From: Pandoraea thiooxydans
GTDB lineage: Bacteria > Pseudomonadota > Gammaproteobacteria > Burkholderiales > Burkholderiaceae
DNA: 64,000 nt
Assembly: GCF_001931675.1 (NCBI RefSeq)
Contig: NZ_CP014839.1
Span: forward strand, 2,356,001 to 2,420,000
Direction: 5' to 3'
Under the pieces are notes generated by a model. That model did no database searches and was not told the DNA's origin. It was given only the letters and a program-made list of their open reading frames with translations. Every line of letters begins with the position of its first letter. The first letter of the stretch is position 1. This document shows positions 1 to 64,000 of this stretch, piece after piece. Both the position numbers and the translations under genes were made by a program.

Positions 1-1
1 A

Positions 2-73
2 TCAGTGGCATTCGACGCCGCGCGGTCCTCACCGGGCGTACAGGTGGTGATCGACGAATTATTGGTGAGATGA
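2..73 (+). CDS. C-terminal end of a gene, possibly a short-chain dehydrogenase
   Basis: An open frame enters from the left edge and stops with TGA at 71-73. The last residues read FDAARSSPGVQVVIDELLVR, which loosely resembles the end of an SDR-family oxidoreductase, where a (V)TGxxLxVDGG tail is usual. The tail lacks a clear DGG motif and only 23 codons are visible, so the family call is tentative. The upstream sequence would settle it. Confidence 0.3.
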   Translation, partial: SVAFDAARSSPGVQVVIDELLVR

Positions 74-89
74 CAAGCGCCCGGCCAAC

Positions 90-108
90 GCCCGGCATGC
101 CGCCGGGC
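90..108. terminator. GC-rich hairpin between convergent genes
   Basis: GCCCGGC (90-96), a 5-nt loop and GCCGGGC (102-108) form a 7-bp stem between the gene that enters from the left and the convergent nitroreductase gene. The T tract is very weak, so terminator function is uncertain. Confidence 0.3.
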
Positions 109-124
109 TTGCCATCCACTGCGT

Positions 125-772
125 CTACGGGTGAACGGGTACGCCGACCGTTTGCGCCAGGATCGGCACCTCGTCCTCGTTCAAACCAATGGCCTCGGCC
201 AGATTGCGTCGGTTGAGCCAGCCCCGTACCACTGCGCCCAAACCGCTCGCGGCGCAGTAAAGAGAAACGTTCTGCGCAATCGCGCCTGCCGTCGCCGCAG
301 AGAAAATGTCGCGTTGCTGCGCAGGCATGTCCAGCAGGCGGCCGTAATTGACGACATACACCAGATCGAGCGGCGCACGCCCGACAAAATCCTGATACCC
401 GGTCAGATTGCGCGCATCCACGGCGCGCTTGAGCTTCAGCTTGTGCGTACCCGGCTCGTAGCGGTAGACACCCTCGGGCAGCGCGGCGTAAATATCGATC
501 TCCTGCACGCCATGCGGGGATGGCGCCGTGCGGCCGCCGCCGGTCGCCCGATTCACGCCATCGGCCGCCCACAACAACTCGGCCAACTGCTGCTGCGTGA
601 GCGTCTGCGCGGTAAAATCGCGCACGCTGCGGCGCGATGCCAATGCGCTCATGAGCGCAGGCCCAGCGCCCAATGCGGGCTGGGGCAGCGCGATTTCCGT
701 CAACGCGCTTTGGGTCAACAGCGCCGGAGCCGGTACCGCCGGTTCGTAGCGCAACAATTGCGAAGTCGTCAT
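125..772 (-). CDS. Nitroreductase-family protein (SagB-type FMN oxidoreductase)
   Basis: Predicted FMN-dependent oxidoreductase of 215 residues. The N-terminal third carries the typical LASRRSVRDF motif that contacts flavin phosphate. It is followed by ELLWAADGVN and, near the C-terminus, a GLGAVVRGW segment matching the second flavin-binding region of the family. The open frame extends 38 codons further upstream. The ATG at 772 is preferred because GGGAG lies 7-8 nt before it and the family starts near here. The gene is divergent from the NlpC/P60 lipoprotein gene, with about 240 bp between them. The physiological substrate cannot be read from sequence. Confidence is high for the family and low for the reaction. 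Confidence 0.8.
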   Translation of the reverse strand: MTTSQLLRYEPAVPAPALLTQSALTEIALPQPALGAGPALMSALASRRSVRDFTAQTLTQQQLAELLWAADGVNRATGGGRTAPSPHGVQEIDIYAALPEGVYRYEPGTHKLKLKRAVDARNLTGYQDFVGRAPLDLVYVVNYGRLLDMPAQQRDIFSAATAGAIAQNVSLYCAASGLGAVVRGWLNRRNLAEAIGLNEDEVPILAQTVGVPVHP

Positions 773-1009
773 CTCAATCTCCCGAAGACCTGCCTCGATG
801 GCCTGGCACGATGCCACGCCGGATCGCGCGTTGCGGCCCTGTGCCGAACGCATCGCGGCATGCCGACAAGCCTGCCACGCGGCCAATCAGGAGTTTTGAC
901 CAGGATCAAGCCGGACATAGAGTCCTGCGAGTCGTCTGGGCGGTGCATTGCGTTGCGGCAAATCGTCGTATCATCACAGCCCATATATCCATCAGCGAAT
1001 CCCTTGCCC

Positions 1010-2566
1010 ATGACTGTCCCAGTCCGCTCTTCAGCTCGCCCTCGCCAGCGTGTCGCTGCGCGGGCGGCTCATGTGTGGCGTGCACTGGCCATTGCCGGAT
1101 GCCTGGCGCTGGCCGGCTGCGCGAGTGCACCGGTCTCCGCCCCCGCGTCGGCGGCGCTCGACCGCGTCAGCCTTTTCCCAATGACCGACTACGATCAAAA
1201 CGTCGATCGCTGGATTGCGCCGGACAGCCCGGATTACGACCAACCTTTCCTCAGCGCGGCAGACCAGCAGGCGCACTTGCTCGCGCTCTACGCGCGCTAT
1301 TTCGGCACCGCCGCCAACGACCCGTCGCCATGGAATTCCGCTTATGTGGACGCCCGCGTCTACCGCCAGCTTGGCAGCGACATCGTCGCCCTGCAGCAGC
1401 GCCGCATCGAGCGTTTCGACAATACCCGGCAGACGGGCCGGCGCATCGGCTACGGGCAGAACTTCCGGCCGCACACCAAGGCATGGATCGACGCAATCGC
1501 GCAAAACATGAATGTCGGACAATTCGAGAATGCGCCGAGCTTCCAGCCGGGGCGCAGGGCGATAGCCACCGGCAATTTGATGGTGCGCGAACTGCCGACC
1601 ATGGACCCATCGTTCTACAGCCGCCATCTCGCCGGCGAAGGCTATCCGTTCGACAATCTGCAGATATCGGCGATCCGCCCCGGCACCCCGCTCTATGTGC
1701 TCGGCACCAGCGTCGATGGCGGCTGGGACTACGTGCAGACCCCCGACGTGCAAGGCTGGGTGCGTAGCCGGGGTGTGGCTGCCGTGGACGACGCCTTCGC
1801 CAACGCCTGGCGCACGGCGGCCCGACACGCGCTGGGCGCCGTGATCGCTGCCTCCGCGCCGGTGCGCGACACCCAAGGTGTGTTCCGTTTCGACGCGCCG
1901 GCCGGCACGCTGCTGCCCGTGCTGGCCGGCCCCGCGCCCGGGCAGCATACAGCCATGGTGCCCGGGCGTGACATCGACGGCCGCGCGGTTATCCGCGCCG
2001 CACTGCTGGATGATGCGCAAATCGTCCCGATGCCATGGCGCGCCACGCCACGGCACCTCGCGACACTGCTCAAGGCGCTGATCGGCCGGCCTTACGGGTG
2101 GGGAAATACGGGGCTGTACAACGATTGCTCGTCGGAATTGCAAAGCATTTTCGCGGCGTTCGGCGTGTGGCTGCCGCGCCATTCGTCATCGCAAATGAGT
2201 GCGGGCGACATGACCGACCTGTCCGGCGACTCGCCGGCCCAGCGCCTGGCCATTCTGATGCGCGAAGGCAAGCCGATGCGCACCCTGATCTATATCGGCG
2301 GGCACGTCATGCTGTATCTGGGCAAGGTCCAGCGCGGGGGCCACCTCGTGCCGCTCGTCTATCAGGATATCTGGGGGCTGAGTCCGGCCGACAACAGCCG
2401 CCGGGCGGTGATCGGCGGCTCGGTCATCACGCCGCTGTTGCTCAATATTCCGGAAGATCCGGCGCTGCGCTCGCTCGCCGCGACCTCGACCTTCCGGATC
2501 AGCATCATTGGCCCGGCTGGCGTCGGTGCGTCCGTGCCGGCCGACGACGACGACCCTGCCAGTTGA
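1010..2566 (+). CDS. SH3-domain NlpC/P60 (C40) cell-wall peptidase, lipoprotein
   Basis: Predicted outer-membrane or periplasmic lipoprotein of 518 residues that hydrolyses peptidoglycan stem peptides. A signal sequence with lipobox LALAGC puts the lipidated cysteine at residue 37. The middle part (about residues 150-330) looks like paired bacterial SH3 domains; GYPFDNLQ and GWVRSRGVA are visible. The C-terminal NlpC/P60 domain has the catalytic Cys373 in NDCSSE and a histidine at 432 in GGHVMLYLG. Length and order match the SH3_6/SH3_7-NlpC/P60 proteins of proteobacteria. The ATG at 1010 is chosen because it begins directly before the signal peptide; the frame stays open far upstream but encodes no sensible protein there. 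It converges on leuD. Confidence 0.85.
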   Translation: MTVPVRSSARPRQRVAARAAHVWRALAIAGCLALAGCASAPVSAPASAALDRVSLFPMTDYDQNVDRWIAPDSPDYDQPFLSAADQQAHLLALYARYFGTAANDPSPWNSAYVDARVYRQLGSDIVALQQRRIERFDNTRQTGRRIGYGQNFRPHTKAWIDAIAQNMNVGQFENAPSFQPGRRAIATGNLMVRELPTMDPSFYSRHLAGEGYPFDNLQISAIRPGTPLYVLGTSVDGGWDYVQTPDVQGWVRSRGVAAVDDAFANAWRTAARHALGAVIAASAPVRDTQGVFRFDAPAGTLLPVLAGPAPGQHTAMVPGRDIDGRAVIRAALLDDAQIVPMPWRATPRHLATLLKALIGRPYGWGNTGLYNDCSSELQSIFAAFGVWLPRHSSSQMSAGDMTDLSGDSPAQRLAILMREGKPMRTLIYIGGHVMLYLGKVQRGGHLVPLVYQDIWGLSPADNSRRAVIGGSVITPLLLNIPEDPALRSLAATSTFRISIIGPAGVGASVPADDDDPAS

Positions 2567-2629
2567 GCGACCCGCGGCAGCCTGCTCCGCGGTGCTGCCG
2601 CGCTTCGCCAGATCACTGGCGAGACCCCC

Positions 2630-3277
2630 TCAAACCGGGTTGGCCAACCACGGAAATCGGGCCATGTGCTGTTGCTCGAAGCCGCGAATCGTCTCCGTCT
2701 GACGCAAGGTCAATGCGATATCGTCGAAGCCGTTGAGCAGGCATTCCTTGCGAAACGGATCGACGTCGAAACCGATCTCGATCGCCCCGTCCAGCGTCCT
2801 GACGGTCTGCCGCTCGAGATCGACTTCAAGTTGCAGCGCACCAGCAGCCTGTGCGGCCACGAACAAACGCTCAACGTCTGCTTCGCCCAGCACGATCGGC
2901 AGCAGGCCGTTCTTGAAGCAATTGTGGAAAAAGATGTCGGCAAAGCTCGACGCGATCAGCACCCGAAACCCATATTGTTCGAGCGCCCACGGCGCATGCT
3001 CGCGCGACGAGCCACAACCGAAGTTGGCGCGAGCCAGCAGTATCGACGCCCCCTTCAAATCGGGCCGATTCAGCACGAACGATTGATTCACCGGCCGCTT
3101 CGAGCAATCCTGCCCCGGCTCGCCGTGATCGAGATAACGCCATTCGTCGAACAGATTGACGCCGAACCCGGTGCGCCGGATGGATTTGAGAAACTGCTTC
3201 GGAATAATGACGTCGGTGTCGACGTTGGCACGGTCGAGCGGTACGACGATGCCGGTATGTTGAGTCAGAGGTTTCAT
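2630..3277 (-). CDS. leuD: 3-isopropylmalate dehydratase small subunit
   Basis: The 215-residue small (swivel) subunit of isopropylmalate isomerase, which with LeuC converts 2-isopropylmalate to 3-isopropylmalate in leucine synthesis. The family signatures [17 protein letters not shown] near the N-terminus and [16 protein letters not shown] in the middle are present, and the length is normal. It lies 20 bp downstream of leuC on the same strand and is surely co-transcribed. No leuB follows; the next gene converges from the other strand, unlike the common leuC-leuD-leuB order of Burkholderiales. This may therefore be a second leuCD copy or a rearranged locus. Confidence 0.95.
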
Positions 3278-3297
3278 CGAATATCCGTCGAATCGAG

Positions 3298-4722
3298 TTA
3301 ACTTGCGGCGTCCGTCGCGCGCATCGCGCGTACATCGACGAAGTGACCGGCAATGGCGGCGGCCGCGGCCATTGCCGGGCTCACCAGGTGCGTGCGCCCG
3401 CCTGCTCCCTGGCGCCCTTCGAAATTACGGTTGGAAGTCGATGCGCAGCGCTCGCCGGCCGCCAGCCGGTCGTCGTTCATCCCGAGGCACATCGAGCAGC
3501 CCGATTCACGCCACTCGAAACCGGCCGCGCGAAATACCTCGTCGAGCCCCTCGCGCTCGGCCTGGGCCTTGACCAGCCCCGAGCCCGGTACCACCAGTGC
3601 CTGTTTCACATTGGCTGCCACTCGCTGGCCGCGCACGACGGCTGCCGCGATGCGCAGATCCTCGATTCGCGAATTGGTGCACGAGCCGATGAACACCTTG
3701 TCGATCGCGATATCGGTGATCGGCGTGCCGGGCGCCAGATCCATATAGGCCAGCGCCTTTTGCATGCCGTCGCGCCGCATCGGGTCGCGCTCCTGCGCTG
3801 GGTTCGGCACCCGAGCGTCGACCGGCGCCACCATCTCCGGCGAGGTGCCCCAGGTAACCTGCGGCTTGATCTGGGTCGCGTCGAGCGTCACCACGGCATC
3901 GAAGCGCGCGCCCTCGTCGGAATGCAGCGTGCGCCAGTACTCGACCGCCTGATCCCACTGCGCGCCGCTCGGTGCCAACGGGCGGTCCTTCACGTAGGCA
4001 ATGGTAGTTTCGTCCACGGCGATCATGCCGGCGCGCGCGCCCGCTTCGATCGCCATATTGCAGATCGTCATGCGCCCTTCCATCGACAGTGCGCGAATCG
4101 TCGAACCGGCGAATTCGATCGCGTAGCCGGTGCCGCCGGCCGTGCCGATCTTGCCGATAATCGCCAGCACGATGTCCTTGGCGCTGACGCCAATCGGCAA
4201 TTCGCCATCGACTTGCACCAGCATCGATTTCATCTTGCGCGTGAGCAACGTCTGCGTCACCAGCACGTGCTCGACTTCGGAAGTACCGATGCCGTGCGCC
4301 AGACAACCGAACGCGCCGTGCGTGGACGTATGGGAATCGCCGCACACGACGGTCATGCCGGGCAGCGTCACGCCCTGCTCCGGCCCGATCACGTGTTCGA
4401 TGCCCTGCCGCTTGTCGAGCATGTCGAAATAGGTGAAACCGTAGGTCTTGGCATTGCTGCCGAGGGTTTGCACCTGCAGGCGGGAAATCGGGTCCTCGAT
4501 ATGCCCGCTGCTGCGCTCGGTGGTCGGCACATTATGGTCGGCTACCGCCAGGTTCGAACTAACGCGCCACGGCTTGCGCCCGGCCAGCGCCAGGCCTTCG
4601 AATGCCTGCGGGCTCGAGACTTCGTTGATCAGGTGCCTGTCAATATAGAGCAGCGTGGTGCCGTCTTTCTCGGTGGCGACCGCGTGGGTCTCCCAGAGCT
4701 TGTCGTAGAGGGTCTTGGCCAT
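3298..4722 (-). CDS. leuC: 3-isopropylmalate dehydratase large subunit
   Basis: The 474-residue catalytic subunit of isopropylmalate isomerase. The first half carries [14 protein letters not shown]. The 4Fe-4S ligands appear as a cysteine in [11 protein letters not shown] and a cysteine pair in [11 protein letters not shown]. The substrate motif RNFEGRQG sits near the end. Start and length match the family ([11 protein letters not shown]). It forms a unit with leuD (20 bp apart). A LysR-type regulator lies about 100 bp upstream on the same strand and is a plausible controller. Confidence 0.96.
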
Positions 4723-4824
4723 GGTTCACGGGAATCGAAAATGTCAGCCAATGGTACTGACCCACACGGAGGCTGGCGGTGACGATTCCTCAAGGCAGAC
4801 GTTCCGGAACGAGATGGCAGCGGC

Positions 4825-5727
4825 TCAGCGCTTGTTGGTCAGGAAATTGACCAGGGCCGAGGCAGCCGCGGTCAACCGCTCGCGCTGGCGAAATACCACG
4901 ATCTGCTCGCGCGATGCCCACGGTTCCGCGATCGGCACCAGTTGCAGGTCCAGCGTGTCGACATACAGCTCGCCGATATGCTGCGGCAGCACAGCGATGC
5001 CCAGGCGCACGTGCACCATGCGGCACAGCGCATCGAAGCTGTTGACGCGGATCTTCACCTTCATGTCCAGCCCGAGGCTCCTGGCCTGCTGGGCGAGCAG
5101 CCGCGCGAGCGACGTGTCGCTGCCCAGGCCGACGAAGTTCTCGCGCGCCATATCGGCCAGTGTGACGGCAGTCGCATCGCTCAGCCGATGCCCGCGCGGC
5201 ACCAGCAGGAACAGCCGGTCGGTACGATACGGCAGCGATTCCAGATCCTTGATGCCGGGTACCGCGTTGCAGATGCCAAAGTCCGCGCCGCTCTCGCTGA
5301 CGCTGCGCAACACGCTCGAGGTCGACCTTTCGTCTACCTGAATTTCGACATCCGGAAAAATACGCGTGTAGGCCGCGATATCCTCGGGCAGAAACTGCAC
5401 GATGGCCGATAAATTGGCGACCACCTTGACGCTGCCCTTGGCGCCAGTGGCGAATTGCGAGAGTTCGGCGTCGAGACTCTCGAAGCTGGCGATGACCGCC
5501 TGGGCATGGCGCATCACCATCTCGCCGACCGGCGTGACCGAAATACCGCGCGACTCCCGGTGGATCACGGGCCGCCCGATCACCGTCTCAATCTCGGCAA
5601 TGCGCCGGCTCACCGCCGAAGGCGTAATGGACTCGCGCTCTGCGGCACGGGCGATGTTTCTTTCCTGACACACGGCGACGAACAGCCTGAGCGAGGTCAG
5701 ATCGAGTTTGCGAAGCAAATGGTTCAT
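4825..5727 (-). CDS. LysR-family transcriptional regulator upstream of leuCD
   Basis: A 300-residue LysR-type regulator. The winged helix-turn-helix is at residues 10-65 (LTSLRLFVAVCQERNIARAA, SAVSRRIAEIE), followed by a periplasmic-binding-like effector domain. The ATG at 5727 is favoured over one five codons upstream because LysR proteins usually begin a few residues before the LTSLRLF helix. It is followed by leuC on the same strand after about 100 bp and is divergent from an MFS transporter gene. The target could be either neighbour, and the effector is not predictable. Confidence 0.85.
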   Translation of the reverse strand: MNHLLRKLDLTSLRLFVAVCQERNIARAAERESITPSAVSRRIAEIETVIGRPVIHRESRGISVTPVGEMVMRHAQAVIASFESLDAELSQFATGAKGSVKVVANLSAIVQFLPEDIAAYTRIFPDVEIQVDERSTSSVLRSVSESGADFGICNAVPGIKDLESLPYRTDRLFLLVPRGHRLSDATAVTLADMARENFVGLGSDTSLARLLAQQARSLGLDMKVKIRVNSFDALCRMVHVRLGIAVLPQHIGELYVDTLDLQLVPIAEPWASREQIVVFRQRERLTAAASALVNFLTNKR

Positions 5728-5983
5728 GGCGCGGCGCCTCATCGAGGGCGTTGGCGAAATGGCTCGATCATACTACCGGTGCGCGCGGCCGCCCGACGCA
5801 TGCCGCCCTGCCGTGACGATTGGGCATGGCAGCATTGCCGTACCGACAACGCCCGGATGTGCCACGGCTCTTATACTGGGGCGATCGTACGAGTCGCCCG
5901 ACCTTGACGGCCGGCGCGCGCCGCCGCATCCTCCGCTTGAAAGCCGGCGCGGCAGCGTCTGCGTCAGCCTCCTCCACGGACCC

Positions 5984-7210
5984 ATGAACGAATCTCACTG
6001 GCAACGCAATCTGGCCGTCTGCTTCTTCGGCGCTTTCATCAACATCATCGCGATGACGTTGGTGCTGCCGTTCCTGCCGGTCTATATCGAGCAGCTGGGC
6101 GTGCACGGCCACGCCGCGATCGTGCAATGGTCGGGCATCGTCTACGGCGCGACCTTCCTGGCCGGGGCGCTGGTCGCACCATTGTGGGGACGCCTGGCGG
6201 ACCGCTTCGGTTGCAAGCCGAACCTGATTCGCGCCAGCATCGGCATGATGATCACCATGGCGCTCATCGGGCTGGCCCAGAATGTCTGGCAGTTGGCCGG
6301 CATACGGCTGCTGGTCGGCCTGGCCGGCGGCTACACCTCGGGCTCATACGTGCTGGTGGCGGCGCAAACGCCCAAGCACCGCTCGGCCTGGGCGCTCGGC
6401 GTGCTGTCGACCGGCATCATGGCGGGCAATCTGATGGGGCCGCTGCTGGGCGGCATCATGCCGTCCCTGATCGGCATCCGCATGACGTTCTTCGTGGCCA
6501 GCGGCTTTATTTCGCTCAATTGTCTGGCCACCTGTATTTTGATCAGGGAAGATCGCCCGCCGCGCCCGCAAGCCCAGCGCGGCGCCCGGGCCGCCGCCGG
6601 GGCGGCACCGGCGCCGCTGGGCAATCGAAAACTGGTGTTGTCGATGCTGGCGACCGCGACCTTGCTGATGGTCGCCAATATGTCGATCGAACCGATCATT
6701 ACGGTCTACGTGCAACAACTGGTCAGCGACATCAGGACGGTCACCTTTGTCTCGGGCCTGGCGATGTCGGCCGCCGCGCTTGGCAGCATCGTCTCGGCAT
6801 CGCGCCTGGGCAAACTGGCCGACCGGATCGGCGGCATGAAGGTCGTCACCGGCTGCCTCGCGGTCTCCGGCCTGCTGCTGATTCCGCAGGCTTTCGTCAC
6901 CGCGGCGTGGCAGTTGATCGGATTGCGTTTTCTGATGGGACTGTCGCTCGGCGGCCTGCTGCCCTGCGTGACTGCGCTGATCCGGCATAACGTGCCCGAC
7001 GAGTCGGTCGGCCGCGTGCTGGGCTATTCGACTTCGTCGCAATACGTCGGCCAGGTGGCGGGCCCGCTGTTCGGCGGCTTTGTCGGCGGGCACATCGGCA
7101 TGCGCTACGTGTTTCTGGCGACCTGCGCGCTGCTGCTCGCCTGCGCCGCGGGCAATGCGCTGCTGGCACCGGCCGGGCGTCGACGCGTGCAGACTGACCA
7201 AGCCCGCTGA
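5984..7210 (+). CDS. MFS multidrug efflux transporter (MdtG-like)
   Basis: A 408-residue inner-membrane major facilitator with 12 predicted membrane segments. Motif A between helices 2 and 3 reads GRLADRFGCKPNLIRA, and a second copy after helix 8 reads GKLADRIGGMKV. The order and size match DHA1-type drug antiporters such as MdtG. The ATG at 5984 lies directly before the first membrane helix (NLAVCFFGAFINIIAMT). The gene is divergent from the LysR gene, leaving a 256-bp shared promoter region. The transported compound is unknown. Confidence 0.85.
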   Translation: MNESHWQRNLAVCFFGAFINIIAMTLVLPFLPVYIEQLGVHGHAAIVQWSGIVYGATFLAGALVAPLWGRLADRFGCKPNLIRASIGMMITMALIGLAQNVWQLAGIRLLVGLAGGYTSGSYVLVAAQTPKHRSAWALGVLSTGIMAGNLMGPLLGGIMPSLIGIRMTFFVASGFISLNCLATCILIREDRPPRPQAQRGARAAAGAAPAPLGNRKLVLSMLATATLLMVANMSIEPIITVYVQQLVSDIRTVTFVSGLAMSAAALGSIVSASRLGKLADRIGGMKVVTGCLAVSGLLLIPQAFVTAAWQLIGLRFLMGLSLGGLLPCVTALIRHNVPDESVGRVLGYSTSSQYVGQVAGPLFGGFVGGHIGMRYVFLATCALLLACAAGNALLAPAGRRRVQTDQAR

Positions 7211-7231
7211 CCGGCGCGCCGCCCCTCGAAT

Positions 7232-7266
7232 AAAAAACGCCCCCGAGCGGATCTCGCTCGGGGGCG
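7232..7266 (-). terminator. Rho-independent terminator of the mctP operon
   Basis: A perfect 12-bp stem (7238-7249 with 7255-7266, CGCCCCCGAGCG and its complement) around a 5-nt loop. On the minus strand it is followed by six T residues (7237-7232). It lies about 55 bp after the mctP stop and fits termination of that transcript. Confidence 0.85.
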
Positions 7267-7320
7267 CGGCCAATCGCCCCGTGATAATCAGGCGACTGGC
7301 AGACGACGGGGGTACCGTCC

Positions 7321-8853
7321 TTACTTACCGCTGGCCGTGTCCAGACGGGCGCGCGAGTCGCCCTGCACCAGACGGACCACCAAACTGACCGCCACCGCCA
7401 CGACGATGTTGATCGCCAACGACCAAACTGCCGCATAACCGGGAATCGCCATGCCACCCAGGTGAATCGTGTAGATCGACGACTTCAGATGCAGCGATGC
7501 GGCCATCCAGGTACCGGCAACGATACCGACCAACCAGCCCAGCAGCAGCCCGCGCGAATCGAGCACACGCGTGTAGAGGCCCAGCACGATCGCCGGCAGC
7601 GTCTGAATGATCCAGATGCCGCCGAGCAACTGCAGCTGCAGCGCATAGGTCAGGGGCAGGAACACGATGAACGCCAGCGCGCCGAGCTTGACGATCAGCG
7701 ACACCAGCTTCGCCACCTGGGTTTCCTGGTGAGCGGTCATGTCCTGCTTGACGTAGACGCGGTGAATATTGCGCGTGTACAGATTGGCTGCGGCAATCGA
7801 CATGATCGCGGCCGGCACCAGGGCGCCGATGCCGATGGCGGCAAACGCGACGCCGACGAACCACGACGGGAAGAAATGCAGGAACAGCGCCGGCACCGCG
7901 AAACTCGGCCCATAAGCCTTGAAGTACGGCACGAACTCCGGCATGTTCTGCAAACCCGCGGCCAGCGCCATGAAGCCCAGCAGCGCAAGCAGGCCGAGCA
8001 TGAACGTGTAGGCCGGCAGCAATGCCATATTGCGGCGAATCGTGTTGCCCGAGGACGAACTGAAAATCGCCGTGACCGAGTGCGGATAAAGGAACAGCGC
8101 CAGGGCCGAGCCGATCGCCAGCGTGGCGTACGCGCTATAGCCGTTCAGGCTGGCGGCGTCCGGTGCGTGCAACAGCAGTTTGGCCGGCGGTATCGCACTG
8201 AAGATATGCGCGAAGCCACCGAGCTGCGCCGGCACCACGATCACCGCCGCGCCGATCGTCACGTAGATCAGCAGATCCTTGACCACCGCGATCATCGCCG
8301 GCGCGCGCAGGCCCGACGAATACGTGTAGGCCGCCAGGATCGCAAAGGCGATGATCAGCGGCAGATCGCCCAGCGCGCCGTGCGTGTTGAAGCCAAGCGC
8401 GCCGATCACGGTTTCGATCCCGACCAGCTGCAAGGCGATGTACGGCATCGTCGCGACGATACCGGTGACCGCCACGGCCAGCGCCAGCGGCTTGCTGTTG
8501 AAACGACCCTGCACGACGTCGGCGGCCGTGACGTATCCGTGACGCTTGGCGATATGCCACAGCTTCGGGAACACCACGAAGGCAAACGGGTAGATCAGAA
8601 TCGTGTAAGGCAGCGCGAAAAAGCCGATCGCGCCGGCGCCGAACACCAGCGCGGGCACGGCGATGAACGTGTAGGCCGTGTAGATGTCGCCGCCCAGCAG
8701 GAACCACGTCACGATGGTGCCGAAGCGCCGCCCGCCCAGGCCCCACTCGTCGATCGAGCGCAGGTCGCCGCGGCGCCAGTGGGCCGCATAAAAGCCCATG
8801 ACCGTCACGGCCAGGAAAAACAGCACGAAAACCAGGGTAGCAGTTGCGTTCAT
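7321..8853 (-). CDS. mctP: Sodium:solute symporter family monocarboxylate permease
   Basis: A 510-residue sodium/solute symporter with about 13 membrane segments. The N-terminal part shows the SSF pattern: RSIDEWGLGGRRFGT, then FLLGGDIYTAYTF. It best matches the MctP class of monocarboxylate (lactate, pyruvate, propionate, alanine) uptake permeases. Two context points support this: a DUF3311 small membrane protein gene directly upstream with a 4-bp ATGA overlap, and a divergent histidine kinase/response regulator pair like the regulators found beside rhizobial mctP. The substrate call rests on family and context. Confidence 0.82.
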   Translation of the reverse strand: MNATATLVFVLFFLAVTVMGFYAAHWRRGDLRSIDEWGLGGRRFGTIVTWFLLGGDIYTAYTFIAVPALVFGAGAIGFFALPYTILIYPFAFVVFPKLWHIAKRHGYVTAADVVQGRFNSKPLALAVAVTGIVATMPYIALQLVGIETVIGALGFNTHGALGDLPLIIAFAILAAYTYSSGLRAPAMIAVVKDLLIYVTIGAAVIVVPAQLGGFAHIFSAIPPAKLLLHAPDAASLNGYSAYATLAIGSALALFLYPHSVTAIFSSSSGNTIRRNMALLPAYTFMLGLLALLGFMALAAGLQNMPEFVPYFKAYGPSFAVPALFLHFFPSWFVGVAFAAIGIGALVPAAIMSIAAANLYTRNIHRVYVKQDMTAHQETQVAKLVSLIVKLGALAFIVFLPLTYALQLQLLGGIWIIQTLPAIVLGLYTRVLDSRGLLLGWLVGIVAGTWMAASLHLKSSIYTIHLGGMAIPGYAAVWSLAINIVVAVAVSLVVRLVQGDSRARLDTASGK

Positions 8854-9089
8854 TCTGTTGCCTCCCGCTCATCGGCGGCCGCATGCAGGCCCCGGGTCTT
8901 GACGTACACCAGCGCCGTGATGGCCGCGCTCAGCAGCACCCACAGCAGTTGGTACCAGTAGAAGAAGGGGAAGCCCGCGAGCGTGGGCTCAACGGCGTTG
9001 TACGATGGCACCCAGAACAGCGCAATCCAGGGCAATAGCAGCAGCCATCGCCAGCGTGCGCCGGCTTGGGCTGGAATCGTCGATTTCAT
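8850..9089 (-). CDS. DUF3311 small membrane protein, partner of MctP
   Basis: A 79-residue protein with two membrane segments (WLLLLPWIALFWVPSY and YWYQLLWVLLSAAITALVYV). It belongs to the DUF3311 family, which regularly precedes SSF permeases and is thought to be an accessory subunit. The ATG at 9089 is chosen over an in-frame TTG six bases upstream, because AGGAGA lies 7 nt before the ATG and only 1 nt before the TTG. Its stop overlaps the permease start as ATGA, indicating translational coupling. Confidence 0.85.
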   Translation of the reverse strand: MKSTIPAQAGARWRWLLLLPWIALFWVPSYNAVEPTLAGFPFFYWYQLLWVLLSAAITALVYVKTRGLHAAADEREATE

Positions 9090-9488
9090 GCTCAAGTCTC
9101 CTTATATGGCTCAAAATGGCAAACCGGCACGGCGTGTAAAACCGTCCGGCCATCGGTCATTGCGTCCGCCTTATATTTGGACGCGCGAGCATTATTGAGA
9201 GTCTCAACTTCGTCTACAAGCGTAGTACTACGCAGATTGCGCGTTTGAGTGATAATTTCGCCTGTCCGTGGGGTTTCGCTCTGCGGAATACCCTGAGTGG
9301 CGGCGCACGGTGCCTACGCAGTACCACGCAGATCGATTCCATGACCGAATGTTCTGGCGCGAATTCAAAGACGCTCGGGCACGGCGCGGCAACCATGCCG
9401 CGGCACTTTATCAATCGCAGGTGGCAGGTTGGGCCGCATTGCTGGACGCGACCGCTTGCCGCCCTTTTCGGATGGCTGATTTAACGCG
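9090..9488. promoter_or_regulatory. Divergent control region of mctP and its two-component genes, with repeated operator-like sites
   Basis: This 399-bp gap has no credible gene. It contains a perfect 14-bp palindrome GCGTAGTACTACGC at 9220-9233. A 19-bp direct repeat occurs at 9221-9239 and 9317-9335 (16 of 19 bases alike; second copy CGCAGTACCACGCAGATCG), spaced 96 bp apart. The dyad and spacing suit a LuxR/NarL-type regulator such as the one encoded at 10904. The assignment to that regulator is inference. Confidence 0.55.
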
Positions 9489-10907
9489 ATGTTGAGCGTC
9501 CCTATCCCCGGCCTGCGGCGCAAGCTGCTGCTGCTCGCGCTGCTGCCATTCATGATCGCCACGGCCATCATCGCCGTCGCCGTGGTGCTGCAGGCGCAAA
9601 CGCTGTCCAACTCGCAGCGACGCATCATCGCGGCGGCCTATCGCACCAGCAAGCAAGCCGAACTGCGGCATTACATGGATCTGGCGCAGAGCGCCATCGC
9701 GCCGCTTTATGATTCCGGCCGCAACGACCCCGCCACGCGCGAGCGCGCACTTCAGATATTGTCCAAGCTGGAGTTCGGCACGGACGGTTATTTTTTTGTC
9801 TATGACCTCAATGGCAAGTCGCTGATGCATCCGCGCCAGCCGGAACTGGTCGGTCAGAATCTTTGGTCGCTGCGCGCGCCGGACGGCACCTCGCCGATCC
9901 AGCGCCTGATCCACCGGGCCGAGCAAGGCGGCGGCTTTGTCGAATACCCGTGGCGGCGGCCCTCAACCCACCAGATCGAGCCGAAGCTCGGCTATGTGCT
10001 CAAGCTCGATCGCTGGGGGTGGATGATCGGCACCGGCATCTACCTGGACGATGTCACCGCGGCGCTGGCGCAGATCGACCAGCACGCGTCGATGAACATC
10101 AAACGCACACTGTTATGGATTGGCCTGACCGGCACCCTCGGCATGCTGGCGATCGGCATCTGCGGTCTGGCGCTCAATATCACCGACTGGCGCAGCTCCG
10201 ATGCCAAACTCAAGCTGCTCGCCAATCAGGTGGTGGAATCGCAGGAAGCCGAGCGGGGACGGCTCTCGCGCGAATTGCACGACGGCGTGAGCCAGATGCT
10301 GGTGTCGACCAAACTGCTGCTCGAGTCGGTGCCGGCTCACGCCGGGCAGGCAGGGGGCGATCCGGGCATGGTCGAGGCAACCATCGGCAAGGCGCTCGCG
10401 CAGATCAACCGGACATTGGGCGAAATCCGCCGTATCTCGCACGCGCTGCGCCCGTCGATGCTCGACGATTTCGGGCTGGCCGCCGCGCTGGTGCAACTCG
10501 GCACGGAATTCGGCGAGACCGGCTACATGCCGCGCGAAAACGTCGTCGTCGACGTCTCGGCCGCGCAGGGCAAATCATTGCCGGATTCGTTCAACACGAT
10601 ACTGTTTCGTATCGCCCAGGAAGCACTCTCCAATATCGCCCGCCATGCCTCGGCCAGTCGGGTCAAGATCGCGCTGGCGGTGCTGCCGCGCCAGGTCATG
10701 CTCAGCGTGATGGACAACGGGCAGGGGTTCGACAGCGAAGCGGTGCAGGCCGACGCGCAGCGCGGCATCGGCCTGCGCAACATGCGTGAGCGCGTCGAAT
10801 CGCTGGGCGGCTGCCTGCAGATCGACTCCAGCCCCGGACATACCGAGTTGATCGCGCTGATTCCCTACCATCCCGCGCAGCCGCAGACGGCCGCCGCCCT
10901 GACGTGA
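9489..10907 (+). CDS. Cache-domain sensor histidine kinase (NarL-type, HisKA_3)
   Basis: A 472-residue membrane sensor kinase. An N-terminal helix (LLLLALLPFMIATAIIAVAVV) is followed by a periplasmic single-Cache domain (about residues 40-195, with GTDGYFFVYDLNGKSLMHP and GWMIGTGIYLDDV). A second helix (about 205-225) leads to a HisKA_3 dimerisation domain with phosphoacceptor His264 in RELHDGVSQ. The HATPase domain has the G box MDNGQGFD and RGIGLRNMRERV. Single-Cache domains of this type commonly sense small organic acids, consistent with the divergent mctP permease. The stop overlaps the start of the response regulator gene (GTGA), so the two are coupled. Confidence 0.9.
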   Translation: MLSVPIPGLRRKLLLLALLPFMIATAIIAVAVVLQAQTLSNSQRRIIAAAYRTSKQAELRHYMDLAQSAIAPLYDSGRNDPATRERALQILSKLEFGTDGYFFVYDLNGKSLMHPRQPELVGQNLWSLRAPDGTSPIQRLIHRAEQGGGFVEYPWRRPSTHQIEPKLGYVLKLDRWGWMIGTGIYLDDVTAALAQIDQHASMNIKRTLLWIGLTGTLGMLAIGICGLALNITDWRSSDAKLKLLANQVVESQEAERGRLSRELHDGVSQMLVSTKLLLESVPAHAGQAGGDPGMVEATIGKALAQINRTLGEIRRISHALRPSMLDDFGLAAALVQLGTEFGETGYMPRENVVVDVSAAQGKSLPDSFNTILFRIAQEALSNIARHASASRVKIALAVLPRQVMLSVMDNGQGFDSEAVQADAQRGIGLRNMRERVESLGGCLQIDSSPGHTELIALIPYHPAQPQTAAALT

Positions 10908-11584
10908 AGCCCGAACCTGACATGACGCGCCTGCCTGCCCTGATCGATTTGCTGCTGGTCGACGACCATCCGCTGGTGCGCGACGGCCTGCGCCTGCGGC
11001 TCGATGCCATTGCCGGTCTTCGCGTGATTGGCGAGGCCGGTAATTTGACCGACGCGTTGCGGTTGATCGAGCAGACCCAGCCCCATCTGGTGCTCACCGA
11101 CATCAGCATGAAGGGCGGCAGCGGTATTGCATTGACCCAGGCGATTCATCAGAGGTACCCGAGCACGCGGGTGCTGGTGCTGTCGATGCACGACAATCGC
11201 GAGTATGCCGCGCAAGCCCGCGCGGCCGGCGCGCACGGCTACGTTCTGAAGGATTCGCCGGCCACGCAGATCGTCGAGGCGATCTACACCATCATGGGCG
11301 GCGGCACATTCTTCGCCGTCGACATGAGCGCGCCCACACCGGCGGGCGCCATGCACGGGCTGAGCGAACAATTCGCCGCACGCGAGATCGAAAAACTCAC
11401 GCGGCGCGAGCATGAAATTCTGCGTCATCTGGCCAATGGGCTCTCCAACAAGCAGATCGCTTCGCTGCACGGCCTGTCGGTGCGCACCGTCGAGACCCAT
11501 CGCATGTCGATCAAGCGCAAGCTGGATATCGACGGCCAGGCCGAACTGATCAAATTCGCCGTCGAATTCTTCAGCCAGTCCTGA
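10904..11584 (+). CDS. NarL/LuxR-family response regulator, partner of the Cache kinase
   Basis: A two-domain response regulator of 226 residues. The receiver domain shows LLLVDDHPLVRDGL, a phospho-acceptor Asp in VLTDISMKGG and the conserved lysine in VLKDSP. The C-terminal LuxR helix-turn-helix reads LTRREHEILRHLANGLSNKQ and SVRTVETHRMSIKRKL. Translation can begin at a GTG at 10904 that overlaps the kinase stop, or at an ATG at 10922; either gives a complete receiver. The likely role is activation of the divergent DUF3311-mctP transcript, by analogy with the two-component regulators beside mctP in rhizobia. Confidence 0.88.
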   Translation: MKPEPDMTRLPALIDLLLVDDHPLVRDGLRLRLDAIAGLRVIGEAGNLTDALRLIEQTQPHLVLTDISMKGGSGIALTQAIHQRYPSTRVLVLSMHDNREYAAQARAAGAHGYVLKDSPATQIVEAIYTIMGGGTFFAVDMSAPTPAGAMHGLSEQFAAREIEKLTRREHEILRHLANGLSNKQIASLHGLSVRTVETHRMSIKRKLDIDGQAELIKFAVEFFSQS

Positions 11585-11689
11585 ACGGCGTCGGCCATCC
11601 CGGCGCAGCCGGCAAGGCTGCCATGCCGAGCCGTCACGCCACGCGCGCCAAAGCGCCGATATAGTGGGGTCACAAGGAGATGCCCCGCC

Positions 11690-13651
11690 ATGGAAGATAC
11701 CGTTCGCTTCGACGCCCGTGTGCTGTACCTGTCGCAGGATCCCGCCTGCATCCGCCGCCAGTTGGCTGGCGAATCGATCAGCCTGGCCGAAGCCGGGCCC
11801 TTGCGCGACGATGTCTCCACCGACGAAATCACCCCGGTGACCGTCATGCTGGTCTATGACGAGCGGCTGGGCCGTTACCCCTACGTAGGCTTCAAGGCCG
11901 GCGACGAAATGCCGTTTGGCGAAAACGCCGTCAAGCAAGGCGGCTTCGCCGTCACCGTGGCCGGCAAGCGCTACGGCAAAGGTTCGTCGCGAGAATCGTC
12001 CCCGCTGGCCGAATTGTCGGCCGGCATCCGGCTGATCGTGGCGCAAAGCTTCGAGCGCATTTACCAGCAGAACTGCGACAACATCGGCATTCTCACCACC
12101 ACCGACTTCTCGGTGCTCGACCGTATCGCCGCCGGCGAGGCAATCCCGATGTCGGTATTTCTGGCCGGCCGAGACGAGCTGACCCAACGCATCATCCGCG
12201 CCGGCGGCCTGCTCAACTACAGCCGCCTGCAGCAATGGCCAGCGCCGCGCAAGCGCGCGGCCGACGAGCGTGCCGAAGCGGCCGCACCGCGCACGCTGGT
12301 CCAGAAAATCATCGAGCGGCATCTGCATCCGGCCAGCGACCGCGCCCAAATCGGCGAAGGGGTGTTCATTGCGGCCGACTACCGCTTCAGCCACGACTAC
12401 TTCACCGGCATGAGTGCGCATCTGATGCACCGGGCGTTCGGCAAGCCGGCGCCGCTGGTCGACCCCGAGCATATCGTTGCCTTTCAGGATCATCTGGTCC
12501 TGGCCGCGCAAAGCGTGCCGCACGTGCGCGACGGACTGCTGCCGGGCGTGGCCAACCTCGCCCAGGGCCACCAGGCATTCGCTCGCGACTATCCCGTGCG
12601 GGTGCATGGCGCGCTGCCCGGCGAGCCCGGCTCGGAGGGCATCTGTCACGCGCTGATGGCCGAGCGCTACGCGCTGCCGGGTCAGGTGATCGTCGGCACC
12701 GATTCTCATACGCCGCACTCGGGCGCGCTGGGCTGCCTGGCCTTCGGGGCCGGCGCCACCGAGATCGCCAACAGCTGGGTGACCGGCTACGTGCGCTGCA
12801 AGGTGCCGCAGACGCTGCGCATCGAGGTCAGCGGCCGACTGCGCCCCGGCGTGACGGCCAAGGACCTGGTGCTTCATCTGCTGCAGATGGAGACCATCCG
12901 CTCCGGCGGCGCGATCGGCGTGGTTTTCGAATACGGCGGCACGGCAGTGCATGCACTGTCGATCGACGAGCGCGCCACGCTGACCAATATGGTGGCCGAG
13001 CTGGGCGGAATGACCGGCATCGTCGCGCCGGACGAGAGAACCGTCGCCTTCCTGAAGGAGCGGCGCGGCATCGATTTCAACCTCGAGCCGTGGATGCGCA
13101 GCGACCCAGGAGCTCCCTACTGCGACGTCATCCGCATCGATGGCGAGCGCATCGAACCGATGCTGGCCCGCCCCGGCGACCCCGGCAACGGCGTGCCGGC
13201 CTCCGCATTGAGCGAGGCGGTGGCGGTCGATATTGCCTATGGCGGCTCCTGCACGGCCGGCAAGCGCAGCGACTTCGACAACTATCACGAAGTGCTGCGC
13301 TGGGGGCTCGAACATGGCCTGCAGGTGGCCCCGGGCACCCGCCTTTACCTGCAGTTCGGCACGCTCGACGTGCGCCAGTACTGCGAGCAGCGCGGCTACC
13401 TTGCCACTTTCGAGGCCGCCAATGTCACGCTGGTGCCGCCCGGCTGCGGCTCGTGCGCGAACTGCGGCCCGGGGCAATCCACCGACCCCGGGCAGGTGAC
13501 GGTCAGCGCGATCAACCGGAATTTTCCGGGGCGTTCCGGCCCGGGCCGGGTGTGGCTGGCAGGTCCCTACACCGTGGCCGCCAGCGCGCTGGCCGGCAAA
13601 ATCGTATCGTTCGAACAATTGCAGCGCGACACAGCGACCGCAAGCGCCTGA
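11690..13651 (+). CDS. Aconitase-superfamily hydro-lyase with swivel domain at the N-terminus
   Basis: A 653-residue protein in which a LeuD-like swivel domain comes first (about residues 1-185, with YGKGSSRE at 95-102) and a LeuC-like iron-sulfur domain second (about 205-650). In the second half GTDSHTPHSGALG is visible. The cluster ligands appear as Cys521 in GGSCTAG and a CxxCxxC group at 586/589/592 (GCGSCANCG). RNFPGRSG is the substrate-site motif. The domain order is the reverse of aconitase, so this is a fused, permuted member; substrate unknown (a hydroxy di- or tricarboxylate is likely). AAGGAG precedes the ATG by about 10 nt. A haloacetate-dehalogenase-like gene follows 51 bp later on the same strand. 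Confidence 0.85.
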   Translation: MEDTVRFDARVLYLSQDPACIRRQLAGESISLAEAGPLRDDVSTDEITPVTVMLVYDERLGRYPYVGFKAGDEMPFGENAVKQGGFAVTVAGKRYGKGSSRESSPLAELSAGIRLIVAQSFERIYQQNCDNIGILTTTDFSVLDRIAAGEAIPMSVFLAGRDELTQRIIRAGGLLNYSRLQQWPAPRKRAADERAEAAAPRTLVQKIIERHLHPASDRAQIGEGVFIAADYRFSHDYFTGMSAHLMHRAFGKPAPLVDPEHIVAFQDHLVLAAQSVPHVRDGLLPGVANLAQGHQAFARDYPVRVHGALPGEPGSEGICHALMAERYALPGQVIVGTDSHTPHSGALGCLAFGAGATEIANSWVTGYVRCKVPQTLRIEVSGRLRPGVTAKDLVLHLLQMETIRSGGAIGVVFEYGGTAVHALSIDERATLTNMVAELGGMTGIVAPDERTVAFLKERRGIDFNLEPWMRSDPGAPYCDVIRIDGERIEPMLARPGDPGNGVPASALSEAVAVDIAYGGSCTAGKRSDFDNYHEVLRWGLEHGLQVAPGTRLYLQFGTLDVRQYCEQRGYLATFEAANVTLVPPGCGSCANCGPGQSTDPGQVTVSAINRNFPGRSGPGRVWLAGPYTVAASALAGKIVSFEQLQRDTATASA

Positions 13652-13702
13652 GCGAGATAGCCCAAGCCCGGCTAAACTGGCGCAAACGCCCGGGAGGCCA
13701 TC

Positions 13703-14584
13703 GTGTTCGACGCATTCGAGGAAGTCTCAGCCGTCATCGACGGCATCGATATTCATGCCATACGCGGCGGCGGCGGGCCAGCGCTGCTGTTATTGCATGG
13801 CCATCCGCAAACCCACGTTATCTGGCACAAGGTGGCGCCCACGCTGGCGCAACATTTCACCGTGGTAGCCGCCGATCTGCGCGGCTACGGCGATAGCGGC
13901 AGGCCGGCCGGCCTGCCCGATCACAGCAATTATTCCAAGCGTCGCATGGCGTTGGACCAGGTCGAGCTGATGCGCACGCTGGGATTCGACACTTTTTCGG
14001 TGTTGGCGCATGATCGCGGTGCGCGCGTTGCCGCGCGCATGGCGCTCGACCACCCGGCGGTCGTGGAAAAGCTGGTGACACTCGACATCGCGCCGACCCT
14101 GGCGATGTACGAGCAAACCTCGTTCGATTTCGCCCGCGCCTACTGGCACTGGTTCTTCCTGATACGCCCGGCGCCGTTTCCGGAGACCCTGATCCGCGCC
14201 GACCCGGATCAATACCTGAGACAGACCATGGGCACCCGCAGCGCGGGACTCAAGCCCTTCGCGCAAGAAGCCTACGCCGAATACCTGCGCTGCCTGAGCG
14301 ACCCGGCCGCCGCGCACGGGCTGTGCGAGGACTACCGCGCCAGCGCGACCATCGACCTGGAGCACGATCGCGCCGACCGCGCAGCCGGGCGCCGGATCGG
14401 CTGTCCTTTCATGGCGCTGTGGGGTGCCGAAGGCGTCATCGAGCAGTGTTTCGACCCGCTCGCCGAATGGCGCCGCCTGGCGCCGCACGTCGTCGGCGAG
14501 GCGCTGCCGTGCGGGCACTACGTCCCCGAGGAAGCCCCCGAACAATTGTTGGCCAAAGTGATGCCGTTTCTGGCCGCGAAATAG
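13703..14584 (+). CDS. Alpha/beta hydrolase of the haloacetate (fluoroacetate) dehalogenase type
   Basis: A 293-residue alpha/beta hydrolase. The oxyanion motif LLLHGHPQTH is followed by DLRGYGDSGRP and an aspartate nucleophile, Asp104, in AHDRGARVA (Asp rather than Ser, as in dehalogenases and epoxide hydrolases). YWHWFFLIRP matches the tryptophan-rich halide pocket of fluoroacetate dehalogenases. The catalytic His is in CGHYVPEEAPE. It starts at a GTG preceded by GGGAGG with 6-nt spacing. It lies 51 bp after the aconitase-like gene. The reaction (haloacetate to glycolate) is inferred from the family pattern; activity on non-halogenated substrates cannot be excluded. Confidence 0.78.
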   Translation: MFDAFEEVSAVIDGIDIHAIRGGGGPALLLLHGHPQTHVIWHKVAPTLAQHFTVVAADLRGYGDSGRPAGLPDHSNYSKRRMALDQVELMRTLGFDTFSVLAHDRGARVAARMALDHPAVVEKLVTLDIAPTLAMYEQTSFDFARAYWHWFFLIRPAPFPETLIRADPDQYLRQTMGTRSAGLKPFAQEAYAEYLRCLSDPAAAHGLCEDYRASATIDLEHDRADRAAGRRIGCPFMALWGAEGVIEQCFDPLAEWRRLAPHVVGEALPCGHYVPEEAPEQLLAKVMPFLAAK

Positions 14585-14743
14585 CGGTGGATTCGCTTCG
14601 GCGAGGGTATTTTTACCGCTGTTTCGACGCCCGCGATAGATTGCTTGCGCCCCTGCGAGGAACGCAGGAAAATAGCGCCGCCGCGGGCATCGGCTCGCGC
14701 CGTCCAGTCCACTCGATACGCTTTATTTCCAGGCCCCTACAAC

Positions 14744-15760
14744 ATGTTTGCATCCATTGCGACGCGCCTCACGAAATCCATCGTGGCGGTCGCCGCCCTC
14801 TCCTGCGGGCTCGGTTTTGCCGCCTCGGTACGCGCGCAGAATGTCATCGTTCTCGATTCCGGCCAAGCCACTCTGACCCTGATTGACCAGGCCACCCACA
14901 AGGTCGTCGCCGTATGGCCGACCGGCAAGGAACCGCATCACCTGATGCTCACGCCCGACAAAAAGTCGCTGATCGTGGCCAATTCGGTCTCGAACGACCT
15001 GATGTTTCTCGACCCGCGAACCGGCAAGGTACAGCGCTGGGTGCAGGACATCGAAGATCCGTACCAACTCGGTTTTTCCCCCGACCACAAATGGTTCGTC
15101 ACCAACGGCTTGCGGCTCAACCGCATCGACATCTACCACTACGACGAGAAAACCCAGGGCATGACGCTGGCCAAGCGCATTCCGCTCGGCAAGACGCCCA
15201 GCCACATGACGTTTTCCACCGACAATCGCACGGTGTTCGTGACGCTGCAGGACTCCGACCAGTTGGCCGCGATCGACCTGCCGACCCAGAAGGTGCTGTG
15301 GACCATGCCGGTGGGCAAAACGCCGGCCGGGCTGTGGATGGTGCCGGGCGACCAGTACCTGCTGGTCGGCATGACCGGCGAGGACGATGTCGCGGTGGTC
15401 GACTGGCGCAAGCGGCAAGTCGTCAAGCGTATCCACACCGGGCGCGGCGCGCACAATTTCCGCTGGTTGGACGACGGTCAGCACGTGGCGGTCTCCAATC
15501 GGGTCGACAGCACGATCAGCATCATCGACTACCACACGCTGACCAATGTGGGCGATATTACCGGCCTGATGCCCGGACCGGACGATATGGAACTGACCGC
15601 GGATCACCGTTATCTGTGGGTCACTTTCCGTTTTGCCCGGCATGTGGGTATCATCGATATGCGTACGCGCAAATTGATAGCGACGATCCCGGTCGGGCGT
15701 TCGCCGCACGGCATCTTTTTCGCCGATCGCGCGCCGGTGGCAACACCCAATCCCGACTGA
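14744..15760 (+). CDS. Secreted YVTN-type beta-propeller protein
   Basis: A 338-residue periplasmic protein. A signal peptide (about residues 1-28, ending ASVRAQ) is followed by repeated blades with the YVTN/cytochrome-cd1-like pattern: DQATHKVVAVWPTGKEPHH, PLGKTPSHMTFSTDNRTVFV, RKLIATIPVGRSPHGIFF. No haem-binding CxxCH is present. Such propellers act as binding scaffolds or in metal and quinone-linked oxidation systems; no specific role can be assigned. The ATG at 14744 is chosen because it begins the signal peptide. The fatty acid hydroxylase gene follows 70 bp later in the same direction. Confidence 0.78.
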   Translation: MFASIATRLTKSIVAVAALSCGLGFAASVRAQNVIVLDSGQATLTLIDQATHKVVAVWPTGKEPHHLMLTPDKKSLIVANSVSNDLMFLDPRTGKVQRWVQDIEDPYQLGFSPDHKWFVTNGLRLNRIDIYHYDEKTQGMTLAKRIPLGKTPSHMTFSTDNRTVFVTLQDSDQLAAIDLPTQKVLWTMPVGKTPAGLWMVPGDQYLLVGMTGEDDVAVVDWRKRQVVKRIHTGRGAHNFRWLDDGQHVAVSNRVDSTISIIDYHTLTNVGDITGLMPGPDDMELTADHRYLWVTFRFARHVGIIDMRTRKLIATIPVGRSPHGIFFADRAPVATPNPD

Positions 15761-15830
15761 TTCCGGCCAGTTGCCGTCCGGCGACGGGCGGCGCGCCGGT
15801 TGAGCAATTCCAGCCGCACCGAAGGCTTTC

Positions 15831-16832
15831 ATGATTCACGACATCGTCACGCAACTCGACAATCTCGTCGGCGCCCTGCAAACGCAGTTGTTCGTCGGCG
15901 TCATCGAGCCGCTGTTCTATCATTTCGGCCTGATGGGATATGCCGACGACCTCTACGATTCGCTCTACTGGGTCATCGTCGGGCTGCTGGAGATCGCCGC
16001 GACCTACGCCTTGCTGCGTCCGCTCGAGGCGTTGCGCCCGCTTGAAGTCTGGTCCGACCGCAAGGCGTTGCGCACCGACGTGCTCTACACCTGGATCGCC
16101 AAGCTCGGCCTCATCAACCTGGCCGTATTTCTGCTGCTGCAGCCGCTGTTCAGCCATTGGCAAAGCCTGATGGTGATCTACCATGTGCCCAACATCGACC
16201 TGAGCAACCGGCTGGGCGTGACCGACAAGCCGCTTATTTCCTTTGCTGTCTACCTCGTGGTGCTCGACTTTGCCGGCTACTGGTACCACCGCTGGCAGCA
16301 CCGCTTTGGGGTCTGGTGGGAATTGCATGCGGTGCATCACAGCCAGCAACAGGTCTCGATGTGGGCCGACGATCGCAATCATTTTCTCGACAGCGTGCTG
16401 CTGGCCGCGTATTTCGCGGTGATCTCGCTGTTCATCGGCGTCGAGCCAAACCAGTATGTCGTGCTGATCGCCGTGGGCAACCTGCTGCAAAGCATCCAGC
16501 ACGTCAACGCCCGCCTGCCGTATCACTGGCTGCTCGAGCGCATCATCGTCAGCCCGGCATTTCACCGTCGGCACCACGCGATCGGTTACGGTCACGAGGG
16601 AACGCGTTACGGCTGCAACTTCGGCGTGCTGTTCCCGTGGTGGGATATGCTGCTGGGCACCGCCTCGTGGGACAAGACCGTCGAGGCGACCGGCATTCGC
16701 GATCAGTTGCCGGTGCCGCAGGGAACCGCGCGAGAATACGGCCAGGGCCTGCTCGCGCAGCAATGGTATGCGTTCGCGCGCATCGGCGAGCGCCTGGCTG
16801 GCCGGCGCCGCTACACGAGCGATGTGTCCTAG
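15831..16832 (+). CDS. Sterol desaturase/fatty acid hydroxylase family membrane protein
   Basis: A 333-residue inner-membrane di-iron oxygenase. The histidine motifs that bind the di-iron centre are HRWQH (near residue 155), HAVHHS (near 170) and FHRRHHA (near 245), among at least four membrane segments. The family hydroxylates or desaturates lipid chains, using O2 and an external electron donor. The ATG at 15831 fits, with a short hydrophilic N-terminus before the first helix. It follows the beta-propeller gene; the substrate is unknown. Another member of the family is encoded at 56938-57747. Confidence 0.85.
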   Translation: MIHDIVTQLDNLVGALQTQLFVGVIEPLFYHFGLMGYADDLYDSLYWVIVGLLEIAATYALLRPLEALRPLEVWSDRKALRTDVLYTWIAKLGLINLAVFLLLQPLFSHWQSLMVIYHVPNIDLSNRLGVTDKPLISFAVYLVVLDFAGYWYHRWQHRFGVWWELHAVHHSQQQVSMWADDRNHFLDSVLLAAYFAVISLFIGVEPNQYVVLIAVGNLLQSIQHVNARLPYHWLLERIIVSPAFHRRHHAIGYGHEGTRYGCNFGVLFPWWDMLLGTASWDKTVEATGIRDQLPVPQGTAREYGQGLLAQQWYAFARIGERLAGRRRYTSDVS

Positions 16833-16854
16833 CAAGGTGAAAAAACGCAGCGAA

Positions 16855-16891
16855 CGGGTTTGAAGCGCAGCGCACCAGCGCTTCAGACCCG
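16855..16891. terminator. Long hairpin between convergent genes
   Basis: A 14-bp stem with one G-U pair (16855-16868 with 16878-16891) and a 9-nt loop, placed between the convergent hydroxylase and desuccinylase-like genes. There is no T run on the plus side. On the minus side six T residues follow only after about 10 nt, so it is a weak candidate for a bidirectional terminator. Confidence 0.4.
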
Positions 16892-16969
16892 AGTCCATGC
16901 GGTATCCGCAAGGATGCCGGGCACTGCCCGCCCTGCTTCAAACGGGCGCGCCCGCTTATCGGCGACCGG

Positions 16970-17938
16970 CTAGTCGACTTGCCGGCCCAGCCGCACCACC
17001 GTCACGCCGGGGCGCAACTGGCGCAGCGAGGGCATCACCAGCACGCAGTTCGCATACGGGGTGAGCACCGGCTCGCCGCCGTTCCAGCCAATCACCGTGC
17101 CCGCCTGCGCGAAGCGCTCCAGGCCGGTGTAGTCGCCGGCAAAACGAAAATCGTTGCTCTTGGCGACCACCGGCTCGGTTACGCGAATCACATGGCTTTG
17201 CGCAGGTAGCTCGCCCCACCACGAGGCGGGCAGCGCTTGCTGGTCGATCGCGCCTGCCAGCAGCAGAAAGCGCGCCGTGGCGTGTCGCGCCGTTGTCACG
17301 CTATTGGCCTCCCAGTGCTGGCCGCACTCGACCAGCAACGCGTTTTTCGGACTCGCGGCATCGCCGAAGCCGCCGTAGTCGCGCATGCGCCGCCCTTCCG
17401 GGTGCCCCTCGTCCGATATCACGTGCGGCGGGATCCGCAGCTCGCGTGCCAGCGCAATGCCCTTGTCGAGCGGGCCCGAGACGATCAGCGGCAGACTTTT
17501 CTCGTGCATCGAATGCAAATCCAGCAGCAGGTCGACGGTATCGACCACCGGGCGCAGCGCCCGAGCCCGCCGAAGTTCCGTCGAGTCCCTGGCGGCGTCG
17601 TCGAGCACCGCTGGTGTCCAGACGCGATTGAAATCCTGGTCGACGAAGCGCGATGCATCGGGCCTGGCCGGATCGAACCGGCCGTACGCGTCGACGTTGG
17701 CAAACGACAGGGAGAGCTTGCCGCGCTGCGGCCGCAGCCCCATGTCCAGCAATTCCTTGACGACGATCGCACCACACACCTCGTTGCCATGGGTAAGCGC
17801 ATTGACCATCACATGCGGCCCGGGCTGACCGCTGTCGAAGGTGTGCACGTAAGCGACGCTGCCGGTACCGGCGGCATAGGGGCGAATGTCGGGAAATTCG
17901 ATCTCGATCGGGTAGGCGTTGAATTCGGCGGCGTTCAT
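16970..17938 (-). CDS. Succinylglutamate desuccinylase/aspartoacylase-family zinc hydrolase
   Basis: A 322-residue zinc carboxypeptidase-like deacylase. The zinc motif HGNEVCG (His-x-x-Glu) lies near residue 50, and LLLDLHSMH supplies the third ligand near residue 140. VECGQHWE matches the catalytic glutamate region. The family removes acyl groups from N-acyl amino acids or related amides. It is on the same strand as the tartrate dehydrogenase gene upstream (146 bp gap), so a shared catabolic role is possible but unproven. Confidence 0.8.
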   Translation of the reverse strand: MNAAEFNAYPIEIEFPDIRPYAAGTGSVAYVHTFDSGQPGPHVMVNALTHGNEVCGAIVVKELLDMGLRPQRGKLSLSFANVDAYGRFDPARPDASRFVDQDFNRVWTPAVLDDAARDSTELRRARALRPVVDTVDLLLDLHSMHEKSLPLIVSGPLDKGIALARELRIPPHVISDEGHPEGRRMRDYGGFGDAASPKNALLVECGQHWEANSVTTARHATARFLLLAGAIDQQALPASWWGELPAQSHVIRVTEPVVAKSNDFRFAGDYTGLERFAQAGTVIGWNGGEPVLTPYANCVLVMPSLRQLRPGVTVVRLGRQVD

Positions 17939-18083
17939 GGCGGCGACAGTGGGTGGGGGTCAACTGGCTTTGCGTTGCATTCTGCGCGCCCGGTACGGTT
18001 TTGTCGACCGGCCGGCGCGCCGGGCATCGGGGCGCAACGGGCCGATGCCCGGCATGCCCGGCGTGCATGGCATCGAGCGATGC

Positions 18084-19169
18084 CTAGGCGGCAGCGACTC
18101 GCGCGGCAATCGCCTGGCCCATTTCGGTGGTGGACGCCTTGCCGCCGAGATCCGCGGTGTGCGGGCCGGCGACCAGCGCGGCCTTGATCGCCGCGACGAT
18201 CGCGTCGTGCGCGGCGCGCCCGGCGCCCGCGCCGCCGGTGAGGAAATCGAGCATCATCGCGCCCGACCAGATCATGGCGACCGGATTGGCGATGTTCTTG
18301 CCATAAATATCGGGGGCCGAACCGTGCACCGGCTCGAACAGCGACGGAAACGCCCGTTCCGGATTCAGGTTGGCCGAGGGCGCCAGGCCGATCGTGCCGG
18401 TACAGGCCGGCCCGAGATCGGACAGGATGTCGCCGAACAGATTGGACGCCACCACCACGTCGAAGCGCTGCGGCTGCAGCACGAATCGGGCGCACAGAAT
18501 GTCGATGTGCTGCTTGTTCCAGGCGACGTCCGGATAGCGGCTGGCCATCTCGGCAGCGCGTGCATCCCACCAGGGCATCGAAATCGAAATACCGTTGCTT
18601 TTGGTCGCGACGGTCAGGTCTTTACGCGGCCGGCTTTGCGCCAGCTCAAAGGCGAATTTCATGACCCGCTCGGTGCCGCGCCGCGAAAACACCGACTGCT
18701 GCATCACGATTTCATTCTCGGTGCCCTCGAACATCACACCGCCGATCGACGAATATTCGCCCTCGGTGTTCTCGCGCACGATCATCATGTCGATCTCGCC
18801 CGCATCGGCCGCCAGCGGCGACTTCACGCCGGCGAAGGTTTGCGCGGGCCGCAGGTTGATGTACTGGTCGAATTCGCGGCGAAACTTCAGCAGCGATCCC
18901 CACAATGAGATGTGATCCGGCACGATCTCGGGCCAGCCGACCGCGCCGAAGTAAATTGCGTCCATCGGCTGCAACAGCGCCTTCCAGTCATCGGGCATCA
19001 TTTTTCCGGTGGCGGCGTAATAGTCGCAGCTGGCCCAATCGAAATGAGTCAACTCGAGAGCAATGCCAAAGCGCTCGGCCGCGGCGCGCAGCACGCGCAG
19101 CCCCTCGGGCATTACTTCCTTGCCGATGCCGTCGCCCGGAAGTACGGCAATTCTGAATGGTTTTGTCAT
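18084..19169 (-). CDS. ttuC: Tartrate dehydrogenase/decarboxylase-type beta-decarboxylating dehydrogenase
   Basis: A 361-residue NAD-dependent enzyme of the isocitrate/isopropylmalate dehydrogenase family. It opens with IAVLPGDGIGKEVMPEG. The segment DHISLWGSLLKFRREFDQY, placed before INLRP, is distinctive for the tartrate dehydrogenase/D-malate dehydrogenase branch rather than LeuB. Metal-binding residues appear in SNLFGDILSDLG, and EPVHGSAPDIYGK is the cofactor motif. The gene is divergent from a LysR regulator with a 160-bp gap, the common arrangement for tartrate or malate dehydrogenase genes. D-malate activity is an alternative, since these enzymes are promiscuous. Confidence 0.85.
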   Translation of the reverse strand: MTKPFRIAVLPGDGIGKEVMPEGLRVLRAAAERFGIALELTHFDWASCDYYAATGKMMPDDWKALLQPMDAIYFGAVGWPEIVPDHISLWGSLLKFRREFDQYINLRPAQTFAGVKSPLAADAGEIDMMIVRENTEGEYSSIGGVMFEGTENEIVMQQSVFSRRGTERVMKFAFELAQSRPRKDLTVATKSNGISISMPWWDARAAEMASRYPDVAWNKQHIDILCARFVLQPQRFDVVVASNLFGDILSDLGPACTGTIGLAPSANLNPERAFPSLFEPVHGSAPDIYGKNIANPVAMIWSGAMMLDFLTGGAGAGRAAHDAIVAAIKAALVAGPHTADLGGKASTTEMGQAIAARVAAA

Positions 19170-19333
19170 GTGTGCGTCGACCTGTGTTGAAAATCGATGG
19201 AGTCAATCAGCCGCCCGGCTACTGCCGGCAGGCATCTTCGCGATGCATTATCCGGCGATGCGGTGCCCACTCATTATATTGATTCACTTTCAAAATATAA
19301 TTCGCCTTTCGGTTAACTCATTTTTCACGAATC

Positions 19334-20260
19334 GTGAATAAAATGCCCACCCCCGACGACCTGCGCGTGTTCATCGCGGTCGTGCGCAAGGCCAGCTTCT
19401 CCGGCGCGGCCGACGAGCTTGGCACCTCGCCGGCCTATATCAGCAAGCGCATTCGCGTGCTGGAGGACGACCTGAAGCTCAAACTGTTCCAGCGCACCAC
19501 GCGCAGCGTAGTCATCACCGACGAGGGCGAGCGCGTCTATCACTGGGCCCAGCGCATTCTCGACGATATCGATCAACTGCTGCAGGAGGTCTCGATGCCG
19601 CGCGCCGCGCTACGCGGGACACTGCGCGTGAGCAGCAGTTTCGGCTTCGGCAGAAATGTCGTCGCGCCGATGATCTCCACGCTGATCGGCCGCTACCCGG
19701 GCCTGAGCGTGCGCTTTGAAGTATTCGATCGCCTGGTCGACGTGGCCAGCGAAGGGATCGATCTCGACATTCGGGTCGGCGACGAAATCGCGCCGCATTT
19801 GATCGCCAGACCGCTGGCCGAGAACCACCGCATCCTGTGCGCGGCCCCGGCCTATCTGGCCCGGCGCGGCGCGCCCCGCTCGCTCGCCGACCTGTCGCAG
19901 CACGATTGCCTGGTGATCAAGGAACGCGACCATCCATTCGGCGTGTGGAAATTGCGCGCCGCCGGCGAGGAAAAAACCGTCAAGGTCACCGGGCCGCTGT
20001 CGACCAACCACGGTGAGATCGCCGTGCAATGGGCCATCGCCGGACATGGCGTGGTGCTGCGCTCGATCTGGGACGTCGGGCCGCACCTGCAGCGCGGCGA
20101 ACTGGTGCCGGTGCTGCCCGGCTACCGGCAAGAGGCCAATATCTGGGCGGTCTACCCGTCGCGGCTCGGCACCTCGGCCAAGGTCAGGGTCTGCGTTGAG
20201 TTCCTGCAGGAGCGCTTCGCACAATGCAACAATGGGGCGATAGCGTCTTGGTTAGGATAA
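19334..20260 (+). CDS. LysR-family regulator divergent from tartrate dehydrogenase (DmlR-like)
   Basis: A 308-residue LysR-type regulator. The helix-turn-helix is at residues 5-60 (LRVFIAVVRKASFSGAADEL, AYISKRIRVLEDDL), followed by a substrate-binding domain with the CrgA/DmlR-type pattern (LRGTLRVSSSFGFGRNVVAP). A GTG at 19334 or an ATG at 19343 could start the protein, differing by three residues. The divergent position indicates that it controls the tartrate dehydrogenase gene, probably with the dicarboxylic substrate as inducer; this is inferred from gene order. Confidence 0.85.
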   Translation: MNKMPTPDDLRVFIAVVRKASFSGAADELGTSPAYISKRIRVLEDDLKLKLFQRTTRSVVITDEGERVYHWAQRILDDIDQLLQEVSMPRAALRGTLRVSSSFGFGRNVVAPMISTLIGRYPGLSVRFEVFDRLVDVASEGIDLDIRVGDEIAPHLIARPLAENHRILCAAPAYLARRGAPRSLADLSQHDCLVIKERDHPFGVWKLRAAGEEKTVKVTGPLSTNHGEIAVQWAIAGHGVVLRSIWDVGPHLQRGELVPVLPGYRQEANIWAVYPSRLGTSAKVRVCVEFLQERFAQCNNGAIASWLG

Positions 20261-20456
20261 CTTTGTAATAGCCGGACATCTGCCATATCGGGTCGGCAAC
20301 GCCCCGGCCTTGATTCGACTGACGAAATCCGGGTCTGGCGCGTGCCCGCGTGGGGTGCCGCCAAATGTTTCAAAAAGTATCCGCGCTGCGCCGCCAGGCG
20401 CTCGGGTGATAGCCTAAGGCTATTCCCCGCAACACGATGCGCGTATACCGCCGCTC

Positions 20457-21641
20457 ATGGCGACGCGGCGCGCTCTGCCATCCATGCGCAGCAGTTCCAA
20501 GACGTATTACGAAAAACTGGATCACTTGCGACTGTTCGCCGCAACGCTGGTGCTGCTCTATCACACCTGGGCGGCGGCCGGCGGTCCGCAGGCCACGTCG
20601 AACTGGCTCGAGCAATTCGTGCTGCTGGGCAATACCGGCGTGACACTGTTTCTGGTGCTCAGCGGGTTTCTGTTCACCGTCCTGGTCGACGGCGGCAACA
20701 AGGCAATCGTCTACCCGCGCTTTCTGGCCAATCGGGCCCTGCGTATCTTTCCGCTCCTGACGGTGTTGTTTATCGGAGCGATGGCGGTGCATCAGCGCGA
20801 TGCCACGGTCACCGGCGCATTATCGTTCCTGCTGTTCTCGAATCTTGGCCAGTCGCCGCTGTTCCAGTTCAGCAATGCGCTCTGGACGGTGGCGGTCGAA
20901 TGCCAGTTCTATGTCATGTTCCCGTTTCTGATCCGATTTGCACGCCGGCAAGGCGCCGGGTACCTGATCGGCCTGGCGGTATTCTGGATCGGCTGGCGCA
21001 CCGTGATCGCGACCCTGTTCGGCGCTTCGTTCGCACCGGGCGACGCCAATTATGTCTACTTCACGATGCTGGGGCGGCTCGATCAATTCCTGATCGGCAT
21101 GATCGCCGGCCTGGTTCACCTGAAATCGCCCCGCCTGCTGCGCTCGCCCTATGTCCTTGGCCTGGCCGCAATTGTCGCGCTGTGCTGCTTTCACCTCATG
21201 TATGCCACCGGCTCGCTCTGGAAAAACGATCCGCGCTGCATGCCGGTAAGCGCGATCGAGGCGCTGCTGTGGGCCACCTTGCTGCTGGCCTACTTCCAAG
21301 GCCAGTTGCAATGGCCGGCGCCGCTGAGTCGCGCGCTGGCCTCGCTGGGTCAGTGCAGCTACTCTCTCTACCTGTTGCACATCTATGTGGTGCTGATCAT
21401 CGACGAGTACGGCGGATGGCTGCACCTGGTCGGCGACCCGGGCGCGAACGCCATATTGAATGGACTGTTGCTGGTCTGGCCGGCGTCGCTGTTGTTGTCG
21501 TTCTTCAGTTACCGGTTGATCGAAGCGCCGTTTCTCGGCCTGCGCACGCCCTATACGATACCGCGCGCCGCGCCCGAACCCGAGCCCGCCACGCCGGCAG
21601 TGGTGCCGGCATCCAGCGCGACGGCACCGCAACGTCACTGA
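20457..21641 (+). CDS. Acyltransferase 3 family membrane protein
   Basis: A 394-residue integral membrane O-acyltransferase with about ten membrane helices. It opens with KLDHLRLFAATLVLLYHTW, containing the conserved catalytic-region histidine, followed by GVTLFLVLSGFLF. The family transfers acetyl or other acyl groups to surface polysaccharides, peptidoglycan or lipids. Start codons at 20457 and 20484 (nine residues apart) are both possible. No polysaccharide genes adjoin it, so the acceptor is unknown. Confidence 0.82.
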   Translation: MATRRALPSMRSSSKTYYEKLDHLRLFAATLVLLYHTWAAAGGPQATSNWLEQFVLLGNTGVTLFLVLSGFLFTVLVDGGNKAIVYPRFLANRALRIFPLLTVLFIGAMAVHQRDATVTGALSFLLFSNLGQSPLFQFSNALWTVAVECQFYVMFPFLIRFARRQGAGYLIGLAVFWIGWRTVIATLFGASFAPGDANYVYFTMLGRLDQFLIGMIAGLVHLKSPRLLRSPYVLGLAAIVALCCFHLMYATGSLWKNDPRCMPVSAIEALLWATLLLAYFQGQLQWPAPLSRALASLGQCSYSLYLLHIYVVLIIDEYGGWLHLVGDPGANAILNGLLLVWPASLLLSFFSYRLIEAPFLGLRTPYTIPRAAPEPEPATPAVVPASSATAPQRH

Positions 21642-21692
21642 CCGGGGCCATTACAATAGCGGGTTGACGTCACAACGCTTCGGAGACCCCCT

Positions 21693-22406
21693 ATTCAACT
21701 CGAACGCCTTCTTCAGTCGCAGGGCTTCGGCAGCCGAAAAACATGCCGGGCATTGATCGAATGCGGCGCGGTGAGTGTCGGCGGCGTCGTGTGCGATGCC
21801 CCCAAACAGGAGTTCGCGCCGCACGGCCTGGCATTTGCCGTCGACGGTCAACCCTGGCGCTATCGGGAAAAGGTCTACCTGCTGCTGCACAAGCCCGCCG
21901 GCTACGAATGCTCGGCCAGTCCTCAGCACCACCAGAGCGTGCTCGCACTGCTGCCCGCCCCGCTGGTCGCGCGCGGCGTGCAGCCCGCCGGCCGCCTCGA
22001 TCAGGACACCACCGGGCTGCTGTTGCTAAGCGACGATGGGCCATTCCTGCATGCGCTGATGTCACCGCGCCGCCATGTGCCCAAGCGCTATCTCGCGACG
22101 ACGAAGCATCCGGTCACCGAAGCGATGCTTGTCGCCCTGCGCGACGGCGTCCTGCTGCACGATGAAACGCAGCCGGTGCGCGCCATCGATGCGCAAATCG
22201 AGGGCCCGCACCAACTCTGGCTGACGATTGATCAGGGGAAATATCACCAGGTCAAGCGAATGGTGGCCGCGGTCGGCAACCGCGTCGAACAATTGCACCG
22301 GGAGCGGCTGGGCGGCCTGGCCCTCGGCACGCTGGCGCCCGGCGCATGGCGTTATCTCGAGGAAGACGATCTGGCCGCGATTCCCTACCCGGTGCCGCAG
22401 AATTAA
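21693..22406 (+). CDS. rsuA: RsuA-family 16S rRNA pseudouridine synthase with probable ATT start
   Basis: A 237-residue pseudouridine synthase for small-subunit rRNA (RsuA/RluB/E/F group). The N-terminal S4 RNA-binding domain reads ERLLQSQGFGSRKTCRALIE, and the catalytic aspartate is in GRLDQDTTGLLLL. The C-terminal KYHQVKRMVAAVGNRV is typical. The S4 domain begins upstream of any ATG, GTG or TTG. The only start that preserves it and has a ribosome site is ATT at 21693, with GGAGA six bases before it. The next usable codon, TTG at 21753, would remove most of the S4 domain. The stop overlaps that of rlmJ on the other strand. RsuA rather than RluE is a best guess. Confidence 0.82.
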   Translation: MQLERLLQSQGFGSRKTCRALIECGAVSVGGVVCDAPKQEFAPHGLAFAVDGQPWRYREKVYLLLHKPAGYECSASPQHHQSVLALLPAPLVARGVQPAGRLDQDTTGLLLLSDDGPFLHALMSPRRHVPKRYLATTKHPVTEAMLVALRDGVLLHDETQPVRAIDAQIEGPHQLWLTIDQGKYHQVKRMVAAVGNRVEQLHRERLGGLALGTLAPGAWRYLEEDDLAAIPYPVPQN

Positions 22407-23260
22407 TCCTGCTTGCCTTCCAGCGTGTATTTCGCGCCCTTGTCCTGACCCAGCACCTTCACCAGCCACGGCAAGGCTTCCTGCAGCGCCGCGCGCAGCG
22501 TCCAGGGCGGATTGACGATGAACATGCCGCTGCCGTGCAGCCCGAGGCCGCCGGCCTGCGGCGACTGCACGGTGAGACTGGCATGCAGCCAGCTCTTGAG
22601 CGGCAGGCGCTTGAGCCGCTCGGGCAGCTGTATCGACTCCCGCCGCTGTACCTGCGGGTACCAGATCGCGTAACAGCCGGTCGGAAAACGCGTGAGCGCT
22701 TCCTGCATGGTTTGCACGACGCGCGTGTAGTCCTGTTTGTCCTCGTAGGCCGGATCGATGAGAATCAAGCCGCGCTTGGGCGGCGGCGGCAGCAGGGCCT
22801 TGAGACTGGCGAAACCGTCGGCCTCGTAGAACATCGTGCGGCGCGCTACCGACTTGCCTTGCGGCCGGAAGTTGTCCTGCAGCGCGCGATTTTCGTTGCC
22901 ATGCATCTCGAACAACCGCAGACGATCGGTTTCTCTCAGCAGTTGCAGCGCCAGGAACGGCGAACCGGGGTAGTAGCGCAGCTTGCCGTCGGTGTTGAAT
23001 TCACGCACCAGCCGCACGTACTCGGCAACGATCGGCGGCAAATCCTGGCGGTCCCACAGGCGCGTGATGCCGCTTTGATATTCGGCATTCTTTTTGGCCC
23101 ATTCGCTCTCGAGCGCGTATCCGCCGGCCCCCGCATGGGTGTCGATATACCAGAACGGCGTGTCCTTCTGCCCGAGGTATTCGAGCAGTTGAACGACGAT
23201 GCAGTGCTTGAGGACGTCGGCGTGATTGCCGGCATGAAAGGCGTGGCGGTAGCTGAACAT
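22403..23260 (-). CDS. rlmJ: 23S rRNA (adenine-2030-N6)-methyltransferase
   Basis: A 285-residue SAM-dependent methyltransferase that modifies A2030 of 23S rRNA. The RlmJ start MFSYRHAFHAGNHADVLKH is unmistakable. The SAM motif is YIDTHAGAGGY, and the catalytic motif appears as LIDPAYEDK (DPPY family). The ATG at 23260 is used even though the frame is open for 94 more codons upstream, because the protein family begins exactly here. Its stop overlaps the convergent rsuA stop. Confidence 0.94.
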   Translation of the reverse strand: MFSYRHAFHAGNHADVLKHCIVVQLLEYLGQKDTPFWYIDTHAGAGGYALESEWAKKNAEYQSGITRLWDRQDLPPIVAEYVRLVREFNTDGKLRYYPGSPFLALQLLRETDRLRLFEMHGNENRALQDNFRPQGKSVARRTMFYEADGFASLKALLPPPPKRGLILIDPAYEDKQDYTRVVQTMQEALTRFPTGCYAIWYPQVQRRESIQLPERLKRLPLKSWLHASLTVQSPQAGGLGLHGSGMFIVNPPWTLRAALQEALPWLVKVLGQDKGAKYTLEGKQD

Positions 23261-23316
23261 GGGTTTTCCGATTGAACAGGCGCGATTGTAGCCGACCCGC
23301 GGCCCCGGAGCGCCGA

Positions 23317-23889
23317 TTATCCCGCCAGCGCCCGCACCTGCTCGTGGCGAAAGCACGTCGTGACATGGTCGTTGACCAGGCCCGCCGATTGCATGAACGC
23401 GTAACAGATGGTCGAGCCCACGAACTTGAAGCCGAGCTTTTTGAGCGCCTTGCTCATGGCGTCGGATTGCGCCGTGCTGGCGGGCACCGTGTCCCTGGTG
23501 CTCCAGGCGTTCTGGCGTGCGCGGCCGTCGACGAAGTCCCACAGGAAGGTATCGAAGCGCTGGCCGCGTTCGCGCATCTCGAGATAGACACGCGCGTTTT
23601 GCACGACGGCGGCGACTTTGGCCCGATTGCGCACGATGCCGGGATCGGCCAGCAATTGCGCCACCTTGCGCTCATCGTAGCGGGCGATTTTTTCCGGATC
23701 GAAGCCCTCGAAGGCACGCCGGTAATTGTCGCGTTTTTTCAGGATCGTGGCCCACGACAAGCCGGCCTGCGCGCCCTCGAGCATCAATAATTCATAGAGC
23801 GCGAGGGGTTCGCGCAGCGGCACCCCCCACTCGAGATCGTGATATTGCCGGTACGCGTCGAACCCCTCACACCATGCACAGCGTTCCAT
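23317..23889 (-). CDS. tag: DNA-3-methyladenine glycosylase I
   Basis: A 190-residue base-excision repair glycosylase that removes 3-methyladenine. It starts with ERCAWCEGFDAYRQYHDLEWG and has the family-typical QAGLSWATILKKRDNYR. The zinc ligands Cys4, His17 and the C-terminal His and Cys in NDHVTTCFRH are present. The length is normal for Tag. It lies between rlmJ and a FAH-family gene on the same strand, without tight coupling. Confidence 0.94.
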   Translation of the reverse strand: MERCAWCEGFDAYRQYHDLEWGVPLREPLALYELLMLEGAQAGLSWATILKKRDNYRRAFEGFDPEKIARYDERKVAQLLADPGIVRNRAKVAAVVQNARVYLEMRERGQRFDTFLWDFVDGRARQNAWSTRDTVPASTAQSDAMSKALKKLGFKFVGSTICYAFMQSAGLVNDHVTTCFRHEQVRALAG

Positions 23890-23959
23890 TGTGCCGCCTC
23901 ATCAATACGTGCTTCGTCAAGCGGCACCGGCAGTTCGCGCCCGCCGGCGCCGGCCACCG

Positions 23960-24820
23960 TCAGTCGAGCAAGTCGGCCCGCCACGCATGCACCGACTGCT
24001 GTTGTTCGCCCAGACCGTCGATACCCAGCCGCACGACGTCGCCCTCGCGCAGAAACACCGGCGGCTTGCATCCCATGCCGACACCCGGCGGCGTGCCGGT
24101 GGCGATCAGGTCGCCTGGATTGAGCGTCATCACCTGGCTCATGTAATGAATCAGGAATGCGACGCCGAAGATCATGTGGGCCGTGTTGCCGGTCTGGAAC
24201 CGCTTGCCATTGACATCCAGCCATAGGCCCAGGTTTTGCGGATCGGGAATCTCGTCGGCACTCACCAGCCACGGGCCGACCGGGCCGAATGTGTCGCAGC
24301 CCTTGCCCTTGTCCCAGGTGCCGCCCCGCTCCATCTGAAACTCCCGCTCCGATACATCGTTCACCACGCAGTAGCCGGCCACGTGACGCAGCGCGTCCTC
24401 CAGCGGCACGTACCGTGCCCGGGTGCCGATCACCACGCCGAGTTCGACCTCCCAGTCCGTCTTGCGCGAGTCTTTGGGCATCACGATCGGATCGTTGGGA
24501 CCACTGAAGCACTGGTTCCATTTCGCGAACAGAATCGGCTCGCCGGGGATCGGCAGATTCGCTTCAGCGGCGTGGTCGCTGTAGTTCAGCCCCACGCCGA
24601 TGAATTGCCGCAAGCCGGTAAACGGCGTGCCCAGGCGGCCGGGTGCGGCGACCTCTGGCAATGCCGTCAAATCCAGCGCACGCAGTCTGGCCAGGCCGGC
24701 CGGGCTGAGTTGCTCCGGCGTCAAGTCGTCGATCACGCCGGAGAGATCGCGGACCACGCCCCGTGCGTCAAGGATCCCGGGTTTTTCCTGGCCCTTCGGG
24801 CCGAATCGCAGTAGTTTCAA
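23960..24820 (-). CDS. Fumarylacetoacetate hydrolase family protein
   Basis: A 286-residue member of the FAH superfamily, the type often labelled ureidoglycolate lyase or 2-keto-4-pentenoate hydratase-like. The metal-binding motif is visible in ELGVVIGTRARYV and EREFQMERGGTWDKGKGCD, and GDLIATGTPPGVG is the family signature. A TTG start at 24820 gives the usual MKLLRFGPKGQEKPG beginning and has GGGAG five bases before it; another TTG four codons upstream lacks a ribosome site. The substrate cannot be named from sequence; C-C hydrolysis or decarboxylation of a keto acid is typical. Confidence 0.85.
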   Translation of the reverse strand: MKLLRFGPKGQEKPGILDARGVVRDLSGVIDDLTPEQLSPAGLARLRALDLTALPEVAAPGRLGTPFTGLRQFIGVGLNYSDHAAEANLPIPGEPILFAKWNQCFSGPNDPIVMPKDSRKTDWEVELGVVIGTRARYVPLEDALRHVAGYCVVNDVSEREFQMERGGTWDKGKGCDTFGPVGPWLVSADEIPDPQNLGLWLDVNGKRFQTGNTAHMIFGVAFLIHYMSQVMTLNPGDLIATGTPPGVGMGCKPPVFLREGDVVRLGIDGLGEQQQSVHAWRADLLD

Positions 24821-25032
24821 AGTGACTCCCAATGGAAAAGATGCGCCGCGTTGCGCTCGTGAGGCGGCTGCGCCAATTGTTAAATAATGTTAAATCAGCT
24901 CAAACTGTTCTGAAAAACTTATAATCGCCCCATAACAGGCGACACGGAAAGTCCGAAGCTTTCTCGGCGGCTGCCGTCGCCGCGCCGAAATTGCGCGGCT
25001 GCGAACCATTGCCAGCCTGACCTGAGAAATTC

Positions 25033-26682
25033 ATGCACACAATAGCACTCAAACAATTGACACGGGGACTGCTATGTCTGGCCGTGCTGCTGCCGCTGGC
25101 ATGCCCGGCCGCGCCGCTCGGCGTGCAGGACGGCGCCTTGGTCGTCGCCGTCGAGCCAGGCGACACGCTGTTCAACATCGCTTCGGACTACCTGCTGCCT
25201 GGGCACGACTGGCGCGACCTGCAACGATTCAATCAGATTCGTTCTCCTTATCGCCTGCGGCCCGGCGCCCGATTGCGGATACCTTTGGCGTGGGCCGCCA
25301 CCGAGCCGTCGAGCGCCCGCGTGCTGTTCGCCAATGGTCAGGTAACACGCATTCTCGGACCGCACGCGACGATCCCCCTGAAGCCCGGCATGCTGTTGCC
25401 CGAGGGCAGCCGCATCGGCAGCGCGCCTGGCGCAAGCGCGACGCTTGAACTGGTCGATCACAGCAGGATTCGCGTGCTGCCCGACACGACGCTGGTGCTG
25501 GCTCACCTGCAGCAATACCGGCATACCGACATCATCAACACCGTGATTCGTTTCAGCCGCGGGCAGGTCGAGTCCAGCGTGGATCCGGCGCACCGCGGTA
25601 TCGGACGCTACGAGGTCAATTCGCCGCTGGCGGTCACCGGCGTGCGCGGTACGCAATTCCGCGTCGGACTCCAGGACAACGACACGCAAATGACCAATGA
25701 AGTGCTCAAAGGCGTGGTCGCGGTGCAGGGCGCGGGGTCCTCCCTGGTCAGCGCAGTCACGGCCGGCCAAGGCACCATCGTCGGGCCGGGCGGCAAGGTA
25801 CAGGCGCCGCGAGCGCTGCTGCCAGCTCCCTCGCTGCAAGGCATCGCGATCCTCCAGCCGCGACCGATTGCGCGATTTGCCTATGCCTCGCTGCCCGGGG
25901 CCGTATCGTATCGAGCCATCGTAGCCCGCGACCGGGCCATCGACGACATCCTGCTGACCGGGTCGTTCAAGAACCCCGTCGCCAAGTTCGCCGGCCTGCC
26001 CGACGGCAAATACTATCTCGCCGTCAGCGGCGTCGATGCCGACGGCCTGGAAGGACGCAGGCAGGTCGTCGCATTCGAGACAGCGGCGCACCCGCAGACT
26101 CCGGTGGCTGTCGCACCGCCGCGCGATACCCCGGTGAGCGGGCCGCGCGTCGAATTCGACTGGGGCCAGGTCGCGAACGCCGGCGGCTATCATTTCCAGT
26201 TGGCCCGCGCGCCAAGCTTCGCGGCGCCGCTGCGTGACGAACGCCTGACCGGCACCCGCTTGCGCCTGGCCGATATCGCTCCCGGACGCTACTACTGGCG
26301 CGTGGCATCGATTGGCCGTGACGGCCATTCAGGCGCATTCAGCGCGCCGCTGGCGCTCGCCGTGAGCGCCGCGCCGGAACGCACCGCCATGCAGGAACAG
26401 ACACGTGCGCCCGCCGCCGTGCAGTTGAGCTGGCCCGGCGACATGACCCAGGCCTATCGCGTCGAGCTTGCACGGGATCCCGATTTCACCATGCCGGTTG
26501 CCAGTGGCGTGACGCGCACACCGCGGTGGCGCCTTGCGCCGCTGCCTGCCGGCACCTACTACGTGCGCGTCGAGTCGCTGGATGCCGATGGCTTTCATGG
26601 ACTATCCCTCGCGCCGCAGCGAATCCTGATCGACGACAACGGCGACGTCACGCCCAACGTGCGCCGGCTCACCCGACCGTGA
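25033..26682 (+). CDS. Exported LysM-FecR domain protein
   Basis: A 549-residue exported protein. A signal peptide (about residues 1-27) precedes a LysM peptidoglycan-binding module (about 38-80, VEPGDTLFNIASDYLL and LRPGARLRIP). A FecR domain follows (about 100-220, ending SPLAVTGVRGTQFRVG), then two or three fibronectin-like beta-sandwich repeats (about 340-540; GKYYLAVSGVDADGLEG, GTYYVRVESLDADGFHG). Proteins of this layout are usually encoded with a CHASE2 signalling protein, as here: the stop overlaps the start of the downstream kinase (GTGA). It may anchor to the wall and pass an envelope signal. A TATAAT at 24920-24925 lies upstream without a clear -35. Confidence 0.85.
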   Translation: MHTIALKQLTRGLLCLAVLLPLACPAAPLGVQDGALVVAVEPGDTLFNIASDYLLPGHDWRDLQRFNQIRSPYRLRPGARLRIPLAWAATEPSSARVLFANGQVTRILGPHATIPLKPGMLLPEGSRIGSAPGASATLELVDHSRIRVLPDTTLVLAHLQQYRHTDIINTVIRFSRGQVESSVDPAHRGIGRYEVNSPLAVTGVRGTQFRVGLQDNDTQMTNEVLKGVVAVQGAGSSLVSAVTAGQGTIVGPGGKVQAPRALLPAPSLQGIAILQPRPIARFAYASLPGAVSYRAIVARDRAIDDILLTGSFKNPVAKFAGLPDGKYYLAVSGVDADGLEGRRQVVAFETAAHPQTPVAVAPPRDTPVSGPRVEFDWGQVANAGGYHFQLARAPSFAAPLRDERLTGTRLRLADIAPGRYYWRVASIGRDGHSGAFSAPLALAVSAAPERTAMQEQTRAPAAVQLSWPGDMTQAYRVELARDPDFTMPVASGVTRTPRWRLAPLPAGTYYVRVESLDADGFHGLSLAPQRILIDDNGDVTPNVRRLTRP

Positions 26683-29012
26683 AGGCGAGATTCGCCACCG
26701 CAAACCGCGGCCCGCTGCTCGAATGGCTGACGCTGACGGCGCTGCTGCTGCTCGCGACGGTCTTATTGAATCAATCGGTCGATCAATGGCAACCCAGCCG
26801 GCTGCTCTATGACCGATGGGTCGCCTCGGACGCGCATGCGGCCAATCCCGACATCGTGATCATTGCGATCGACAACGCGAGCCTGGCGAAGATCGGCCGC
26901 TGGCCTTGGCCGCGCTCCGTGCATGCCGCGCTGCTGGAGCGTCTGGCGCAAACGCGCGCCCGCGCAATTGGGCTCGATGTGATCCTGGCCGAACCCGATC
27001 GCCAGGATCCTGGTGACGATCTCGCGCTGGCCAAGGCGATCCGCGACAATGGCCGGGTGGTGTTGCCGATGTATGCTGCGCGCGGCCAACCGGTGCTGCC
27101 CACGTCGACCTTCTCGGCCGCCGCGGCGGCGATCGGCCACATCGATCTCGAACTCGATTCCGACGGTGTGGCGCGCAGCGTATTCCTGCGCGAGGGCACC
27201 GCCCATACGCAGTGGGACCACATAGCCGTGGCCATGCTGCGGGTGGCCGGCATGCGGCAAGGCTTCGCTGCGCTGCCCGGCGAGCGCCGGCCCAGCCAGG
27301 CCCGGCCGTCTTCCGCCGCGCCAGATGGGCCGATGTGGTTGCGCGACAACTGGATCCATATCCCGTTCACCGGTGCGCCTGGGCACTACCCGGAGGTGTC
27401 CTACACCGACGTGCTGGATGGCACTGTGCCGCGATCGTTTTTCGACGGCAAGCTGGTGCTCGTTGGAGCCACGGCAGCCGGACTCGGCGACAGCTATCCG
27501 ACCCCGGTGTCAGGAAATTCGCGCGCCATGCCCGGGGTAGAAATCATCGCCAACGTGCTCGACGCGCTGATCGCGCACCGCGCCATTGTCGACGCGCCGC
27601 CGCAAGTCGGCCTGATCCTGGCGATCGGCACGATTCTGCTGGCCATGCTGGGGCATTTCATCCTCACGCCGCGCAAGTCGTTGGCCTTGACGGTGGCGCT
27701 GGCCGCCGCCACGCTGCTGCTGAGCTACCTGATGCTGACTCGCGAGGGATTATGGATTGCACCGCTGCCAACCGTATTCATGTTGGCCGTTGCCTATCCG
27801 TTGTGGAGCTGGCGCCGCCTGGAAGCGGTCATCCGCTATCTCGGTCAGGAGTTCATGCGGCTCGATAAAGAGCCTCACCTGCTGCCGGAGCGCACGGCGC
27901 CGGCGCCGTTGATCAGTGACACGGTCGAGCGCCAGATTCACGTGATGCGGCAAGCGGCCAAACGTGTGCGCGCGATGCGCCGCTTTATCCAGGACGGCGT
28001 CGACAGCATGCCCGACGCGACGTTGATTTGCGGCCCGGATCAAAATGTCCTGTTGGCCAATCATGAGGCATTGCGCTACTTCAGCGCGCGCGGAAGGACG
28101 CAATTGCGCGGCACGCCCGTGCCCTCATTGCTGAGCGACCTGCGACAGCCCGCCCCGATCGACTGGGTCACGCACCTGCAGCACACGGTCGAGCACGCGC
28201 AGCCGGTTACGATCGAAGCGCGAGACGGTGCGGGCCGCGATTTCCTGGTCAAGCTGGTGGCGTTATTCGAGTCGTCGCATCAGCCGATCGGCTGGATCGT
28301 GACATTGATCGACATCTCTTTGATTCGCGAAGCACAGCGGCAGCGCGACGAAACGATGCGATTTCTGTCGCACGATATCCGCTCGCCGCAATCGTCGATT
28401 CTCGCATTGCTGGAGAATCAAAAATACAGTGAAAGCGCCCTGCCGCCGCACGTGTTCACACAACGCATCGGCAAATACGCCGAACGCACGCTCAGTTTGG
28501 CCGATGACTTCGTTCAACTGACGCGCGCCGAATCGCAGACGTATCAGTTCGAGGAAGTCGATCTCGCCCAGTTGCTGCTCGACGCGCTCGACGATGTGTG
28601 GGAGCAGGGGGCGGCCAAGCGGATCGAAATCGATACGGCCATCCCCGACGATGGTGCATTGGTGCGGGGCGACCGGGCGCTGCTCACGCGCGCTCTCGTC
28701 AACCTGCTCAATAACGCAATCAAATACAGTGACCCCGACACGCGTATCGTTTGCCGGATCGTGCCTGCGCAAGGCGGCTGGTGCCTGACCATTCGCGACC
28801 ACGGTTGGGGCATTCCCGCCGATGCCCTGCCCCGATTGTTCGAGAAGTTCGCCCGCTTTGTCGCGCCCGGCGAGAATGACCCGGGCGGCACGGGCCTTGG
28901 CCTGGCGTTCGTCAAGACCGTGATCGACAAGCATGGGGGGCGCCTCTCGGCCAGCAGTACGGTCGGGCAAGGATCGTCGTTCAGCGTTCGCCTGCCGGCG
29001 CCTGGGTCCTGA
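26679..29012 (+). CDS. CHASE2-PAS sensor histidine kinase
   Basis: A 777-residue membrane kinase. An N-terminal helix is followed by an extracytoplasmic CHASE2 domain (about residues 40-310; YDRWVASDAH, VIIAIDNASLAKIGRWPWPR). Three membrane helices (about 305-375) lead to a PAS-like domain (about 440-550), then HisKA with His565 in FLSHDIRSPQ and HATPase boxes LLNNAIKYSD, DHGWGIPAD and GGTGLGLAFVKTV. The GTG start overlaps the FecR stop, indicating coupling. Two OmpR-type regulators lie convergently just downstream and are the likely phosphotransfer partners. Confidence 0.9.
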   Translation: MKARFATANRGPLLEWLTLTALLLLATVLLNQSVDQWQPSRLLYDRWVASDAHAANPDIVIIAIDNASLAKIGRWPWPRSVHAALLERLAQTRARAIGLDVILAEPDRQDPGDDLALAKAIRDNGRVVLPMYAARGQPVLPTSTFSAAAAAIGHIDLELDSDGVARSVFLREGTAHTQWDHIAVAMLRVAGMRQGFAALPGERRPSQARPSSAAPDGPMWLRDNWIHIPFTGAPGHYPEVSYTDVLDGTVPRSFFDGKLVLVGATAAGLGDSYPTPVSGNSRAMPGVEIIANVLDALIAHRAIVDAPPQVGLILAIGTILLAMLGHFILTPRKSLALTVALAAATLLLSYLMLTREGLWIAPLPTVFMLAVAYPLWSWRRLEAVIRYLGQEFMRLDKEPHLLPERTAPAPLISDTVERQIHVMRQAAKRVRAMRRFIQDGVDSMPDATLICGPDQNVLLANHEALRYFSARGRTQLRGTPVPSLLSDLRQPAPIDWVTHLQHTVEHAQPVTIEARDGAGRDFLVKLVALFESSHQPIGWIVTLIDISLIREAQRQRDETMRFLSHDIRSPQSSILALLENQKYSESALPPHVFTQRIGKYAERTLSLADDFVQLTRAESQTYQFEEVDLAQLLLDALDDVWEQGAAKRIEIDTAIPDDGALVRGDRALLTRALVNLLNNAIKYSDPDTRIVCRIVPAQGGWCLTIRDHGWGIPADALPRLFEKFARFVAPGENDPGGTGLGLAFVKTVIDKHGGRLSASSTVGQGSSFSVRLPAPGS

Positions 29013-29029
29013 GGCGCCCTCGGCACGGC

Positions 29030-29755
29030 TCACACATCGCCCGCCACTGCCACTGCCGCGCCGTCCCGCGCCGCCACTGGCTCGAGTCGATAGCCGCGCG
29101 AATAGACCGGTACCAGCTGCACCCCGTTTTCGGGGCGCAGCTTGAGCTTGGTTCTGACGCGCGACAGGTGAGTGTCGAGCGTGCGCGAGGCGATTTCCGC
29201 GCCGCGGCCCCAGACCGCCTGCATCAGCAGATCGCGCGGCAGCAGGCGACCGAGGTTCTGGAACAGCAGTCGCGCCAGATCGAATTCGCGAGGCGTCAGA
29301 GTAATCGGCTCCTCGTGCACGTGAATCGTCTTTTGCGGCACGTCGACGCGGTACGGGCCGACTTCGATCAGGCTGTCTTCGGCCGCGCTCGGGTAGGCGC
29401 GTCGCAGCAACGCGCGCACCCGCGCGACAAACTCGTTGGTTCGGATCGGCTTGGTCAGGTAATCGTCGGCGCCGGCCGACAGTCCGCTGATGATGTCCTC
29501 CTCCATATTGCGGGCGGTGACGAACAGCACCGGTATGTCGTGGCCGAAATGAGTCCTGAACCAGAGGATAAAATCGCGTCCACTGGTGTCGGGCAGCTCC
29601 CAGTCGACGATCAGCATATCGAATTTTTCTTCACGCAGCCGCCGATTCAGCGCGCGTCCGGTGGAGAACGTGGCACATTCGTAGCCGGCCTCGTGCAGTA
29701 CGCGCGACATGATCGCCGCGTGGGCTTCGTCATCTTCCAACGACGCAATTTTCAT
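29030..29755 (-). CDS. OmpR-family response regulator
   Basis: A 241-residue response regulator with a complete receiver (acidic pair in SLEDDE, phospho-acceptor Asp in MLIVDWELPDTSG, Thr in FVTA, Lys in LTKPI) and an OmpR winged helix (LTPREFDLARLLFQNLGRLL, RTLDTHLSRVRTKL). A GTG three bases upstream is an alternative start to the ATG used. It is convergent with the CHASE2 kinase gene, 17 bp from its stop, and parallel to a second, divergent-sequence regulator upstream. It is the probable direct partner of the kinase. Confidence 0.88.
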   Translation of the reverse strand: MKIASLEDDEAHAAIMSRVLHEAGYECATFSTGRALNRRLREEKFDMLIVDWELPDTSGRDFILWFRTHFGHDIPVLFVTARNMEEDIISGLSAGADDYLTKPIRTNEFVARVRALLRRAYPSAAEDSLIEVGPYRVDVPQKTIHVHEEPITLTPREFDLARLLFQNLGRLLPRDLLMQAVWGRGAEIASRTLDTHLSRVRTKLKLRPENGVQLVPVYSRGYRLEPVAARDGAAVAVAGDV

Positions 29756-29809
29756 CACTCCCCCTGTGATATCCCGTCGTGCGCAGGCACGCGGCCCGGC
29801 TCACCGAGG

Positions 29810-30523
29810 CTACATTGCCTGGCGAGCCGCTCCTATTCTATCCAATCGATAGCCGTGGCCGTAAATCGCGACGAGCCGATAGCCGTGCTGGCCGGCCCTG
29901 AGCTCGAGCTTGGCGCGCAGTTTCGCCACGTGGCTATCCAACGTGCGGGAAAACGCCGGGTTGGCCTCGCCCCAGATCATGCGCAGGATATGCGCGCGCG
30001 TGACCGTGTGCGAGATATTGCGAAACATCAACAGCGCGATATCGAATTCCTTGTGCGTAAGCGAAACGCACTTGCTCATGAATTCGACTTCCCGCCGGCT
30101 GATATGAAAGGTGTAATCGCCATGTATCTCGCGGCTGCTGCGCACATCGGTGCCGCGCGCGCGGCGCAGCATCGCTTCGATCTGCGCGACCAGCACGGCG
30201 GGCGAGATCGGTCTGACGGTACATTGGTCGGCGCCCAGCCGCAGGCCATCGGCCACGCTCAAAGGATGCTCCGCGCCGGTAATGCACATCAGCGGCGGAT
30301 TGTTCTTGGCGCGGTGCCTGAGCCGCCGGATCAACATCGCCGGGCCGGCGTTCTCGCCTGACCAATCGACGATCAATGCGTCGTAACATTCGACGTCGAG
30401 CGCCGTCAGCAAAGCGTCGCTCGAATCGAAAAAAGCGCATTCGTAATGCGCACTCGACAGAACATGTTCGAGAATCTTTGCGTCATTCGCGTTGACGGCG
30501 AAGACGGCCAGTTGGATTTTCAT
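29810..30523 (-). CDS. OmpR-like regulator with degenerate receiver domain
   Basis: A 237-residue protein with the same layout as its neighbour. The winged helix is intact (LTHKEFDIALLMFRNISHTV, RTLDSHVAKLRAKL, YGHGYRLDRI). In the receiver the phospho-acceptor position Asp53 is kept (ALIVDWSGE). The acidic pair that binds Mg is missing (FAVNAND where DD is normal), and the conserved Lys of the KP motif is Arg (CTVRPI). Phosphorylation by the usual route is therefore doubtful. It may act as a phosphorylation-independent regulator or as a dimer partner of the intact regulator. The ATG at 30523 begins the receiver strand MKIQLAVFAV. Confidence 0.82.
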   Translation of the reverse strand: MKIQLAVFAVNANDAKILEHVLSSAHYECAFFDSSDALLTALDVECYDALIVDWSGENAGPAMLIRRLRHRAKNNPPLMCITGAEHPLSVADGLRLGADQCTVRPISPAVLVAQIEAMLRRARGTDVRSSREIHGDYTFHISRREVEFMSKCVSLTHKEFDIALLMFRNISHTVTRAHILRMIWGEANPAFSRTLDSHVAKLRAKLELRAGQHGYRLVAIYGHGYRLDRIGAARQAM

Positions 30524-30859
30524 GCTCGGCAAAAATAGCCCATCAACCTCGTTTCGTTTCGGCTGCACACATCCAGCATGTGCAGGCCAATCCAGCGTTA
30601 TCGAGCAGGCGACCAGATTCGACACCCTACGGCCGATCATAATGGTCAGGCATGCAAATCAAGCAAAACTTAAAGATATTTAACAATTGAACAGATATCG
30701 GCTTCGGCTATGCGCCGTTTTCGCGCGATGCGCCCCGCGCTCGAGAGCGGTTTGTCCTCGGCCGGCGGTGCCGGTATCATGGCCGGCATCGGCCTGGCCG
30801 CCCGTGATCTCACCGGGCGTCAAATTTAAACGCAACAAAATCAATCGGTTATCACAGAA
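30524..30859. other. Intergenic region upstream of xth and the degenerate regulator
   Basis: A 336-bp gap between divergent genes with no credible ORF. It contains an imperfect dyad CTGCACA...TGTGCAG near 30563-30585 and an AT-rich stretch at 30650-30690 suitable for promoters. No further function is seen. Confidence 0.4.
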
Positions 30860-31639
30860 ATGAAAATCGCCACCTGGAATGTCAATTCACTCAAAGTCCG
30901 GCTCGGTCAGGTCCAGGACTGGCTCACCGCCAATCCGGTCGATGTCCTGTGCCTGCAGGAACTGAAGCTGCCCGACGATAAATACCCGCTGGCCGAAGTC
31001 AACGCCACGGGTTATCAAAGTTATTTCACCGGACAGAAGACCTACAACGGCGTGGCGATTCTGGTGCGCGAGGCCAGCGGCCTGGCCGTGACGGACGTGG
31101 TTCGCAACCTGCCGAATTTCCCGGACGAGCAGCAACGCCTGATTGCCGCGACGGTCGGCGACATGCGTGTGGTGTGTGGCTACTTCCCGAACGGGCAGGC
31201 ACTCGACTCGGAGAAGTTTCCGTACAAGCTGCGCTGGCTCGACGCGCTCACGCACTGGCTGAGCGACGAACTCCCCAAGCATGGCAAGCTTGCACTATTG
31301 GGCGACTTCAATATCGCACCGGAAGATCGCGACGTGCACGACCCCAAGGCCTGGGAGGGAAAGAACCTGGTCTCGCCGCAGGAGCGCGAGGCATTCGCCC
31401 GCCTGCAGGGGCTGGGCCTGCGCGATGCGTTTCGCCTGTTCGAGCAGCCCGAGAAAAGCTACAGTTGGTGGGACTATCGGATGCTCGGCTTTCGCCGCAA
31501 CGCCGGACTGCGCATCGACCATATCCTGCTGAGCAGCGCGCTGGCCGATCGCTGCGTGGCATGCGCGATCGACCGCACGCCACGCGCGCTCGAGCAGCCA
31601 TCGGATCACGCGCCGGTCATCGCCACGCTCGAACCGTAA
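30860..31639 (+). CDS. xth: Exodeoxyribonuclease III
   Basis: A 259-residue AP endonuclease and 3'-5' exonuclease of the ExoIII/Xth family, acting in base-excision repair. Catalytic motifs are clear: KIATWNVNSLKVRL, LCLQELKL (metal Glu), LLGDFNIAP (Asp and Asn), YSWWDYR, LRIDHILLS, and the terminal SDHAPVIATL with the catalytic His. Start and length are normal. The convergent HIT gene begins 5 bp after its stop. Confidence 0.95.
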   Translation: MKIATWNVNSLKVRLGQVQDWLTANPVDVLCLQELKLPDDKYPLAEVNATGYQSYFTGQKTYNGVAILVREASGLAVTDVVRNLPNFPDEQQRLIAATVGDMRVVCGYFPNGQALDSEKFPYKLRWLDALTHWLSDELPKHGKLALLGDFNIAPEDRDVHDPKAWEGKNLVSPQEREAFARLQGLGLRDAFRLFEQPEKSYSWWDYRMLGFRRNAGLRIDHILLSSALADRCVACAIDRTPRALEQPSDHAPVIATLEP

Positions 31640-31644
31640 GCGGC

Positions 31645-32067
31645 CTATGCCGGCCAAGCGGCCTTGATGCGCTCGGCGATTTTCTCCAACTGAGCGGGAT
31701 CGGCCGGCTTGGCCGCATGCATGGCCAGAAATTGGCCGTCGCGACGCGGAATGACGTGCACGTGCAGATGAGGCACGGTCTGGCCCGCCGCAGCGCCATT
31801 GGCCTGGGCCAGAATCACACCGGCCGGCTCGAGTGCGGCCTTGACGGCCAGCGCGGCCTTGCGCGCGGTGCGCATGCAGGCCGCGGCGGCCTCCTCGGAG
31901 AGTTCGAAGATCTGCGCGGCCGCTTCCTTGGTGAGAACCAGCACGTGTCCTTCGCTCTGCGGCATGATGTCCATGATGACCAAGGTCTGGTCGTCTTCGA
32001 AGATCCTGATGCACGGCGCTTCGCCACGCAGGATTTTCGCGAAAATATTGTTCGGATCGTAACTCAT
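31645..32067 (-). CDS. HIT-family nucleotide-binding hydrolase
   Basis: A 140-residue histidine triad protein. The active-site motif QTVPHLHVHVIPR contains HxHxH, and the N-terminus (NIFAKILRGEAPCIRIFEDD) is typical of the HIT/Hint branch that hydrolyses AMP-linked amidates or dinucleoside polyphosphates. It is 5 bp from the convergent xth gene. Its in vivo substrate is not known. Confidence 0.9.
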   Translation of the reverse strand: MSYDPNNIFAKILRGEAPCIRIFEDDQTLVIMDIMPQSEGHVLVLTKEAAAQIFELSEEAAAACMRTARKAALAVKAALEPAGVILAQANGAAAGQTVPHLHVHVIPRRDGQFLAMHAAKPADPAQLEKIAERIKAAWPA

Positions 32068-32194
32068 GGCCCTGTCCGGAGATAGATGAAGCGCTTATTG
32101 TAATGAGCGGTTCATCGGCTGGCGAGGCAACGCTCCGAATCACCGCGTACCTGTGCCGGCACCCGCGACGCGACGCGGGGACCAGGCGCTACCG

Positions 32195-33097
32195 TCAGGC
32201 GAGCGGCTGAGCGGGTTCAACGCCCAGGCAGAGGCCCAATCCAGCCTGCCACGATGGCGCACGCAGCCCGAAGACCTCGGCCAGCTTGCCGTTGTCGAGC
32301 AGCGAATTGACCGGACGCTCGGCCACCGCAGCATACTCGCGAGCCGATATCGGCAACACCTGCGGCCTGGCGGCCAGATCCATCCGATTGACGATCAGTT
32401 GCGCGAAATCGTGCCAGGTGGAACGGCCCTGCGCGCTCAAATGGTAAATGCCGCTGCGCGCGTGCCACCAATCGAGTCCCTCACCAGCGGCCATGCCCTG
32501 CGTCACGATGTGCGCGCTCAGCTCGGCCACGGTGCGGCACCAGGTCGGAGCGCCGTATTGGTCGCTGACGATGCGCAACTCGGCTCGCGAGCGGGCCGCA
32601 CGCATGATCGAGAGCAGGAAATTGCTGCCACGCAGGCCATAGACCCAGCTCGTGCGCAAAATCACGTGCGCCGCACCACTGGCCGCAATGGCCTGCTCGC
32701 CGGCAAGTTTGCTGCGGCCGTAGACGTTGAGCGGATTGGGCTGCGCGGCCTCGGCATAGGGTTCGCGCTGCGCGCCATCGAACACATAATCGGTCGAGTA
32801 ATGCACCAGCACCGCGCCTTGCCGGACCGCCTCTTCGGCCAGCACGCCCGGCGCCTGGCCGTTGACGGCCATGGCCAGTTCAGGCTCCTGTTCGGCCTGA
32901 TCGACAGCGGTGTAGGCCGCAGCATTGACGATCAAGTCCGGAGATACCTCGCGCACTACCTCGCGAATGCGCGCCGCATCGCGCAGGTCGAGAATCTTGC
33001 GCGACGGCGCGACGATCTCGCCGAGCCCCTGCAGACTGCGCGCCAGCTCCCACCCGATTTGCCCGCTGGTGCCGGTAATCAGAATCTTTTTGATCAT
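32195..33097 (-). CDS. rfbD: dTDP-4-dehydrorhamnose reductase
   Basis: A 300-residue NADPH-dependent reductase that makes dTDP-L-rhamnose, the last step of the Rml pathway. The Rossmann motif GTSGQIGWELAR is at the N-terminus; the catalytic YGRSKLAGE (YxxxK) and VHYSTDYVFDG are present. The length is normal. The other rml genes are not in the window. It lies 18 bp downstream of ntrC on the same strand, so read-through from the nitrogen-control operon is possible. Gene symbol rmlD is equivalent. Confidence 0.92.
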   Translation of the reverse strand: MIKKILITGTSGQIGWELARSLQGLGEIVAPSRKILDLRDAARIREVVREVSPDLIVNAAAYTAVDQAEQEPELAMAVNGQAPGVLAEEAVRQGAVLVHYSTDYVFDGAQREPYAEAAQPNPLNVYGRSKLAGEQAIAASGAAHVILRTSWVYGLRGSNFLLSIMRAARSRAELRIVSDQYGAPTWCRTVAELSAHIVTQGMAAGEGLDWWHARSGIYHLSAQGRSTWHDFAQLIVNRMDLAARPQVLPISAREYAAVAERPVNSLLDNGKLAEVFGLRAPSWQAGLGLCLGVEPAQPLA

Positions 33098-33115
33098 GCT
33101 CGCTACTTTCGCATT

Positions 33116-34621
33116 TCAGGATTCCAGGCCGAGTTCCTGAATCTTGCGGGTGATCGTGTTGCGGCCGATGCCCAGTCGGGTAGCCGCTTCCACTTTGCGC
33201 CCGCGAGTGAAATCGAGCGCCTCGTTGATCACCGCGGACTCGAAGCGGCGCAGCAGCACGTCCATCACGTCGGGCGTGGCCGTGCGCAGCAGGCGAGCCA
33301 CTTCGCGCCGCAGCGTAGGCTCCCATTGGCCGGCCTCCGGTGCCATGCCGGCGAGCACGCCGGCACCGCCGGCAGGCGTTGCCGCAACGTCGGCCGTCGG
33401 TGTTTCGGCCAGCGTCGAGCCGCCGGCCCCTTGCGGAGCCGGCGAGGTCGCCGCCGCGCCAACGGCGCCAGCGTTTTGAAATTCGGGCGGCAAATCCTTG
33501 ATCTCGACGGTTTGCGCCGGCGCCATCACGGTCAGCCAGTTACTGAGATTCTCCAGCTGGCGAACGTTGCCCGGGAAGGGGAAGCGCGTCAGGTGAGCCA
33601 GCGCGGCATCGCTGATGCGTTTTGGCTCGACGCCCAGATCCTGCGCGCTCTTCTGCAGGAAATGCCGCAGCAGCAGCGGAATGTCCTCGCTGCGTTCGCG
33701 CAGCGAAGGCAGGCGCAGCCGGATCACGTTGAGCCTGTGGTACAGGTCTTCGCGGAACAGCCCCTGGCGGGCACGATCCTCGAGATTCTGATGCGTCGCG
33801 GCGATCACCCGCACATTGGCCTTGATCGGGCTGTGTCCGCCGACCCGATAGTAGTTGCCGTCCGACAGGACGCGCAGCAGGCGGGTTTGCAAATCGAGCG
33901 GCATGTCACCGATTTCGTCGAGAAACAGCGTGCCGTTCTCGGCCTGTTCGAAACGGCCCCTGCGGGTGGCCTGGGCGCCGGTAAATGCACCGCGCTCGTG
34001 ACCGAATAATTCGGATTCCAGCAAATCCTTCGGAATCGCCGCGGTATTCAATGCGATAAACGGCCCCGCCGCACGCGGGCTGTGCCGGTGCAGCGCGCGC
34101 GCGACCAACTCCTTGCCGGAGCCGGACTCGCCGGTGATCAGCACCGTGGCACTCGAGTGCGACAGCCGGCCAATGGCTCGGAAAACGTCCTGCATGGCAC
34201 TGGCTTGCCCGAGAATCTCGGGCTCCTCGGCCAGGCGCTCGTCGACGGTCGTCTCGCGCAAACTTTCCTCGACCGCGCGCATGATCAGCTCGACCGCCCG
34301 ATCGACGTCGAACGGCTTGGCGAGATACTCGAAGGCGCCACTCTGAAACGCCGAGACGGCGCTGTCCAGATCCGAGAACGCCGTCATGATGATGACCGGC
34401 AGGCCGGGATACCGCTGCTTGGCTGTTTGCAGCAACTCAAGCCCGGAGCCGCCAGCCATGCGAATATCGGAAACCAGCACCTGCGGCGAGTCGGTTTCCA
34501 TCGCGAGCGCGGCCTCGCGCGGCCCGGCGAAGCTGCGCACCGGCAAGTTGGCGCGCGAGAGCGCTTTTTCGAGAACCCAACGAATCGATTGATCGTCGTC
34601 TACTATCCAGATCGGCTTCAT
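33116..34621 (-). CDS. ntrC: Nitrogen regulation response regulator NtrC (NRI)
   Basis: A 501-residue sigma-54 activator. The receiver has Asp52 in [11 protein letters not shown]. The AAA+ domain (about 145-380) has Walker A GESGSGKE and the sigma-54 loop GAFTGA in [10 protein letters not shown]. The linker (about 390-440) is Ala/Pro-rich, and the C-terminal Fis-type helix-turn-helix reads [20 protein letters not shown]. It is encoded after ntrB in the glnA-ntrB-ntrC order. Phosphorylated NtrC should activate glnA from the sigma-54 promoter noted at 37418-37433. Confidence 0.95.
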
Positions 34622-34664
34622 GGCTCACCGTGAAAAAAACATATCGGAACTGCCGGTGCCGTAC

Positions 34665-35825
34665 TCATCCGAGCGGCAGCATAATGCGGAAATCGGTGCG
34701 TCCGGGCCGACTCTCGCACTCGATCGATCCCTCGTGCCGTTGCACGAAAGACTGCGCGAGCGTCAATCCCAAACCGCTCCCACCCTCTCGACCCGACACC
34801 AGCGGAAAGAAGATGCGATCCCGGATTTCCTCGGGAATACCGGGCCCGTTATCGATTACATGCAATTCCAATGCCAGCTTGTGCAACCGCTTGGCCAGCG
34901 TGACCTTGCGCGCGACGCGGGTGCGCAGCACGATGCGCCCTTGCCCGCGCTCGATCTGCTCGCGCATCGCCTCGGCGGCATTACGCACGATATTTAGCAG
35001 TGCTTGAATCAATTGCTCCTTGTCGCCGCGCAACTCGGGCAGGCTGACGTCGTAGTCGCGCTCGATCTCCAGGCCCTGCGGGAATTCGGCCAGCACCAGC
35101 GAGCGCACCCGCTCGCACACCTCGTGCAGATTGATTTCGGTGACGATATAGGGGTGCCGGTGCGGCTCGAGCAACCGATCCACCAGGGTTTGCAGGCGAT
35201 CGGACTCCTTGATGATGACTTGCGTGTACTCGCGCAACTCGCGCTGTACGAGTTCGAACTCCAGCAGTTGGGCCGCACCGCGAATGCCGCCCAGCGGATT
35301 CTTGATTTCGTGCGCCAGATTGCGAATCAGCTGCTTGTTGATCCATGCCTGATCGAGAATGCGCTCTTCGCGCTCGTTCTTGAGCTTCTGTTCGTTTTCG
35401 ATCAGCTCGACGATCACGAAATCCGGGGCATTTTCCGGGATGCCGACGATCGCATGGGTATGCAATGGCTCCTGCGCAGTGCGTTCGAGCACCAAATCGA
35501 GGCGTGTTGCCTGATATTGATTCGCCAGCAGCTCTTTCACGGTGGCGTCGATCACTTCGCCGTTGAGAAAAAGATCGTGCCAGGTCATATGCGCCAGCGA
35601 GCGCCGCGAGAGCGCCAGCAGGGCTTCGGCTGGCGGGTTCGCGTAGACCACCCGCAGCGTCAGCTTGTCGAGCACCAGCAGGACCGTGGCCAGCGCGTCG
35701 AGACCGGGCAGAATGCCGCTGGCCGCCAGCGCTGCGTGCCCGAGGTCTTCAGGCGGTTCGGCAGTCGGAGGGTTCGTGGTACGAACTGATTTCATGTTTG
35801 GCGCCGTCGAAAAACCAAGCTTCAC
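34665..35825 (-). CDS. ntrB: Nitrogen regulation sensor kinase NtrB (NRII)
   Basis: A 386-residue cytoplasmic histidine kinase/phosphatase that controls NtrC in response to PII. The N-terminal PAS domain (about 45-150) is followed by HisKA with His172 in NLAHEIKNPLGGIRG and a HATPase domain with NIVRNAAEA, IDNGPGIP and GGSGLGLTLAQSFV. An ATG ten codons downstream (35795) is an alternative start. It lies 43 bp upstream of ntrC and about 80 bp downstream of glnA, with a hairpin between glnA and ntrB. Confidence 0.94.
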   Translation of the reverse strand: MKLGFSTAPNMKSVRTTNPPTAEPPEDLGHAALAASGILPGLDALATVLLVLDKLTLRVVYANPPAEALLALSRRSLAHMTWHDLFLNGEVIDATVKELLANQYQATRLDLVLERTAQEPLHTHAIVGIPENAPDFVIVELIENEQKLKNEREERILDQAWINKQLIRNLAHEIKNPLGGIRGAAQLLEFELVQRELREYTQVIIKESDRLQTLVDRLLEPHRHPYIVTEINLHEVCERVRSLVLAEFPQGLEIERDYDVSLPELRGDKEQLIQALLNIVRNAAEAMREQIERGQGRIVLRTRVARKVTLAKRLHKLALELHVIDNGPGIPEEIRDRIFFPLVSGREGGSGLGLTLAQSFVQRHEGSIECESRPGRTDFRIMLPLG

Positions 35826-35844
35826 ACTGGTCGCGAAATAAAGA

Positions 35845-35870
35845 AGGGGGAGGCAAACCGCCCTCCCCCT
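35845..35870 (-). terminator. Hairpin between glnA and ntrB
   Basis: AGGGGGAGG (35845-35853) pairs perfectly with 35862-35870 across an 8-nt loop. On the minus strand a partly T-rich tail (CTTCTTTATTT) follows. It is placed 35 bp after glnA and probably terminates most transcripts, so that ntrB-ntrC are expressed at a lower level, as in other glnA-ntrBC operons. Confidence 0.75.
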
Positions 35871-35905
35871 GTGCTTTCATTGGCTAGCTCGGAGCTGGCA
35901 ACAAT

Positions 35906-37321
35906 TTACAGCGAGTAGTACATGTCGAACTCGATCGGATGCGTGGTCATGCGGAACCGGGTCACTTCTTCCATCTTCAACTCGGTGTACGCATCGAGCA
36001 TCGCGTCGGTGAACACGCCACCGCGCGTCAGGAACTCGCGGTCTTCCTGCAGGTACTCCAACGCCTGTTCGAGGCTGGCGCACACGGTCGGGATCTTGGC
36101 ATCCTCTTCCGGCGGCAGGTCGTACAGATTCTTGTCGGCGGCTTCGCCCGGGTGAATCTTGTTCTGCACGCCGTCCAGGCCGGCCATCAGCATGGCCGAG
36201 AATGCCAGGTACGGGTTGGCCATCGGGTCCGGGAAGCGCGCTTCGATGCGGCGGCCCTTCGGGTTGGCAACGTACGGAATGCGGATCGAGGCCGAGCGGT
36301 TGCGAGCCGAGTAGGCCAGCTTGACCGGTGCTTCGAAGCCCGGCACCAGACGCTTGTACGAGTTGGTGGTCGGGTTGGTCAGCGCGTTCAGCGCGCGAGC
36401 ATGCTTGATGATGCCGCCGATGTAGTACAGCGCGAAGTCAGACAGGCCGCCGTAGCCATTGCCGGCGAACAGGTTTTGGCCGTCTTTCCATACCGATTGG
36501 TGGATGTGCATGCCCGAGCCGTTGTCGCCGACGATCGGCTTCGGCATGAAGGTGGCGGTCTTGCCGTAGCTGTGCGCCACGTTTTGCACCACGTACTTCA
36601 GAATCTGCGTCCAGTCGGCGCGCTGCACCAGCGTGGAGAACTTGGTGCCGATTTCATTTTGGCCCTGGCCCGCGACTTCGTGGTGGTGCACTTCGACCGG
36701 CACGCCCAGTTGTTCGAGCAACAGGCACATTTCCGAGCGCATGTCCTGGAAGGTGTCGACCGGAGCGACCGGGAAGTAGCCGCCCTTGACGCCCGGGCGA
36801 TGGCCGGAGTTGCCGCTGTCGAATTCCTTGGAGGAAGACCACGGTGCTTCTTCCGAGTGCACGGTGACCGAGCAGCCGGACATATCGACGTGCCAGTTCA
36901 CGGCGTCGAAAATGAAGAATTCGGGTTCCGGGCCGAAGAAGGCGGTGTCGCCCAGGCCGGTGCTCTTGAGGTAGGCTTCGGCGCGCTTGGCGATCGAGCG
37001 CGGATCGCGGTCATAACCCTTGCCGTCGGAAGGCTCGACCACGTCGCAGGTCAGCACCAGCGTGTTTTCTTCGTAGAACGGGTCGATATAGGCGGTGTTC
37101 GGATCCGGCACCAGCAGCATGTCGGAGGCTTCGATGCCCTTCCAGCCGGCGATCGAGGAGCCGTCGAAAGCGTGCCCGCCGTCGAACTTGCCCTCGTCGA
37201 ATGCCGACAGCGGCACGGATACGTGCTGCTCTTTACCTTTGGTGTCGGTGAAACGGAAGTCGACGAATTTGACGTCTTCCTCTTTCACCAACTTCATTAC
37301 GTCTGCCACAGACTTGCTCAT
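35906..37321 (-). CDS. glnA: Glutamine synthetase type I
   Basis: The 471-residue dodecameric glutamine synthetase that forms glutamine from glutamate, ammonia and ATP. The family signatures [17 protein letters not shown] and the ATP-binding [16 protein letters not shown] are present. The adenylylation tyrosine appears in [11 protein letters not shown], so GlnE-type control is expected. Length and start are normal. It begins the glnA-ntrB-ntrC operon and is preceded by a sigma-54 promoter and NtrC-like sites. Confidence 0.97.
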
Positions 37322-37417
37322 GCATATCTCCCGAAAGATTCAACTTGTCACCCCGCTGGCGCATCCCAGCGAAGTGCCACATTCTAACGAACTCCGTTTG
37401 CGGATTCATCGTTATTA

Positions 37418-37433
37418 AGCAGAAAACATGCCA
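37418..37433 (-). promoter_or_regulatory. Sigma-54 promoter of glnA
   Basis: On the minus strand TGGCATGTTTTCTGCT matches the -24/-12 consensus: the GG and GC elements are exactly ten bases apart. The predicted start site is near 37407, leaving a leader of about 85 bases before glnA. Confidence 0.72.
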
Positions 37434-37541
37434 CATCGCTTTTTCTGCCGCAGAGCCCGCGCGCGCGCAGGATGCCACGGAGGATCGGACTCTGTCATTA
37501 TGGATGAAAATCCCCATTTTGATGCATGCCCACCGCAAAAA

Positions 37542-37586
37542 ATCACCAATATGGTGCGCATCGCAAAAATGCTCGCTTTTGGTGCA
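37542..37586 (-). promoter_or_regulatory. Two NtrC-like enhancer sites upstream of glnA
   Basis: Two 17-bp dyads resemble the NtrC site TGCACC-N4-TGGTGCA. One is at 37542-37558 (minus strand CGCACC-ATAT-TGGTGAT). The other is at 37570-37586 (plus strand TGCTCG-CTTT-TGGTGCA). Their centres are 28 bp apart and about 145 and 170 bp upstream of the predicted start site, a normal enhancer position. Confidence 0.65.
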
Positions 37587-37670
37587 ATCGGGCCGGGCTA
37601 CGCCCGTCTCTGGCGAATTGCGGTCACACCCCATAGAATGAACGACCATTACCCGAGCGAACGCAATCCC

Positions 37671-38135
37671 ATGACGACATCTACCGAAATCTACTCGCAA
37701 GCCGATCAACGGCGCCAAAGCGGCAACCTGCCATATGCCGGCGCGGTCACGCCCGAGGAGGCCGCGACACTGCTGCAACTCGACCCCGAGGCTCGACTCG
37801 TCGACGTGCGCACTCGCGCCGAACTCGACTGGGTGGGCCGGCCGCAAATTGCCGACGACAGATACATTCATATCGAATGGATCCGCTACCCTGGCAGCGT
37901 GCCCAATGCACAGTTCCTGGAGCAGTTGCGTGCCCAGGTCGCACCCAACGCACCGCTGCTGTTCCTGTGCCGCAGCGCGGCGCGCTCGAAGGTCGCAGCC
38001 AAGCTCGCCACCGAGAACGGCTTCAGCAAGGCCTATGACATTCTCGAGGGTTTCGAGGGCGATAAAAACAGCGCCGGCCACCGCAAAACGGTATCCGGCT
38101 GGTGCCATCGAGGCTTGCCCTGGATTGGGGCATAA
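37671..38135 (+). CDS. Rhodanese-like domain protein
   Basis: A 154-residue single-domain rhodanese. It shows LVDVRTRAELDWVGRP and the active-site loop LFLCRSAARS with the catalytic cysteine near residue 103, followed by AYDILEGFEGD. The family transfers sulfane sulfur or serves in redox and sulfur signalling. ATG at 37671 or 37638 could start it; the shorter form is used here. It is divergent from glnA, sharing the region with the NtrC-like sites. The LysE-family gene follows 49 bp later. Confidence 0.85.
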   Translation: MTTSTEIYSQADQRRQSGNLPYAGAVTPEEAATLLQLDPEARLVDVRTRAELDWVGRPQIADDRYIHIEWIRYPGSVPNAQFLEQLRAQVAPNAPLLFLCRSAARSKVAAKLATENGFSKAYDILEGFEGDKNSAGHRKTVSGWCHRGLPWIGA

Positions 38136-38184
38136 GACCGGCGCGCCCGCTGCGGCATCGCACCCGCCCGATAAGGAGTTTTTG

Positions 38185-38805
38185 ATGAGTCTTGCGAGCT
38201 TGATGACTTTCGCGCTGGCGCTGCTGGTCGCCGCCGGCGCGCCCGGCCCCGGCATCGCCGCCATCGTGGCACGCGTGCTGGGACGAGGCACGCAGGGCGC
38301 GATCGCTTTCACCGCCGGCATGGCCATCGGCGACGTCGTCTGGCTGACCTGCGCTGTGCTTGGGGTGGCCGCACTGGCGCAGTCGTTCAGCGAAGTCTTC
38401 CTGGCGGTCAAATACGCGGGCGCGCTCTACCTGCTTTATCTCGCCTGGAAAATGTGGACCTCGCCAGTCACCACGCAGGAGGTGACGCAGCAGGCGCAGC
38501 CGCCTCGCGAGCGCCCGTCCAGACTGTTTCTCGGCGGACTGTCGGTGACCCTGGGCAATCCGAAGGTCGTGATCTTTTATCTGGCGCTGCTCCCCAATCT
38601 GCTTGACCTGCGTCACATCACGCCGCTCGGATACGCCGAAGTCGTCGGTATCACGCTGGCGATTCTCGCCGTGGTGTTCGGCGCCTACATTCTTCTCGCG
38701 GCCCGCGCCCGCAAGCTCCTGGCCTCGCGGCGCGCGATGAAACTCCTCAACCGCTCGACTGGCGTGGTGATGGCGGGCGCCGCGGTGATGGTCGCGACCC
38801 GCTGA
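38185..38805 (+). CDS. LysE/RhtB-family amino acid exporter
   Basis: A 206-residue inner-membrane protein with six predicted helices. The N-terminal AGAPGPGIAAIVARVLGRG contains the family's Pro-Gly-Pro motif, followed by GDVVWL, YAGALYLLYLAWKMW and GNPKVVIFYLALLP. The family exports amino acids and related metabolites. AGGAG at 38174-38178 lies 6 nt before the ATG and decides the start, although the frame is open further upstream. A strong terminator follows. Confidence 0.88.
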   Translation: MSLASLMTFALALLVAAGAPGPGIAAIVARVLGRGTQGAIAFTAGMAIGDVVWLTCAVLGVAALAQSFSEVFLAVKYAGALYLLYLAWKMWTSPVTTQEVTQQAQPPRERPSRLFLGGLSVTLGNPKVVIFYLALLPNLLDLRHITPLGYAEVVGITLAILAVVFGAYILLAARARKLLASRRAMKLLNRSTGVVMAGAAVMVATR

Positions 38806-38825
38806 CAACCTCCTCCGCCTGCCCG

Positions 38826-38859
38826 CGCCGCCGAGACCTGCCATCGGCGGCGTTTTTTT
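38826..38859 (+). terminator. Rho-independent terminator after the LysE-family gene
   Basis: CGCCGCCGA (38826-38834) pairs perfectly with TCGGCGGCG (38844-38852), followed by seven T residues. It lies 20 bp after the exporter stop. Confidence 0.9.
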
Positions 38860-38994
38860 GGCTGCATTATTGCGATTCGAACAATAATTTATTTAATCAA
38901 TCGCTATTTTTCATCAATAGCCTAGGGAATACACTGATTCCTGTCAGCGGTGCCAAGATCGCATCGCTCCTAACCAGTTAGACAGGAGTCAAAA

Positions 38995-39294
38995 ATGAAA
39001 CGTCTTACCCTTGCATCCGCCCTTGTATCACTCACGCTGGCTGCCGCTGCCGTGCCGGCCTTCGCCAGCGACGCTTATCCCGATGGCTCGCAACTGGCCT
39101 GGGTGCTCCAAACCAGCAGCGTGACCCGCGCGCAGGTTCGCGCCGAGCTGGTGCAGGCCGAACAGCAAGGCCTGCTGCTGCAAACCGACACGGTCTACCC
39201 GAAGCTTGCCGATCCGGTCAGCACGAAGACTCGCGCCCAGGTCGAGCAGGAACTCGTCGGCTACACGCCGGCGCCGTTCTATCGCGGTCAATAA
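38995..39294 (+). CDS. DUF4148 small secreted protein
   Basis: A 99-residue protein with a cleavable signal peptide (about residues 1-24, ending PAFAS) and a DUF4148 domain (TRAQVRAELVQAEQQGL and a second TRAQVEQELVG). Members are numerous in Burkholderiaceae; their role is unknown, with a periplasmic stress function often suggested. AGGAG lies 6 nt before the ATG. An AT-rich promoter region lies upstream after the preceding terminator. Confidence 0.88.
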   Translation: MKRLTLASALVSLTLAAAAVPAFASDAYPDGSQLAWVLQTSSVTRAQVRAELVQAEQQGLLLQTDTVYPKLADPVSTKTRAQVEQELVGYTPAPFYRGQ

Positions 39295-39483
39295 TCGCCT
39301 CGAACGCCGGACGGACGGGGTGCCTAAGCATCCCGCCCATGCCAACAACGCCGGCGTGACGACGGGCGCAGCCAGCCCGCGCCCGTCGTCAGCCGAACCC
39401 GATATGTCAGGGCCTGCGGCAACAGCTCCCCTTGCACAGCCCTCTCCTGTCTCCGTGCGCTTCCCCGAGCGCATGGGACCTTG

Positions 39484-39510
39484 CCCACCGCACGCGCGGT
39501 GGGTTTTTTT
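39484..39510 (+). terminator. Rho-independent terminator upstream of the 80-residue ORF
   Basis: CCCACCGC (39484-39491), a 4-nt loop and GCGGTGGG (39496-39503) are followed by seven T residues. No gene other than the DUF4148 gene (stop 39294) precedes it, so it probably ends that transcript after a 190-nt trailer. The trailer itself shows no ORF worth calling. Confidence 0.88.
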
Positions 39511-39587
39511 GCTCCACCCTGCCCAGCCGTGGCGCCCTGAGGCCGTGCTAGCATACGCGGTTATTCCTTACCGGATCGGAGTCTCGC

Positions 39588-39830
39588 GTGAGCCAAATTG
39601 AATTCGACATCGAATGGACCGAGCGCGCCTCGAAGAAAATCGAGCGCCTGCTGCCCAAGGGCACGCCGATCGGACTGCCGCCGATCGAATGCCTGCCGAT
39701 GGAGGGCGACGTCCTGTTCCTCGGCGGCAAAGAAAAGAAACAGCCTTTCGTCGTGGTCGAACGTCAGTACCACCATGAAAGCGACGACGACTGGACCATC
39801 GTCCTGATCCTCGATCTGCCCGAGGCCTGA
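39588..39830 (+). CDS. Conserved hypothetical protein, 80 residues
   Basis: A short acidic protein starting at GTG (FDIEWTERASKKIERLLPKG). It has no signal peptide or membrane segment; charged helices at the start and a beta-rich C-terminal half (DVLFLGGKEKKQPFVVVER, WTIVLILDLPEA) are predicted by eye. The codon pattern is that of the core genome. No function can be assigned; confidence is in the gene being real, not in its role. Confidence 0.65.
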   Translation: MSQIEFDIEWTERASKKIERLLPKGTPIGLPPIECLPMEGDVLFLGGKEKKQPFVVVERQYHHESDDDWTIVLILDLPEA

Positions 39831-39926
39831 CGCGCCGCCACCGTGCCGCATCTCGGGGTTAACCTGCGATGCGCGCCCAATTTCGCCTGGCCTATACTGA
39901 AAACGTCATATAAGCAGGAGACGGCC

Positions 39927-40109
39927 ATGCTCACCTTGACCAATGCTCACCTTATTTTGATGTTTGCTCTCGCGGCGCTCGGCGGCGTACTCGCCGGCAC
40001 CCGGCCCTGCCCGCTCTCGCTCATCAAGATCGGCCTGCGCGCCATCGGCATCGTCGCCGGCGCGATCCTCGCGGTGCTCGCTCTCGAGATGCTGCCCGTA
40101 TTGCTTTGA
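39927..40109 (+). CDS. Small membrane protein, 60 residues
   Basis: A 60-residue protein with two hydrophobic segments (LILMFALAALGGVLAG and AIGIVAGAILAVLALEMLPV) joined by a short basic turn. AGGAG at 39916-39920 lies 6 nt before the ATG, which supports translation. No family is recognised. It sits alone between the 80-residue ORF and tRNA-Lys. Confidence 0.6.
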   Translation: MLTLTNAHLILMFALAALGGVLAGTRPCPLSLIKIGLRAIGIVAGAILAVLALEMLPVLL

Positions 40110-40187
40110 ATCCTGGCCGGCATCGGCCGGCAAATACCGTCGCGATGCCGCGCCATCGGAACGGCGCATCAAAAATCACCGGCACTA

Positions 40188-40216
40188 TTGACCGCCTCAA
40201 AAAACCCCGGTAAGAT
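40188..40216 (+). promoter_or_regulatory. Sigma-70 promoter of tRNA-Lys
   Basis: TTGACC (40188-40193) and TAAGAT (40211-40216) are separated by exactly 17 bp. The predicted start site is 6-8 nt upstream of the mature tRNA 5' end. Confidence 0.8.
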
Positions 40217-40229
40217 TGCGGGCTCAGTT

Positions 40230-40305
40230 GGGGCGTTAGCTCAGTTGGTAGAGCAGCGGACTCTTAATCCGTAGGTCGAGTGTTCGAGCCACTCACGCCC
40301 CACCA
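40230..40305 (+). tRNA. tRNA-Lys (anticodon CTT)
   Basis: A 76-nt cloverleaf. The acceptor stem GGGGCGT pairs with ACGCCCC. The anticodon loop CTCTTAA gives anticodon CTT, the T arm has GTTCGAGC and CCA is encoded. Its 3' part (40258-40305) is duplicated exactly at 51079-51126. It is the insertion site of the genomic island; the island copy keeps the gene intact. Confidence 0.97.
40258..40305 (+). repeat. Island attachment repeat, left copy (attL)
   Basis: A 48-bp sequence covering the anticodon arm to the CCA end of tRNA-Lys, identical to 51079-51126. Identity stops at both edges of the repeat, as expected for a site-specific recombination core. Confidence 0.9.
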
Positions 40306-40313
40306 AAGAATTC

Positions 40314-40344
40314 AAGGGCTTAGCAGCGATGCTAAGCCCTTTTT
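40314..40344 (+). terminator. Terminator after tRNA-Lys, island-borne
   Basis: AAGGGCTTAGCA (40314-40325) pairs fully with 40330-40341 around a GCGA loop, followed by T residues. It lies just inside the island and ends the tRNA transcript. The terminator originally behind the tRNA is probably the one at 51133. Confidence 0.85.
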
Positions 40345-41047
40345 CTTTGCTCTCGCGGGCTCGATTTTAGACATTGTCTAATATTCGAATTTGGCACTCC
40401 GTGGACTATCGTCGAGCGTCAAAACTTCCCCTTCCGCGCTGACGGCCGCCATGTCACGCATGCGCCCGCCTGCCAAGCGATTCACGTGCTCCCGCGCCTG
40501 GGTATCCGAACGCTGCCTTCGGGGCCTTACTGACGCGAATCGACCTGCTATAAATCAATGCCTTACGCAACTCGCAAGCCTCAAAACCAAGGCTGCACAG
40601 GTTCAATCAAGTCCATTCCATCGCACGCCAGCTGCAATTTAGCCGCAGGCCGGGCGTCATCTACCTGACTGTCGAATTGGCGGCAATTTGCCGTACCCGA
40701 GGCCGTGGCGCCAGGTACCCGGCGAGACGGCTACTGACCTTCAAAAATCCCACTCGCCGCCGTTTCGCAATAGTACCCGCCTGCTACGTCTTCATCCTCG
40801 GCCCGACAATATCCTTTCAACACTCCTAACGTATCGCTGAATTAAACTTTCAATTACCTCGGCAAAATCGCTGCCGGTACTGACGGGCTCGCTCGCAGTT
40901 GCTCCCTTGACAGCGTCATTCCAAGGTGATTAAGTATCGCCAACGACAAACTTAGACCAACGACGGCACGCGCAACAAGCACTATCTATCTACACCCCGG
41001 AAACGCGCCTCGTCGGTTACAACCACACTTCGTGGGACGGGGATATC
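40345..41047. other. Gene-poor left end of the island with a 15-bp palindrome
   Basis: About 700 bp without a convincing gene. TTAGACATTGTCTAA at 40367-40381 is a perfect inverted repeat (7-bp arms, 1-nt centre) close to the attachment repeat, a possible recombinase arm or repressor site. A minus-strand open stretch ending at the TAG beside 40381 reads REHVNRLAGGRMRDMAA and may be a gene remnant, but I cannot identify it. No integrase motif was found. Confidence 0.45.
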
Positions 41048-42118
41048 ATGCCAGACAGCTATGAGTTGGATTTTTTGGCCGTCGAGACGGATAAAAGTGG
41101 CGATGCAATTACCATTCGCTACGTCATCGATGGAATCGCCGGGGTGCACGTTGTAGACGGTGGTTACATCGATACTGGCGACACAATTATCGATCACATC
41201 AATACGCATTACGGTGTAACGCATGTTGACCACGTGATTCTAACTCACCCCGACCAAGACCACGCCAACGGCCTTCGAAAAGTCTTAGAAACACTTAGCG
41301 TTGGGACCTTATGGATAAACCGACCTTGGATATACGCAGAGCGCCTGCTTCCAAGGTTTGAAACATACACATCCGCTGAAGCGCTCCGCCGCAAATTACG
41401 CTCCACATATTCCGCCACGGCAGCACTGGAGGATATCGCAATAGAAAAAAACATTCCAATTCGCGATCCATTGCAAGGCGCAACAATAGGACCATTCCAT
41501 GTATTGGCCCCGTCTCTTAACAGATACTTAGATCTTGTTGTGCATTCCGAAAAGACGCCGGAAGCGGCGCAGGAAAGCACACTTGCGACAATCTTCGACG
41601 GCTTTTTCAAGGCGGCAAAGTCCATAGCAAATTTCATTAAGGGCGCATGGGGCGATGAGAATTTTCCCGAGGATGGCACGAGCAATGAAAATGAAATGAG
41701 CGTCGTTCAGTTCGCTGAAATTAATGGAAAGCGCATACTACTCACCGGCGACGCGGGGCGAGACGCACTTAATGAAGCAGCAGATTACGCACCTACCATC
41801 GGACTAACGCTCCCCGGTGTCTACGAATTTCAGGTTCCTCACCATGGCGGGAGACACAATGTAAGCACGGAGGTCCTCGACCGCTGGCTCGGTCCGCGAC
41901 TTGAGGACCAGCCGGAGAAGACAACATGGCGAGCGGTCTGCAGTTCGGCCAAGGCTGACGAGCATCATCCGCGTAAGGTCGTGATACGGGCTATGGTCCA
42001 TAGAGGCGCATGGTTTGGAGCTACAGAGGGTCGCTCAATTCTCCTGTCCAGCGGCATCACTCGCGAGGGATGGACCTCCATTCCTCAAATCGATTACCCC
42101 CCGGAATTTGAGGAATAA
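41048..42118 (+). CDS. ComEC-type metallo-beta-lactamase-fold hydrolase
   Basis: A 356-residue soluble protein of the MBL fold. The metal motif THPDQDHANG (His67, Asp69, Asp71, His72) matches the ComEC/Rec2 nuclease-like branch, where Asp replaces the second His. ILLTGDAGRDAL and FQVPHHGGRHN are the later ligand motifs. There is no ComEC membrane channel. GGGG lies about 6 nt before the ATG. The gene ends 6 bp before a membrane-protein gene, so the two form an operon. Codon use is poorer in G/C-ending codons than the flanks. Nuclease, phosphodiesterase or lipid hydrolase activity is possible. Confidence 0.82.
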   Translation: MPDSYELDFLAVETDKSGDAITIRYVIDGIAGVHVVDGGYIDTGDTIIDHINTHYGVTHVDHVILTHPDQDHANGLRKVLETLSVGTLWINRPWIYAERLLPRFETYTSAEALRRKLRSTYSATAALEDIAIEKNIPIRDPLQGATIGPFHVLAPSLNRYLDLVVHSEKTPEAAQESTLATIFDGFFKAAKSIANFIKGAWGDENFPEDGTSNENEMSVVQFAEINGKRILLTGDAGRDALNEAADYAPTIGLTLPGVYEFQVPHHGGRHNVSTEVLDRWLGPRLEDQPEKTTWRAVCSSAKADEHHPRKVVIRAMVHRGAWFGATEGRSILLSSGITREGWTSIPQIDYPPEFEE

Positions 42119-42124
42119 CTATTC

Positions 42125-42931
42125 ATGGCGCTAGGTGCCCTAATCGAGCAGATTCGCGACCCTTATCAGCAAAAGGCTCGTGTTTTTCCCGGATTATTGA
42201 CTGTGCTCCCGCTATGTGTCCCATTGCTATGGCTGCTGGGGCCGCACAACCCTCTGCTTACAGCACTACTAACCTTGCTTACGAGTTGCGGGGCAATATA
42301 CGGTTTAGCTAGCGTAGCTCGTGGTCGCGGAAAAAGGCTCGAAGAGAAGTTACTGCTTCGATGGGGGGGAATGCCAACAACAATACTTTTGAGGCATCGC
42401 GACACATTCCTCGACGACTACACTAAAAATCGTTACCGTGCCGCGATAAAGGCTAAGCTTGGCGTTGATCTTCCGACGGCACAAGATGAGGCGCAAGATC
42501 CGGCTGCCGCAGACCGCTTATACAGTGGGGTTACGCGGCACTTGAGAGAGCTCACCCGCGGCAAAGAACACTCTCTGCTTTTGAAAGAGAACATCGCGTA
42601 CGGCTTTCATAGAAACATGCTCGCAATGAAACCTCTTGGAGTGTCCACGAGTCTTGTGGGTATAGCAGTCGGGCTATTCCTTAGCGAGACCCTTCAATTC
42701 TCCCCATTTCGCATACACCCGGGAAAATTGCTGTCCCCGGGGGCGGTCGGTGGAATCACGCTCTTCGTCGCGACGGCGGTTTTGATATCTTGGATGTACT
42801 TCACCGAGGCGCACCTGAAACGCATCGGATACGTGTATGCAGAACGGCTCTTTGAATCAATTGCAGGACTTCAGTCGCGGCGCGCCCGCAGCAAGGCGAC
42901 AGCGCCGGCAGCAAAGTCGACAGAAGTTTGA
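42125..42931 (+). CDS. Multi-pass membrane protein paired with the MBL-fold protein
   Basis: A 268-residue protein. Two hydrophobic segments near the N-terminus (FPGLLTVLPLCVPLLWLL and LLTALLTLLTSCGAIYGLA) are followed by a cytoplasmic loop of about 110 residues rich in charge (ILLRHRDTFLDDYTKNRYRA). Two further segments (STSLVGIAVGLFLSETL and GGITLFVATAVLISWMYF) precede a basic tail. No family is recognised. The 6-bp gap after the MBL gene shows co-expression. The layout suits a membrane effector or anchor for the MBL-fold protein; this is inference. Confidence 0.72.
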   Translation: MALGALIEQIRDPYQQKARVFPGLLTVLPLCVPLLWLLGPHNPLLTALLTLLTSCGAIYGLASVARGRGKRLEEKLLLRWGGMPTTILLRHRDTFLDDYTKNRYRAAIKAKLGVDLPTAQDEAQDPAAADRLYSGVTRHLRELTRGKEHSLLLKENIAYGFHRNMLAMKPLGVSTSLVGIAVGLFLSETLQFSPFRIHPGKLLSPGAVGGITLFVATAVLISWMYFTEAHLKRIGYVYAERLFESIAGLQSRRARSKATAPAAKSTEV

Positions 42932-43242
42932 TCTGTCGCATGCTGGGTCCAGGCGCATCAAATTGCACGATTTCCGCATCGCTGGAATTGCGGAGAAGTC
43001 CGCCGTGCGAGCATCGTACAGTGTGACGACTCAATGCATCAAAACCGCGCAGTCAACACCCCACTCAGGCGGGGACGGGGACTGCGTATTTCAACACAGC
43101 TCGCGATTGGTCGCGCCTGCACGCCGACAGCGGCCCCGAAGCAGGGCCCAGTCTCACATACTGGGGGTACCGAGAACCTAAGCGTCGACGGCTAGCGCTC
43201 CCGGTCGACCGGGACCGTATGTTCCGGTAATCTTGGCCGGTG

Positions 43243-43530
43243 TCACCTTCCGGCATAAAGGAGCCGGGTATTTCCGGCATATAGGCGCCAGTAGAAGCGG
43301 GTAGGAACGAGCCCCTTGCGCGGCGAGCCCAGCGCCGCGGCGATCTCCGAGTCATCCGGTAACGGCGCATCGGGCTTGAGCCAGCCGCGTTGCTCGGCCA
43401 ACTCGCGCAGTGCAGCGAGCTTGCGTCGGCCCATGTAGCGACAGCGCGCCAGCTCGCGGTCGGAATCCCCGTGGCGAATGCGCACGAGAACCTGTCGATA
43501 GTGGTGCATCTCGATTCTCCGTCGGCTCAT
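43243..43530 (-). pseudogene. istA: istA fragment (IS21-family transposase N-terminus)
   Basis: MSRRRIEMHHYRQVLVRIR followed by GDSDRELARCRYMGRRKLAA matches the N-terminal helix-turn-helix of IS21-type IstA transposases, which are about 500 residues long. After roughly 80 codons the frame runs into the terminal repeats of the element (LYAGNTRLLYAGR), so the catalytic DDE domain and istB are deleted. The frame also has an open extension of ten codons upstream of the ATG at 43530. Confidence 0.75.
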
Positions 43531-43610
43531 CGCAGCCTCCCTTGGGGGATCACGCCCCAAAGGGTAAGCCGACGATGAACGTCACCATCGAGATGCTCGG
43601 TACCGCCCCT

Positions 43611-43710
43611 GGCTCCTATATGCCGAAAATCGGCTGGCTCCTTTATGCCGGAAACGAAGTGGCTCCTTTATGCCGGAAGCCCGGTGGCTCCTATATGGCG
43701 GAAGATGACA
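43611..43710 (+). repeat. Four tandem 25-bp repeats at the right end of the IS21 remnant
   Basis: Units start at 43611, 43636, 43661 and 43686, each beginning GGCTCCTATATG or GGCTCCTTTATG and continuing with CCGG-type sequence. They are exactly contiguous. IS21-family ends carry such repeats as transposase-binding sites. Confidence 0.8.
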
Positions 43711-43828
43711 CCGTCCCGCTCGAACAGGTCATCGTTCATTTTCCATTCAAAATTGGGCCACTTTTACCAGCTTTGGGCGGTGGTCGCCGTCGTGTTCGGT
43801 TTCCATTGTGTCTCCGCATCACGCGCCG

Positions 43829-44563
43829 TTACGCCTGGTGCGCCGCAGCCTGCTTTGCTGCATCGTCCGCCTTGCGCGCCAGTGCCATGTCGACCAGTTC
43901 GAGCTGGTAGTTGTAACGACCGAGCACGACCTTTCTGAGGGCCGCGCCGATCGACAATCCAAACACCAGTGCGATCCCCCAAAGCAGCATGGTGTTTGCC
44001 CAGTTGTCGGGCGTGAATCCTCGAAGAAACGTGTCGTGCAGCCACGCCCGCCCTCCCGCGTCCTTGACATTCGTGATCGTCACTGCCGCGATCGACCACA
44101 GCGCCGCGCTACTGCCAAACACAAGCCCGACGGGGGCGTCTAGGCGCTTAACTTTGAGTTGAAGCCAGGCTTGGGCTCGCCCGAGCGTCGCCTTATCGTA
44201 TCGCGCAAACTGCGCCACGTGCCGCTCGTCATTTTCGATTTCGCGTTGAAACGTCTCAAGGGTGTGCGTCTTCCAGCGCCACAAGAGCCGGAGCATCGCA
44301 TAAGGCTCAATCAGCATTGACGCCAAGGCCAGAAACATCGTGAAGAGGGCAAGCACCGCGCCTATCAGCCGCAGAGGTGGCCAGGATGCCAAGTGGTACG
44401 AGTAGGCCGTAATCATTAGCAATACGAGGGCTGCCGCGCCTAGGCCGAGCACGAGCACCGACAGTTTCCGGTACCGTTGCATATGTGCGCTGTTTGCGGG
44501 CCGGTACGGCTCGGCGCCGGCAAGTTTCTTCAAGAAGTCCTGGATGTCCCGAATGTCCTTCAT
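43829..44563 (-). CDS. Hypothetical membrane protein with four predicted helices
   Basis: A 244-residue protein. Two helices near the N-terminus (LSVLVLGLGAAALVLLMITA and LIGAVLALFTMFLALASML) are followed by a charged central region of about 60 residues (WRWKTHTLETFQREIENDER). Two more helices (PVGLVFGSSAALWSIAAVTI and NTMLLWGIALVFGLSIG) precede a short cytoplasmic tail. AGGAG lies 6 nt before the ATG. The overall 2+2 helix layout with a central soluble part resembles the membrane protein at 42125, though I see no clear sequence match. Function unknown. Confidence 0.7.
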   Translation of the reverse strand: MKDIRDIQDFLKKLAGAEPYRPANSAHMQRYRKLSVLVLGLGAAALVLLMITAYSYHLASWPPLRLIGAVLALFTMFLALASMLIEPYAMLRLLWRWKTHTLETFQREIENDERHVAQFARYDKATLGRAQAWLQLKVKRLDAPVGLVFGSSAALWSIAAVTITNVKDAGGRAWLHDTFLRGFTPDNWANTMLLWGIALVFGLSIGAALRKVVLGRYNYQLELVDMALARKADDAAKQAAAHQA

Positions 44564-44918
44564 TGCATCTCCTCGCTGATGAATAGCTGCGCGGGTAGCT
44601 CATCCGCCCGATGCAAATTGACGCGTCAGGGCGCATTTCCCGGCGATATCGGGACGTGGCGTCGGCCACCAAAATTGCAAGGGTCGGATGGTAAACTTGG
44701 AGTGGAGTCGCCACATCTGCTCACCCGCCTTGCACGGGTAGCGAATTCGCCTGTCAACTTCTGTCGTTCCTCTATGCTTCGAAGGAACGCCCGCCGAGCA
44801 GCGCGTCCGCCCGCAGTAGCATCCCCAGTCACCGAGCGATCAACCAGGACTTGAACCCGAGCGCACCGCTCTACAAACTGACGGCCAGCGCCGCTAGCGT
44901 ATGTAATCCATTCCCCCC
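44564..44918. other. Gene-poor stretch beside the IS66 remnant
   Basis: 355 bp with no credible gene. It carries only the promoter and ribosome site of the minus-strand membrane-protein gene and, further right, sequence that may be decayed insertion-element DNA. Nothing else is recognised. Confidence 0.4.
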
Positions 44919-45243
44919 TTAGCTGCGGGTTTCATGAACCACAGCCACCGGAATCAGCGACGTCGTCTGGGCCTGCAATTGCTCGCGATAGCGACGCCGC
45001 CACGTGAACAGCATGTTTGCATTGATGCCATTCTCGCGCGCCAGCTTTGCGACCGAAGCACCCGGCTCGCATGCCGCGGCCGCAAGACGGCGTCGAAACT
45101 CGCGATCATAGTTTGGGCACCCCTTGCCTACCCGGCCTGGCTTCTGGCTCTGTCACAGTGATGTCCATCAAATCGAAATTGATGGGCACCACTTTGATGT
45201 CGGTTCTCGCCGTCGTCTATGACGGTCGTCGTGAGGCGCTTAC
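44919..45243 (-). mobile_element. IS66-family remnant: left end and broken tnpA
   Basis: On the minus strand the element begins at 45243 with GTAAGCGCC, the typical IS66 terminal sequence. A tnpA (IS66 orf1) gene starts at ATG 45168 (MDITVTEPEARPGRQG) but hits a stop after a frameshift near 45110. The continuation in the next frame reads YDREFRRRLAAAACEPGASV and NGINANMLFTWRRRYREQ, the conserved helix-turn-helix of IS66 TnpA, and ends at 44919. tnpB and tnpC are absent, so this is a dead fragment. Confidence 0.75.
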
Positions 45244-45307
45244 CTCTCAATCGACCGACGCCCACTGATAAACGACGCGTGCCAGCGCGGTCGAACTGCT
45301 TTATGTC

Positions 45308-45616
45308 GTGCGTGACGAGGCAGTGTTCGACTTCGGTGATCAAGTTCGGGTTGTCCGACTGGACAACAGTGCAGCGCAAGTTGGCGAAGTCGGGCGCCTG
45401 GCGCTATTCCACACCGAGCACGGCGAACGATGGCAGTTTCGCCCCTATCGATCCGGCACTTGGCGCAGAGCGCCCGAGCTGGACACGCCGTCAAGCTGGA
45501 CTTGGCGCTGTATAAAAACCGGCGACTTCACTGCCACAGCAATCGGTGTCCTGCCGAGTCATACCCCAGCCGCTCATCTTCCACCTGAAGATGACAACAA
45601 CGGGTTCCCGTTTTAA
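45308..45616 (+). CDS. Small unknown protein, first of a tandem paralogous pair
   Basis: An open frame of 102 codons from a GTG. It is clearly related to the ORF at 45826: FDFGDQVRVVRLDNSAAQ against FDFNDELQLVQLDSNEAL, then VGRLA, QFRPYR, TWRR, SW-WRCI and TG in the same spacing. Conservation at protein level supports this strand and frame. Resemblance of the translation continues a few codons upstream of the GTG (ELLY against ELCY), so the true start may lie upstream, or both may be 5'-truncated pieces of a longer gene. No family is recognised. It begins 65 bp from the IS66 end. Confidence 0.55.
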   Translation: MRDEAVFDFGDQVRVVRLDNSAAQVGEVGRLALFHTEHGERWQFRPYRSGTWRRAPELDTPSSWTWRCIKTGDFTATAIGVLPSHTPAAHLPPEDDNNGFPF

Positions 45617-45825
45617 CGAAGGACACAGGAGGGCAAATCGCCCTCCTGTTTTGATTTTCCCTTGCCCCAGTAGGCATCTGGCGCGGTAATCCCACCCACT
45701 GGACGCGAGGATTACCCAAGCCGTAACGTAGATCTATCAATGGAAAACATTCCGCAATCGCCAAGGCATGTAACCTGCGATTTTGTCTTGATGCTGAACT
45801 CTGCTATACCAGACGAAACCAGACA

Positions 45826-46116
45826 GTGTTCGACTTCAATGACGAATTGCAACTTGTCCAGCTCGACAGCAATGAAGCATTGGCGGGCACCGTAGGGCGC
45901 CTCGCGGCGTCCCACACACCATTTGGCGAACGCTGTCAGTTCCGGCCCTACCGGTTCCAAACCTGGCGCAGGGTGTCGGGTTTGGATACGGCCCCGAGTT
46001 GGGCGTGGCGCTGTATTGAAACGGGTGAACTCACAACTACGTCGATCGGTTCTGTGCCAAGCTATGCACCAATCGCGCTACCACGATCGGGTGATATGGA
46101 CGATCTGCAGTTTTAA
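45826..46116 (+). CDS. Small unknown protein, second of a tandem paralogous pair
   Basis: A 96-codon frame beginning GTG TTC GAC TTC, matching the first copy from its VFDF onward (about 60 percent alike by eye over 75 residues). Conserved points are VGRLA, GER-QFRPYR, TWRR, LDT, SW-WRCI and TG. The C-terminal ends differ. The two copies are about 500 bp apart in the same orientation, so a local duplication is likely. There is no membrane segment or signal peptide. Placed directly before the second MBL-fold gene, it might be a regulator or partner; this is unsupported beyond position. Confidence 0.55.
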   Translation: MFDFNDELQLVQLDSNEALAGTVGRLAASHTPFGERCQFRPYRFQTWRRVSGLDTAPSWAWRCIETGELTTTSIGSVPSYAPIALPRSGDMDDLQF

Positions 46117-46254
46117 TACCAACACAGAAATCGACGCCCGCAGTCAGCAGCCTGACTGCACGGCAATATTCCGCAGTGTAATATTCGTCTCGAACAGCAA
46201 AAACAGAAATGATAAATCAGTGGTTCGTATGCTGCAACTGGGCGGTTTCGGGGA

Positions 46255-47652
46255 ATGAGAATGGGAACTTTTCACGTTGATAGGGTTCAGTACCCCGTCG
46301 GTCAAGGCGGCTTTCATTCGATGACAATTCACATCGGAAGCCAGCGGTTCAGCGTGGTAGTGGATTGCGGCGGAGGCAAAGAGGAACATCGCAAAGTCTA
46401 CGTCGACGCGTTCGCTACTGGTAACAAGAAGCACGATGTGCTCGCGATTAGCCATCTAGACTGGGATCACATTGGCGGGATTGGCTCCCTGGCGCGCTCG
46501 GGGGTTCAATTCGCGAACGTATTCTTGCCGCACGTGGACGAGCACGTGTACGCACGGTGGATGACGACGCGTCTAGCATATGCCATGTCGGATATCGATG
46601 TGGGTGAAATCGGAGAGGCTGTCGATTATCTGGGTGGGCTGTATGGAGGACGGTATGGGCGGCCTGTCCGGGTAGTCCCGGGCGATGGTGGGGACCTGCC
46701 GCCCGGAGACGAGCCGCCGGACCGGCACGAGACCAGCCGAGAGCATCCGCCCGTCTCGGGTCTGCTGGCCGAAGATATCCAGGAACAACTCGAGCGTATA
46801 ACGGCCCGGCAAGGATTTCCGGCAAAGCGTTCGTTGACCTTCAGTTTTCTCGACTGGGTTTTGCGGTTTTACTCATGGGAGTGGACCTGTCCGGATGAGA
46901 TTACGCAGATCTGGAAATTGCCAGTCCTGCAACAGCTTGCCGACTCATTACGAGCGCTGGTGCGCAATGGCTTCCAGGACGACACGACGGCGCTGATTGC
47001 TGACGTGGTCGACGCGCTCAAGGCCAAAGTCTCGGCTGACGACGCGACCAGCGCGATCAAGCACGTTCGCACGGGCCGCGTATCAAAGCAAAAGGCAATG
47101 ACCATCAAGACCCTGTTGGGCAAACTGTATGAGGCCTCGCCGACCCTGGAGAACTATAACGACGCTTCGCTATGCGTTTATGCGGGGCCTTCGCCTCGCG
47201 GAGTCAACGTCCCCCACACGGGGTTCGTGCGACGTATAGAAACCAAGGGGCAACGCGTGAATCTACATCCGGACCGCGCTGCTGTATCCCTGCGGGCAGT
47301 CGGCTGGATGCATACGGGTGATGCTCATCTCGACGCACCCCGACTAGGGCAGTTCGCTGAGCACTACCGGATTGAGTTGCCGTTGACTTCGGTGCTTGTA
47401 TTGCCTCATCACGGGTCGCGGAGGAGCTACGGCCCGAATCTGACAGAGTTCGATGCGCTGGCCGCCGAAATGCCTAAGCGGCCTCTCTTCGTCGCTGCCG
47501 CGCAGCCTGACCATCAGCGGTATGGTCATCCGCACAGTGCTGTGGTCGCGCGATGCCTAGATCATGGTGTGCTTCGCATTGTGGACGATCGCCCGGGCTC
47601 GCTGCTGGAGGATTCGGTCTGTGTCCGAGGTTTTCATTATTGGTTCGTCTGA
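46255..47652 (+). CDS. Second ComEC-type MBL-fold hydrolase, with large insert
   Basis: A 465-residue protein. The metal motif ISHLDWDHIGGIG (His67, Asp69, Asp71, His72) and the late motif LVLPHHGSRRSYG define a ComEC-type MBL fold. Between them lies an insert of over 200 residues (about 110-330) containing a Pro/acidic stretch (GDGGDLPPGDEPPDRHETS) and an alpha-helical part, not present in the other two MBL proteins of the island. PDHQRYGHPHSAVVARC near the end supplies a further His pair. Starts at 46255 or 46261 differ by two residues. Function is unknown; hydrolysis of a phosphodiester is expected from the fold. Confidence 0.8.
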   Translation: MRMGTFHVDRVQYPVGQGGFHSMTIHIGSQRFSVVVDCGGGKEEHRKVYVDAFATGNKKHDVLAISHLDWDHIGGIGSLARSGVQFANVFLPHVDEHVYARWMTTRLAYAMSDIDVGEIGEAVDYLGGLYGGRYGRPVRVVPGDGGDLPPGDEPPDRHETSREHPPVSGLLAEDIQEQLERITARQGFPAKRSLTFSFLDWVLRFYSWEWTCPDEITQIWKLPVLQQLADSLRALVRNGFQDDTTALIADVVDALKAKVSADDATSAIKHVRTGRVSKQKAMTIKTLLGKLYEASPTLENYNDASLCVYAGPSPRGVNVPHTGFVRRIETKGQRVNLHPDRAAVSLRAVGWMHTGDAHLDAPRLGQFAEHYRIELPLTSVLVLPHHGSRRSYGPNLTEFDALAAEMPKRPLFVAAAQPDHQRYGHPHSAVVARCLDHGVLRIVDDRPGSLLEDSVCVRGFHYWFV

Positions 47653-47914
47653 TCCCGCTCGATGTGAGATGAGCCGGATTGCAGGTCGCATCGATCCAGC
47701 CAGCGATCCGTTTCATAGATACAAGTTACGCCTGTGCGATGCAGAGATGTGACCACGAAGAGTTGGGCGGTGATCGCCAGCTGTCTCATTGGCACAAAAT
47801 TAACGCAAAGTCTAGTGGTTTCCACCAAGTAGTGAAATTTTACTATCCATGTCTCAATTATGCGAACGCGAGACATTAAACAAAGACCATGAGCAATTTC
47901 TTAAGCGGGGTTCA

Positions 47915-48907
47915 ATGAAGCTCTCAGAAATACTGGCCAACAACCGGCCGACAGCAAAATCCGTTCGAACGCGATTCCGCGCATATAAACTAGGGACGGC
48001 AGGATCCCTGTGCTCCTACTTCGCCGGTGGCCACTTTACGCTCATTGAGGCGATGGATAGCTCGGTGAGTCGGAGTAGTTTGCAGGAGGAGTTGAGGATT
48101 TGCGGAAAAAGCCACATTGATACGCTGCATATCACCAGCTGGGACAATGACCATTGCGAGACGAATGCCCTGGAGTGGATCCTGAAGACGCTCCAGCCCG
48201 AGCGAATTGAGACGCCCGGATACGTACACGACACGCAATGTGCCAGGGATTGCCTGGACTTGATAGGCAAGTACAGGACTGCGCGGGCTAATTCGGGAAA
48301 AGCGGCAAAGGTTGTTTCCGTAACGCCAGACTACATATCGAGTCTCGAACCATCTGTGGTTCTTGGGTATCGCAATATTTTTTACCATCCAAAAACCATC
48401 TACGAAAAATCGAACAATAATTCAAGCGTGAAGTTTTTTAGAACTGGTTCATTTAACGTCCTGAGTACCGGTGACATCGAGCATCATGACATCGGAGCCT
48501 ATCTCCGACGTTGCAACAAGTTGCGCCGTGAGATTGACGTGCTTTTACTTCCCCATCACGGTGGTCCGGTGGACTTGATGACTGCGAAATTTCTCGAGGA
48601 ACTGAAACCGAGCCTGGCGGTATGCACGTCCAATACGGCAAACCAGCATGATCACCCAGATCAGTCGATCAGGGACCTGCTGAGCGATCAGCGGATCCCG
48701 TTGATGACCACGAAGCGCGGAGACGTGATCATCGAGTCGACCGGCAGCCACATCAGCAAATATAGGGCAACCGACCTGCTTTCCGATGGAAAGAGTTCTC
48801 AGGAAGATCTCTGCTTTACGGCGCGCAAGTTCGATCTTCTGTCGAAAAACGGCGACACGATCCGGGACCGACTCGATCACCAGAACACTGGCCCCCGCCG
48901 TCGCTAG
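47915..48907 (+). CDS. Third ComEC-like MBL-fold protein, altered first metal motif
   Basis: A 330-residue protein starting MKLSEILANNRP. The first metal motif reads TSWDNDHCETN: the first His of HxDxDH is Ser75, while Asp77, Asp79 and His80 are kept. The later motifs LSTGDIEHHDIG and LLLPHHGGPVD are intact, and NQHDHPDQSI supplies the final ligand region. One metal site may be weakened. An upstream ATG at 47849 would add 22 residues; the start at 47915 is preferred because GGGG precedes it and it begins the conserved part. It converges on the patatin gene 40 bp away. Confidence 0.77.
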   Translation: MKLSEILANNRPTAKSVRTRFRAYKLGTAGSLCSYFAGGHFTLIEAMDSSVSRSSLQEELRICGKSHIDTLHITSWDNDHCETNALEWILKTLQPERIETPGYVHDTQCARDCLDLIGKYRTARANSGKAAKVVSVTPDYISSLEPSVVLGYRNIFYHPKTIYEKSNNNSSVKFFRTGSFNVLSTGDIEHHDIGAYLRRCNKLRREIDVLLLPHHGGPVDLMTAKFLEELKPSLAVCTSNTANQHDHPDQSIRDLLSDQRIPLMTTKRGDVIIESTGSHISKYRATDLLSDGKSSQEDLCFTARKFDLLSKNGDTIRDRLDHQNTGPRRR

Positions 48908-48947
48908 TTGATAAGGCCGCGTGACTAGTGGGGGCTGTTAAAGGACG

Positions 48948-50117
48948 TCAATCCAGCGGCCACTCTCTCATCGGGAGTACACCGGGCAACGCGCCGGGGC
49001 CCAGCACATAACGACGCATGGCTGCGTCAGTTAGCGCGTAACCCCAGTTTATGAGGTGGCCCCGCTCCCGGGGCGTGAAGCGATTCAGTCGTGTGCGAAC
49101 GTTTTGCAGTGAAGCGGTTATCTTATTGTCGGCGGCAATAGCATCCGGCAACTCAAAGTCACCGATTCTAGTCTTCATTCGCCAGTACGCCCCTTTCTTG
49201 CGAGAGACTGCATTCGGCCCGCTGGAATCGGGGTTGACGCTCAGGTCGTCCATCAACCTCCGTCGACGCAGGGCTCGCGTCTGCTCGGTTACGATGTCCA
49301 TCGCGCGCAGCGTCTGACTAAACCAGTTGCGTGGGGGATTCGAGACCGGAGACAGCGGCGCTCCAGCGTCGCATGCCAATACGGTGGAGCATCGCTCCAG
49401 GGCCTGAAGTCCAATATTGTCGTAGACCCCACCGTCGGTCAGCACCATGCGCCGACGAAAATCTTCGCGTTCGTACAGGTCGGCACCCTTGGTCCTTACC
49501 CATTTCGTCGGATCGAGATCGAGTGTCGACGGAGATAAGAAGGGCGGAAACGCGCTGGATACGGCGACAACTTTTGCGACAGATAGATCGGGATTCGGAA
49601 TCTCGCCGATCCGGTAGTCCCCCAGACGCTTGCGTTCGATTCGTACACTCACGCCAGTCTGCAAGCTGGTGGCGTAAAACAGAAACCGCGGGATCATACC
49701 CGGTACGGGTTCAGGTATGTCCCTCTGCAGGGTAGCGCCCGAAAACAGGTGTCTGTCGTAGGCGCGGGCAACTACGTCGGACACCGTGTGACAGGGCGAG
49801 AGAAGACCTTGGCAAATGGCCGGGGAATCAATCGTCCTGTCCGCAAACTCGATGAGCGGTCGCGCGATGACTGTCTCGAAATTGGTCGCCACACTGTTCG
49901 TCCATGCCAGCTGTTTCCAACGTGTGGCTAGGACTGCGTTGGTGATGGACCCACCCGAAACGCTCGTGATCATGTCAATTCTTGGCAGCCATCCCAAATC
50001 ATTTAGCCGCCACAGACTGCCCAGATCGAAGAGCATGGCCCGAAATCCCCCTCCGGCCAGTGCCAGCCCGATATCGACCTTGCCTGGCATATGGTTTCCC
50101 TGTCGTACTGCCGTCAT
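48948..50117 (-). CDS. Patatin-like phospholipase
   Basis: A 389-residue patatin-domain lipid acyl hydrolase. The oxyanion motif ALAGGGFRAM is at residues 19-28. The nucleophile Ser54 lies in SVSGGS (the usual first Gly of GxSxG is Ser). The catalytic Asp is in VLTDGGVYDN near residue 245. No membrane segment is evident. GGGGAA lies before the ATG at 50117; an ATG nine codons later (50090) is an alternative. Patatins are common toxic effectors in anti-phage systems such as CBASS, but no cyclase gene is present here. Confidence 0.85.
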   Translation of the reverse strand: MTAVRQGNHMPGKVDIGLALAGGGFRAMLFDLGSLWRLNDLGWLPRIDMITSVSGGSITNAVLATRWKQLAWTNSVATNFETVIARPLIEFADRTIDSPAICQGLLSPCHTVSDVVARAYDRHLFSGATLQRDIPEPVPGMIPRFLFYATSLQTGVSVRIERKRLGDYRIGEIPNPDLSVAKVVAVSSAFPPFLSPSTLDLDPTKWVRTKGADLYEREDFRRRMVLTDGGVYDNIGLQALERCSTVLACDAGAPLSPVSNPPRNWFSQTLRAMDIVTEQTRALRRRRLMDDLSVNPDSSGPNAVSRKKGAYWRMKTRIGDFELPDAIAADNKITASLQNVRTRLNRFTPRERGHLINWGYALTDAAMRRYVLGPGALPGVLPMREWPLD

Positions 50118-50529
50118 TTGATTTCCCCGATCGAATCTGCCTTCTTTTAATCGTCCAATTATGGACTGGTGCAAGCATTGTGCACCTTCAGCTAAGGGAG
50201 CGCCACGCTCGACAATCGCGCCATCTCGGTTTTCATAAATGAAAATATCGTCCGCCAGCGCGGGCCTGTGGCTATATCGGCAAAAGCAGGAGGATCATTG
50301 GGAACCTGTACTTCCCAAATCGCGCGGATGTCCTGTTCCCGATATCAGCAATTTGATTGGTTACCCTATCCCTTTCAGCGCTTGAGATCACCAGACTCGT
50401 CCACATCGCCACTCCGTCTTCGTGCGAAACGGAGGCATTCAACCGTTCAGCATATCTTCGGTGAAACAACGCCGCTTGTGCGTCGCAAATTTTCCTTCTG
50501 TAATCGTCAAGGACTGAAGTCGTGTGTAG

Positions 50530-50937
50530 TCACCAACAGCTCCATATGAGTTGCCGTCTCATTCCGAAATTGGGCGATCGGCCTCGACGCCCCGGAGGAT
50601 GGTCAGAGACAGGACAGGTAACGTCCGCATTCCTTCCCGGCTCGAGCACGGCAATCCCGAGGTTGTCAAAGCCGCCACCATCGGTTAGCACTACCTTCTC
50701 TATCGATCGCTCGCCATTCCTTTCGAAAAGGTACTTTTCGGCTAGGGGCGGTAGAAGGAGCGGAAACGCCGCCGACGCCGCTACTGCCCGGGCCACTGGA
50801 ATGTCAGCAGTCACGATGCGGCCGTACCGCCATCCACCCGATGTCACGGAGCCAAGCCGCCCCTCCCGGTCCGGCCTACTTACAGAATCCGAACGTGCTA
50901 GCCAACTCGTGCCTTCCGCGAATGTACGAGCTGACAT
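50530..50937 (-). pseudogene. Broken patatin-like phospholipase gene
   Basis: The minus-strand frame carries only the second half of a patatin domain: VARAVAASAAFPLLLPP and KVVLTDGGGFDNLGIAVLEPG, matching PDLSVAKVVAVSSAFPPFLS and VLTDGGVYDNIG of the intact gene upstream in the island. The nucleophile half (GGGxR and GxSxG) is missing, and the sequence loses similarity after about residue 105, probably by frameshift. A further open minus-strand stretch down to 50272 may be the decayed C-terminus. The gene is non-functional as a lipase. Confidence 0.65.
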
Positions 50938-51078
50938 AGCGCCACCTTGTCCGAAACGTGTCCAAAGTAGGCAGAAGTCGACCGAAAAAGATCAAAAAGC
51001 GCAGCTGGTTGATGGGCGGCTACCGATGCAAGTCATTGATTCGACTGCACTTTAATTTCTGCCTATTTACGGGAAGCA

Positions 51079-51126
51079 GGACTCTTAATCCGTAGGTCGA
51101 GTGTTCGAGCCACTCACGCCCCACCA
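51079..51126 (+). repeat. Island attachment repeat, right copy (attR)
   Basis: Identical over 48 bp to tRNA-Lys positions 40258-40305. There is no acceptor 5' half, D arm or promoter beside it, so it is a tRNA fragment and not a second gene. It is followed by the terminator that probably belonged to the tRNA before integration. Confidence 0.9.
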
Positions 51127-51132
51127 GAATAC

Positions 51133-51165
51133 AAAAGGGTTTGCGAGCAATCGCAAACCCTTTTT
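51133..51165 (+). terminator. Terminator behind the right attachment repeat
   Basis: A 14-bp perfect stem (51133-51146 with 51151-51164) around a GCAA loop; the right arm ends in a run of five T residues. It lies 6 bp after the tRNA fragment, the normal place for a tRNA terminator, and marks the return to core DNA. Confidence 0.88.
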
Positions 51166-51336
51166 CATTTTCGGCGCTGAAAACCCGCCGACGCTCCCGC
51201 AGGCACTATCGATACGACGGCAAGCCGACCACGCTGGTCGCGCAACGCGGCGCTCGATCCTGCCGGTCGTCGCACCCGCTCCTCGCCCAGTCGATCCGGC
51301 CCGGCATCAGCAGCGCTTCAGGCCAATCGCATTCAT

Positions 51337-51353
51337 TTGTATGATGACCATAC
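51337..51353 (+). promoter_or_regulatory. Candidate FadR-type operator before the GntR gene
   Basis: TTGTATGATGACCATAC contains the dyad GTATG-N5-CATAC. A near copy lies before denD at 52286-52302. The position, 25-40 bp upstream of the regulator start, fits autoregulation. Confidence 0.6.
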
Positions 51354-51378
51354 GTATCACGCATGGTATCGTCGGCCA

Positions 51379-52236
51379 ATGAAAAAATCTTCTCCCAACA
51401 GCGCCAGCACGCCCCACCCGAACACCTCGCCCCAGCCGGCGATCGAATTCGATGCGCCCAGGATAGCGCCAGCCGGCACGCTCGCCGACCGGGTCACCGC
51501 CGTACTGCTGGAAAAAATCAAGACCGGCGAATTTCCTGCGGGTATGAGGCTGCCGCCCGAACAGGTGATCTGCGAGCATTTTGGCGTGAGCCGCACGGTC
51601 GTGCGTGAAGCGATCTCGCGGCTCAAGTCCGACGGGCTCGTCGAAGTGCGGCAAGGCAGCGGAACCGTGGTGCGGGAACCGAACCGCACTACGGCATTTC
51701 GGCTCGACATCGACACGCAGCACTCGATCGAAGCGGTGCTGCGCGTGACCGAGCTGCGCCGCGGCATTGAAGCCGAGGCTGCGGCGCTCGCCGCGCTGCG
51801 CCGCAGCCGCGCGCAGCTTGCCGCGATCCGTCGCGCACTGGGTGCGATCGATAGCGCCGTCAAGCGACAACGCGACGGCGTCGATGAAGATCTGGCGTTT
51901 CATATTGCCATCTCGCACGCCACTGGCAATCCGCTGTATCCGCCGTTGCTGGCATACCTGAGCCATTTCATTCACGCGGCGATCGGCATCACGCGCTCCA
52001 ACGAAGCGCGGCGCGAAGATTTCGCCAATGCGGTACGCGCGGAACATAACGCAATCTATGAAGCGATAGCCGCGCAGGATCCGGCAGCGGCGCGCCGCGC
52101 CGTGATCGAGCACATCGACAATGCCGGCCGGCGCATCCGCGAAGCCGACCCGGCCTTCTGGGCAGAGCTTGGCGGGGCCACCCAGCCGCTGATCGCGCCG
52201 GCGCGCCGCGCGGCGCGCAAGTCCGCAGCGCGCTGA
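51379..52236 (+). CDS. GntR/FadR-family regulator of the denD-otnK-otnC genes
   Basis: A 285-residue regulator. The winged helix-turn-helix (about residues 35-105) reads LADRVTAVLLEKIKTGEFPA, FGVSRTVVREAISRLKSDGL and VEVRQGSGTVV. An FCD ligand domain follows, with metal-binding residues in LAFHIAISHATGNP and AEHNAIYEAI. The ATG at 51379 is chosen over an upstream TTG because the upstream stretch overlaps the operator. It lies 106 bp before denD. The predicted inducer is a four-carbon sugar acid (D-erythronate or similar), by context. Confidence 0.87.
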   Translation: MKKSSPNSASTPHPNTSPQPAIEFDAPRIAPAGTLADRVTAVLLEKIKTGEFPAGMRLPPEQVICEHFGVSRTVVREAISRLKSDGLVEVRQGSGTVVREPNRTTAFRLDIDTQHSIEAVLRVTELRRGIEAEAAALAALRRSRAQLAAIRRALGAIDSAVKRQRDGVDEDLAFHIAISHATGNPLYPPLLAYLSHFIHAAIGITRSNEARREDFANAVRAEHNAIYEAIAAQDPAAARRAVIEHIDNAGRRIREADPAFWAELGGATQPLIAPARRAARKSAAR

Positions 52237-52285
52237 AACGACGGCGGCCGCCGCGTCGCAGGTTTGCCAGCGATTCGGACATAAG

Positions 52286-52302
52286 ATAAGATCATCATAC
52301 AA
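52286..52302 (-). promoter_or_regulatory. Candidate FadR-type operator before denD
   Basis: On the minus strand TTGTATGATGATCTTAT shares its first 11 bases with the site at 51337 and keeps the dyad spacing (GTATG-N5-CTTAT). It is 40-57 bp upstream of denD. Confidence 0.55.
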
Positions 52303-52342
52303 CTTGGCGAGGTGCCTCATCGCGCCTTGCATGGAGACAAAG

Positions 52343-53323
52343 ATGAACATCGTGGTCACGGGTGCGGCAGGCTTTCTCGGCAAGCGTCTGATCAAAGCGC
52401 TACTGGAACGAGGAGAGCTGCGCGGCCAGCACGGGCAGCGGCAACGCATCGAAAAAATCAGCGCGTTCGACGTGGTCCCGCTGGCCGGTATCGACGACCC
52501 CCGGGTGCAGGCCATCTCCGGCGACATCGCCGATAAGGCCGAACTCGAGCGCCTGATCGGGCCAGACATCGCAAGCGTCTTTCATCTCGCCGCGATCGTC
52601 TCGGGCCAGGCCGAGCAGGACTTCGATCTCGGCATGCGCATCAACTTCGATGCCACGCGCGCGCTGCTCGAACGCATTCGCGCACTCGGCAGCGGGGCGC
52701 GATTCGTGATGACGAGCTCGGTCGCGGTATTCGGCGGCACCTTGCCGCACACGGTCGAAGATTCGCACGTGTGGGCACCGCAAAGCTCCTACGGTACCGA
52801 GAAGGCGCTGGGCGATCTGCTGCTGGCCGATTACAGTCGACGCGGATTCGTCGACGGCCGCAGCCTGCGCATGCCGACCGTGGTGGTGCGCCCCGGCAAG
52901 CCGAATCGCGCCGCCTCGAGTTTCGCCAGCGGCATCATCCGCGAGCCGATCAACGGGGTTGAGGCGGTTTGCCCGGTCGCACCGCAAACACCGATGTGGC
53001 TGATCTCGCCCGGGTGCGCCATCGACAATCTGCTGCATGGCCATGAACTGCTCGCCGCACAACTGAGCGGCGGCCGGGTGATCAACCTGCCCGGCCTGTC
53101 GGTGACGGTTGGCGAAATGCTCGACTCGCTGCGTCGCATCGCCGGCAGCGAAGCGGCCAATCGGGTGCGCTTCGAGCCCGACCCGGCCATCGAGCGTATC
53201 GTCAACTCGTGGCCGGGCAACTTCTCGGCCGACTACGCGCGTGCGCTCGGCTTCGTGGCCGATACGAGCTTCGACGACGTGGTGCGCGCGTTCATTCGGG
53301 ACAACGCCGGCGCCGCCCTGTGA
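52343..53323 (+). CDS. denD: D-erythronate dehydrogenase
   Basis: A 326-residue NAD-dependent SDR-extended enzyme. The Rossmann motif VTGAAGFLGKRLIKALL is at the N-terminus, the catalytic YGTEK near residue 150, and MPTVVVRPGKPNRAASSF is typical of DenD. It oxidises D-erythronate at C2 to 2-oxo-tetronate, the first step before OtnI/OtnK/OtnC. GGAGA lies six bases before the ATG at 52343. It starts the catabolic operon and is followed by otnK after 26 bp. Confidence 0.87.
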   Translation: MNIVVTGAAGFLGKRLIKALLERGELRGQHGQRQRIEKISAFDVVPLAGIDDPRVQAISGDIADKAELERLIGPDIASVFHLAAIVSGQAEQDFDLGMRINFDATRALLERIRALGSGARFVMTSSVAVFGGTLPHTVEDSHVWAPQSSYGTEKALGDLLLADYSRRGFVDGRSLRMPTVVVRPGKPNRAASSFASGIIREPINGVEAVCPVAPQTPMWLISPGCAIDNLLHGHELLAAQLSGGRVINLPGLSVTVGEMLDSLRRIAGSEAANRVRFEPDPAIERIVNSWPGNFSADYARALGFVADTSFDDVVRAFIRDNAGAAL

Positions 53324-53349
53324 CTCCTCTTGCCTCGTGTAATGCGACC

Positions 53350-54648
53350 ATGACGACCTCCTCCGCACTGCTGGGCTGCATCGCCGACGATTTCACCGGG
53401 GCAACCGATCTGGCCAATATGCTGGTGCGCGGCGGCATGCGGACCGTTCAGACCATCGGCGTGCCGGCCGGGCCGCTGGCGGCCGAAGCCGAAGCCGTGG
53501 TGGTCGCGCTCAAGACCCGCACCGCGCCGCGTGCCCAGGCAGTGGCCGAATCATTGGCCGCGCTGGCGTGGCTGCGCTCGCTCGGCTGCCGGCAGTTCTA
53601 TTTCAAATACTGCTCGACCTTCGATTCGACCGACGAGGGCAACATCGGCCCGGTCGCCGAAGCGTTGATGGCCGCGCTCGACGCGCCATTCGCGATCGCC
53701 TGCCCGGCATTTCCGGAGAATGGACGCACGGTCTATCGGGGACATCTGTTCGTCGGTGATGTGCAGCTCAACGAATCGGGCATGCAGAACCACCCGCTCA
53801 CGCCCATGACCGATGCCAATCTGGTGCGCGTGCTGCAACGGCAAACCGCCGCCAAAGTCGGGCTGCTGCGCTACGACGCGATCCAGCGTGGCGTCGAAGC
53901 GGTGCACGCCAGGCGCGCGTCGCTCATGGCCGACGGCGTGCGCCTGGCCATCGCCGATGCGATCTCCGACAGCGATTTATATACGCTGGGCGCCGCATGC
54001 GCGGACGATATATTGCTCACCGGCGGCTCCGGCCTCGCACTCGGCTTGCCGGGCAATTTCTCGCGCGCCGGGCTGTTGCCAATGGCCGACCAAGCGCGGC
54101 GCCTGCCCACCGTCGGGCTGCCATCGGCCGTGCTGTGCGGCAGTTGCTCGCGCGCGACGCAAGCCCAGGTGGCCCATTGGATCGGCCTCGGCAGGCCAGC
54201 ATGTCGGATCGATCCGTTCGCGCTGGCGCATGGCCAGCCGGTCGCCGACGACGCAGTGGCATTTGCGCAGCGCCATCTCGACAGCGGGCCGGTCCTCATC
54301 TACACCACGGGTTCGCCGCAAGAGGTCGACGCGGTGCAACGCCAGCTCGGCGCGGCGGCGTCAGGCGAGCTCGTCGAACAGGCACTGGCCGGCATTGCCA
54401 GGCGGCTCTTCGAGATCGGCGTGCGGCGCTTCGTCGTTGCCGGCGGCGAGACCTCCGGCGCAGTCGTCAATGCGCTCGGCGTGCACGCATTGCAGATCGG
54501 GCCACAGATCGACCCTGGCGTGCCGTGGACGGTATCGCTCGGCGCCGAGCCGCTCGCGCTTGCCTTGAAGTCCGGCAATTTCGGCACCGAAGATTTTTTC
54601 AGCAAAGCCCTGGCATCGTTCGATACACACCCGGAGACCGCCCAATGA
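53350..54648 (+). CDS. otnK: 3-oxo-tetronate kinase
   Basis: A 432-residue kinase of the four-carbon acid sugar kinase family (formerly DUF1537). The N-terminal substrate domain starts LGCIADDFTGATDLANMLV and contains FYFKYCSTFDSTDEGNIGP. The C-terminal nucleotide-binding domain has VVAGGETSGAVVNALG. It phosphorylates 3-oxo-tetronate at C4. The ATG at 53350 agrees with the family start. It overlaps otnC by 4 bp (ATGA). Confidence 0.9.
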   Translation: MTTSSALLGCIADDFTGATDLANMLVRGGMRTVQTIGVPAGPLAAEAEAVVVALKTRTAPRAQAVAESLAALAWLRSLGCRQFYFKYCSTFDSTDEGNIGPVAEALMAALDAPFAIACPAFPENGRTVYRGHLFVGDVQLNESGMQNHPLTPMTDANLVRVLQRQTAAKVGLLRYDAIQRGVEAVHARRASLMADGVRLAIADAISDSDLYTLGAACADDILLTGGSGLALGLPGNFSRAGLLPMADQARRLPTVGLPSAVLCGSCSRATQAQVAHWIGLGRPACRIDPFALAHGQPVADDAVAFAQRHLDSGPVLIYTTGSPQEVDAVQRQLGAAASGELVEQALAGIARRLFEIGVRRFVVAGGETSGAVVNALGVHALQIGPQIDPGVPWTVSLGAEPLALALKSGNFGTEDFFSKALASFDTHPETAQ

Positions 54649-55304
54649 GCACCTCCGTCTCGGCGCGCACCGAAGAAAACCGTGTACGCGAGGAAATCGC
54701 GCGGATCGGCGCAGACCTGTATGGGCGCCGCTATACGGTCGGCTCGGCGGGCAATATCAGTGCCCGGCTCGACGACGGTTGGCTGATCACGCCGACCGAC
54801 GCATGCCTGGGCCATCTCGATCCGGCGAAAATCGCCAAAGTGGATCGCGACGGGCGCCGGGTGAGCGGCGATGCACCATCGAAAACGCTCGCGCTGCATC
54901 GCGCCGTCTACGACAGCAGCCCAGCAGTCCATGGTGTCGTCCATACGCACTCGACACACCTGGTTGCGCTCACACTGGCTGGCGTATGGCAGACCGACGA
55001 CGTGCTGCCGCCAATCACGCCATACCAGGTCATGAAAGTCGGGCATATCCCATTGATTCCGTACTGTCGACCGGGCGATCCGCGCGTGGCCGAACGCGTG
55101 CGCTCGCTGGCGGGCCAAGTGCGCGGGGTGCTGCTCGAGCGGCTCGGACCGGTTGTGTGGGGCCAGAGTGTTTCGGCCGCGGCGTGGGCGCTCGAAGAGC
55201 TCGAGGAGACTGCACGGCTGTGGCTGATGACGACACCGCGCCCCACCCCGCTGAGCGACGAACAGCTTGACGAGTTGCGTGCGACTTTCGGCGCACGCTG
55301 GTGA
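54645..55304 (+). CDS. otnC: 3-oxo-tetronate 4-phosphate decarboxylase
   Basis: A 219-residue class II aldolase-fold enzyme. The motifs YTVGSAGNISARL and VHTHSTHLVAL carry the phosphate loop and the zinc His pair; the last zinc His expected in this family is less clear (GQSVSAAAWALEE). It decarboxylates 3-oxo-tetronate 4-phosphate to dihydroxyacetone phosphate. It overlaps otnK by 4 bp. The isomerase OtnI, normally needed to link DenD and OtnK, is not in the window. Confidence 0.87.
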   Translation: MSTSVSARTEENRVREEIARIGADLYGRRYTVGSAGNISARLDDGWLITPTDACLGHLDPAKIAKVDRDGRRVSGDAPSKTLALHRAVYDSSPAVHGVVHTHSTHLVALTLAGVWQTDDVLPPITPYQVMKVGHIPLIPYCRPGDPRVAERVRSLAGQVRGVLLERLGPVVWGQSVSAAAWALEELEETARLWLMTTPRPTPLSDEQLDELRATFGARW

Positions 55305-55400
55305 CGCCACAGGACGTATACCGACTGACGATGCCGCTCTCTCAGCATTGACACTGCGTCGGCGACCAGATGCACGTCACAATCGACTCGACAATATCTC

Positions 55401-56801
55401 TCAATTCGAGATTTCCTCCAGCGCCATACCCTTCGTCTCTACCCCCATCGCCAATACGGCAATCGCGGCAACCGCAAAGGACGCAGCGCCCAGTGTGAAC
55501 ACGCCTCCTTGCCCGGTGACCGGCAACAAGACGCCGACAACATACGGCCCAATCAATGATCCCAAGCGGCCCACTGACGAAGCAAATCCAGCCCCCGTGG
55601 CCCGTGCTCTGGTCGGATACAACTCCGGGGTATAGGCGTAAAGTACGGACCACATGCCGAAGAAAAAGAATTGCATGCAAAGACCGGTCACGACGAGTTG
55701 CTCGACAGGAGCATGCGTTGCAGCCGCCTGCCCATAAAGGTAGGCGAATACCGCGCTTCCCGTTAGCGCCAACACACAGGTGGCTTTGCGCCCCCAGGCT
55801 TCCAGCAGCCACGCAGAGAAGAGAAAGCCAGGAATGCCCGCAAGTGAAATCACTATGGTATAGAACACCGATTTTGTGACGGCGTAACCTGCCTGTTGCA
55901 GCAAGGCACCCAACCAAGTGGTCAAGCCATAGTAGCCGAGCAGCGCGAAAAACCACAGTGCCCACAGCATCACCGTGCGCATGCGATAACCATTGGTCCA
56001 CAATTGCGAGAACGCCGCCCGCCGCCCATCGGGGCGCGCACTGGATATCGTCCTGCCATACGGATTTGCTTCGACGTCCGGCAAGGCGCCGCCTCCCATG
56101 GCGGACTTCACACGCGCCTCGATATGCGCCACGATAGCATCCGCCTCAACGAGCTTGCCCGTATCCTCCAACCACCGCGGCGACTCCGGCACGTAACGCC
56201 GCACGATGAAGACAAACACTGCTGGAACCGCCAGCGCCACAAAAATGCCTCGCCATCCAACGAGCGGCAGCAAGAAATAAGCCGCGATGCCTGCAACGAT
56301 AAATCCGATCGGCCAGAAGCCCTCGAGCATGGCGATATAGCGTCCACGATTTTTCGCTGGCACGATCTCCGAGATCATCGACTGCCCGATCGGAAACTCC
56401 ATCCCCATGCCGAACCCCAGCAGCACCCGGAATACCACCAGCATCGTTACGCCATGAGACAGACCGCACATCAGACTGCCCACGCCCCAGAAGATCATGC
56501 TGATTTGGAATACTGGCTTGCGACCGAACTTGTCGGCCAACATACCCGCCGTGGCGGCCCCTAGGAACATACCGACGAAGCTCGCGCTCGCGACCATGCC
56601 TGCCTGCGCGGCGCTCAAGCCGAACTCGGTCTTGATCGAGCCGAGCACGAAGGTCATGATGCCCAGGTCCATCGAATCGAAAAACCACGCTGTAGCGATA
56701 ATGAAAAATATGAATCGTTGATACCGAGTCAGCGGCAATCGCTCGAGGCGAGCCGCTACCCCGTGACGCACATCCAGTGCGCTGTGGGTGTGCATATCCA
56801 T
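55401..56801 (-). CDS. MFS transporter, sugar/organic acid:proton symporter type
   Basis: A 466-residue membrane transporter with 12 predicted helices. Motif A reads GMLADKFGRKPVFQIS, the loop after helix 6 carries YVPESPRWLED, and DSMDLGIMTFVLG in helix 1 has the acidic residue typical of aromatic or organic acid:H+ symporters. It is convergent with otnC and lies upstream of nothing in its own direction. It may serve the otn pathway or, more likely by strand and spacing, the hydroxylase/dehydrogenase cluster. The substrate is unknown. Confidence 0.83.
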   Translation of the reverse strand: MDMHTHSALDVRHGVAARLERLPLTRYQRFIFFIIATAWFFDSMDLGIMTFVLGSIKTEFGLSAAQAGMVASASFVGMFLGAATAGMLADKFGRKPVFQISMIFWGVGSLMCGLSHGVTMLVVFRVLLGFGMGMEFPIGQSMISEIVPAKNRGRYIAMLEGFWPIGFIVAGIAAYFLLPLVGWRGIFVALAVPAVFVFIVRRYVPESPRWLEDTGKLVEADAIVAHIEARVKSAMGGGALPDVEANPYGRTISSARPDGRRAAFSQLWTNGYRMRTVMLWALWFFALLGYYGLTTWLGALLQQAGYAVTKSVFYTIVISLAGIPGFLFSAWLLEAWGRKATCVLALTGSAVFAYLYGQAAATHAPVEQLVVTGLCMQFFFFGMWSVLYAYTPELYPTRARATGAGFASSVGRLGSLIGPYVVGVLLPVTGQGGVFTLGAASFAVAAIAVLAMGVETKGMALEEISN

Positions 56802-56937
56802 AGTTGTCTCCTGTCGTTATGTTGATGCACGCCGATCTGTTGTCGCGTGCCATCGAGCGCGACTCGAATCACGCGCTATCGATGTTGGGGTTTTATATCC
56901 GACCACGCCCGTGCCAGCGCATCGAACGAGAGGTGCA

Positions 56938-57747
56938 TTAGGGGGCGGTCATGACGCGCGCCTCTTCGGGTGTCAGTTCGGGGCCGTCCAGCGTGACGCG
57001 TGAATGGTCGACGCGGAATTTGGCAATCACCGGCTTCAGCTCTTCCTTGACATATTTCTCGCTGTAGCCGTTGAACAGATGGCCGAGCAGGCCGCGCCGC
57101 AGATCGCTGCTGCCCATCAGCCAGTCCGTAATGGGAAAGGTGAGATTCATGTTGTATTTCATCATAATTCCCATGTTGTGGTGAGCCGTATGATGGCGGC
57201 GAATCGTGTTGATGAAGGGCATGTTGCGGACGAACCAGTTGTCATGAACGTGGCAGCAGTAGTGAAACGTTTCATAAACAAGGTATTGCGCCACCATCGT
57301 CAAAAACACGATGTAGCCGGCATTGAGATCGATCAGCTTGGCGGCAACGAACCCAAGTGAAAGGCCACCAACACCCAGCGTGATCAGCACGCGCCACGGA
57401 AAGAAAACAATGCGGAATTCCCGCGTCGAATCGATGGTCGGTTCGTTGTCTGTGAAGTACTGATGATGTTGACGTGTATGGCGCTCGTAGATTGCCCGCA
57501 AAGCGAACACATCGATACGCCGATGCATCACATAACGATGCATTGCCCATTCAATAAAATTTCCCGCCAGGAACACTGGTATCACGAGTAGCCACTCCCA
57601 ACCAGCATCCTGTAAATTTTTCAAGCAGTAAGTTACTGCGGCAATTCCCGACACATACATCACGGCGATGTGAAGCAGACCGTTATATAGCGGGCCTATA
57701 TCAGCCTTGTATTGCTCCCGGAATTTGCGTTGCCGCTCAGTCATCAT
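56938..57747 (-). CDS. Fatty acid hydroxylase/sterol desaturase-family protein
   Basis: A 269-residue di-iron membrane enzyme with four or more helices. The histidine boxes are HRYVMH (near 70), HTRQHH (near 90), HYCCH (about 165) and RRHHTAHH (about 190). The family hydroxylates or desaturates lipid-like or other hydrophobic substrates. Tandem ATG codons at 57747 and 57744 both fit. Its promoter contains the palindrome ACTAATATATTAGT, shared with the alpha/beta hydrolase gene, so both are probably under the GntR regulator between them. Confidence 0.82.
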   Translation of the reverse strand: MMTERQRKFREQYKADIGPLYNGLLHIAVMYVSGIAAVTYCLKNLQDAGWEWLLVIPVFLAGNFIEWAMHRYVMHRRIDVFALRAIYERHTRQHHQYFTDNEPTIDSTREFRIVFFPWRVLITLGVGGLSLGFVAAKLIDLNAGYIVFLTMVAQYLVYETFHYCCHVHDNWFVRNMPFINTIRRHHTAHHNMGIMMKYNMNLTFPITDWLMGSSDLRRGLLGHLFNGYSEKYVKEELKPVIAKFRVDHSRVTLDGPELTPEEARVMTAP

Positions 57748-57779
57748 GGTGCGTCCCTTTCCTCTTCGCGTGATAGATG

Positions 57780-57793
57780 ACTAATATATTAGT
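57780..57793. promoter_or_regulatory. Palindromic operator before the hydroxylase gene
   Basis: ACTAATATATTAGT is a perfect 14-bp palindrome 33 bp upstream of the hydroxylase start. A copy with one changed base is at 58805-58818, before the alpha/beta hydrolase gene. Confidence 0.65.
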
Positions 57794-57960
57794 TGCATGC
57801 ATCACAAAGTCAAGCGCAACGACGCCTTCCAGCACCAATCTCAGGCTGGGATTTACCCTAAGGGGCCGTTACAGGCGACAGATATGGAAAGCAGCGGAGG
57901 CAGGAAGAACAGCGAGGAGAAAGCGACATGCCCAACAGCGGGAGGGCATGTCCGAGGAAC

Positions 57961-58698
57961 TCAAGTGAGCAGTGAGGCTTTGGTAAAAGTTTCGATGTTA
58001 TCAATGAGACGGTCGAGCGCCTTGCCCGCCGCATCCTCGTTACCGTCGGCGATGGCCTTGGCCACTGCGGCATGCAAGCGGGCCATTTCGGGCAGGTCGG
58101 CGGCTTGCTTGTAGTGAAAGTACCAAAAACGGCGCGATAGGCCGTGCATCAACCGCATCGCCCCCTCGGCGAATTCGTTGCGAGCCGCCAACAGGCAAAG
58201 CTCATTGAATTCACGGTCCGCATGCATAAAACTCACATCATCGTTGTCTTTGGCTACTGCGGAAAACGCCTTCGCTAAGCGAGAAAATTCAACTCGCTCC
58301 TCGGCGCTGGCACTGCGGGCTGCGCTGCGGCAAATCAGTCGCTCGACTTCACGCCGGGTCGTCAGTAGCTTTAGTTGTTTCTTGATGTTGATTTCGGGCA
58401 CCAACAGCCCGCGTTGCGGCAATACGAGAATTAAGTGTTCACGAGCCAAACGTTGAATCGCCTCACGAATCGGCGTACGCCCAATACCCGTCATTTCGCT
58501 GAGGGTCAATTCCGAGATTGCAGTCCCTGGCGGAATTTTCAGGGTAACGATCGCCTCCTCGATTTGCGCATAGGCTTGTTCGGTCAACGTCAAGCCTGAC
58601 GCCTTGTGGCCGGGTTTTCTCTCTACAGGCGCATGTAATTCCGCCGCCACCTTGACCGACTCGGCAGTGCGTTTTCTTTTAGGTGCAATAACAGACAT
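57961..58698 (-). CDS. GntR-family regulator (FCD type)
   Basis: A 245-residue regulator. The winged helix-turn-helix is at about residues 35-100 (LTEQAYAQIEEAIVTLKIPP, MTGIGRTPIREAIQRLAREH), followed by an FCD domain (MHADREFNELCLLAARNEF, ARLHAAVAKAIADGNEDAA). The ATG at 58698 is used; the frame is open 25 codons upstream, but that stretch lacks conserved features. It sits between the hydroxylase gene (same strand) and the divergent hydrolase-dehydrogenase pair. The shared palindrome in both target promoters makes it the likely repressor. Confidence 0.86.
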   Translation of the reverse strand: MSVIAPKRKRTAESVKVAAELHAPVERKPGHKASGLTLTEQAYAQIEEAIVTLKIPPGTAISELTLSEMTGIGRTPIREAIQRLAREHLILVLPQRGLLVPEINIKKQLKLLTTRREVERLICRSAARSASAEERVEFSRLAKAFSAVAKDNDDVSFMHADREFNELCLLAARNEFAEGAMRLMHGLSRRFWYFHYKQAADLPEMARLHAAVAKAIADGNEDAAGKALDRLIDNIETFTKASLLT

Positions 58699-58804
58699 AT
58701 AAGGAATACCGCGGGTTGATATGCAAGCGATATGCCAATTGTATCGCCCGAATGCCGGAGCGGTGTGTGTCATTTGTTTTTCAGTAACAATCTGCTATTA
58801 TCCA

Positions 58805-58818
58805 ACTAATATATTACT
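58805..58818. promoter_or_regulatory. Palindromic operator before the hydrolase-dehydrogenase pair
   Basis: ACTAATATATTACT differs by one base from the palindrome at 57780-57793. It ends 14 bp before the alpha/beta hydrolase ATG and would overlap the ribosome or core promoter region, consistent with repression. Confidence 0.62.
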
Positions 58819-58832
58819 GAAATGCAATACAA

Positions 58833-59558
58833 ATGGACATCTTCTGTGAAGGCCACGGACCGGCGACCGTTGTCGCTGTGCACGGTATTCAGGGCACCCG
58901 CGCCTCTTGGCTCCCGGTGGCTCGTATGCTGGCGAACGAGGCGACATTCGTGCTGCCGAACTTGCGTGGACGGGGCAATGCCGGGCGCGGGAGCGGGCCA
59001 AGCGACTATCGCTTGACCAATTTAGCCGCAGATTTGCACGACACCATTACCCATGCGGTCGACCGTGAACCATACTACCTCGCCGGATGGAGCCTGGGTG
59101 TCTCCGTCGCGCTCGAATACCTCGGGAGGCATGCAAATGCGCAGCAGCCGAGCGGCCTGATCTTGCTGTCCGGCAGCCCGGCGCTATGCAAAACGCGTTG
59201 GTTCGCCGCGCACCAAAGCCAGGCTCTGCGTGACGAGGTGGCCGAGCGCAGATACCGCCTCGGCCTTGTCGAAGCCGCCGACGATGACGCCGCAGCTTGG
59301 ACCTGGCAAGCAGTCGCCGACACATGCCAACTCGATTTGTTGCCGCACCTTAGCGTGCCGACTCAAGTCATCCACGGCGCCGACGACGAGGATTGCCCCA
59401 GCCTGCATGCCAAGTGGATCGTACAAGGCATGCCGAGAGCATCCCTGAAACAGTTCGATGGCGTCGGACACACTTTGCTATCCGACGCCACGGCCGACGT
59501 TGCGGCCGAAATACTTGACTTCATCGCGCATATTGAACGCGCTCGCAAATCGCCATGA
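58833..59558 (+). CDS. Alpha/beta hydrolase
   Basis: A 241-residue serine hydrolase. The oxyanion motif is VVAVHGIQGT, the nucleophile Ser is in LAGWSLGVSVAL (GWSLG, near residue 88), the acid in VIHGADDEDCP and the His in FDGVGHTLLS. It overlaps the dehydrogenase gene by 4 bp (ATGA), so the two are co-translated. An ester or lactone hydrolysis step in the same pathway as the iron-dependent dehydrogenase is the simplest reading. Confidence 0.83.
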   Translation: MDIFCEGHGPATVVAVHGIQGTRASWLPVARMLANEATFVLPNLRGRGNAGRGSGPSDYRLTNLAADLHDTITHAVDREPYYLAGWSLGVSVALEYLGRHANAQQPSGLILLSGSPALCKTRWFAAHQSQALRDEVAERRYRLGLVEAADDDAAAWTWQAVADTCQLDLLPHLSVPTQVIHGADDEDCPSLHAKWIVQGMPRASLKQFDGVGHTLLSDATADVAAEILDFIAHIERARKSP

Positions 59559-60793
59559 ACCCTTCCGACCTGATTCATTTCTGCCCGCCCAGCCGCTTGC
59601 TCATCGAGGCCGGCGCCAGAGCTCGCTTGCCCACCCTGCTCCACCATCTGGGTTATCGTTGCGGGGTGTTGGTGACTGACGAATTCTTTGCGCGACAAAC
59701 GTCATGGGTTACTGAGTATGTCGAAGCGGCCGCCGCCTATGGCATCGATACGCTGGTTTATGCGGGGGGCTTGCCGGATCCGACCACAGCATTGTGCGAC
59801 GAAGCCACCCGGCGCCTCCGTGCGCAACTGGACAATCGCGTCCTCGACCATGTGATTGCACTAGGAGGAGGTAGCAACATTGATCTGGCCAAAGCATTAT
59901 GTTTGACCCTGGTGAGCGGCCAACCGGTTCGCGAATTCGTGGACGGCATTCCTGCTGGACTGCACCCCTTGCCGCTCGTCGCCATGCCCACCACCGCCGG
60001 CACCGGCTCGGAAGCGACACCAGGTGCCATTCTGGTCGATCCGGACAATGCCACGAAAGTGGCGGTAATGGATAACCGCTTGCGACCAATCATCGCGCTG
60101 ATCGACCCCGAACTAACCTATACCTGTCCGCCGCGCGTCACAGCAGATGCTGGCGTCGATGCCCTGACCCACGCGGTAGAGTCCTTTCTGACGCTTGATT
60201 CTTCGCAGTTCGATCGCGCGGGCCATGCCGATCCCGGTTACAGTGGCCGCTCATCGCTGACCATGCTCTTCGCGCGCGAAGCGATCAGTCTGTGCGCCCG
60301 CTTTCTCGAACGCGCCTATCGAGACGGCAGCGATATCGAGGCGCGCCACGGCATGGCATATGCCAGTATCTACGCAGCACTGTCCTATGGCAGTGCTGGC
60401 TTGAACGCCGTACACGGCATCGCCTACGCCGTCGCCGGCCTGACACATCAGTCACACGGCAGTACCAACGCAGTGATGCTCCCATACGTGCTTGATGAGC
60501 TACACGGCGTCAGGCAACGCGAATTGGCGGAAATTGCCCGTTTGTTTGGCGTTAACGCACCATCGCCAGTTGAGGCGGCAGTCCGCTTACCCGCCACGAT
60601 TCGCGAGTTGATCAGCCGCCTGGGTATTCCGATAACGCTGCAAGGTTTTGGCGTATCCCGCTCACAACTGCTCCGATTAACCGTCGACGGCCTAGCCGTG
60701 ACCCGGCTAGCCAAGGCGTTTCCAGTGCTGGATGCTGCGTCGGCTTATGCCTCGATCGTGAACAATGCGTGGACCGGTACGCTACGGGGTTAA
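59555..60793 (+). CDS. Iron-containing alcohol dehydrogenase
   Basis: A 412-residue group III dehydrogenase. The cofactor motif GGGSNIDLAKA is near residue 105, followed by AMPTTAGTGSE. The metal ligands are expected in DAGVDALTHAVES (Asp and His), HGIAYAVAGLTHQSHG and its final His. The nearest families are maleylacetate reductase-like and 1,3-propanediol dehydrogenase-like enzymes. It is coupled to the alpha/beta hydrolase gene. The substrate, probably an alcohol or hydroxy acid released by the hydrolase, is unknown. Confidence 0.86.
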   Translation: MNPSDLIHFCPPSRLLIEAGARARLPTLLHHLGYRCGVLVTDEFFARQTSWVTEYVEAAAAYGIDTLVYAGGLPDPTTALCDEATRRLRAQLDNRVLDHVIALGGGSNIDLAKALCLTLVSGQPVREFVDGIPAGLHPLPLVAMPTTAGTGSEATPGAILVDPDNATKVAVMDNRLRPIIALIDPELTYTCPPRVTADAGVDALTHAVESFLTLDSSQFDRAGHADPGYSGRSSLTMLFAREAISLCARFLERAYRDGSDIEARHGMAYASIYAALSYGSAGLNAVHGIAYAVAGLTHQSHGSTNAVMLPYVLDELHGVRQRELAEIARLFGVNAPSPVEAAVRLPATIRELISRLGIPITLQGFGVSRSQLLRLTVDGLAVTRLAKAFPVLDAASAYASIVNNAWTGTLRG

Positions 60794-61078
60794 TTCACAC
60801 TAACGACAGCGGCTCAACAAGGTGCCGAGCATTTTTCCCGCTATGTCACGATTTGGAGGTCATTTAGCCAACGGCCTCCGTATGCAAGACTTCGTTGTGC
60901 ATAAGACCACTAAGTTCACCGTAGGCCGCCTCACCAATGGCTTTATGCTCACGGCTTCCCTGGATCCCCACTCGGGGCGGATCATGAAATAGGCAGTGTG
61001 TCGTCTTCACTCGTGAAGGGGCAGCATGGGCCTATGGCTGAGCATGCGTACAAATCCGTTCTTTTGAGTGAGGACGCC

Positions 61079-61711
61079 TCAGCGCTTGCCCCGTGGGGCG
61101 ACCTGCGGCCCCAGGCGCGCGACCAGATAGCCGCCGAGCGCCTGCTGCATTTCGTGCCGCAGCGACTTGCCTCGGGCCTCGTCGAGCAAGCGGCTTCCCT
61201 GCATCGCCGCGCGCACCATCATCGATGCCGCCAGCGCAATCGGCGCAAGTTCGGCTTCGGTCATCTGCGGCACGAAGGTCGCCAGCAACGCCTGTACGCT
61301 GACCGACAACTTTTCCATGCGATACGATTTCGGCACCAGCGACGGCGTCTCCGCCAGCACACGGCACGCGGGCCGCTGCGACAGGTAGTCGTATGCCACC
61401 GTAATGAGTTCTTGCCCGAATACATCGAGCGAAGTGGGCAGCGTCTTCTGCCATTGGGCAAGCCGCTCGCCCAATTCGTCCATATAGCGGCGCAACAACG
61501 CGCTGCCGATACTCTCCTTGCTCGGAAAAAATTGATACAGCGAACCGATCGAAGCGCCGGCTTGCTTGGCGATCGCGCTCATTGTCGTGGCATCGTAACC
61601 TGCCGTGGCGAAAAGCTGCTCAGCCGCACCCAGCAGATCGGCAACACGCCGCTCGCCGCGCTCCTGTCGCGGCACTTTGGGGTGCCTTGACAATATATGA
61701 GGGCTAGTCAT
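61079..61711 (-). CDS. TetR-family regulator
   Basis: A 210-residue TetR/AcrR-type repressor. The N-terminal helix-turn-helix reads RVADLLGAAEQLFATAGYDA, SAIAKQAGASIGSLYQFFPS and KESIGSALL. The C-terminal ligand domain is alpha-helical. The ATG at 61711 is chosen, since the upstream open stretch has no conserved features. It is divergent from the DUF3331 gene, and the DHA2 efflux pump gene follows that in the same direction, so it probably controls the pump. An imperfect inverted repeat overlaps its start. Confidence 0.86.
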   Translation of the reverse strand: MTSPHILSRHPKVPRQERGERRVADLLGAAEQLFATAGYDATTMSAIAKQAGASIGSLYQFFPSKESIGSALLRRYMDELGERLAQWQKTLPTSLDVFGQELITVAYDYLSQRPACRVLAETPSLVPKSYRMEKLSVSVQALLATFVPQMTEAELAPIALAASMMVRAAMQGSRLLDEARGKSLRHEMQQALGGYLVARLGPQVAPRGKR

Positions 61712-61731
61712 ATTATGGCTCTCAAAATATG
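61709..61731. promoter_or_regulatory. Candidate TetR operator overlapping the tetR start
   Basis: CATATT (61709-61714) and AATATG (61726-61731) form inverted arms 11 bp apart, covering the TetR start codon. The AT-rich sequence differs from the GC-rich surroundings. Autoregulation is plausible but untested. Confidence 0.35.
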
Positions 61732-61883
61732 AGTCTCCCTCGCATTTTACCCAAATGGCTCGACGCTGCAAGCCCACGGCACCGTAATCCGGTGCCGGGG
61801 CATGCCCCGAGTTCCGCCCTGAGTCGCGGCGATGCCCGGGCCGGTGCGGCGAGTGAGTGCGCATGACATGAGAGAGGTGAACG

Positions 61884-62198
61884 ATGATGCATAAGGCCAA
61901 TGACCGGTTCGCGCCCGTGACCGGGCGCCGCGTCCGGTTGCTGGAACGCCCTCGTCCGGGGGTGCTGGTGGTCAACTGGAGCGACGCGCGTCGCTGCCAC
62001 TACGGCGAGCAAATCTGGCGGCTCGGCAAAGCCGGCACCAACGGCCTGTGCGCGCTGAGCGGCGCGCCGATCCGCAAGGGTGACCCGGTCTTCAAGCCCA
62101 ATCGCCGCCCGCCCCCGCTGAATGCGGACGCCATGATCCTGCAGCGCGAAGTCCCCGAGTCCGTGTGCGCCGACGACCCCGCGTCGACGCTGCATTGA
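61884..62198 (+). CDS. DUF3331 domain protein
   Basis: A 104-residue protein of the Burkholderiaceae-restricted DUF3331 family, recognised by VNWSDARRCHYGEQIWR and GLCALSGAPIRKGDPVFKP with two conserved cysteines (in RRCHYG and LCALSG) that could bind a metal or form a redox pair, and by the C-terminal NADAMILQREV. The role is unknown. It is upstream of the efflux pump gene by 45 bp and likely co-transcribed. ATG ATG occurs at the start; the second ATG is also possible. Confidence 0.8.
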   Translation: MMHKANDRFAPVTGRRVRLLERPRPGVLVVNWSDARRCHYGEQIWRLGKAGTNGLCALSGAPIRKGDPVFKPNRRPPPLNADAMILQREVPESVCADDPASTLH

Positions 62199-62243
62199 TG
62201 TTTGCACCTGTGCTCGTGCGCCCCGCCGACGCTATGCCGCGCG

Positions 62244-63812
62244 ATGCCTGAGGCAAGCCCTGGCGCCGTGCTGCCCTCCCACGCCGCGCAAGTTCGCCTG
62301 GCCCCCAGAGCCCGCGCTTTTGTGACGGCCTCGGTGATGCTTGCGACGATCATGCAGGTACTCGACAGCACGATCGCCAACGTCGCCTTGCCGCATATGC
62401 AGGGCAGCCTGTCTGCCACGCAGGACCAGATCACCTGGGTCCTGACCTCCTACATCGTTGCAGCTGCCATCGGCACGCCACTGACCGGCTGGCTGGCTGG
62501 ACGTTATGGCCGCAAGCGCATATTCCTGATGTCGGTGGCGGGCTTTACGATCACCTCGATCGCCTGCGGCATGTCGATCTCGCTGTTTCAGATCGTCGTC
62601 GCGCGCTTGCTGCAGGGCCTGTGCGGCGCCGCACTGGTGCCCCTGTCGCAAGCGGTGATGCTCGACATCAACCCGCCGGAAAAACACGGCCAGGCGATGG
62701 GTCTATGGGGCACCGGCGTCACGTTGGGGCCGATTCTCGGGCCCGCGCTGGGCGGCTGGCTGACGGACAATTACAACTGGCGCTGGGTGTTCTACGTCAA
62801 CGTGCCGATCGGGCTGCTGGCGTTCTTCGGGATTCTGGCCTTCATGACGGAGACCCGGCTCTCGCCGCGCAAGCTCGACCTGTTCGGCTTCGCGACGCTG
62901 AGCATCGCCATCGGCGCGCTGCAGTTGTTCCTCGACCGGGGCGAGGTGCAGGATTGGTTCGGATCGGTGGAAATCTGGATCGAGGCGCTGTGCGCGCTGA
63001 TCGCATTCGCCTTTTTCCTCGGCCATACGTTGACTGTCGAGACGACGTCATTCTTCAACCGCGCGCTGGCACGCGATCGCAATTTCATTACCGGCTGCTG
63101 CATTTACTTCGTGATGGGCGCGGTACTCTATGCCACGCGCGCACTGCTGCCGCCGCTGCTGCAGAATTTGATGCACTACTCGGTATTGGATGCAGGCCTG
63201 GCAACGGCGCCCAGCGGGGCTGGCTCGATGCTGGCGATGGTGCTCGCCGGACGGCTGGTAGGCCCCATCAAGGCGCGCGATCTGGTCGGCGTCGGCTTTG
63301 TGGTCGCTGCGTTCTCGCTATGGCAGATGTCGGGCTATGACCTGGCGATGGGCGAAGGCACGGTCATCTGGTCGGGTTTCCTGCAGGGTCTGGGCATCGG
63401 TCTGATTTCCGTACCGTTGACCACCGCCAGTTTCTCGACGCTCGATCCCCAACTGCGGGGCGAAGGCACGTCGATCTACAGTTTGAGCAGAAATATCGGC
63501 AGCAGTATCGGCATCTCGTTCGTGCAAACGGAGCTGACCCGCAACACGCAAATTGCTCACGCATCCATTGCCGAGCACATCACGGCATACAACCCGGTCG
63601 CCCAGCCCAACGCGCTGCCCGGCGCATGGAATATTCACACCGCGTCCGGTCTGGCGGCGCTGAATGCGGAAGTCACGCGGCAAGCGTCGATGATCGGTTA
63701 CGTCGACGACTTCAAGCTGCTGTTCGTGCTCACTCTCGCGTCGATGCCGCTGCTCATTCTGATGCGCACCACCCGCCGGGTGACGCATGCGGCAGCCGCC
63801 GCCGATCATTAG
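62244..63812 (+). CDS. DHA2-family drug:proton antiporter (EmrB/QacA type)
   Basis: A 522-residue MFS pump with 14 predicted helices. QVLDSTIANVALPHMQGSL is the DHA2 motif D1, GWLAGRYGRKRIFLMS is motif A, and GLWGTGVTLGPILGPALGGW is the antiporter motif C. This is the EmrB/QacA group, which exports hydrophobic drugs, usually with an EmrA-type adaptor; no adaptor gene is seen here. The ATG at 62244 is preferred to one 14 codons upstream. It belongs with the DUF3331 gene and the divergent TetR regulator. Confidence 0.88.
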   Translation: MPEASPGAVLPSHAAQVRLAPRARAFVTASVMLATIMQVLDSTIANVALPHMQGSLSATQDQITWVLTSYIVAAAIGTPLTGWLAGRYGRKRIFLMSVAGFTITSIACGMSISLFQIVVARLLQGLCGAALVPLSQAVMLDINPPEKHGQAMGLWGTGVTLGPILGPALGGWLTDNYNWRWVFYVNVPIGLLAFFGILAFMTETRLSPRKLDLFGFATLSIAIGALQLFLDRGEVQDWFGSVEIWIEALCALIAFAFFLGHTLTVETTSFFNRALARDRNFITGCCIYFVMGAVLYATRALLPPLLQNLMHYSVLDAGLATAPSGAGSMLAMVLAGRLVGPIKARDLVGVGFVVAAFSLWQMSGYDLAMGEGTVIWSGFLQGLGIGLISVPLTTASFSTLDPQLRGEGTSIYSLSRNIGSSIGISFVQTELTRNTQIAHASIAEHITAYNPVAQPNALPGAWNIHTASGLAALNAEVTRQASMIGYVDDFKLLFVLTLASMPLLILMRTTRRVTHAAAAADH

Positions 63813-63910
63813 GCGGCGTGACGCGGATCACTGCCCCGGCCCACATGGCCCTGTTAGAATCGAATGTAACGCGCTGCATTCCGCAGCCGCATCCAGACCA
63901 GGCACGCATC

Positions 63911-64000
63911 ATGACCAACGACGCTCCCCAAAAACCGCAAGACGACGATCTCCAACAGGAGCACTTCGGCGCGGCGCTCAACCATATCAGCCAGGCGCTC
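63911..64000 (+). CDS. Start of an unidentified gene, cut by the window edge
   Basis: ATG at 63911 begins an open frame of 30 codons to the end of the window (MTNDAPQKPQDDDLQQEHFG). It is polar and acidic, with no signal peptide. It lies about 100 bp after the efflux pump gene. Too little is present to name a family. Confidence 0.45.
   Translation, partial: MTNDAPQKPQDDDLQQEHFGAALNHISQAL

Follow-up and report, generated by a model that had tools for sequence, protein, structure and literature searches.

Downstream of a tRNA-Lys gene in the genome of Pandoraea thiooxydans lies a run of genes encoding three ComEC-type MBL-fold proteins, two membrane proteins, a patatin-like phospholipase and a pair of small paralogous open reading frames (ORFs). 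Do these genes form a conflict system, and is it one system or several? We addressed this question in a window of 64,000 nucleotides (the whole stretch of DNA analyzed; positions given here are those of the window). Coordinates and Pfam searches confirmed that all of the ORFs are real. The reading that we favor, at a probability of roughly 60% and judging from sequence, is that the genes include two minimal two-gene anti-phage modules, each combining a ComEC-nuclease-type MBL protein with a putative membrane-acting effector. One module joins MBL1 to the membrane protein TM1, and the other joins MBL3 to the patatin PAT.

The genes are enclosed, as originally predicted, in one mobile island (positions 40306 to 51126), which is decayed. 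An intact tRNA-Lys (CTT) gene (40230 to 40305, plus strand) marks the left end, and a 48-bp direct repeat of its 3' half (51079 to 51126, plus strand) marks the right end. The nearest relative among 31 genomes of the genus searched is 89% identical in the flank upstream of the island; in that genome, the sequence of positions 51127 to 51173 stands immediately 3' of a tRNA-Lys gene, with positions 51079 to 51173 matching at 99% over 95 bp. GC content per kilobase is 0.52 to 0.62 across 41 to 51 kb, and low values also occur elsewhere in the window (e.g., 0.51 at 57 to 58 kb). GC3 ranges from 0.53 to 0.65 for the genes of the MBL proteins, TM1 and the patatin; beyond the island, it is 0.85 for glnA and 0.70 for an MFS gene. 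Visual inspection of the ORFs of at least 80 aa revealed no integrase, and profile searches covered 10 island proteins. A transposon remnant, presumably IS21-like, occupies positions 43220 to 43720 (no strand assigned) and has repeated ends of 18 to 25 bp (GGCTCCTTTATGCCGGAA type); its ORF at 43243 to 43560 had no match among Pfam, PADLOC and NCBIfam profiles. Near the right end is a fragment of a second patatin gene (50530 to 50937, minus strand), which resembles PAT and matches PF01734 below the cutoff (0.0024).

MBL1 (41048 to 42118, plus strand; 356 aa) is a ComEC-type MBL-fold protein with intact metal-ligand motifs: HxDxDH, a conserved D and PHHG. It matches Pfam Lactamase_B (2.4e-6), and residues H67, D69, D71, H72, D235, H265 and H266 are invariant in 31 of 31 aligned MBL1 proteins. 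Profile searches against defense-system collections, a check proposed with the original prediction, placed MBL1 in the PDC-M48B family of PADLOC (PDLC04676) over its full length (residues 1 to 356; 1.8e-151); TM1 had no match in Pfam, NCBIfam or PADLOC (the last at E 0.1). The start codon of TM1 (42125 to 42931, plus strand; 268 aa), the putative effector of MBL1, lies 6 bp from the MBL1 stop codon. Three transmembrane (TM) segments are predicted in TM1 and four in its relatives, and the central soluble region is conserved. In a comparison with Burkholderia arboris, pN was 0.14 for MBL1 and 0.20 for TM1 versus a pS of about 0.81 (these values are given because dS was saturated).

The pairing recurs across the MBL1 family, in which 48 of 50 fetched loci have a small membrane partner. 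The two partnerless loci are one at which the contig ends (L013) and one with an MBL1 gene truncated beside IS66 (L042). A TM ORF was found at a distance of at most 400 bp in 19 of 20 hand-picked MBL1-family loci versus 5 of 47 control ORFs (Fisher, 3e-11). The family was matched in 7 of 398 genomes of a dispersed sample, where the six loci other than the window's own all had an adjacent TM partner, and in 2 of 300 genomes of a further sample. At least five sequence groups of partners emerge by blastp (E <1e-3): A (11 proteins, the group of TM1), B (7), C (5, with the L033 protein attached by one weak link), L086 with L118, and L099 alone. For the MBL1 tree, partner labels were placed with the L033 protein as a separate sixth group. 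The tree forced at least five partner changes for group A, at least four for B and at least three for C. In total, the labels required 12 changes versus a mean of 12.4 when shuffled. Since the labels thus cluster no more strongly than random, either partner swapping is very frequent or some of the labels are crude. The partners could not be united into a single superfamily, as hhalign gave a probability of 0.3% for A versus C and of 3.2% for A versus B (E of 0.014; the alignment was collinear yet insignificant). The MBL1 pair is conserved, its partner is exchanged among several TM groups, and phages, plasmids and islands carry such pairs from place to place.

The second candidate module consists of MBL3 (47915 to 48907, plus strand; 330 aa) and PAT (48948 to 50174, minus strand; alternative ATG at 50117). 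The ATG of MBL3 lies inside a longer ORF that begins at 47849, and a start there is possible. All three MBL proteins had been thought to share HxDxDH and PHHG; this holds for MBL1 and MBL2, whereas MBL3 has PHHG and TSWDNDHC, without the first histidine, which is also absent in its homologues in L044 and L045. Because one metal ligand is missing, MBL3 may not be catalytic. It had no Pfam MBL match, and its C-terminal half resembles ComEC (NCBIfam TIGR00361, 1.4e-10; PDB 9ic4, 6.5e-6). PAT, the putative effector, matches PF01734 at residues 37 to 258 (3.6e-14) and has the active-site motifs SVSGGS and TDGG. The two genes are convergent and 40 bp apart, a layout shared with L044. The pairing was seen in these two loci and, more weakly, in two others (L045, with a TM protein, and L081, in an E1/E2 operon). 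A relative of MBL3 on an Arsenophonus plasmid is paired with PDC-M48A, and no MBL3 relatives were found in viral contigs. Both MBL1 with TM1 and MBL3 with the patatin thus have conserved neighborhoods, rather than homologues that are merely scattered.

Both modules are tied elsewhere to the 6A-MBL operon, which Iyer 2006 (PMC1779556) lists as row 6a. It combines an MBL enzyme with an E2-E1-JAB fusion and is named anti-phage by NCBIfam (NF058523/NF058524). Of the 50 MBL1-family loci, 28 adjoin such an E2-E1-JAB core, and 27 of these have a TM partner (all except L013). MBL1 is no simple replacement of the 6A enzyme, because both are present in the 28 core-bearing loci. On an Escherichia coli plasmid, a 172-aa gene beside a 6A core encodes a relative of the TM partner in L086 (47% over 98 aa; 2e-35), and no MBL1 gene was found in the 12-kb stretch of that plasmid. 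Patatins lie directly 3' of cap2_3 in some 6A operons; PAT is 43% identical to the patatin in an Agrobacterium 6A-MBL operon, and in Gluconobacter an MBL3-type gene and a patatin gene, again convergent, adjoin a 6A-MBL core. Among plasmid relatives of PAT, 5 of 46 are adjacent to a listed 6A core and one more is within 5 kb of one. Other PAT relatives inspected adjoin caspase, S8-peptidase or CHAT genes, with the exception of L047. The same kinds of partner thus occur beside the 6A-MBL operon and in small pairs: MBL1-type, TM-type, and MBL3 and patatin genes are all found beside its core. The island proteins themselves differ from the 6A-MBL enzyme, scoring 25.5 (MBL1), 12.6 (MBL2) and 16.4 bits (MBL3) against a cutoff of 220. 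Two queries found no cap2_3 in the window, and one query against the whole genome gave a best match at E 0.003 and 27% identity, in the E1 part only. The accessory genes that accompany 6A cores are of TM, patatin and WYL-regulator type; the island has the first two, and two queries matched no WYL regulator in the window.

The surroundings of the MBL1-type pairs bear on whether they are immune genes at all. One pair lies in a P2 prophage within the gpA-gpQ interval, which is a hotspot for anti-phage systems in P2-like phages (PMC9122126); table S5B of that paper may list the pair, and a P2-borne pair of this kind is found in phage D8 (L079). Another is flanked by cas3 and cas5 within a type I-C CRISPR operon (L086; assigned by Pfam), and others are on small plasmids of 5.5 and 9.9 kb. 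An envelope-stress or lipid-turnover function, carried on mobile elements by chance, would be hard to reconcile with the P2 and CRISPR-Cas settings, with the sparse distribution in the two genome samples or with the co-occurrence with an operon named anti-phage. We consider such a function improbable, even counting in its favor that a 2026 paper (PMC13373217) describes phage protection by the related Bub operons as not demonstrated.

A membrane partner in 48 of 50 loci might instead be a tether. The MBL protein, anchored to the inner membrane by the 4-TM protein, would then form with it a split nuclease like ComEC and destroy phage or plasmid DNA on entry, with no suicide needed. By sequence, the nearest solved structures to MBL1 are those of ComEC MBL domains (PDB 9ic4, 1.3e-16, and 30bt), and plasmids and prophages, on which the pair sits, profit from excluding rivals. 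Partner groups without profile similarity (A and C), or with weak similarity at most (A and B), would be odd for a specific docking scaffold, and the relative of the L086 partner stands beside a 6A core without MBL1. Moreover, a patatin replaces the TM partner in the MBL3 module, and MBL3 lacks a metal ligand. A tethered nuclease therefore appears unlikely to us.

We give about the same low weight to the MBL protein as a brake, which would constantly destroy an activating ligand or otherwise silence a toxic membrane protein until infection lifts the brake, in the manner of a toxin-antitoxin pair. Hydrolase brakes exist in immune operons, and patatins and TM proteins require control. The 6-bp gap in the window is tight coupling, and 13 of 20 loci are codirectional. 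In the other seven (L024, L031, L032, L033, L034, L079 and L099), the two genes run convergently or divergently, an unusual arrangement for an antitoxin, and in L011 the partner is 4.5 kb away. The MBL enzyme of the 6A operon, furthermore, occupies the place of the CBASS cyclase (PMC13373217 draws the comparison with CBASS), which speaks against a brake.

The remaining genes raise the question of whether all three MBL proteins, TM2, the small ORFs and the patatin make up one large system, as the original prediction allowed. MBL2 (46255 to 47652, plus strand; 465 aa) is a rare MBL-fold protein (Lactamase_B, 1.2e-5) with HLDWDH and PHHG. Its best relatives are rhizobial plasmid genes (six records), four of which match 38 to 49% of MBL2 and two the N-terminal quarter only; in L042, more of the protein is matched, with 28% identity. 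Beyond its own genome, weak matches in 3 of 249 family genomes are frames of 860 to 870 aa that resemble ComEC, and no relatives were found in viral contigs. MBL2 had no support as a member of either pair. At E 0.01, TM2 (43829 to 44563, minus strand; 244 aa; 4-TM; GC3 of 0.74) resembles neither TM1 nor any other partner. The small ORFs SMA (45308 to 45616, plus strand) and SMB (45826 to 46116, plus strand) are 56% identical; we rejected them as a partner pair, as their matches outside this genome are all weak (4 of 150 genomes, its own included). The genes are physically close, two rhizobial plasmids (L040 and L041) have an MBL2-like gene and a patatin gene at distances of about 4 and 5 kb, and MBL2-like and MBL1-like genes are about 3 kb apart in L042. 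In the island, by contrast, transposon remnants separate the sets, and homologues of MBL1 with TM1 and of MBL3 with the patatin are found without the other genes. Because these homologues travel separately, we reject the single system as very improbable. What stands of the predicted conflict system is MBL1 with TM1, which is well supported, and MBL3 with the patatin, from fewer cases.

The original prediction recognized no known system, which needs amending given the PDC-M48B match and the links to the 6A-MBL operon. PDC-M48 is a candidate in PADLOC-DB 2.0.0 (PDC-M48A plus PDC-M48B) with the same layout of an MBL protein and a small TM partner, and PDC-M48A-matching proteins have three to four predicted TM segments. 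However, TM1 is not PDC-M48A (aligned with four PDC-M48A-type proteins, it reached an hhalign probability of 0.3%), and there are at least four further partner groups. MBL1 partially matches Avs1a of Avs1 (AVAST type 1; 1.3e-9, NCBIfam), LmuA of Lamassu (residues 16 to 278; 1.1e-16) and the reverse transcriptase-associated RTasMBL (8.3e-12), but it reaches 37.3 bits against the Avs1a cutoff of 420, and the island has no ORF the size of the Avs1b NTPase or of an SMC protein (LmuB). The island ORFs, the largest of which is 465 aa, included neither a STAND NTPase nor an SMC-type LmuB nor a reverse transcriptase that we could see. By sequence, MBL1 and MBL3 share their MBL subfamily with ComEC/Rec2 (TIGR00361; 1.4e-7 for MBL1 and the value given above for MBL3), but the island proteins lack the competence channel domain and are separate small proteins with a TM or patatin partner. 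CBASS effectors include patatin and small TM proteins. Types I and II of CBASS resemble the modules in these effector types and in the optional E1/E2/JAB module, and differ in that an MBL enzyme stands in place of the CD-NTase; the profile searches of 10 island proteins found no CD-NTase. In the main text of the published, mostly open-access articles searched, neither PDC-M48 nor 6A-MBL was mentioned by name, and no description of the MBL-TM pair was found.

Under the two-module reading, the MBL enzyme would act on a product of infection, most likely a nucleic acid or nucleotide, and this action would switch on the effector. Activated TM1 would permeabilize the inner membrane, or PAT would hydrolyze it, and the infected cell would die ahead of phage release. 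In architecture, this would be CBASS-like abortive infection, with the MBL pair related to the 6A-MBL operon as type I (effector plus cyclase) is to type II (Cap2/Cap3). More tentatively, and with the odds against it, ComEC-type MBL enzymes may be a general class of immune triggers parallel to CD-NTases. A minimal "type I" form, in which the membrane effector can be exchanged (4-TM groups, PDC-M48A or patatin), would then stand beside a "type II" 6A-MBL form with Cap2-Cap3-like conjugation. The conjugation core would control the same pairs in mixed loci, and the effector would open in response to a nucleotide or oligonucleotide signal that the enzymes produce or set free.

With these results, the PDC-M48-type candidate gains a two-gene unit, a conserved active site and at least five alternative partner groups. 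MBL1-type pairs gain two defense contexts, the P2 hotspot and the interior of a CRISPR-Cas operon, and small portable pairs are now linked to the little-described ubiquitin-like 6A-MBL operon. Should the MBL enzyme be the trigger, a natural phage locus of 1.6 kb would make it testable in E. coli what an immune MBL protein senses and what it produces.

MBL1 (41048-42118, plus strand) matches the PADLOC model PDLC04676 of the phage defense candidate family PDC-M48B over its full length (1.8e-151), with partial matches to LmuA, RTasMBL, Avs1a, ComEC, and 6A-MBL models. By sequence, the best solved relatives of the MBL1 profile are ComEC MBL domains (9ic4, 1.3e-16; 30bt, 3.1e-14). The active site is intact: H67, D69, D71, H72, D235, H265, and H266 were kept in all 31 MBL1 proteins compared. 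TM1 (42125-42931, plus strand) starts 6 bp past the MBL1 stop and had no family match in Pfam, PADLOC, or NCBIfam at an E value of 0.1. Between the window and Burkholderia arboris, pN was 0.14 for MBL1 and 0.20 for TM1 against a pS of about 0.81, so both genes are under purifying selection.

This pairing is conserved. MBL1 relatives occurred in 27 genome contigs, 44 plasmid records, 4 phages, and 2 viral contigs, and we examined 50 loci, covering every genome contig and viral contig, 12 of these plasmid records, 2 of the phages, and 7 genome loci. In 48 of the 50, a small membrane protein (TM) gene was found; in this count, the partners at loci L086 and L099 were recognized by hand, the match at L027 is a fragment, and the queries included eight partners from plasmids and the one from P2, all chosen by inspection. 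The two remaining loci were L013, where the contig ends 132 bp past the match, and L042, where MBL1 is truncated beside IS66. The count does not represent 50 independent events, since 25 loci belong to one lineage (cap2_3 83 to 100% identical), in which the TM gene is mostly about 4.5 kb from MBL1, on the far side of the 6A core (6A-MBL enzyme plus cap2_3). For a control comparison, 20 of the 50 loci were hand-picked, most of them when their partner was already known; the selection excluded the 25-locus lineage (its TM gene is usually too distant), L026, L027, L042, L078, and L080. An ORF of 140 to 320 aa carrying two or more hydrophobic segments lay within 400 bp of the MBL1-family gene in 19 of the 20; in the other, L096, the partner was detected by tblastn. 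Such a neighbor accompanied 5 of 47 control ORFs (≥250 aa) taken from other parts of these loci (P = 3e-11 for 19/20 versus 5/47 [by Fisher's test]) and, in the flanks of the window, 3 of 31. In a sample independent of the partner, a Microvirga MBL1 relative matched 7 of 398 genomes; apart from the window's own genome, each of these (6 of 6) had an adjacent TM partner. The family is rare and scattered, being present in just 2 of 300 genomes of the window's order, one of them the window's own.

The membrane partners are exchangeable. In a blastp comparison of 28 proteins, the partners fell into groups A (TM1-like), B, and C (PDC-M48A), a group joining the L086 partner to an E. coli plasmid protein (L118), and the L099 partner alone. 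Profile comparison gave no similarity between groups A and C and only weak collinear similarity between A and B. The L033 partner is linked to group C by one weak link and weakly matches Csx27 (1.2e-4), and one group B partner weakly matches a CBASS 2TM effector model (9.6e-4). On a maximum-likelihood tree of the 31 MBL1 proteins, the partner labels needed 12 changes (shuffled mean, 12.4), a count that any crude label could inflate; well-supported branches alone force at least five changes for A, four for B, and three for C. Partner and enzyme lineage are therefore uncoupled.

The pair also has kinds of partner in common with the 6A-MBL operon, noted by Iyer et al. (2006; PMC1779556) in their row 6a. 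The 6A-MBL enzyme and the E2-E1-JAB fusion were within the retrieved flanks of 28 of the 50 MBL1 loci (the core of L013 is cut by the contig end and that of L020 is in pieces); with the queries used, the core was not detected in the other 22. The core of L011 matches NCBIfam NF058524 (1.1e-133) and NF058523 (4.9e-165), as do those of L036 and L038; its gene order is TM and WYL on the minus strand and then 6A-MBL, cap2_3, and MBL1 on the plus strand. Core presence requires four changes on the MBL1 tree. The core-less Herbaspirillum locus L024 is nested among core-bearing loci, which suggests that the core was lost there and the pair retained. In the window's genome, the only cap2_3 match was a weak E1-like one. 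The L086 partner is related to a 172-aa E. coli plasmid gene (47% over 98 aa, 2e-35) that adjoins WYL and a 6A core, around which a 12-kb stretch held no MBL1. One TM group thus accompanies a 6A core at one locus and MBL1 at another.

The pair occurs in a phage defense hotspot and in other settings. An MBL and PDC-M48A pair (L120, 6001-7589; L079, 558-2146) lies in P2-like phages between gpA and gpQ, an interval that Rousset et al. (2022; PMC9122126) describe as an anti-phage hotspot. In the E. coli prophage L120, the MBL1 relative and the PDC-M48A gene are between the replication and portal genes; in phages D8 (L079) and P24E6b, the pair is beside the replication gene. Nucleotide matches to the P2-type pair occurred in 44 of 5,426 complete E. 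coli genomes, on chromosomes only (21 at ≥99% identity and 23 at 60 to 80%). In phage record L080, the MBL is labeled a tail protein. At L086 (G292:C1:481500-494600), a gene of the MBL1 family and one for a 175-aa TM protein (5489-7097) are inserted into a type I-C CRISPR-Cas operon, between cas3 and cas5; the operon has Pfam matches to Cas3, Cas5, Csd1, and Cas7. Pairs were also found on 5.5-kb and 9.9-kb plasmids, and restriction or SIR2 genes are near some of them. At L026, the genes for MBL1, a transposase, and the TM1 homologue are followed by one for a second MBL (9496-10359; PDLC04674, 3.9e-58), so that two PDC-M48B types are together at this locus too.

The original prediction gave all three MBL proteins the motif HxDxDH, which is wrong for MBL3 (47915-48907, plus strand): its first motif is the variant TSWDNDHC (TSWD-x-DHC in L044 and L045). 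The window layout, in which MBL3 and the patatin (48948-50174, minus strand) converge, recurs on Gluconobacter plasmid pGOX1 with an MBL3 homologue identical at 142 of 306 aligned residues; the patatin there adjoins cap2_3 (5.7e-182) and a 6A enzyme (4.5e-118). On an Arsenophonus plasmid (L045), the MBL3 homologue (140/308 identical) is instead convergent with a PDC-M48A-type TM protein (6968-7477; 5.3e-45), annotated there as a phosphohistidine phosphatase. Mesorhizobium AR10 has an MBL3-like gene (27%) between patatin and E1/E2 genes; its motif, GFDNDH, lacks the first His, as in MBL3. Plasmid relatives of MBL3 numbered seven records, three spanning most of the protein. Among 398 genomes, 24 matched, G540 being the only clear relative besides the window's own; the other 22 matches were weak, 21 of them in frames of 620 to 900 aa that look like ComEC.

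A patatin that follows cap2_3 in Agrobacterium shares 43% identity with the window patatin. Among 46 plasmid records with relatives of it, cap2_3 was adjacent in at least five and within 5 kb in at least one more, lower bounds from comparison with 60 listed of 250 cap2_3 records. Other inspected relatives were beside caspase, S8 peptidase, or CHAT genes or in rhizobial MBL clusters, and a Streptomyces relative had none of these alongside; given such varied neighborhoods, patatins of this type are not bound to MBL systems. Three rhizobial relatives (L082, L083, and L084) adjoin caspase, S8 peptidase, CHAT, and phospholipase D genes, which suggests protease-patatin conflict systems.

No partner was demonstrated for MBL2 (46255-47652), the SMA/SMB pair (45308-45616 and 45826-46116), or TM2 (43829-44563). 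On rhizobial plasmids, MBL2-like genes are about 4 and 5 kb from patatins; two such clusters (L040, 5003-15502; L041, 4429-12297) combine a patatin with an MBL2-like protein and one or two additional MBL proteins, beside a 650- to 720-aa protein. On a Sinorhizobium plasmid (L042), an MBL2-like gene (6329-7591) and a truncated MBL1-like gene (10303-11172) are about 3 kb apart, with IS66 between them. Such placements hint at no more than shared neighborhoods.

The window genes described above lie between tRNA-Lys(CTT) (40230-40305) and a 48-bp repeat of that gene's 3' half (51079-51126), the left and right boundaries of an island with lowered GC3 in a 4.46-Mb single-contig genome. In G340, the nearest of 31 genus genomes searched, the window's right-flank sequence directly follows a tRNA-Lys (99% over 95 bp), and the left flank is 89% identical there; integration at the tRNA is thus well supported. 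The contigs of G340 break at this site, probably due to tandem tRNA-Lys copies, and a clean empty site is thus not proven. Tandem tRNA-Lys genes, two or three copies about 130 bp apart, occur in many sampled species of the genus, and this tandem site is integration prone. Visual inspection of ORFs of ≥80 aa revealed no integrase. The island also holds a transposon remnant (43220-43720), with four 25-bp direct end repeats and inverted copies of GGCTCCTTTATGCCGGAA, and a fragment of a second patatin gene (50530-50937) adjoining the right-hand tRNA repeat.

How might the pair act? The main rival reading is a membrane-tethered nuclease attacking entering DNA. We prefer the MBL enzyme as a trigger of its membrane partner over the MBL as a brake, because the MBL of the 6A operon occupies the position of the cyclase in CBASS and because the two genes converge or diverge in 7 of 20 pairs; the co-directional arrangement of the other 13 is compatible with either. 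In this most likely reading, the enzyme would be activated by an infection-specific substrate, probably a nucleic acid or nucleotide given its kinship with ComEC. Its product, or the enzyme itself, would then open the membrane effector, and the infected cell would be lost ahead of phage release.
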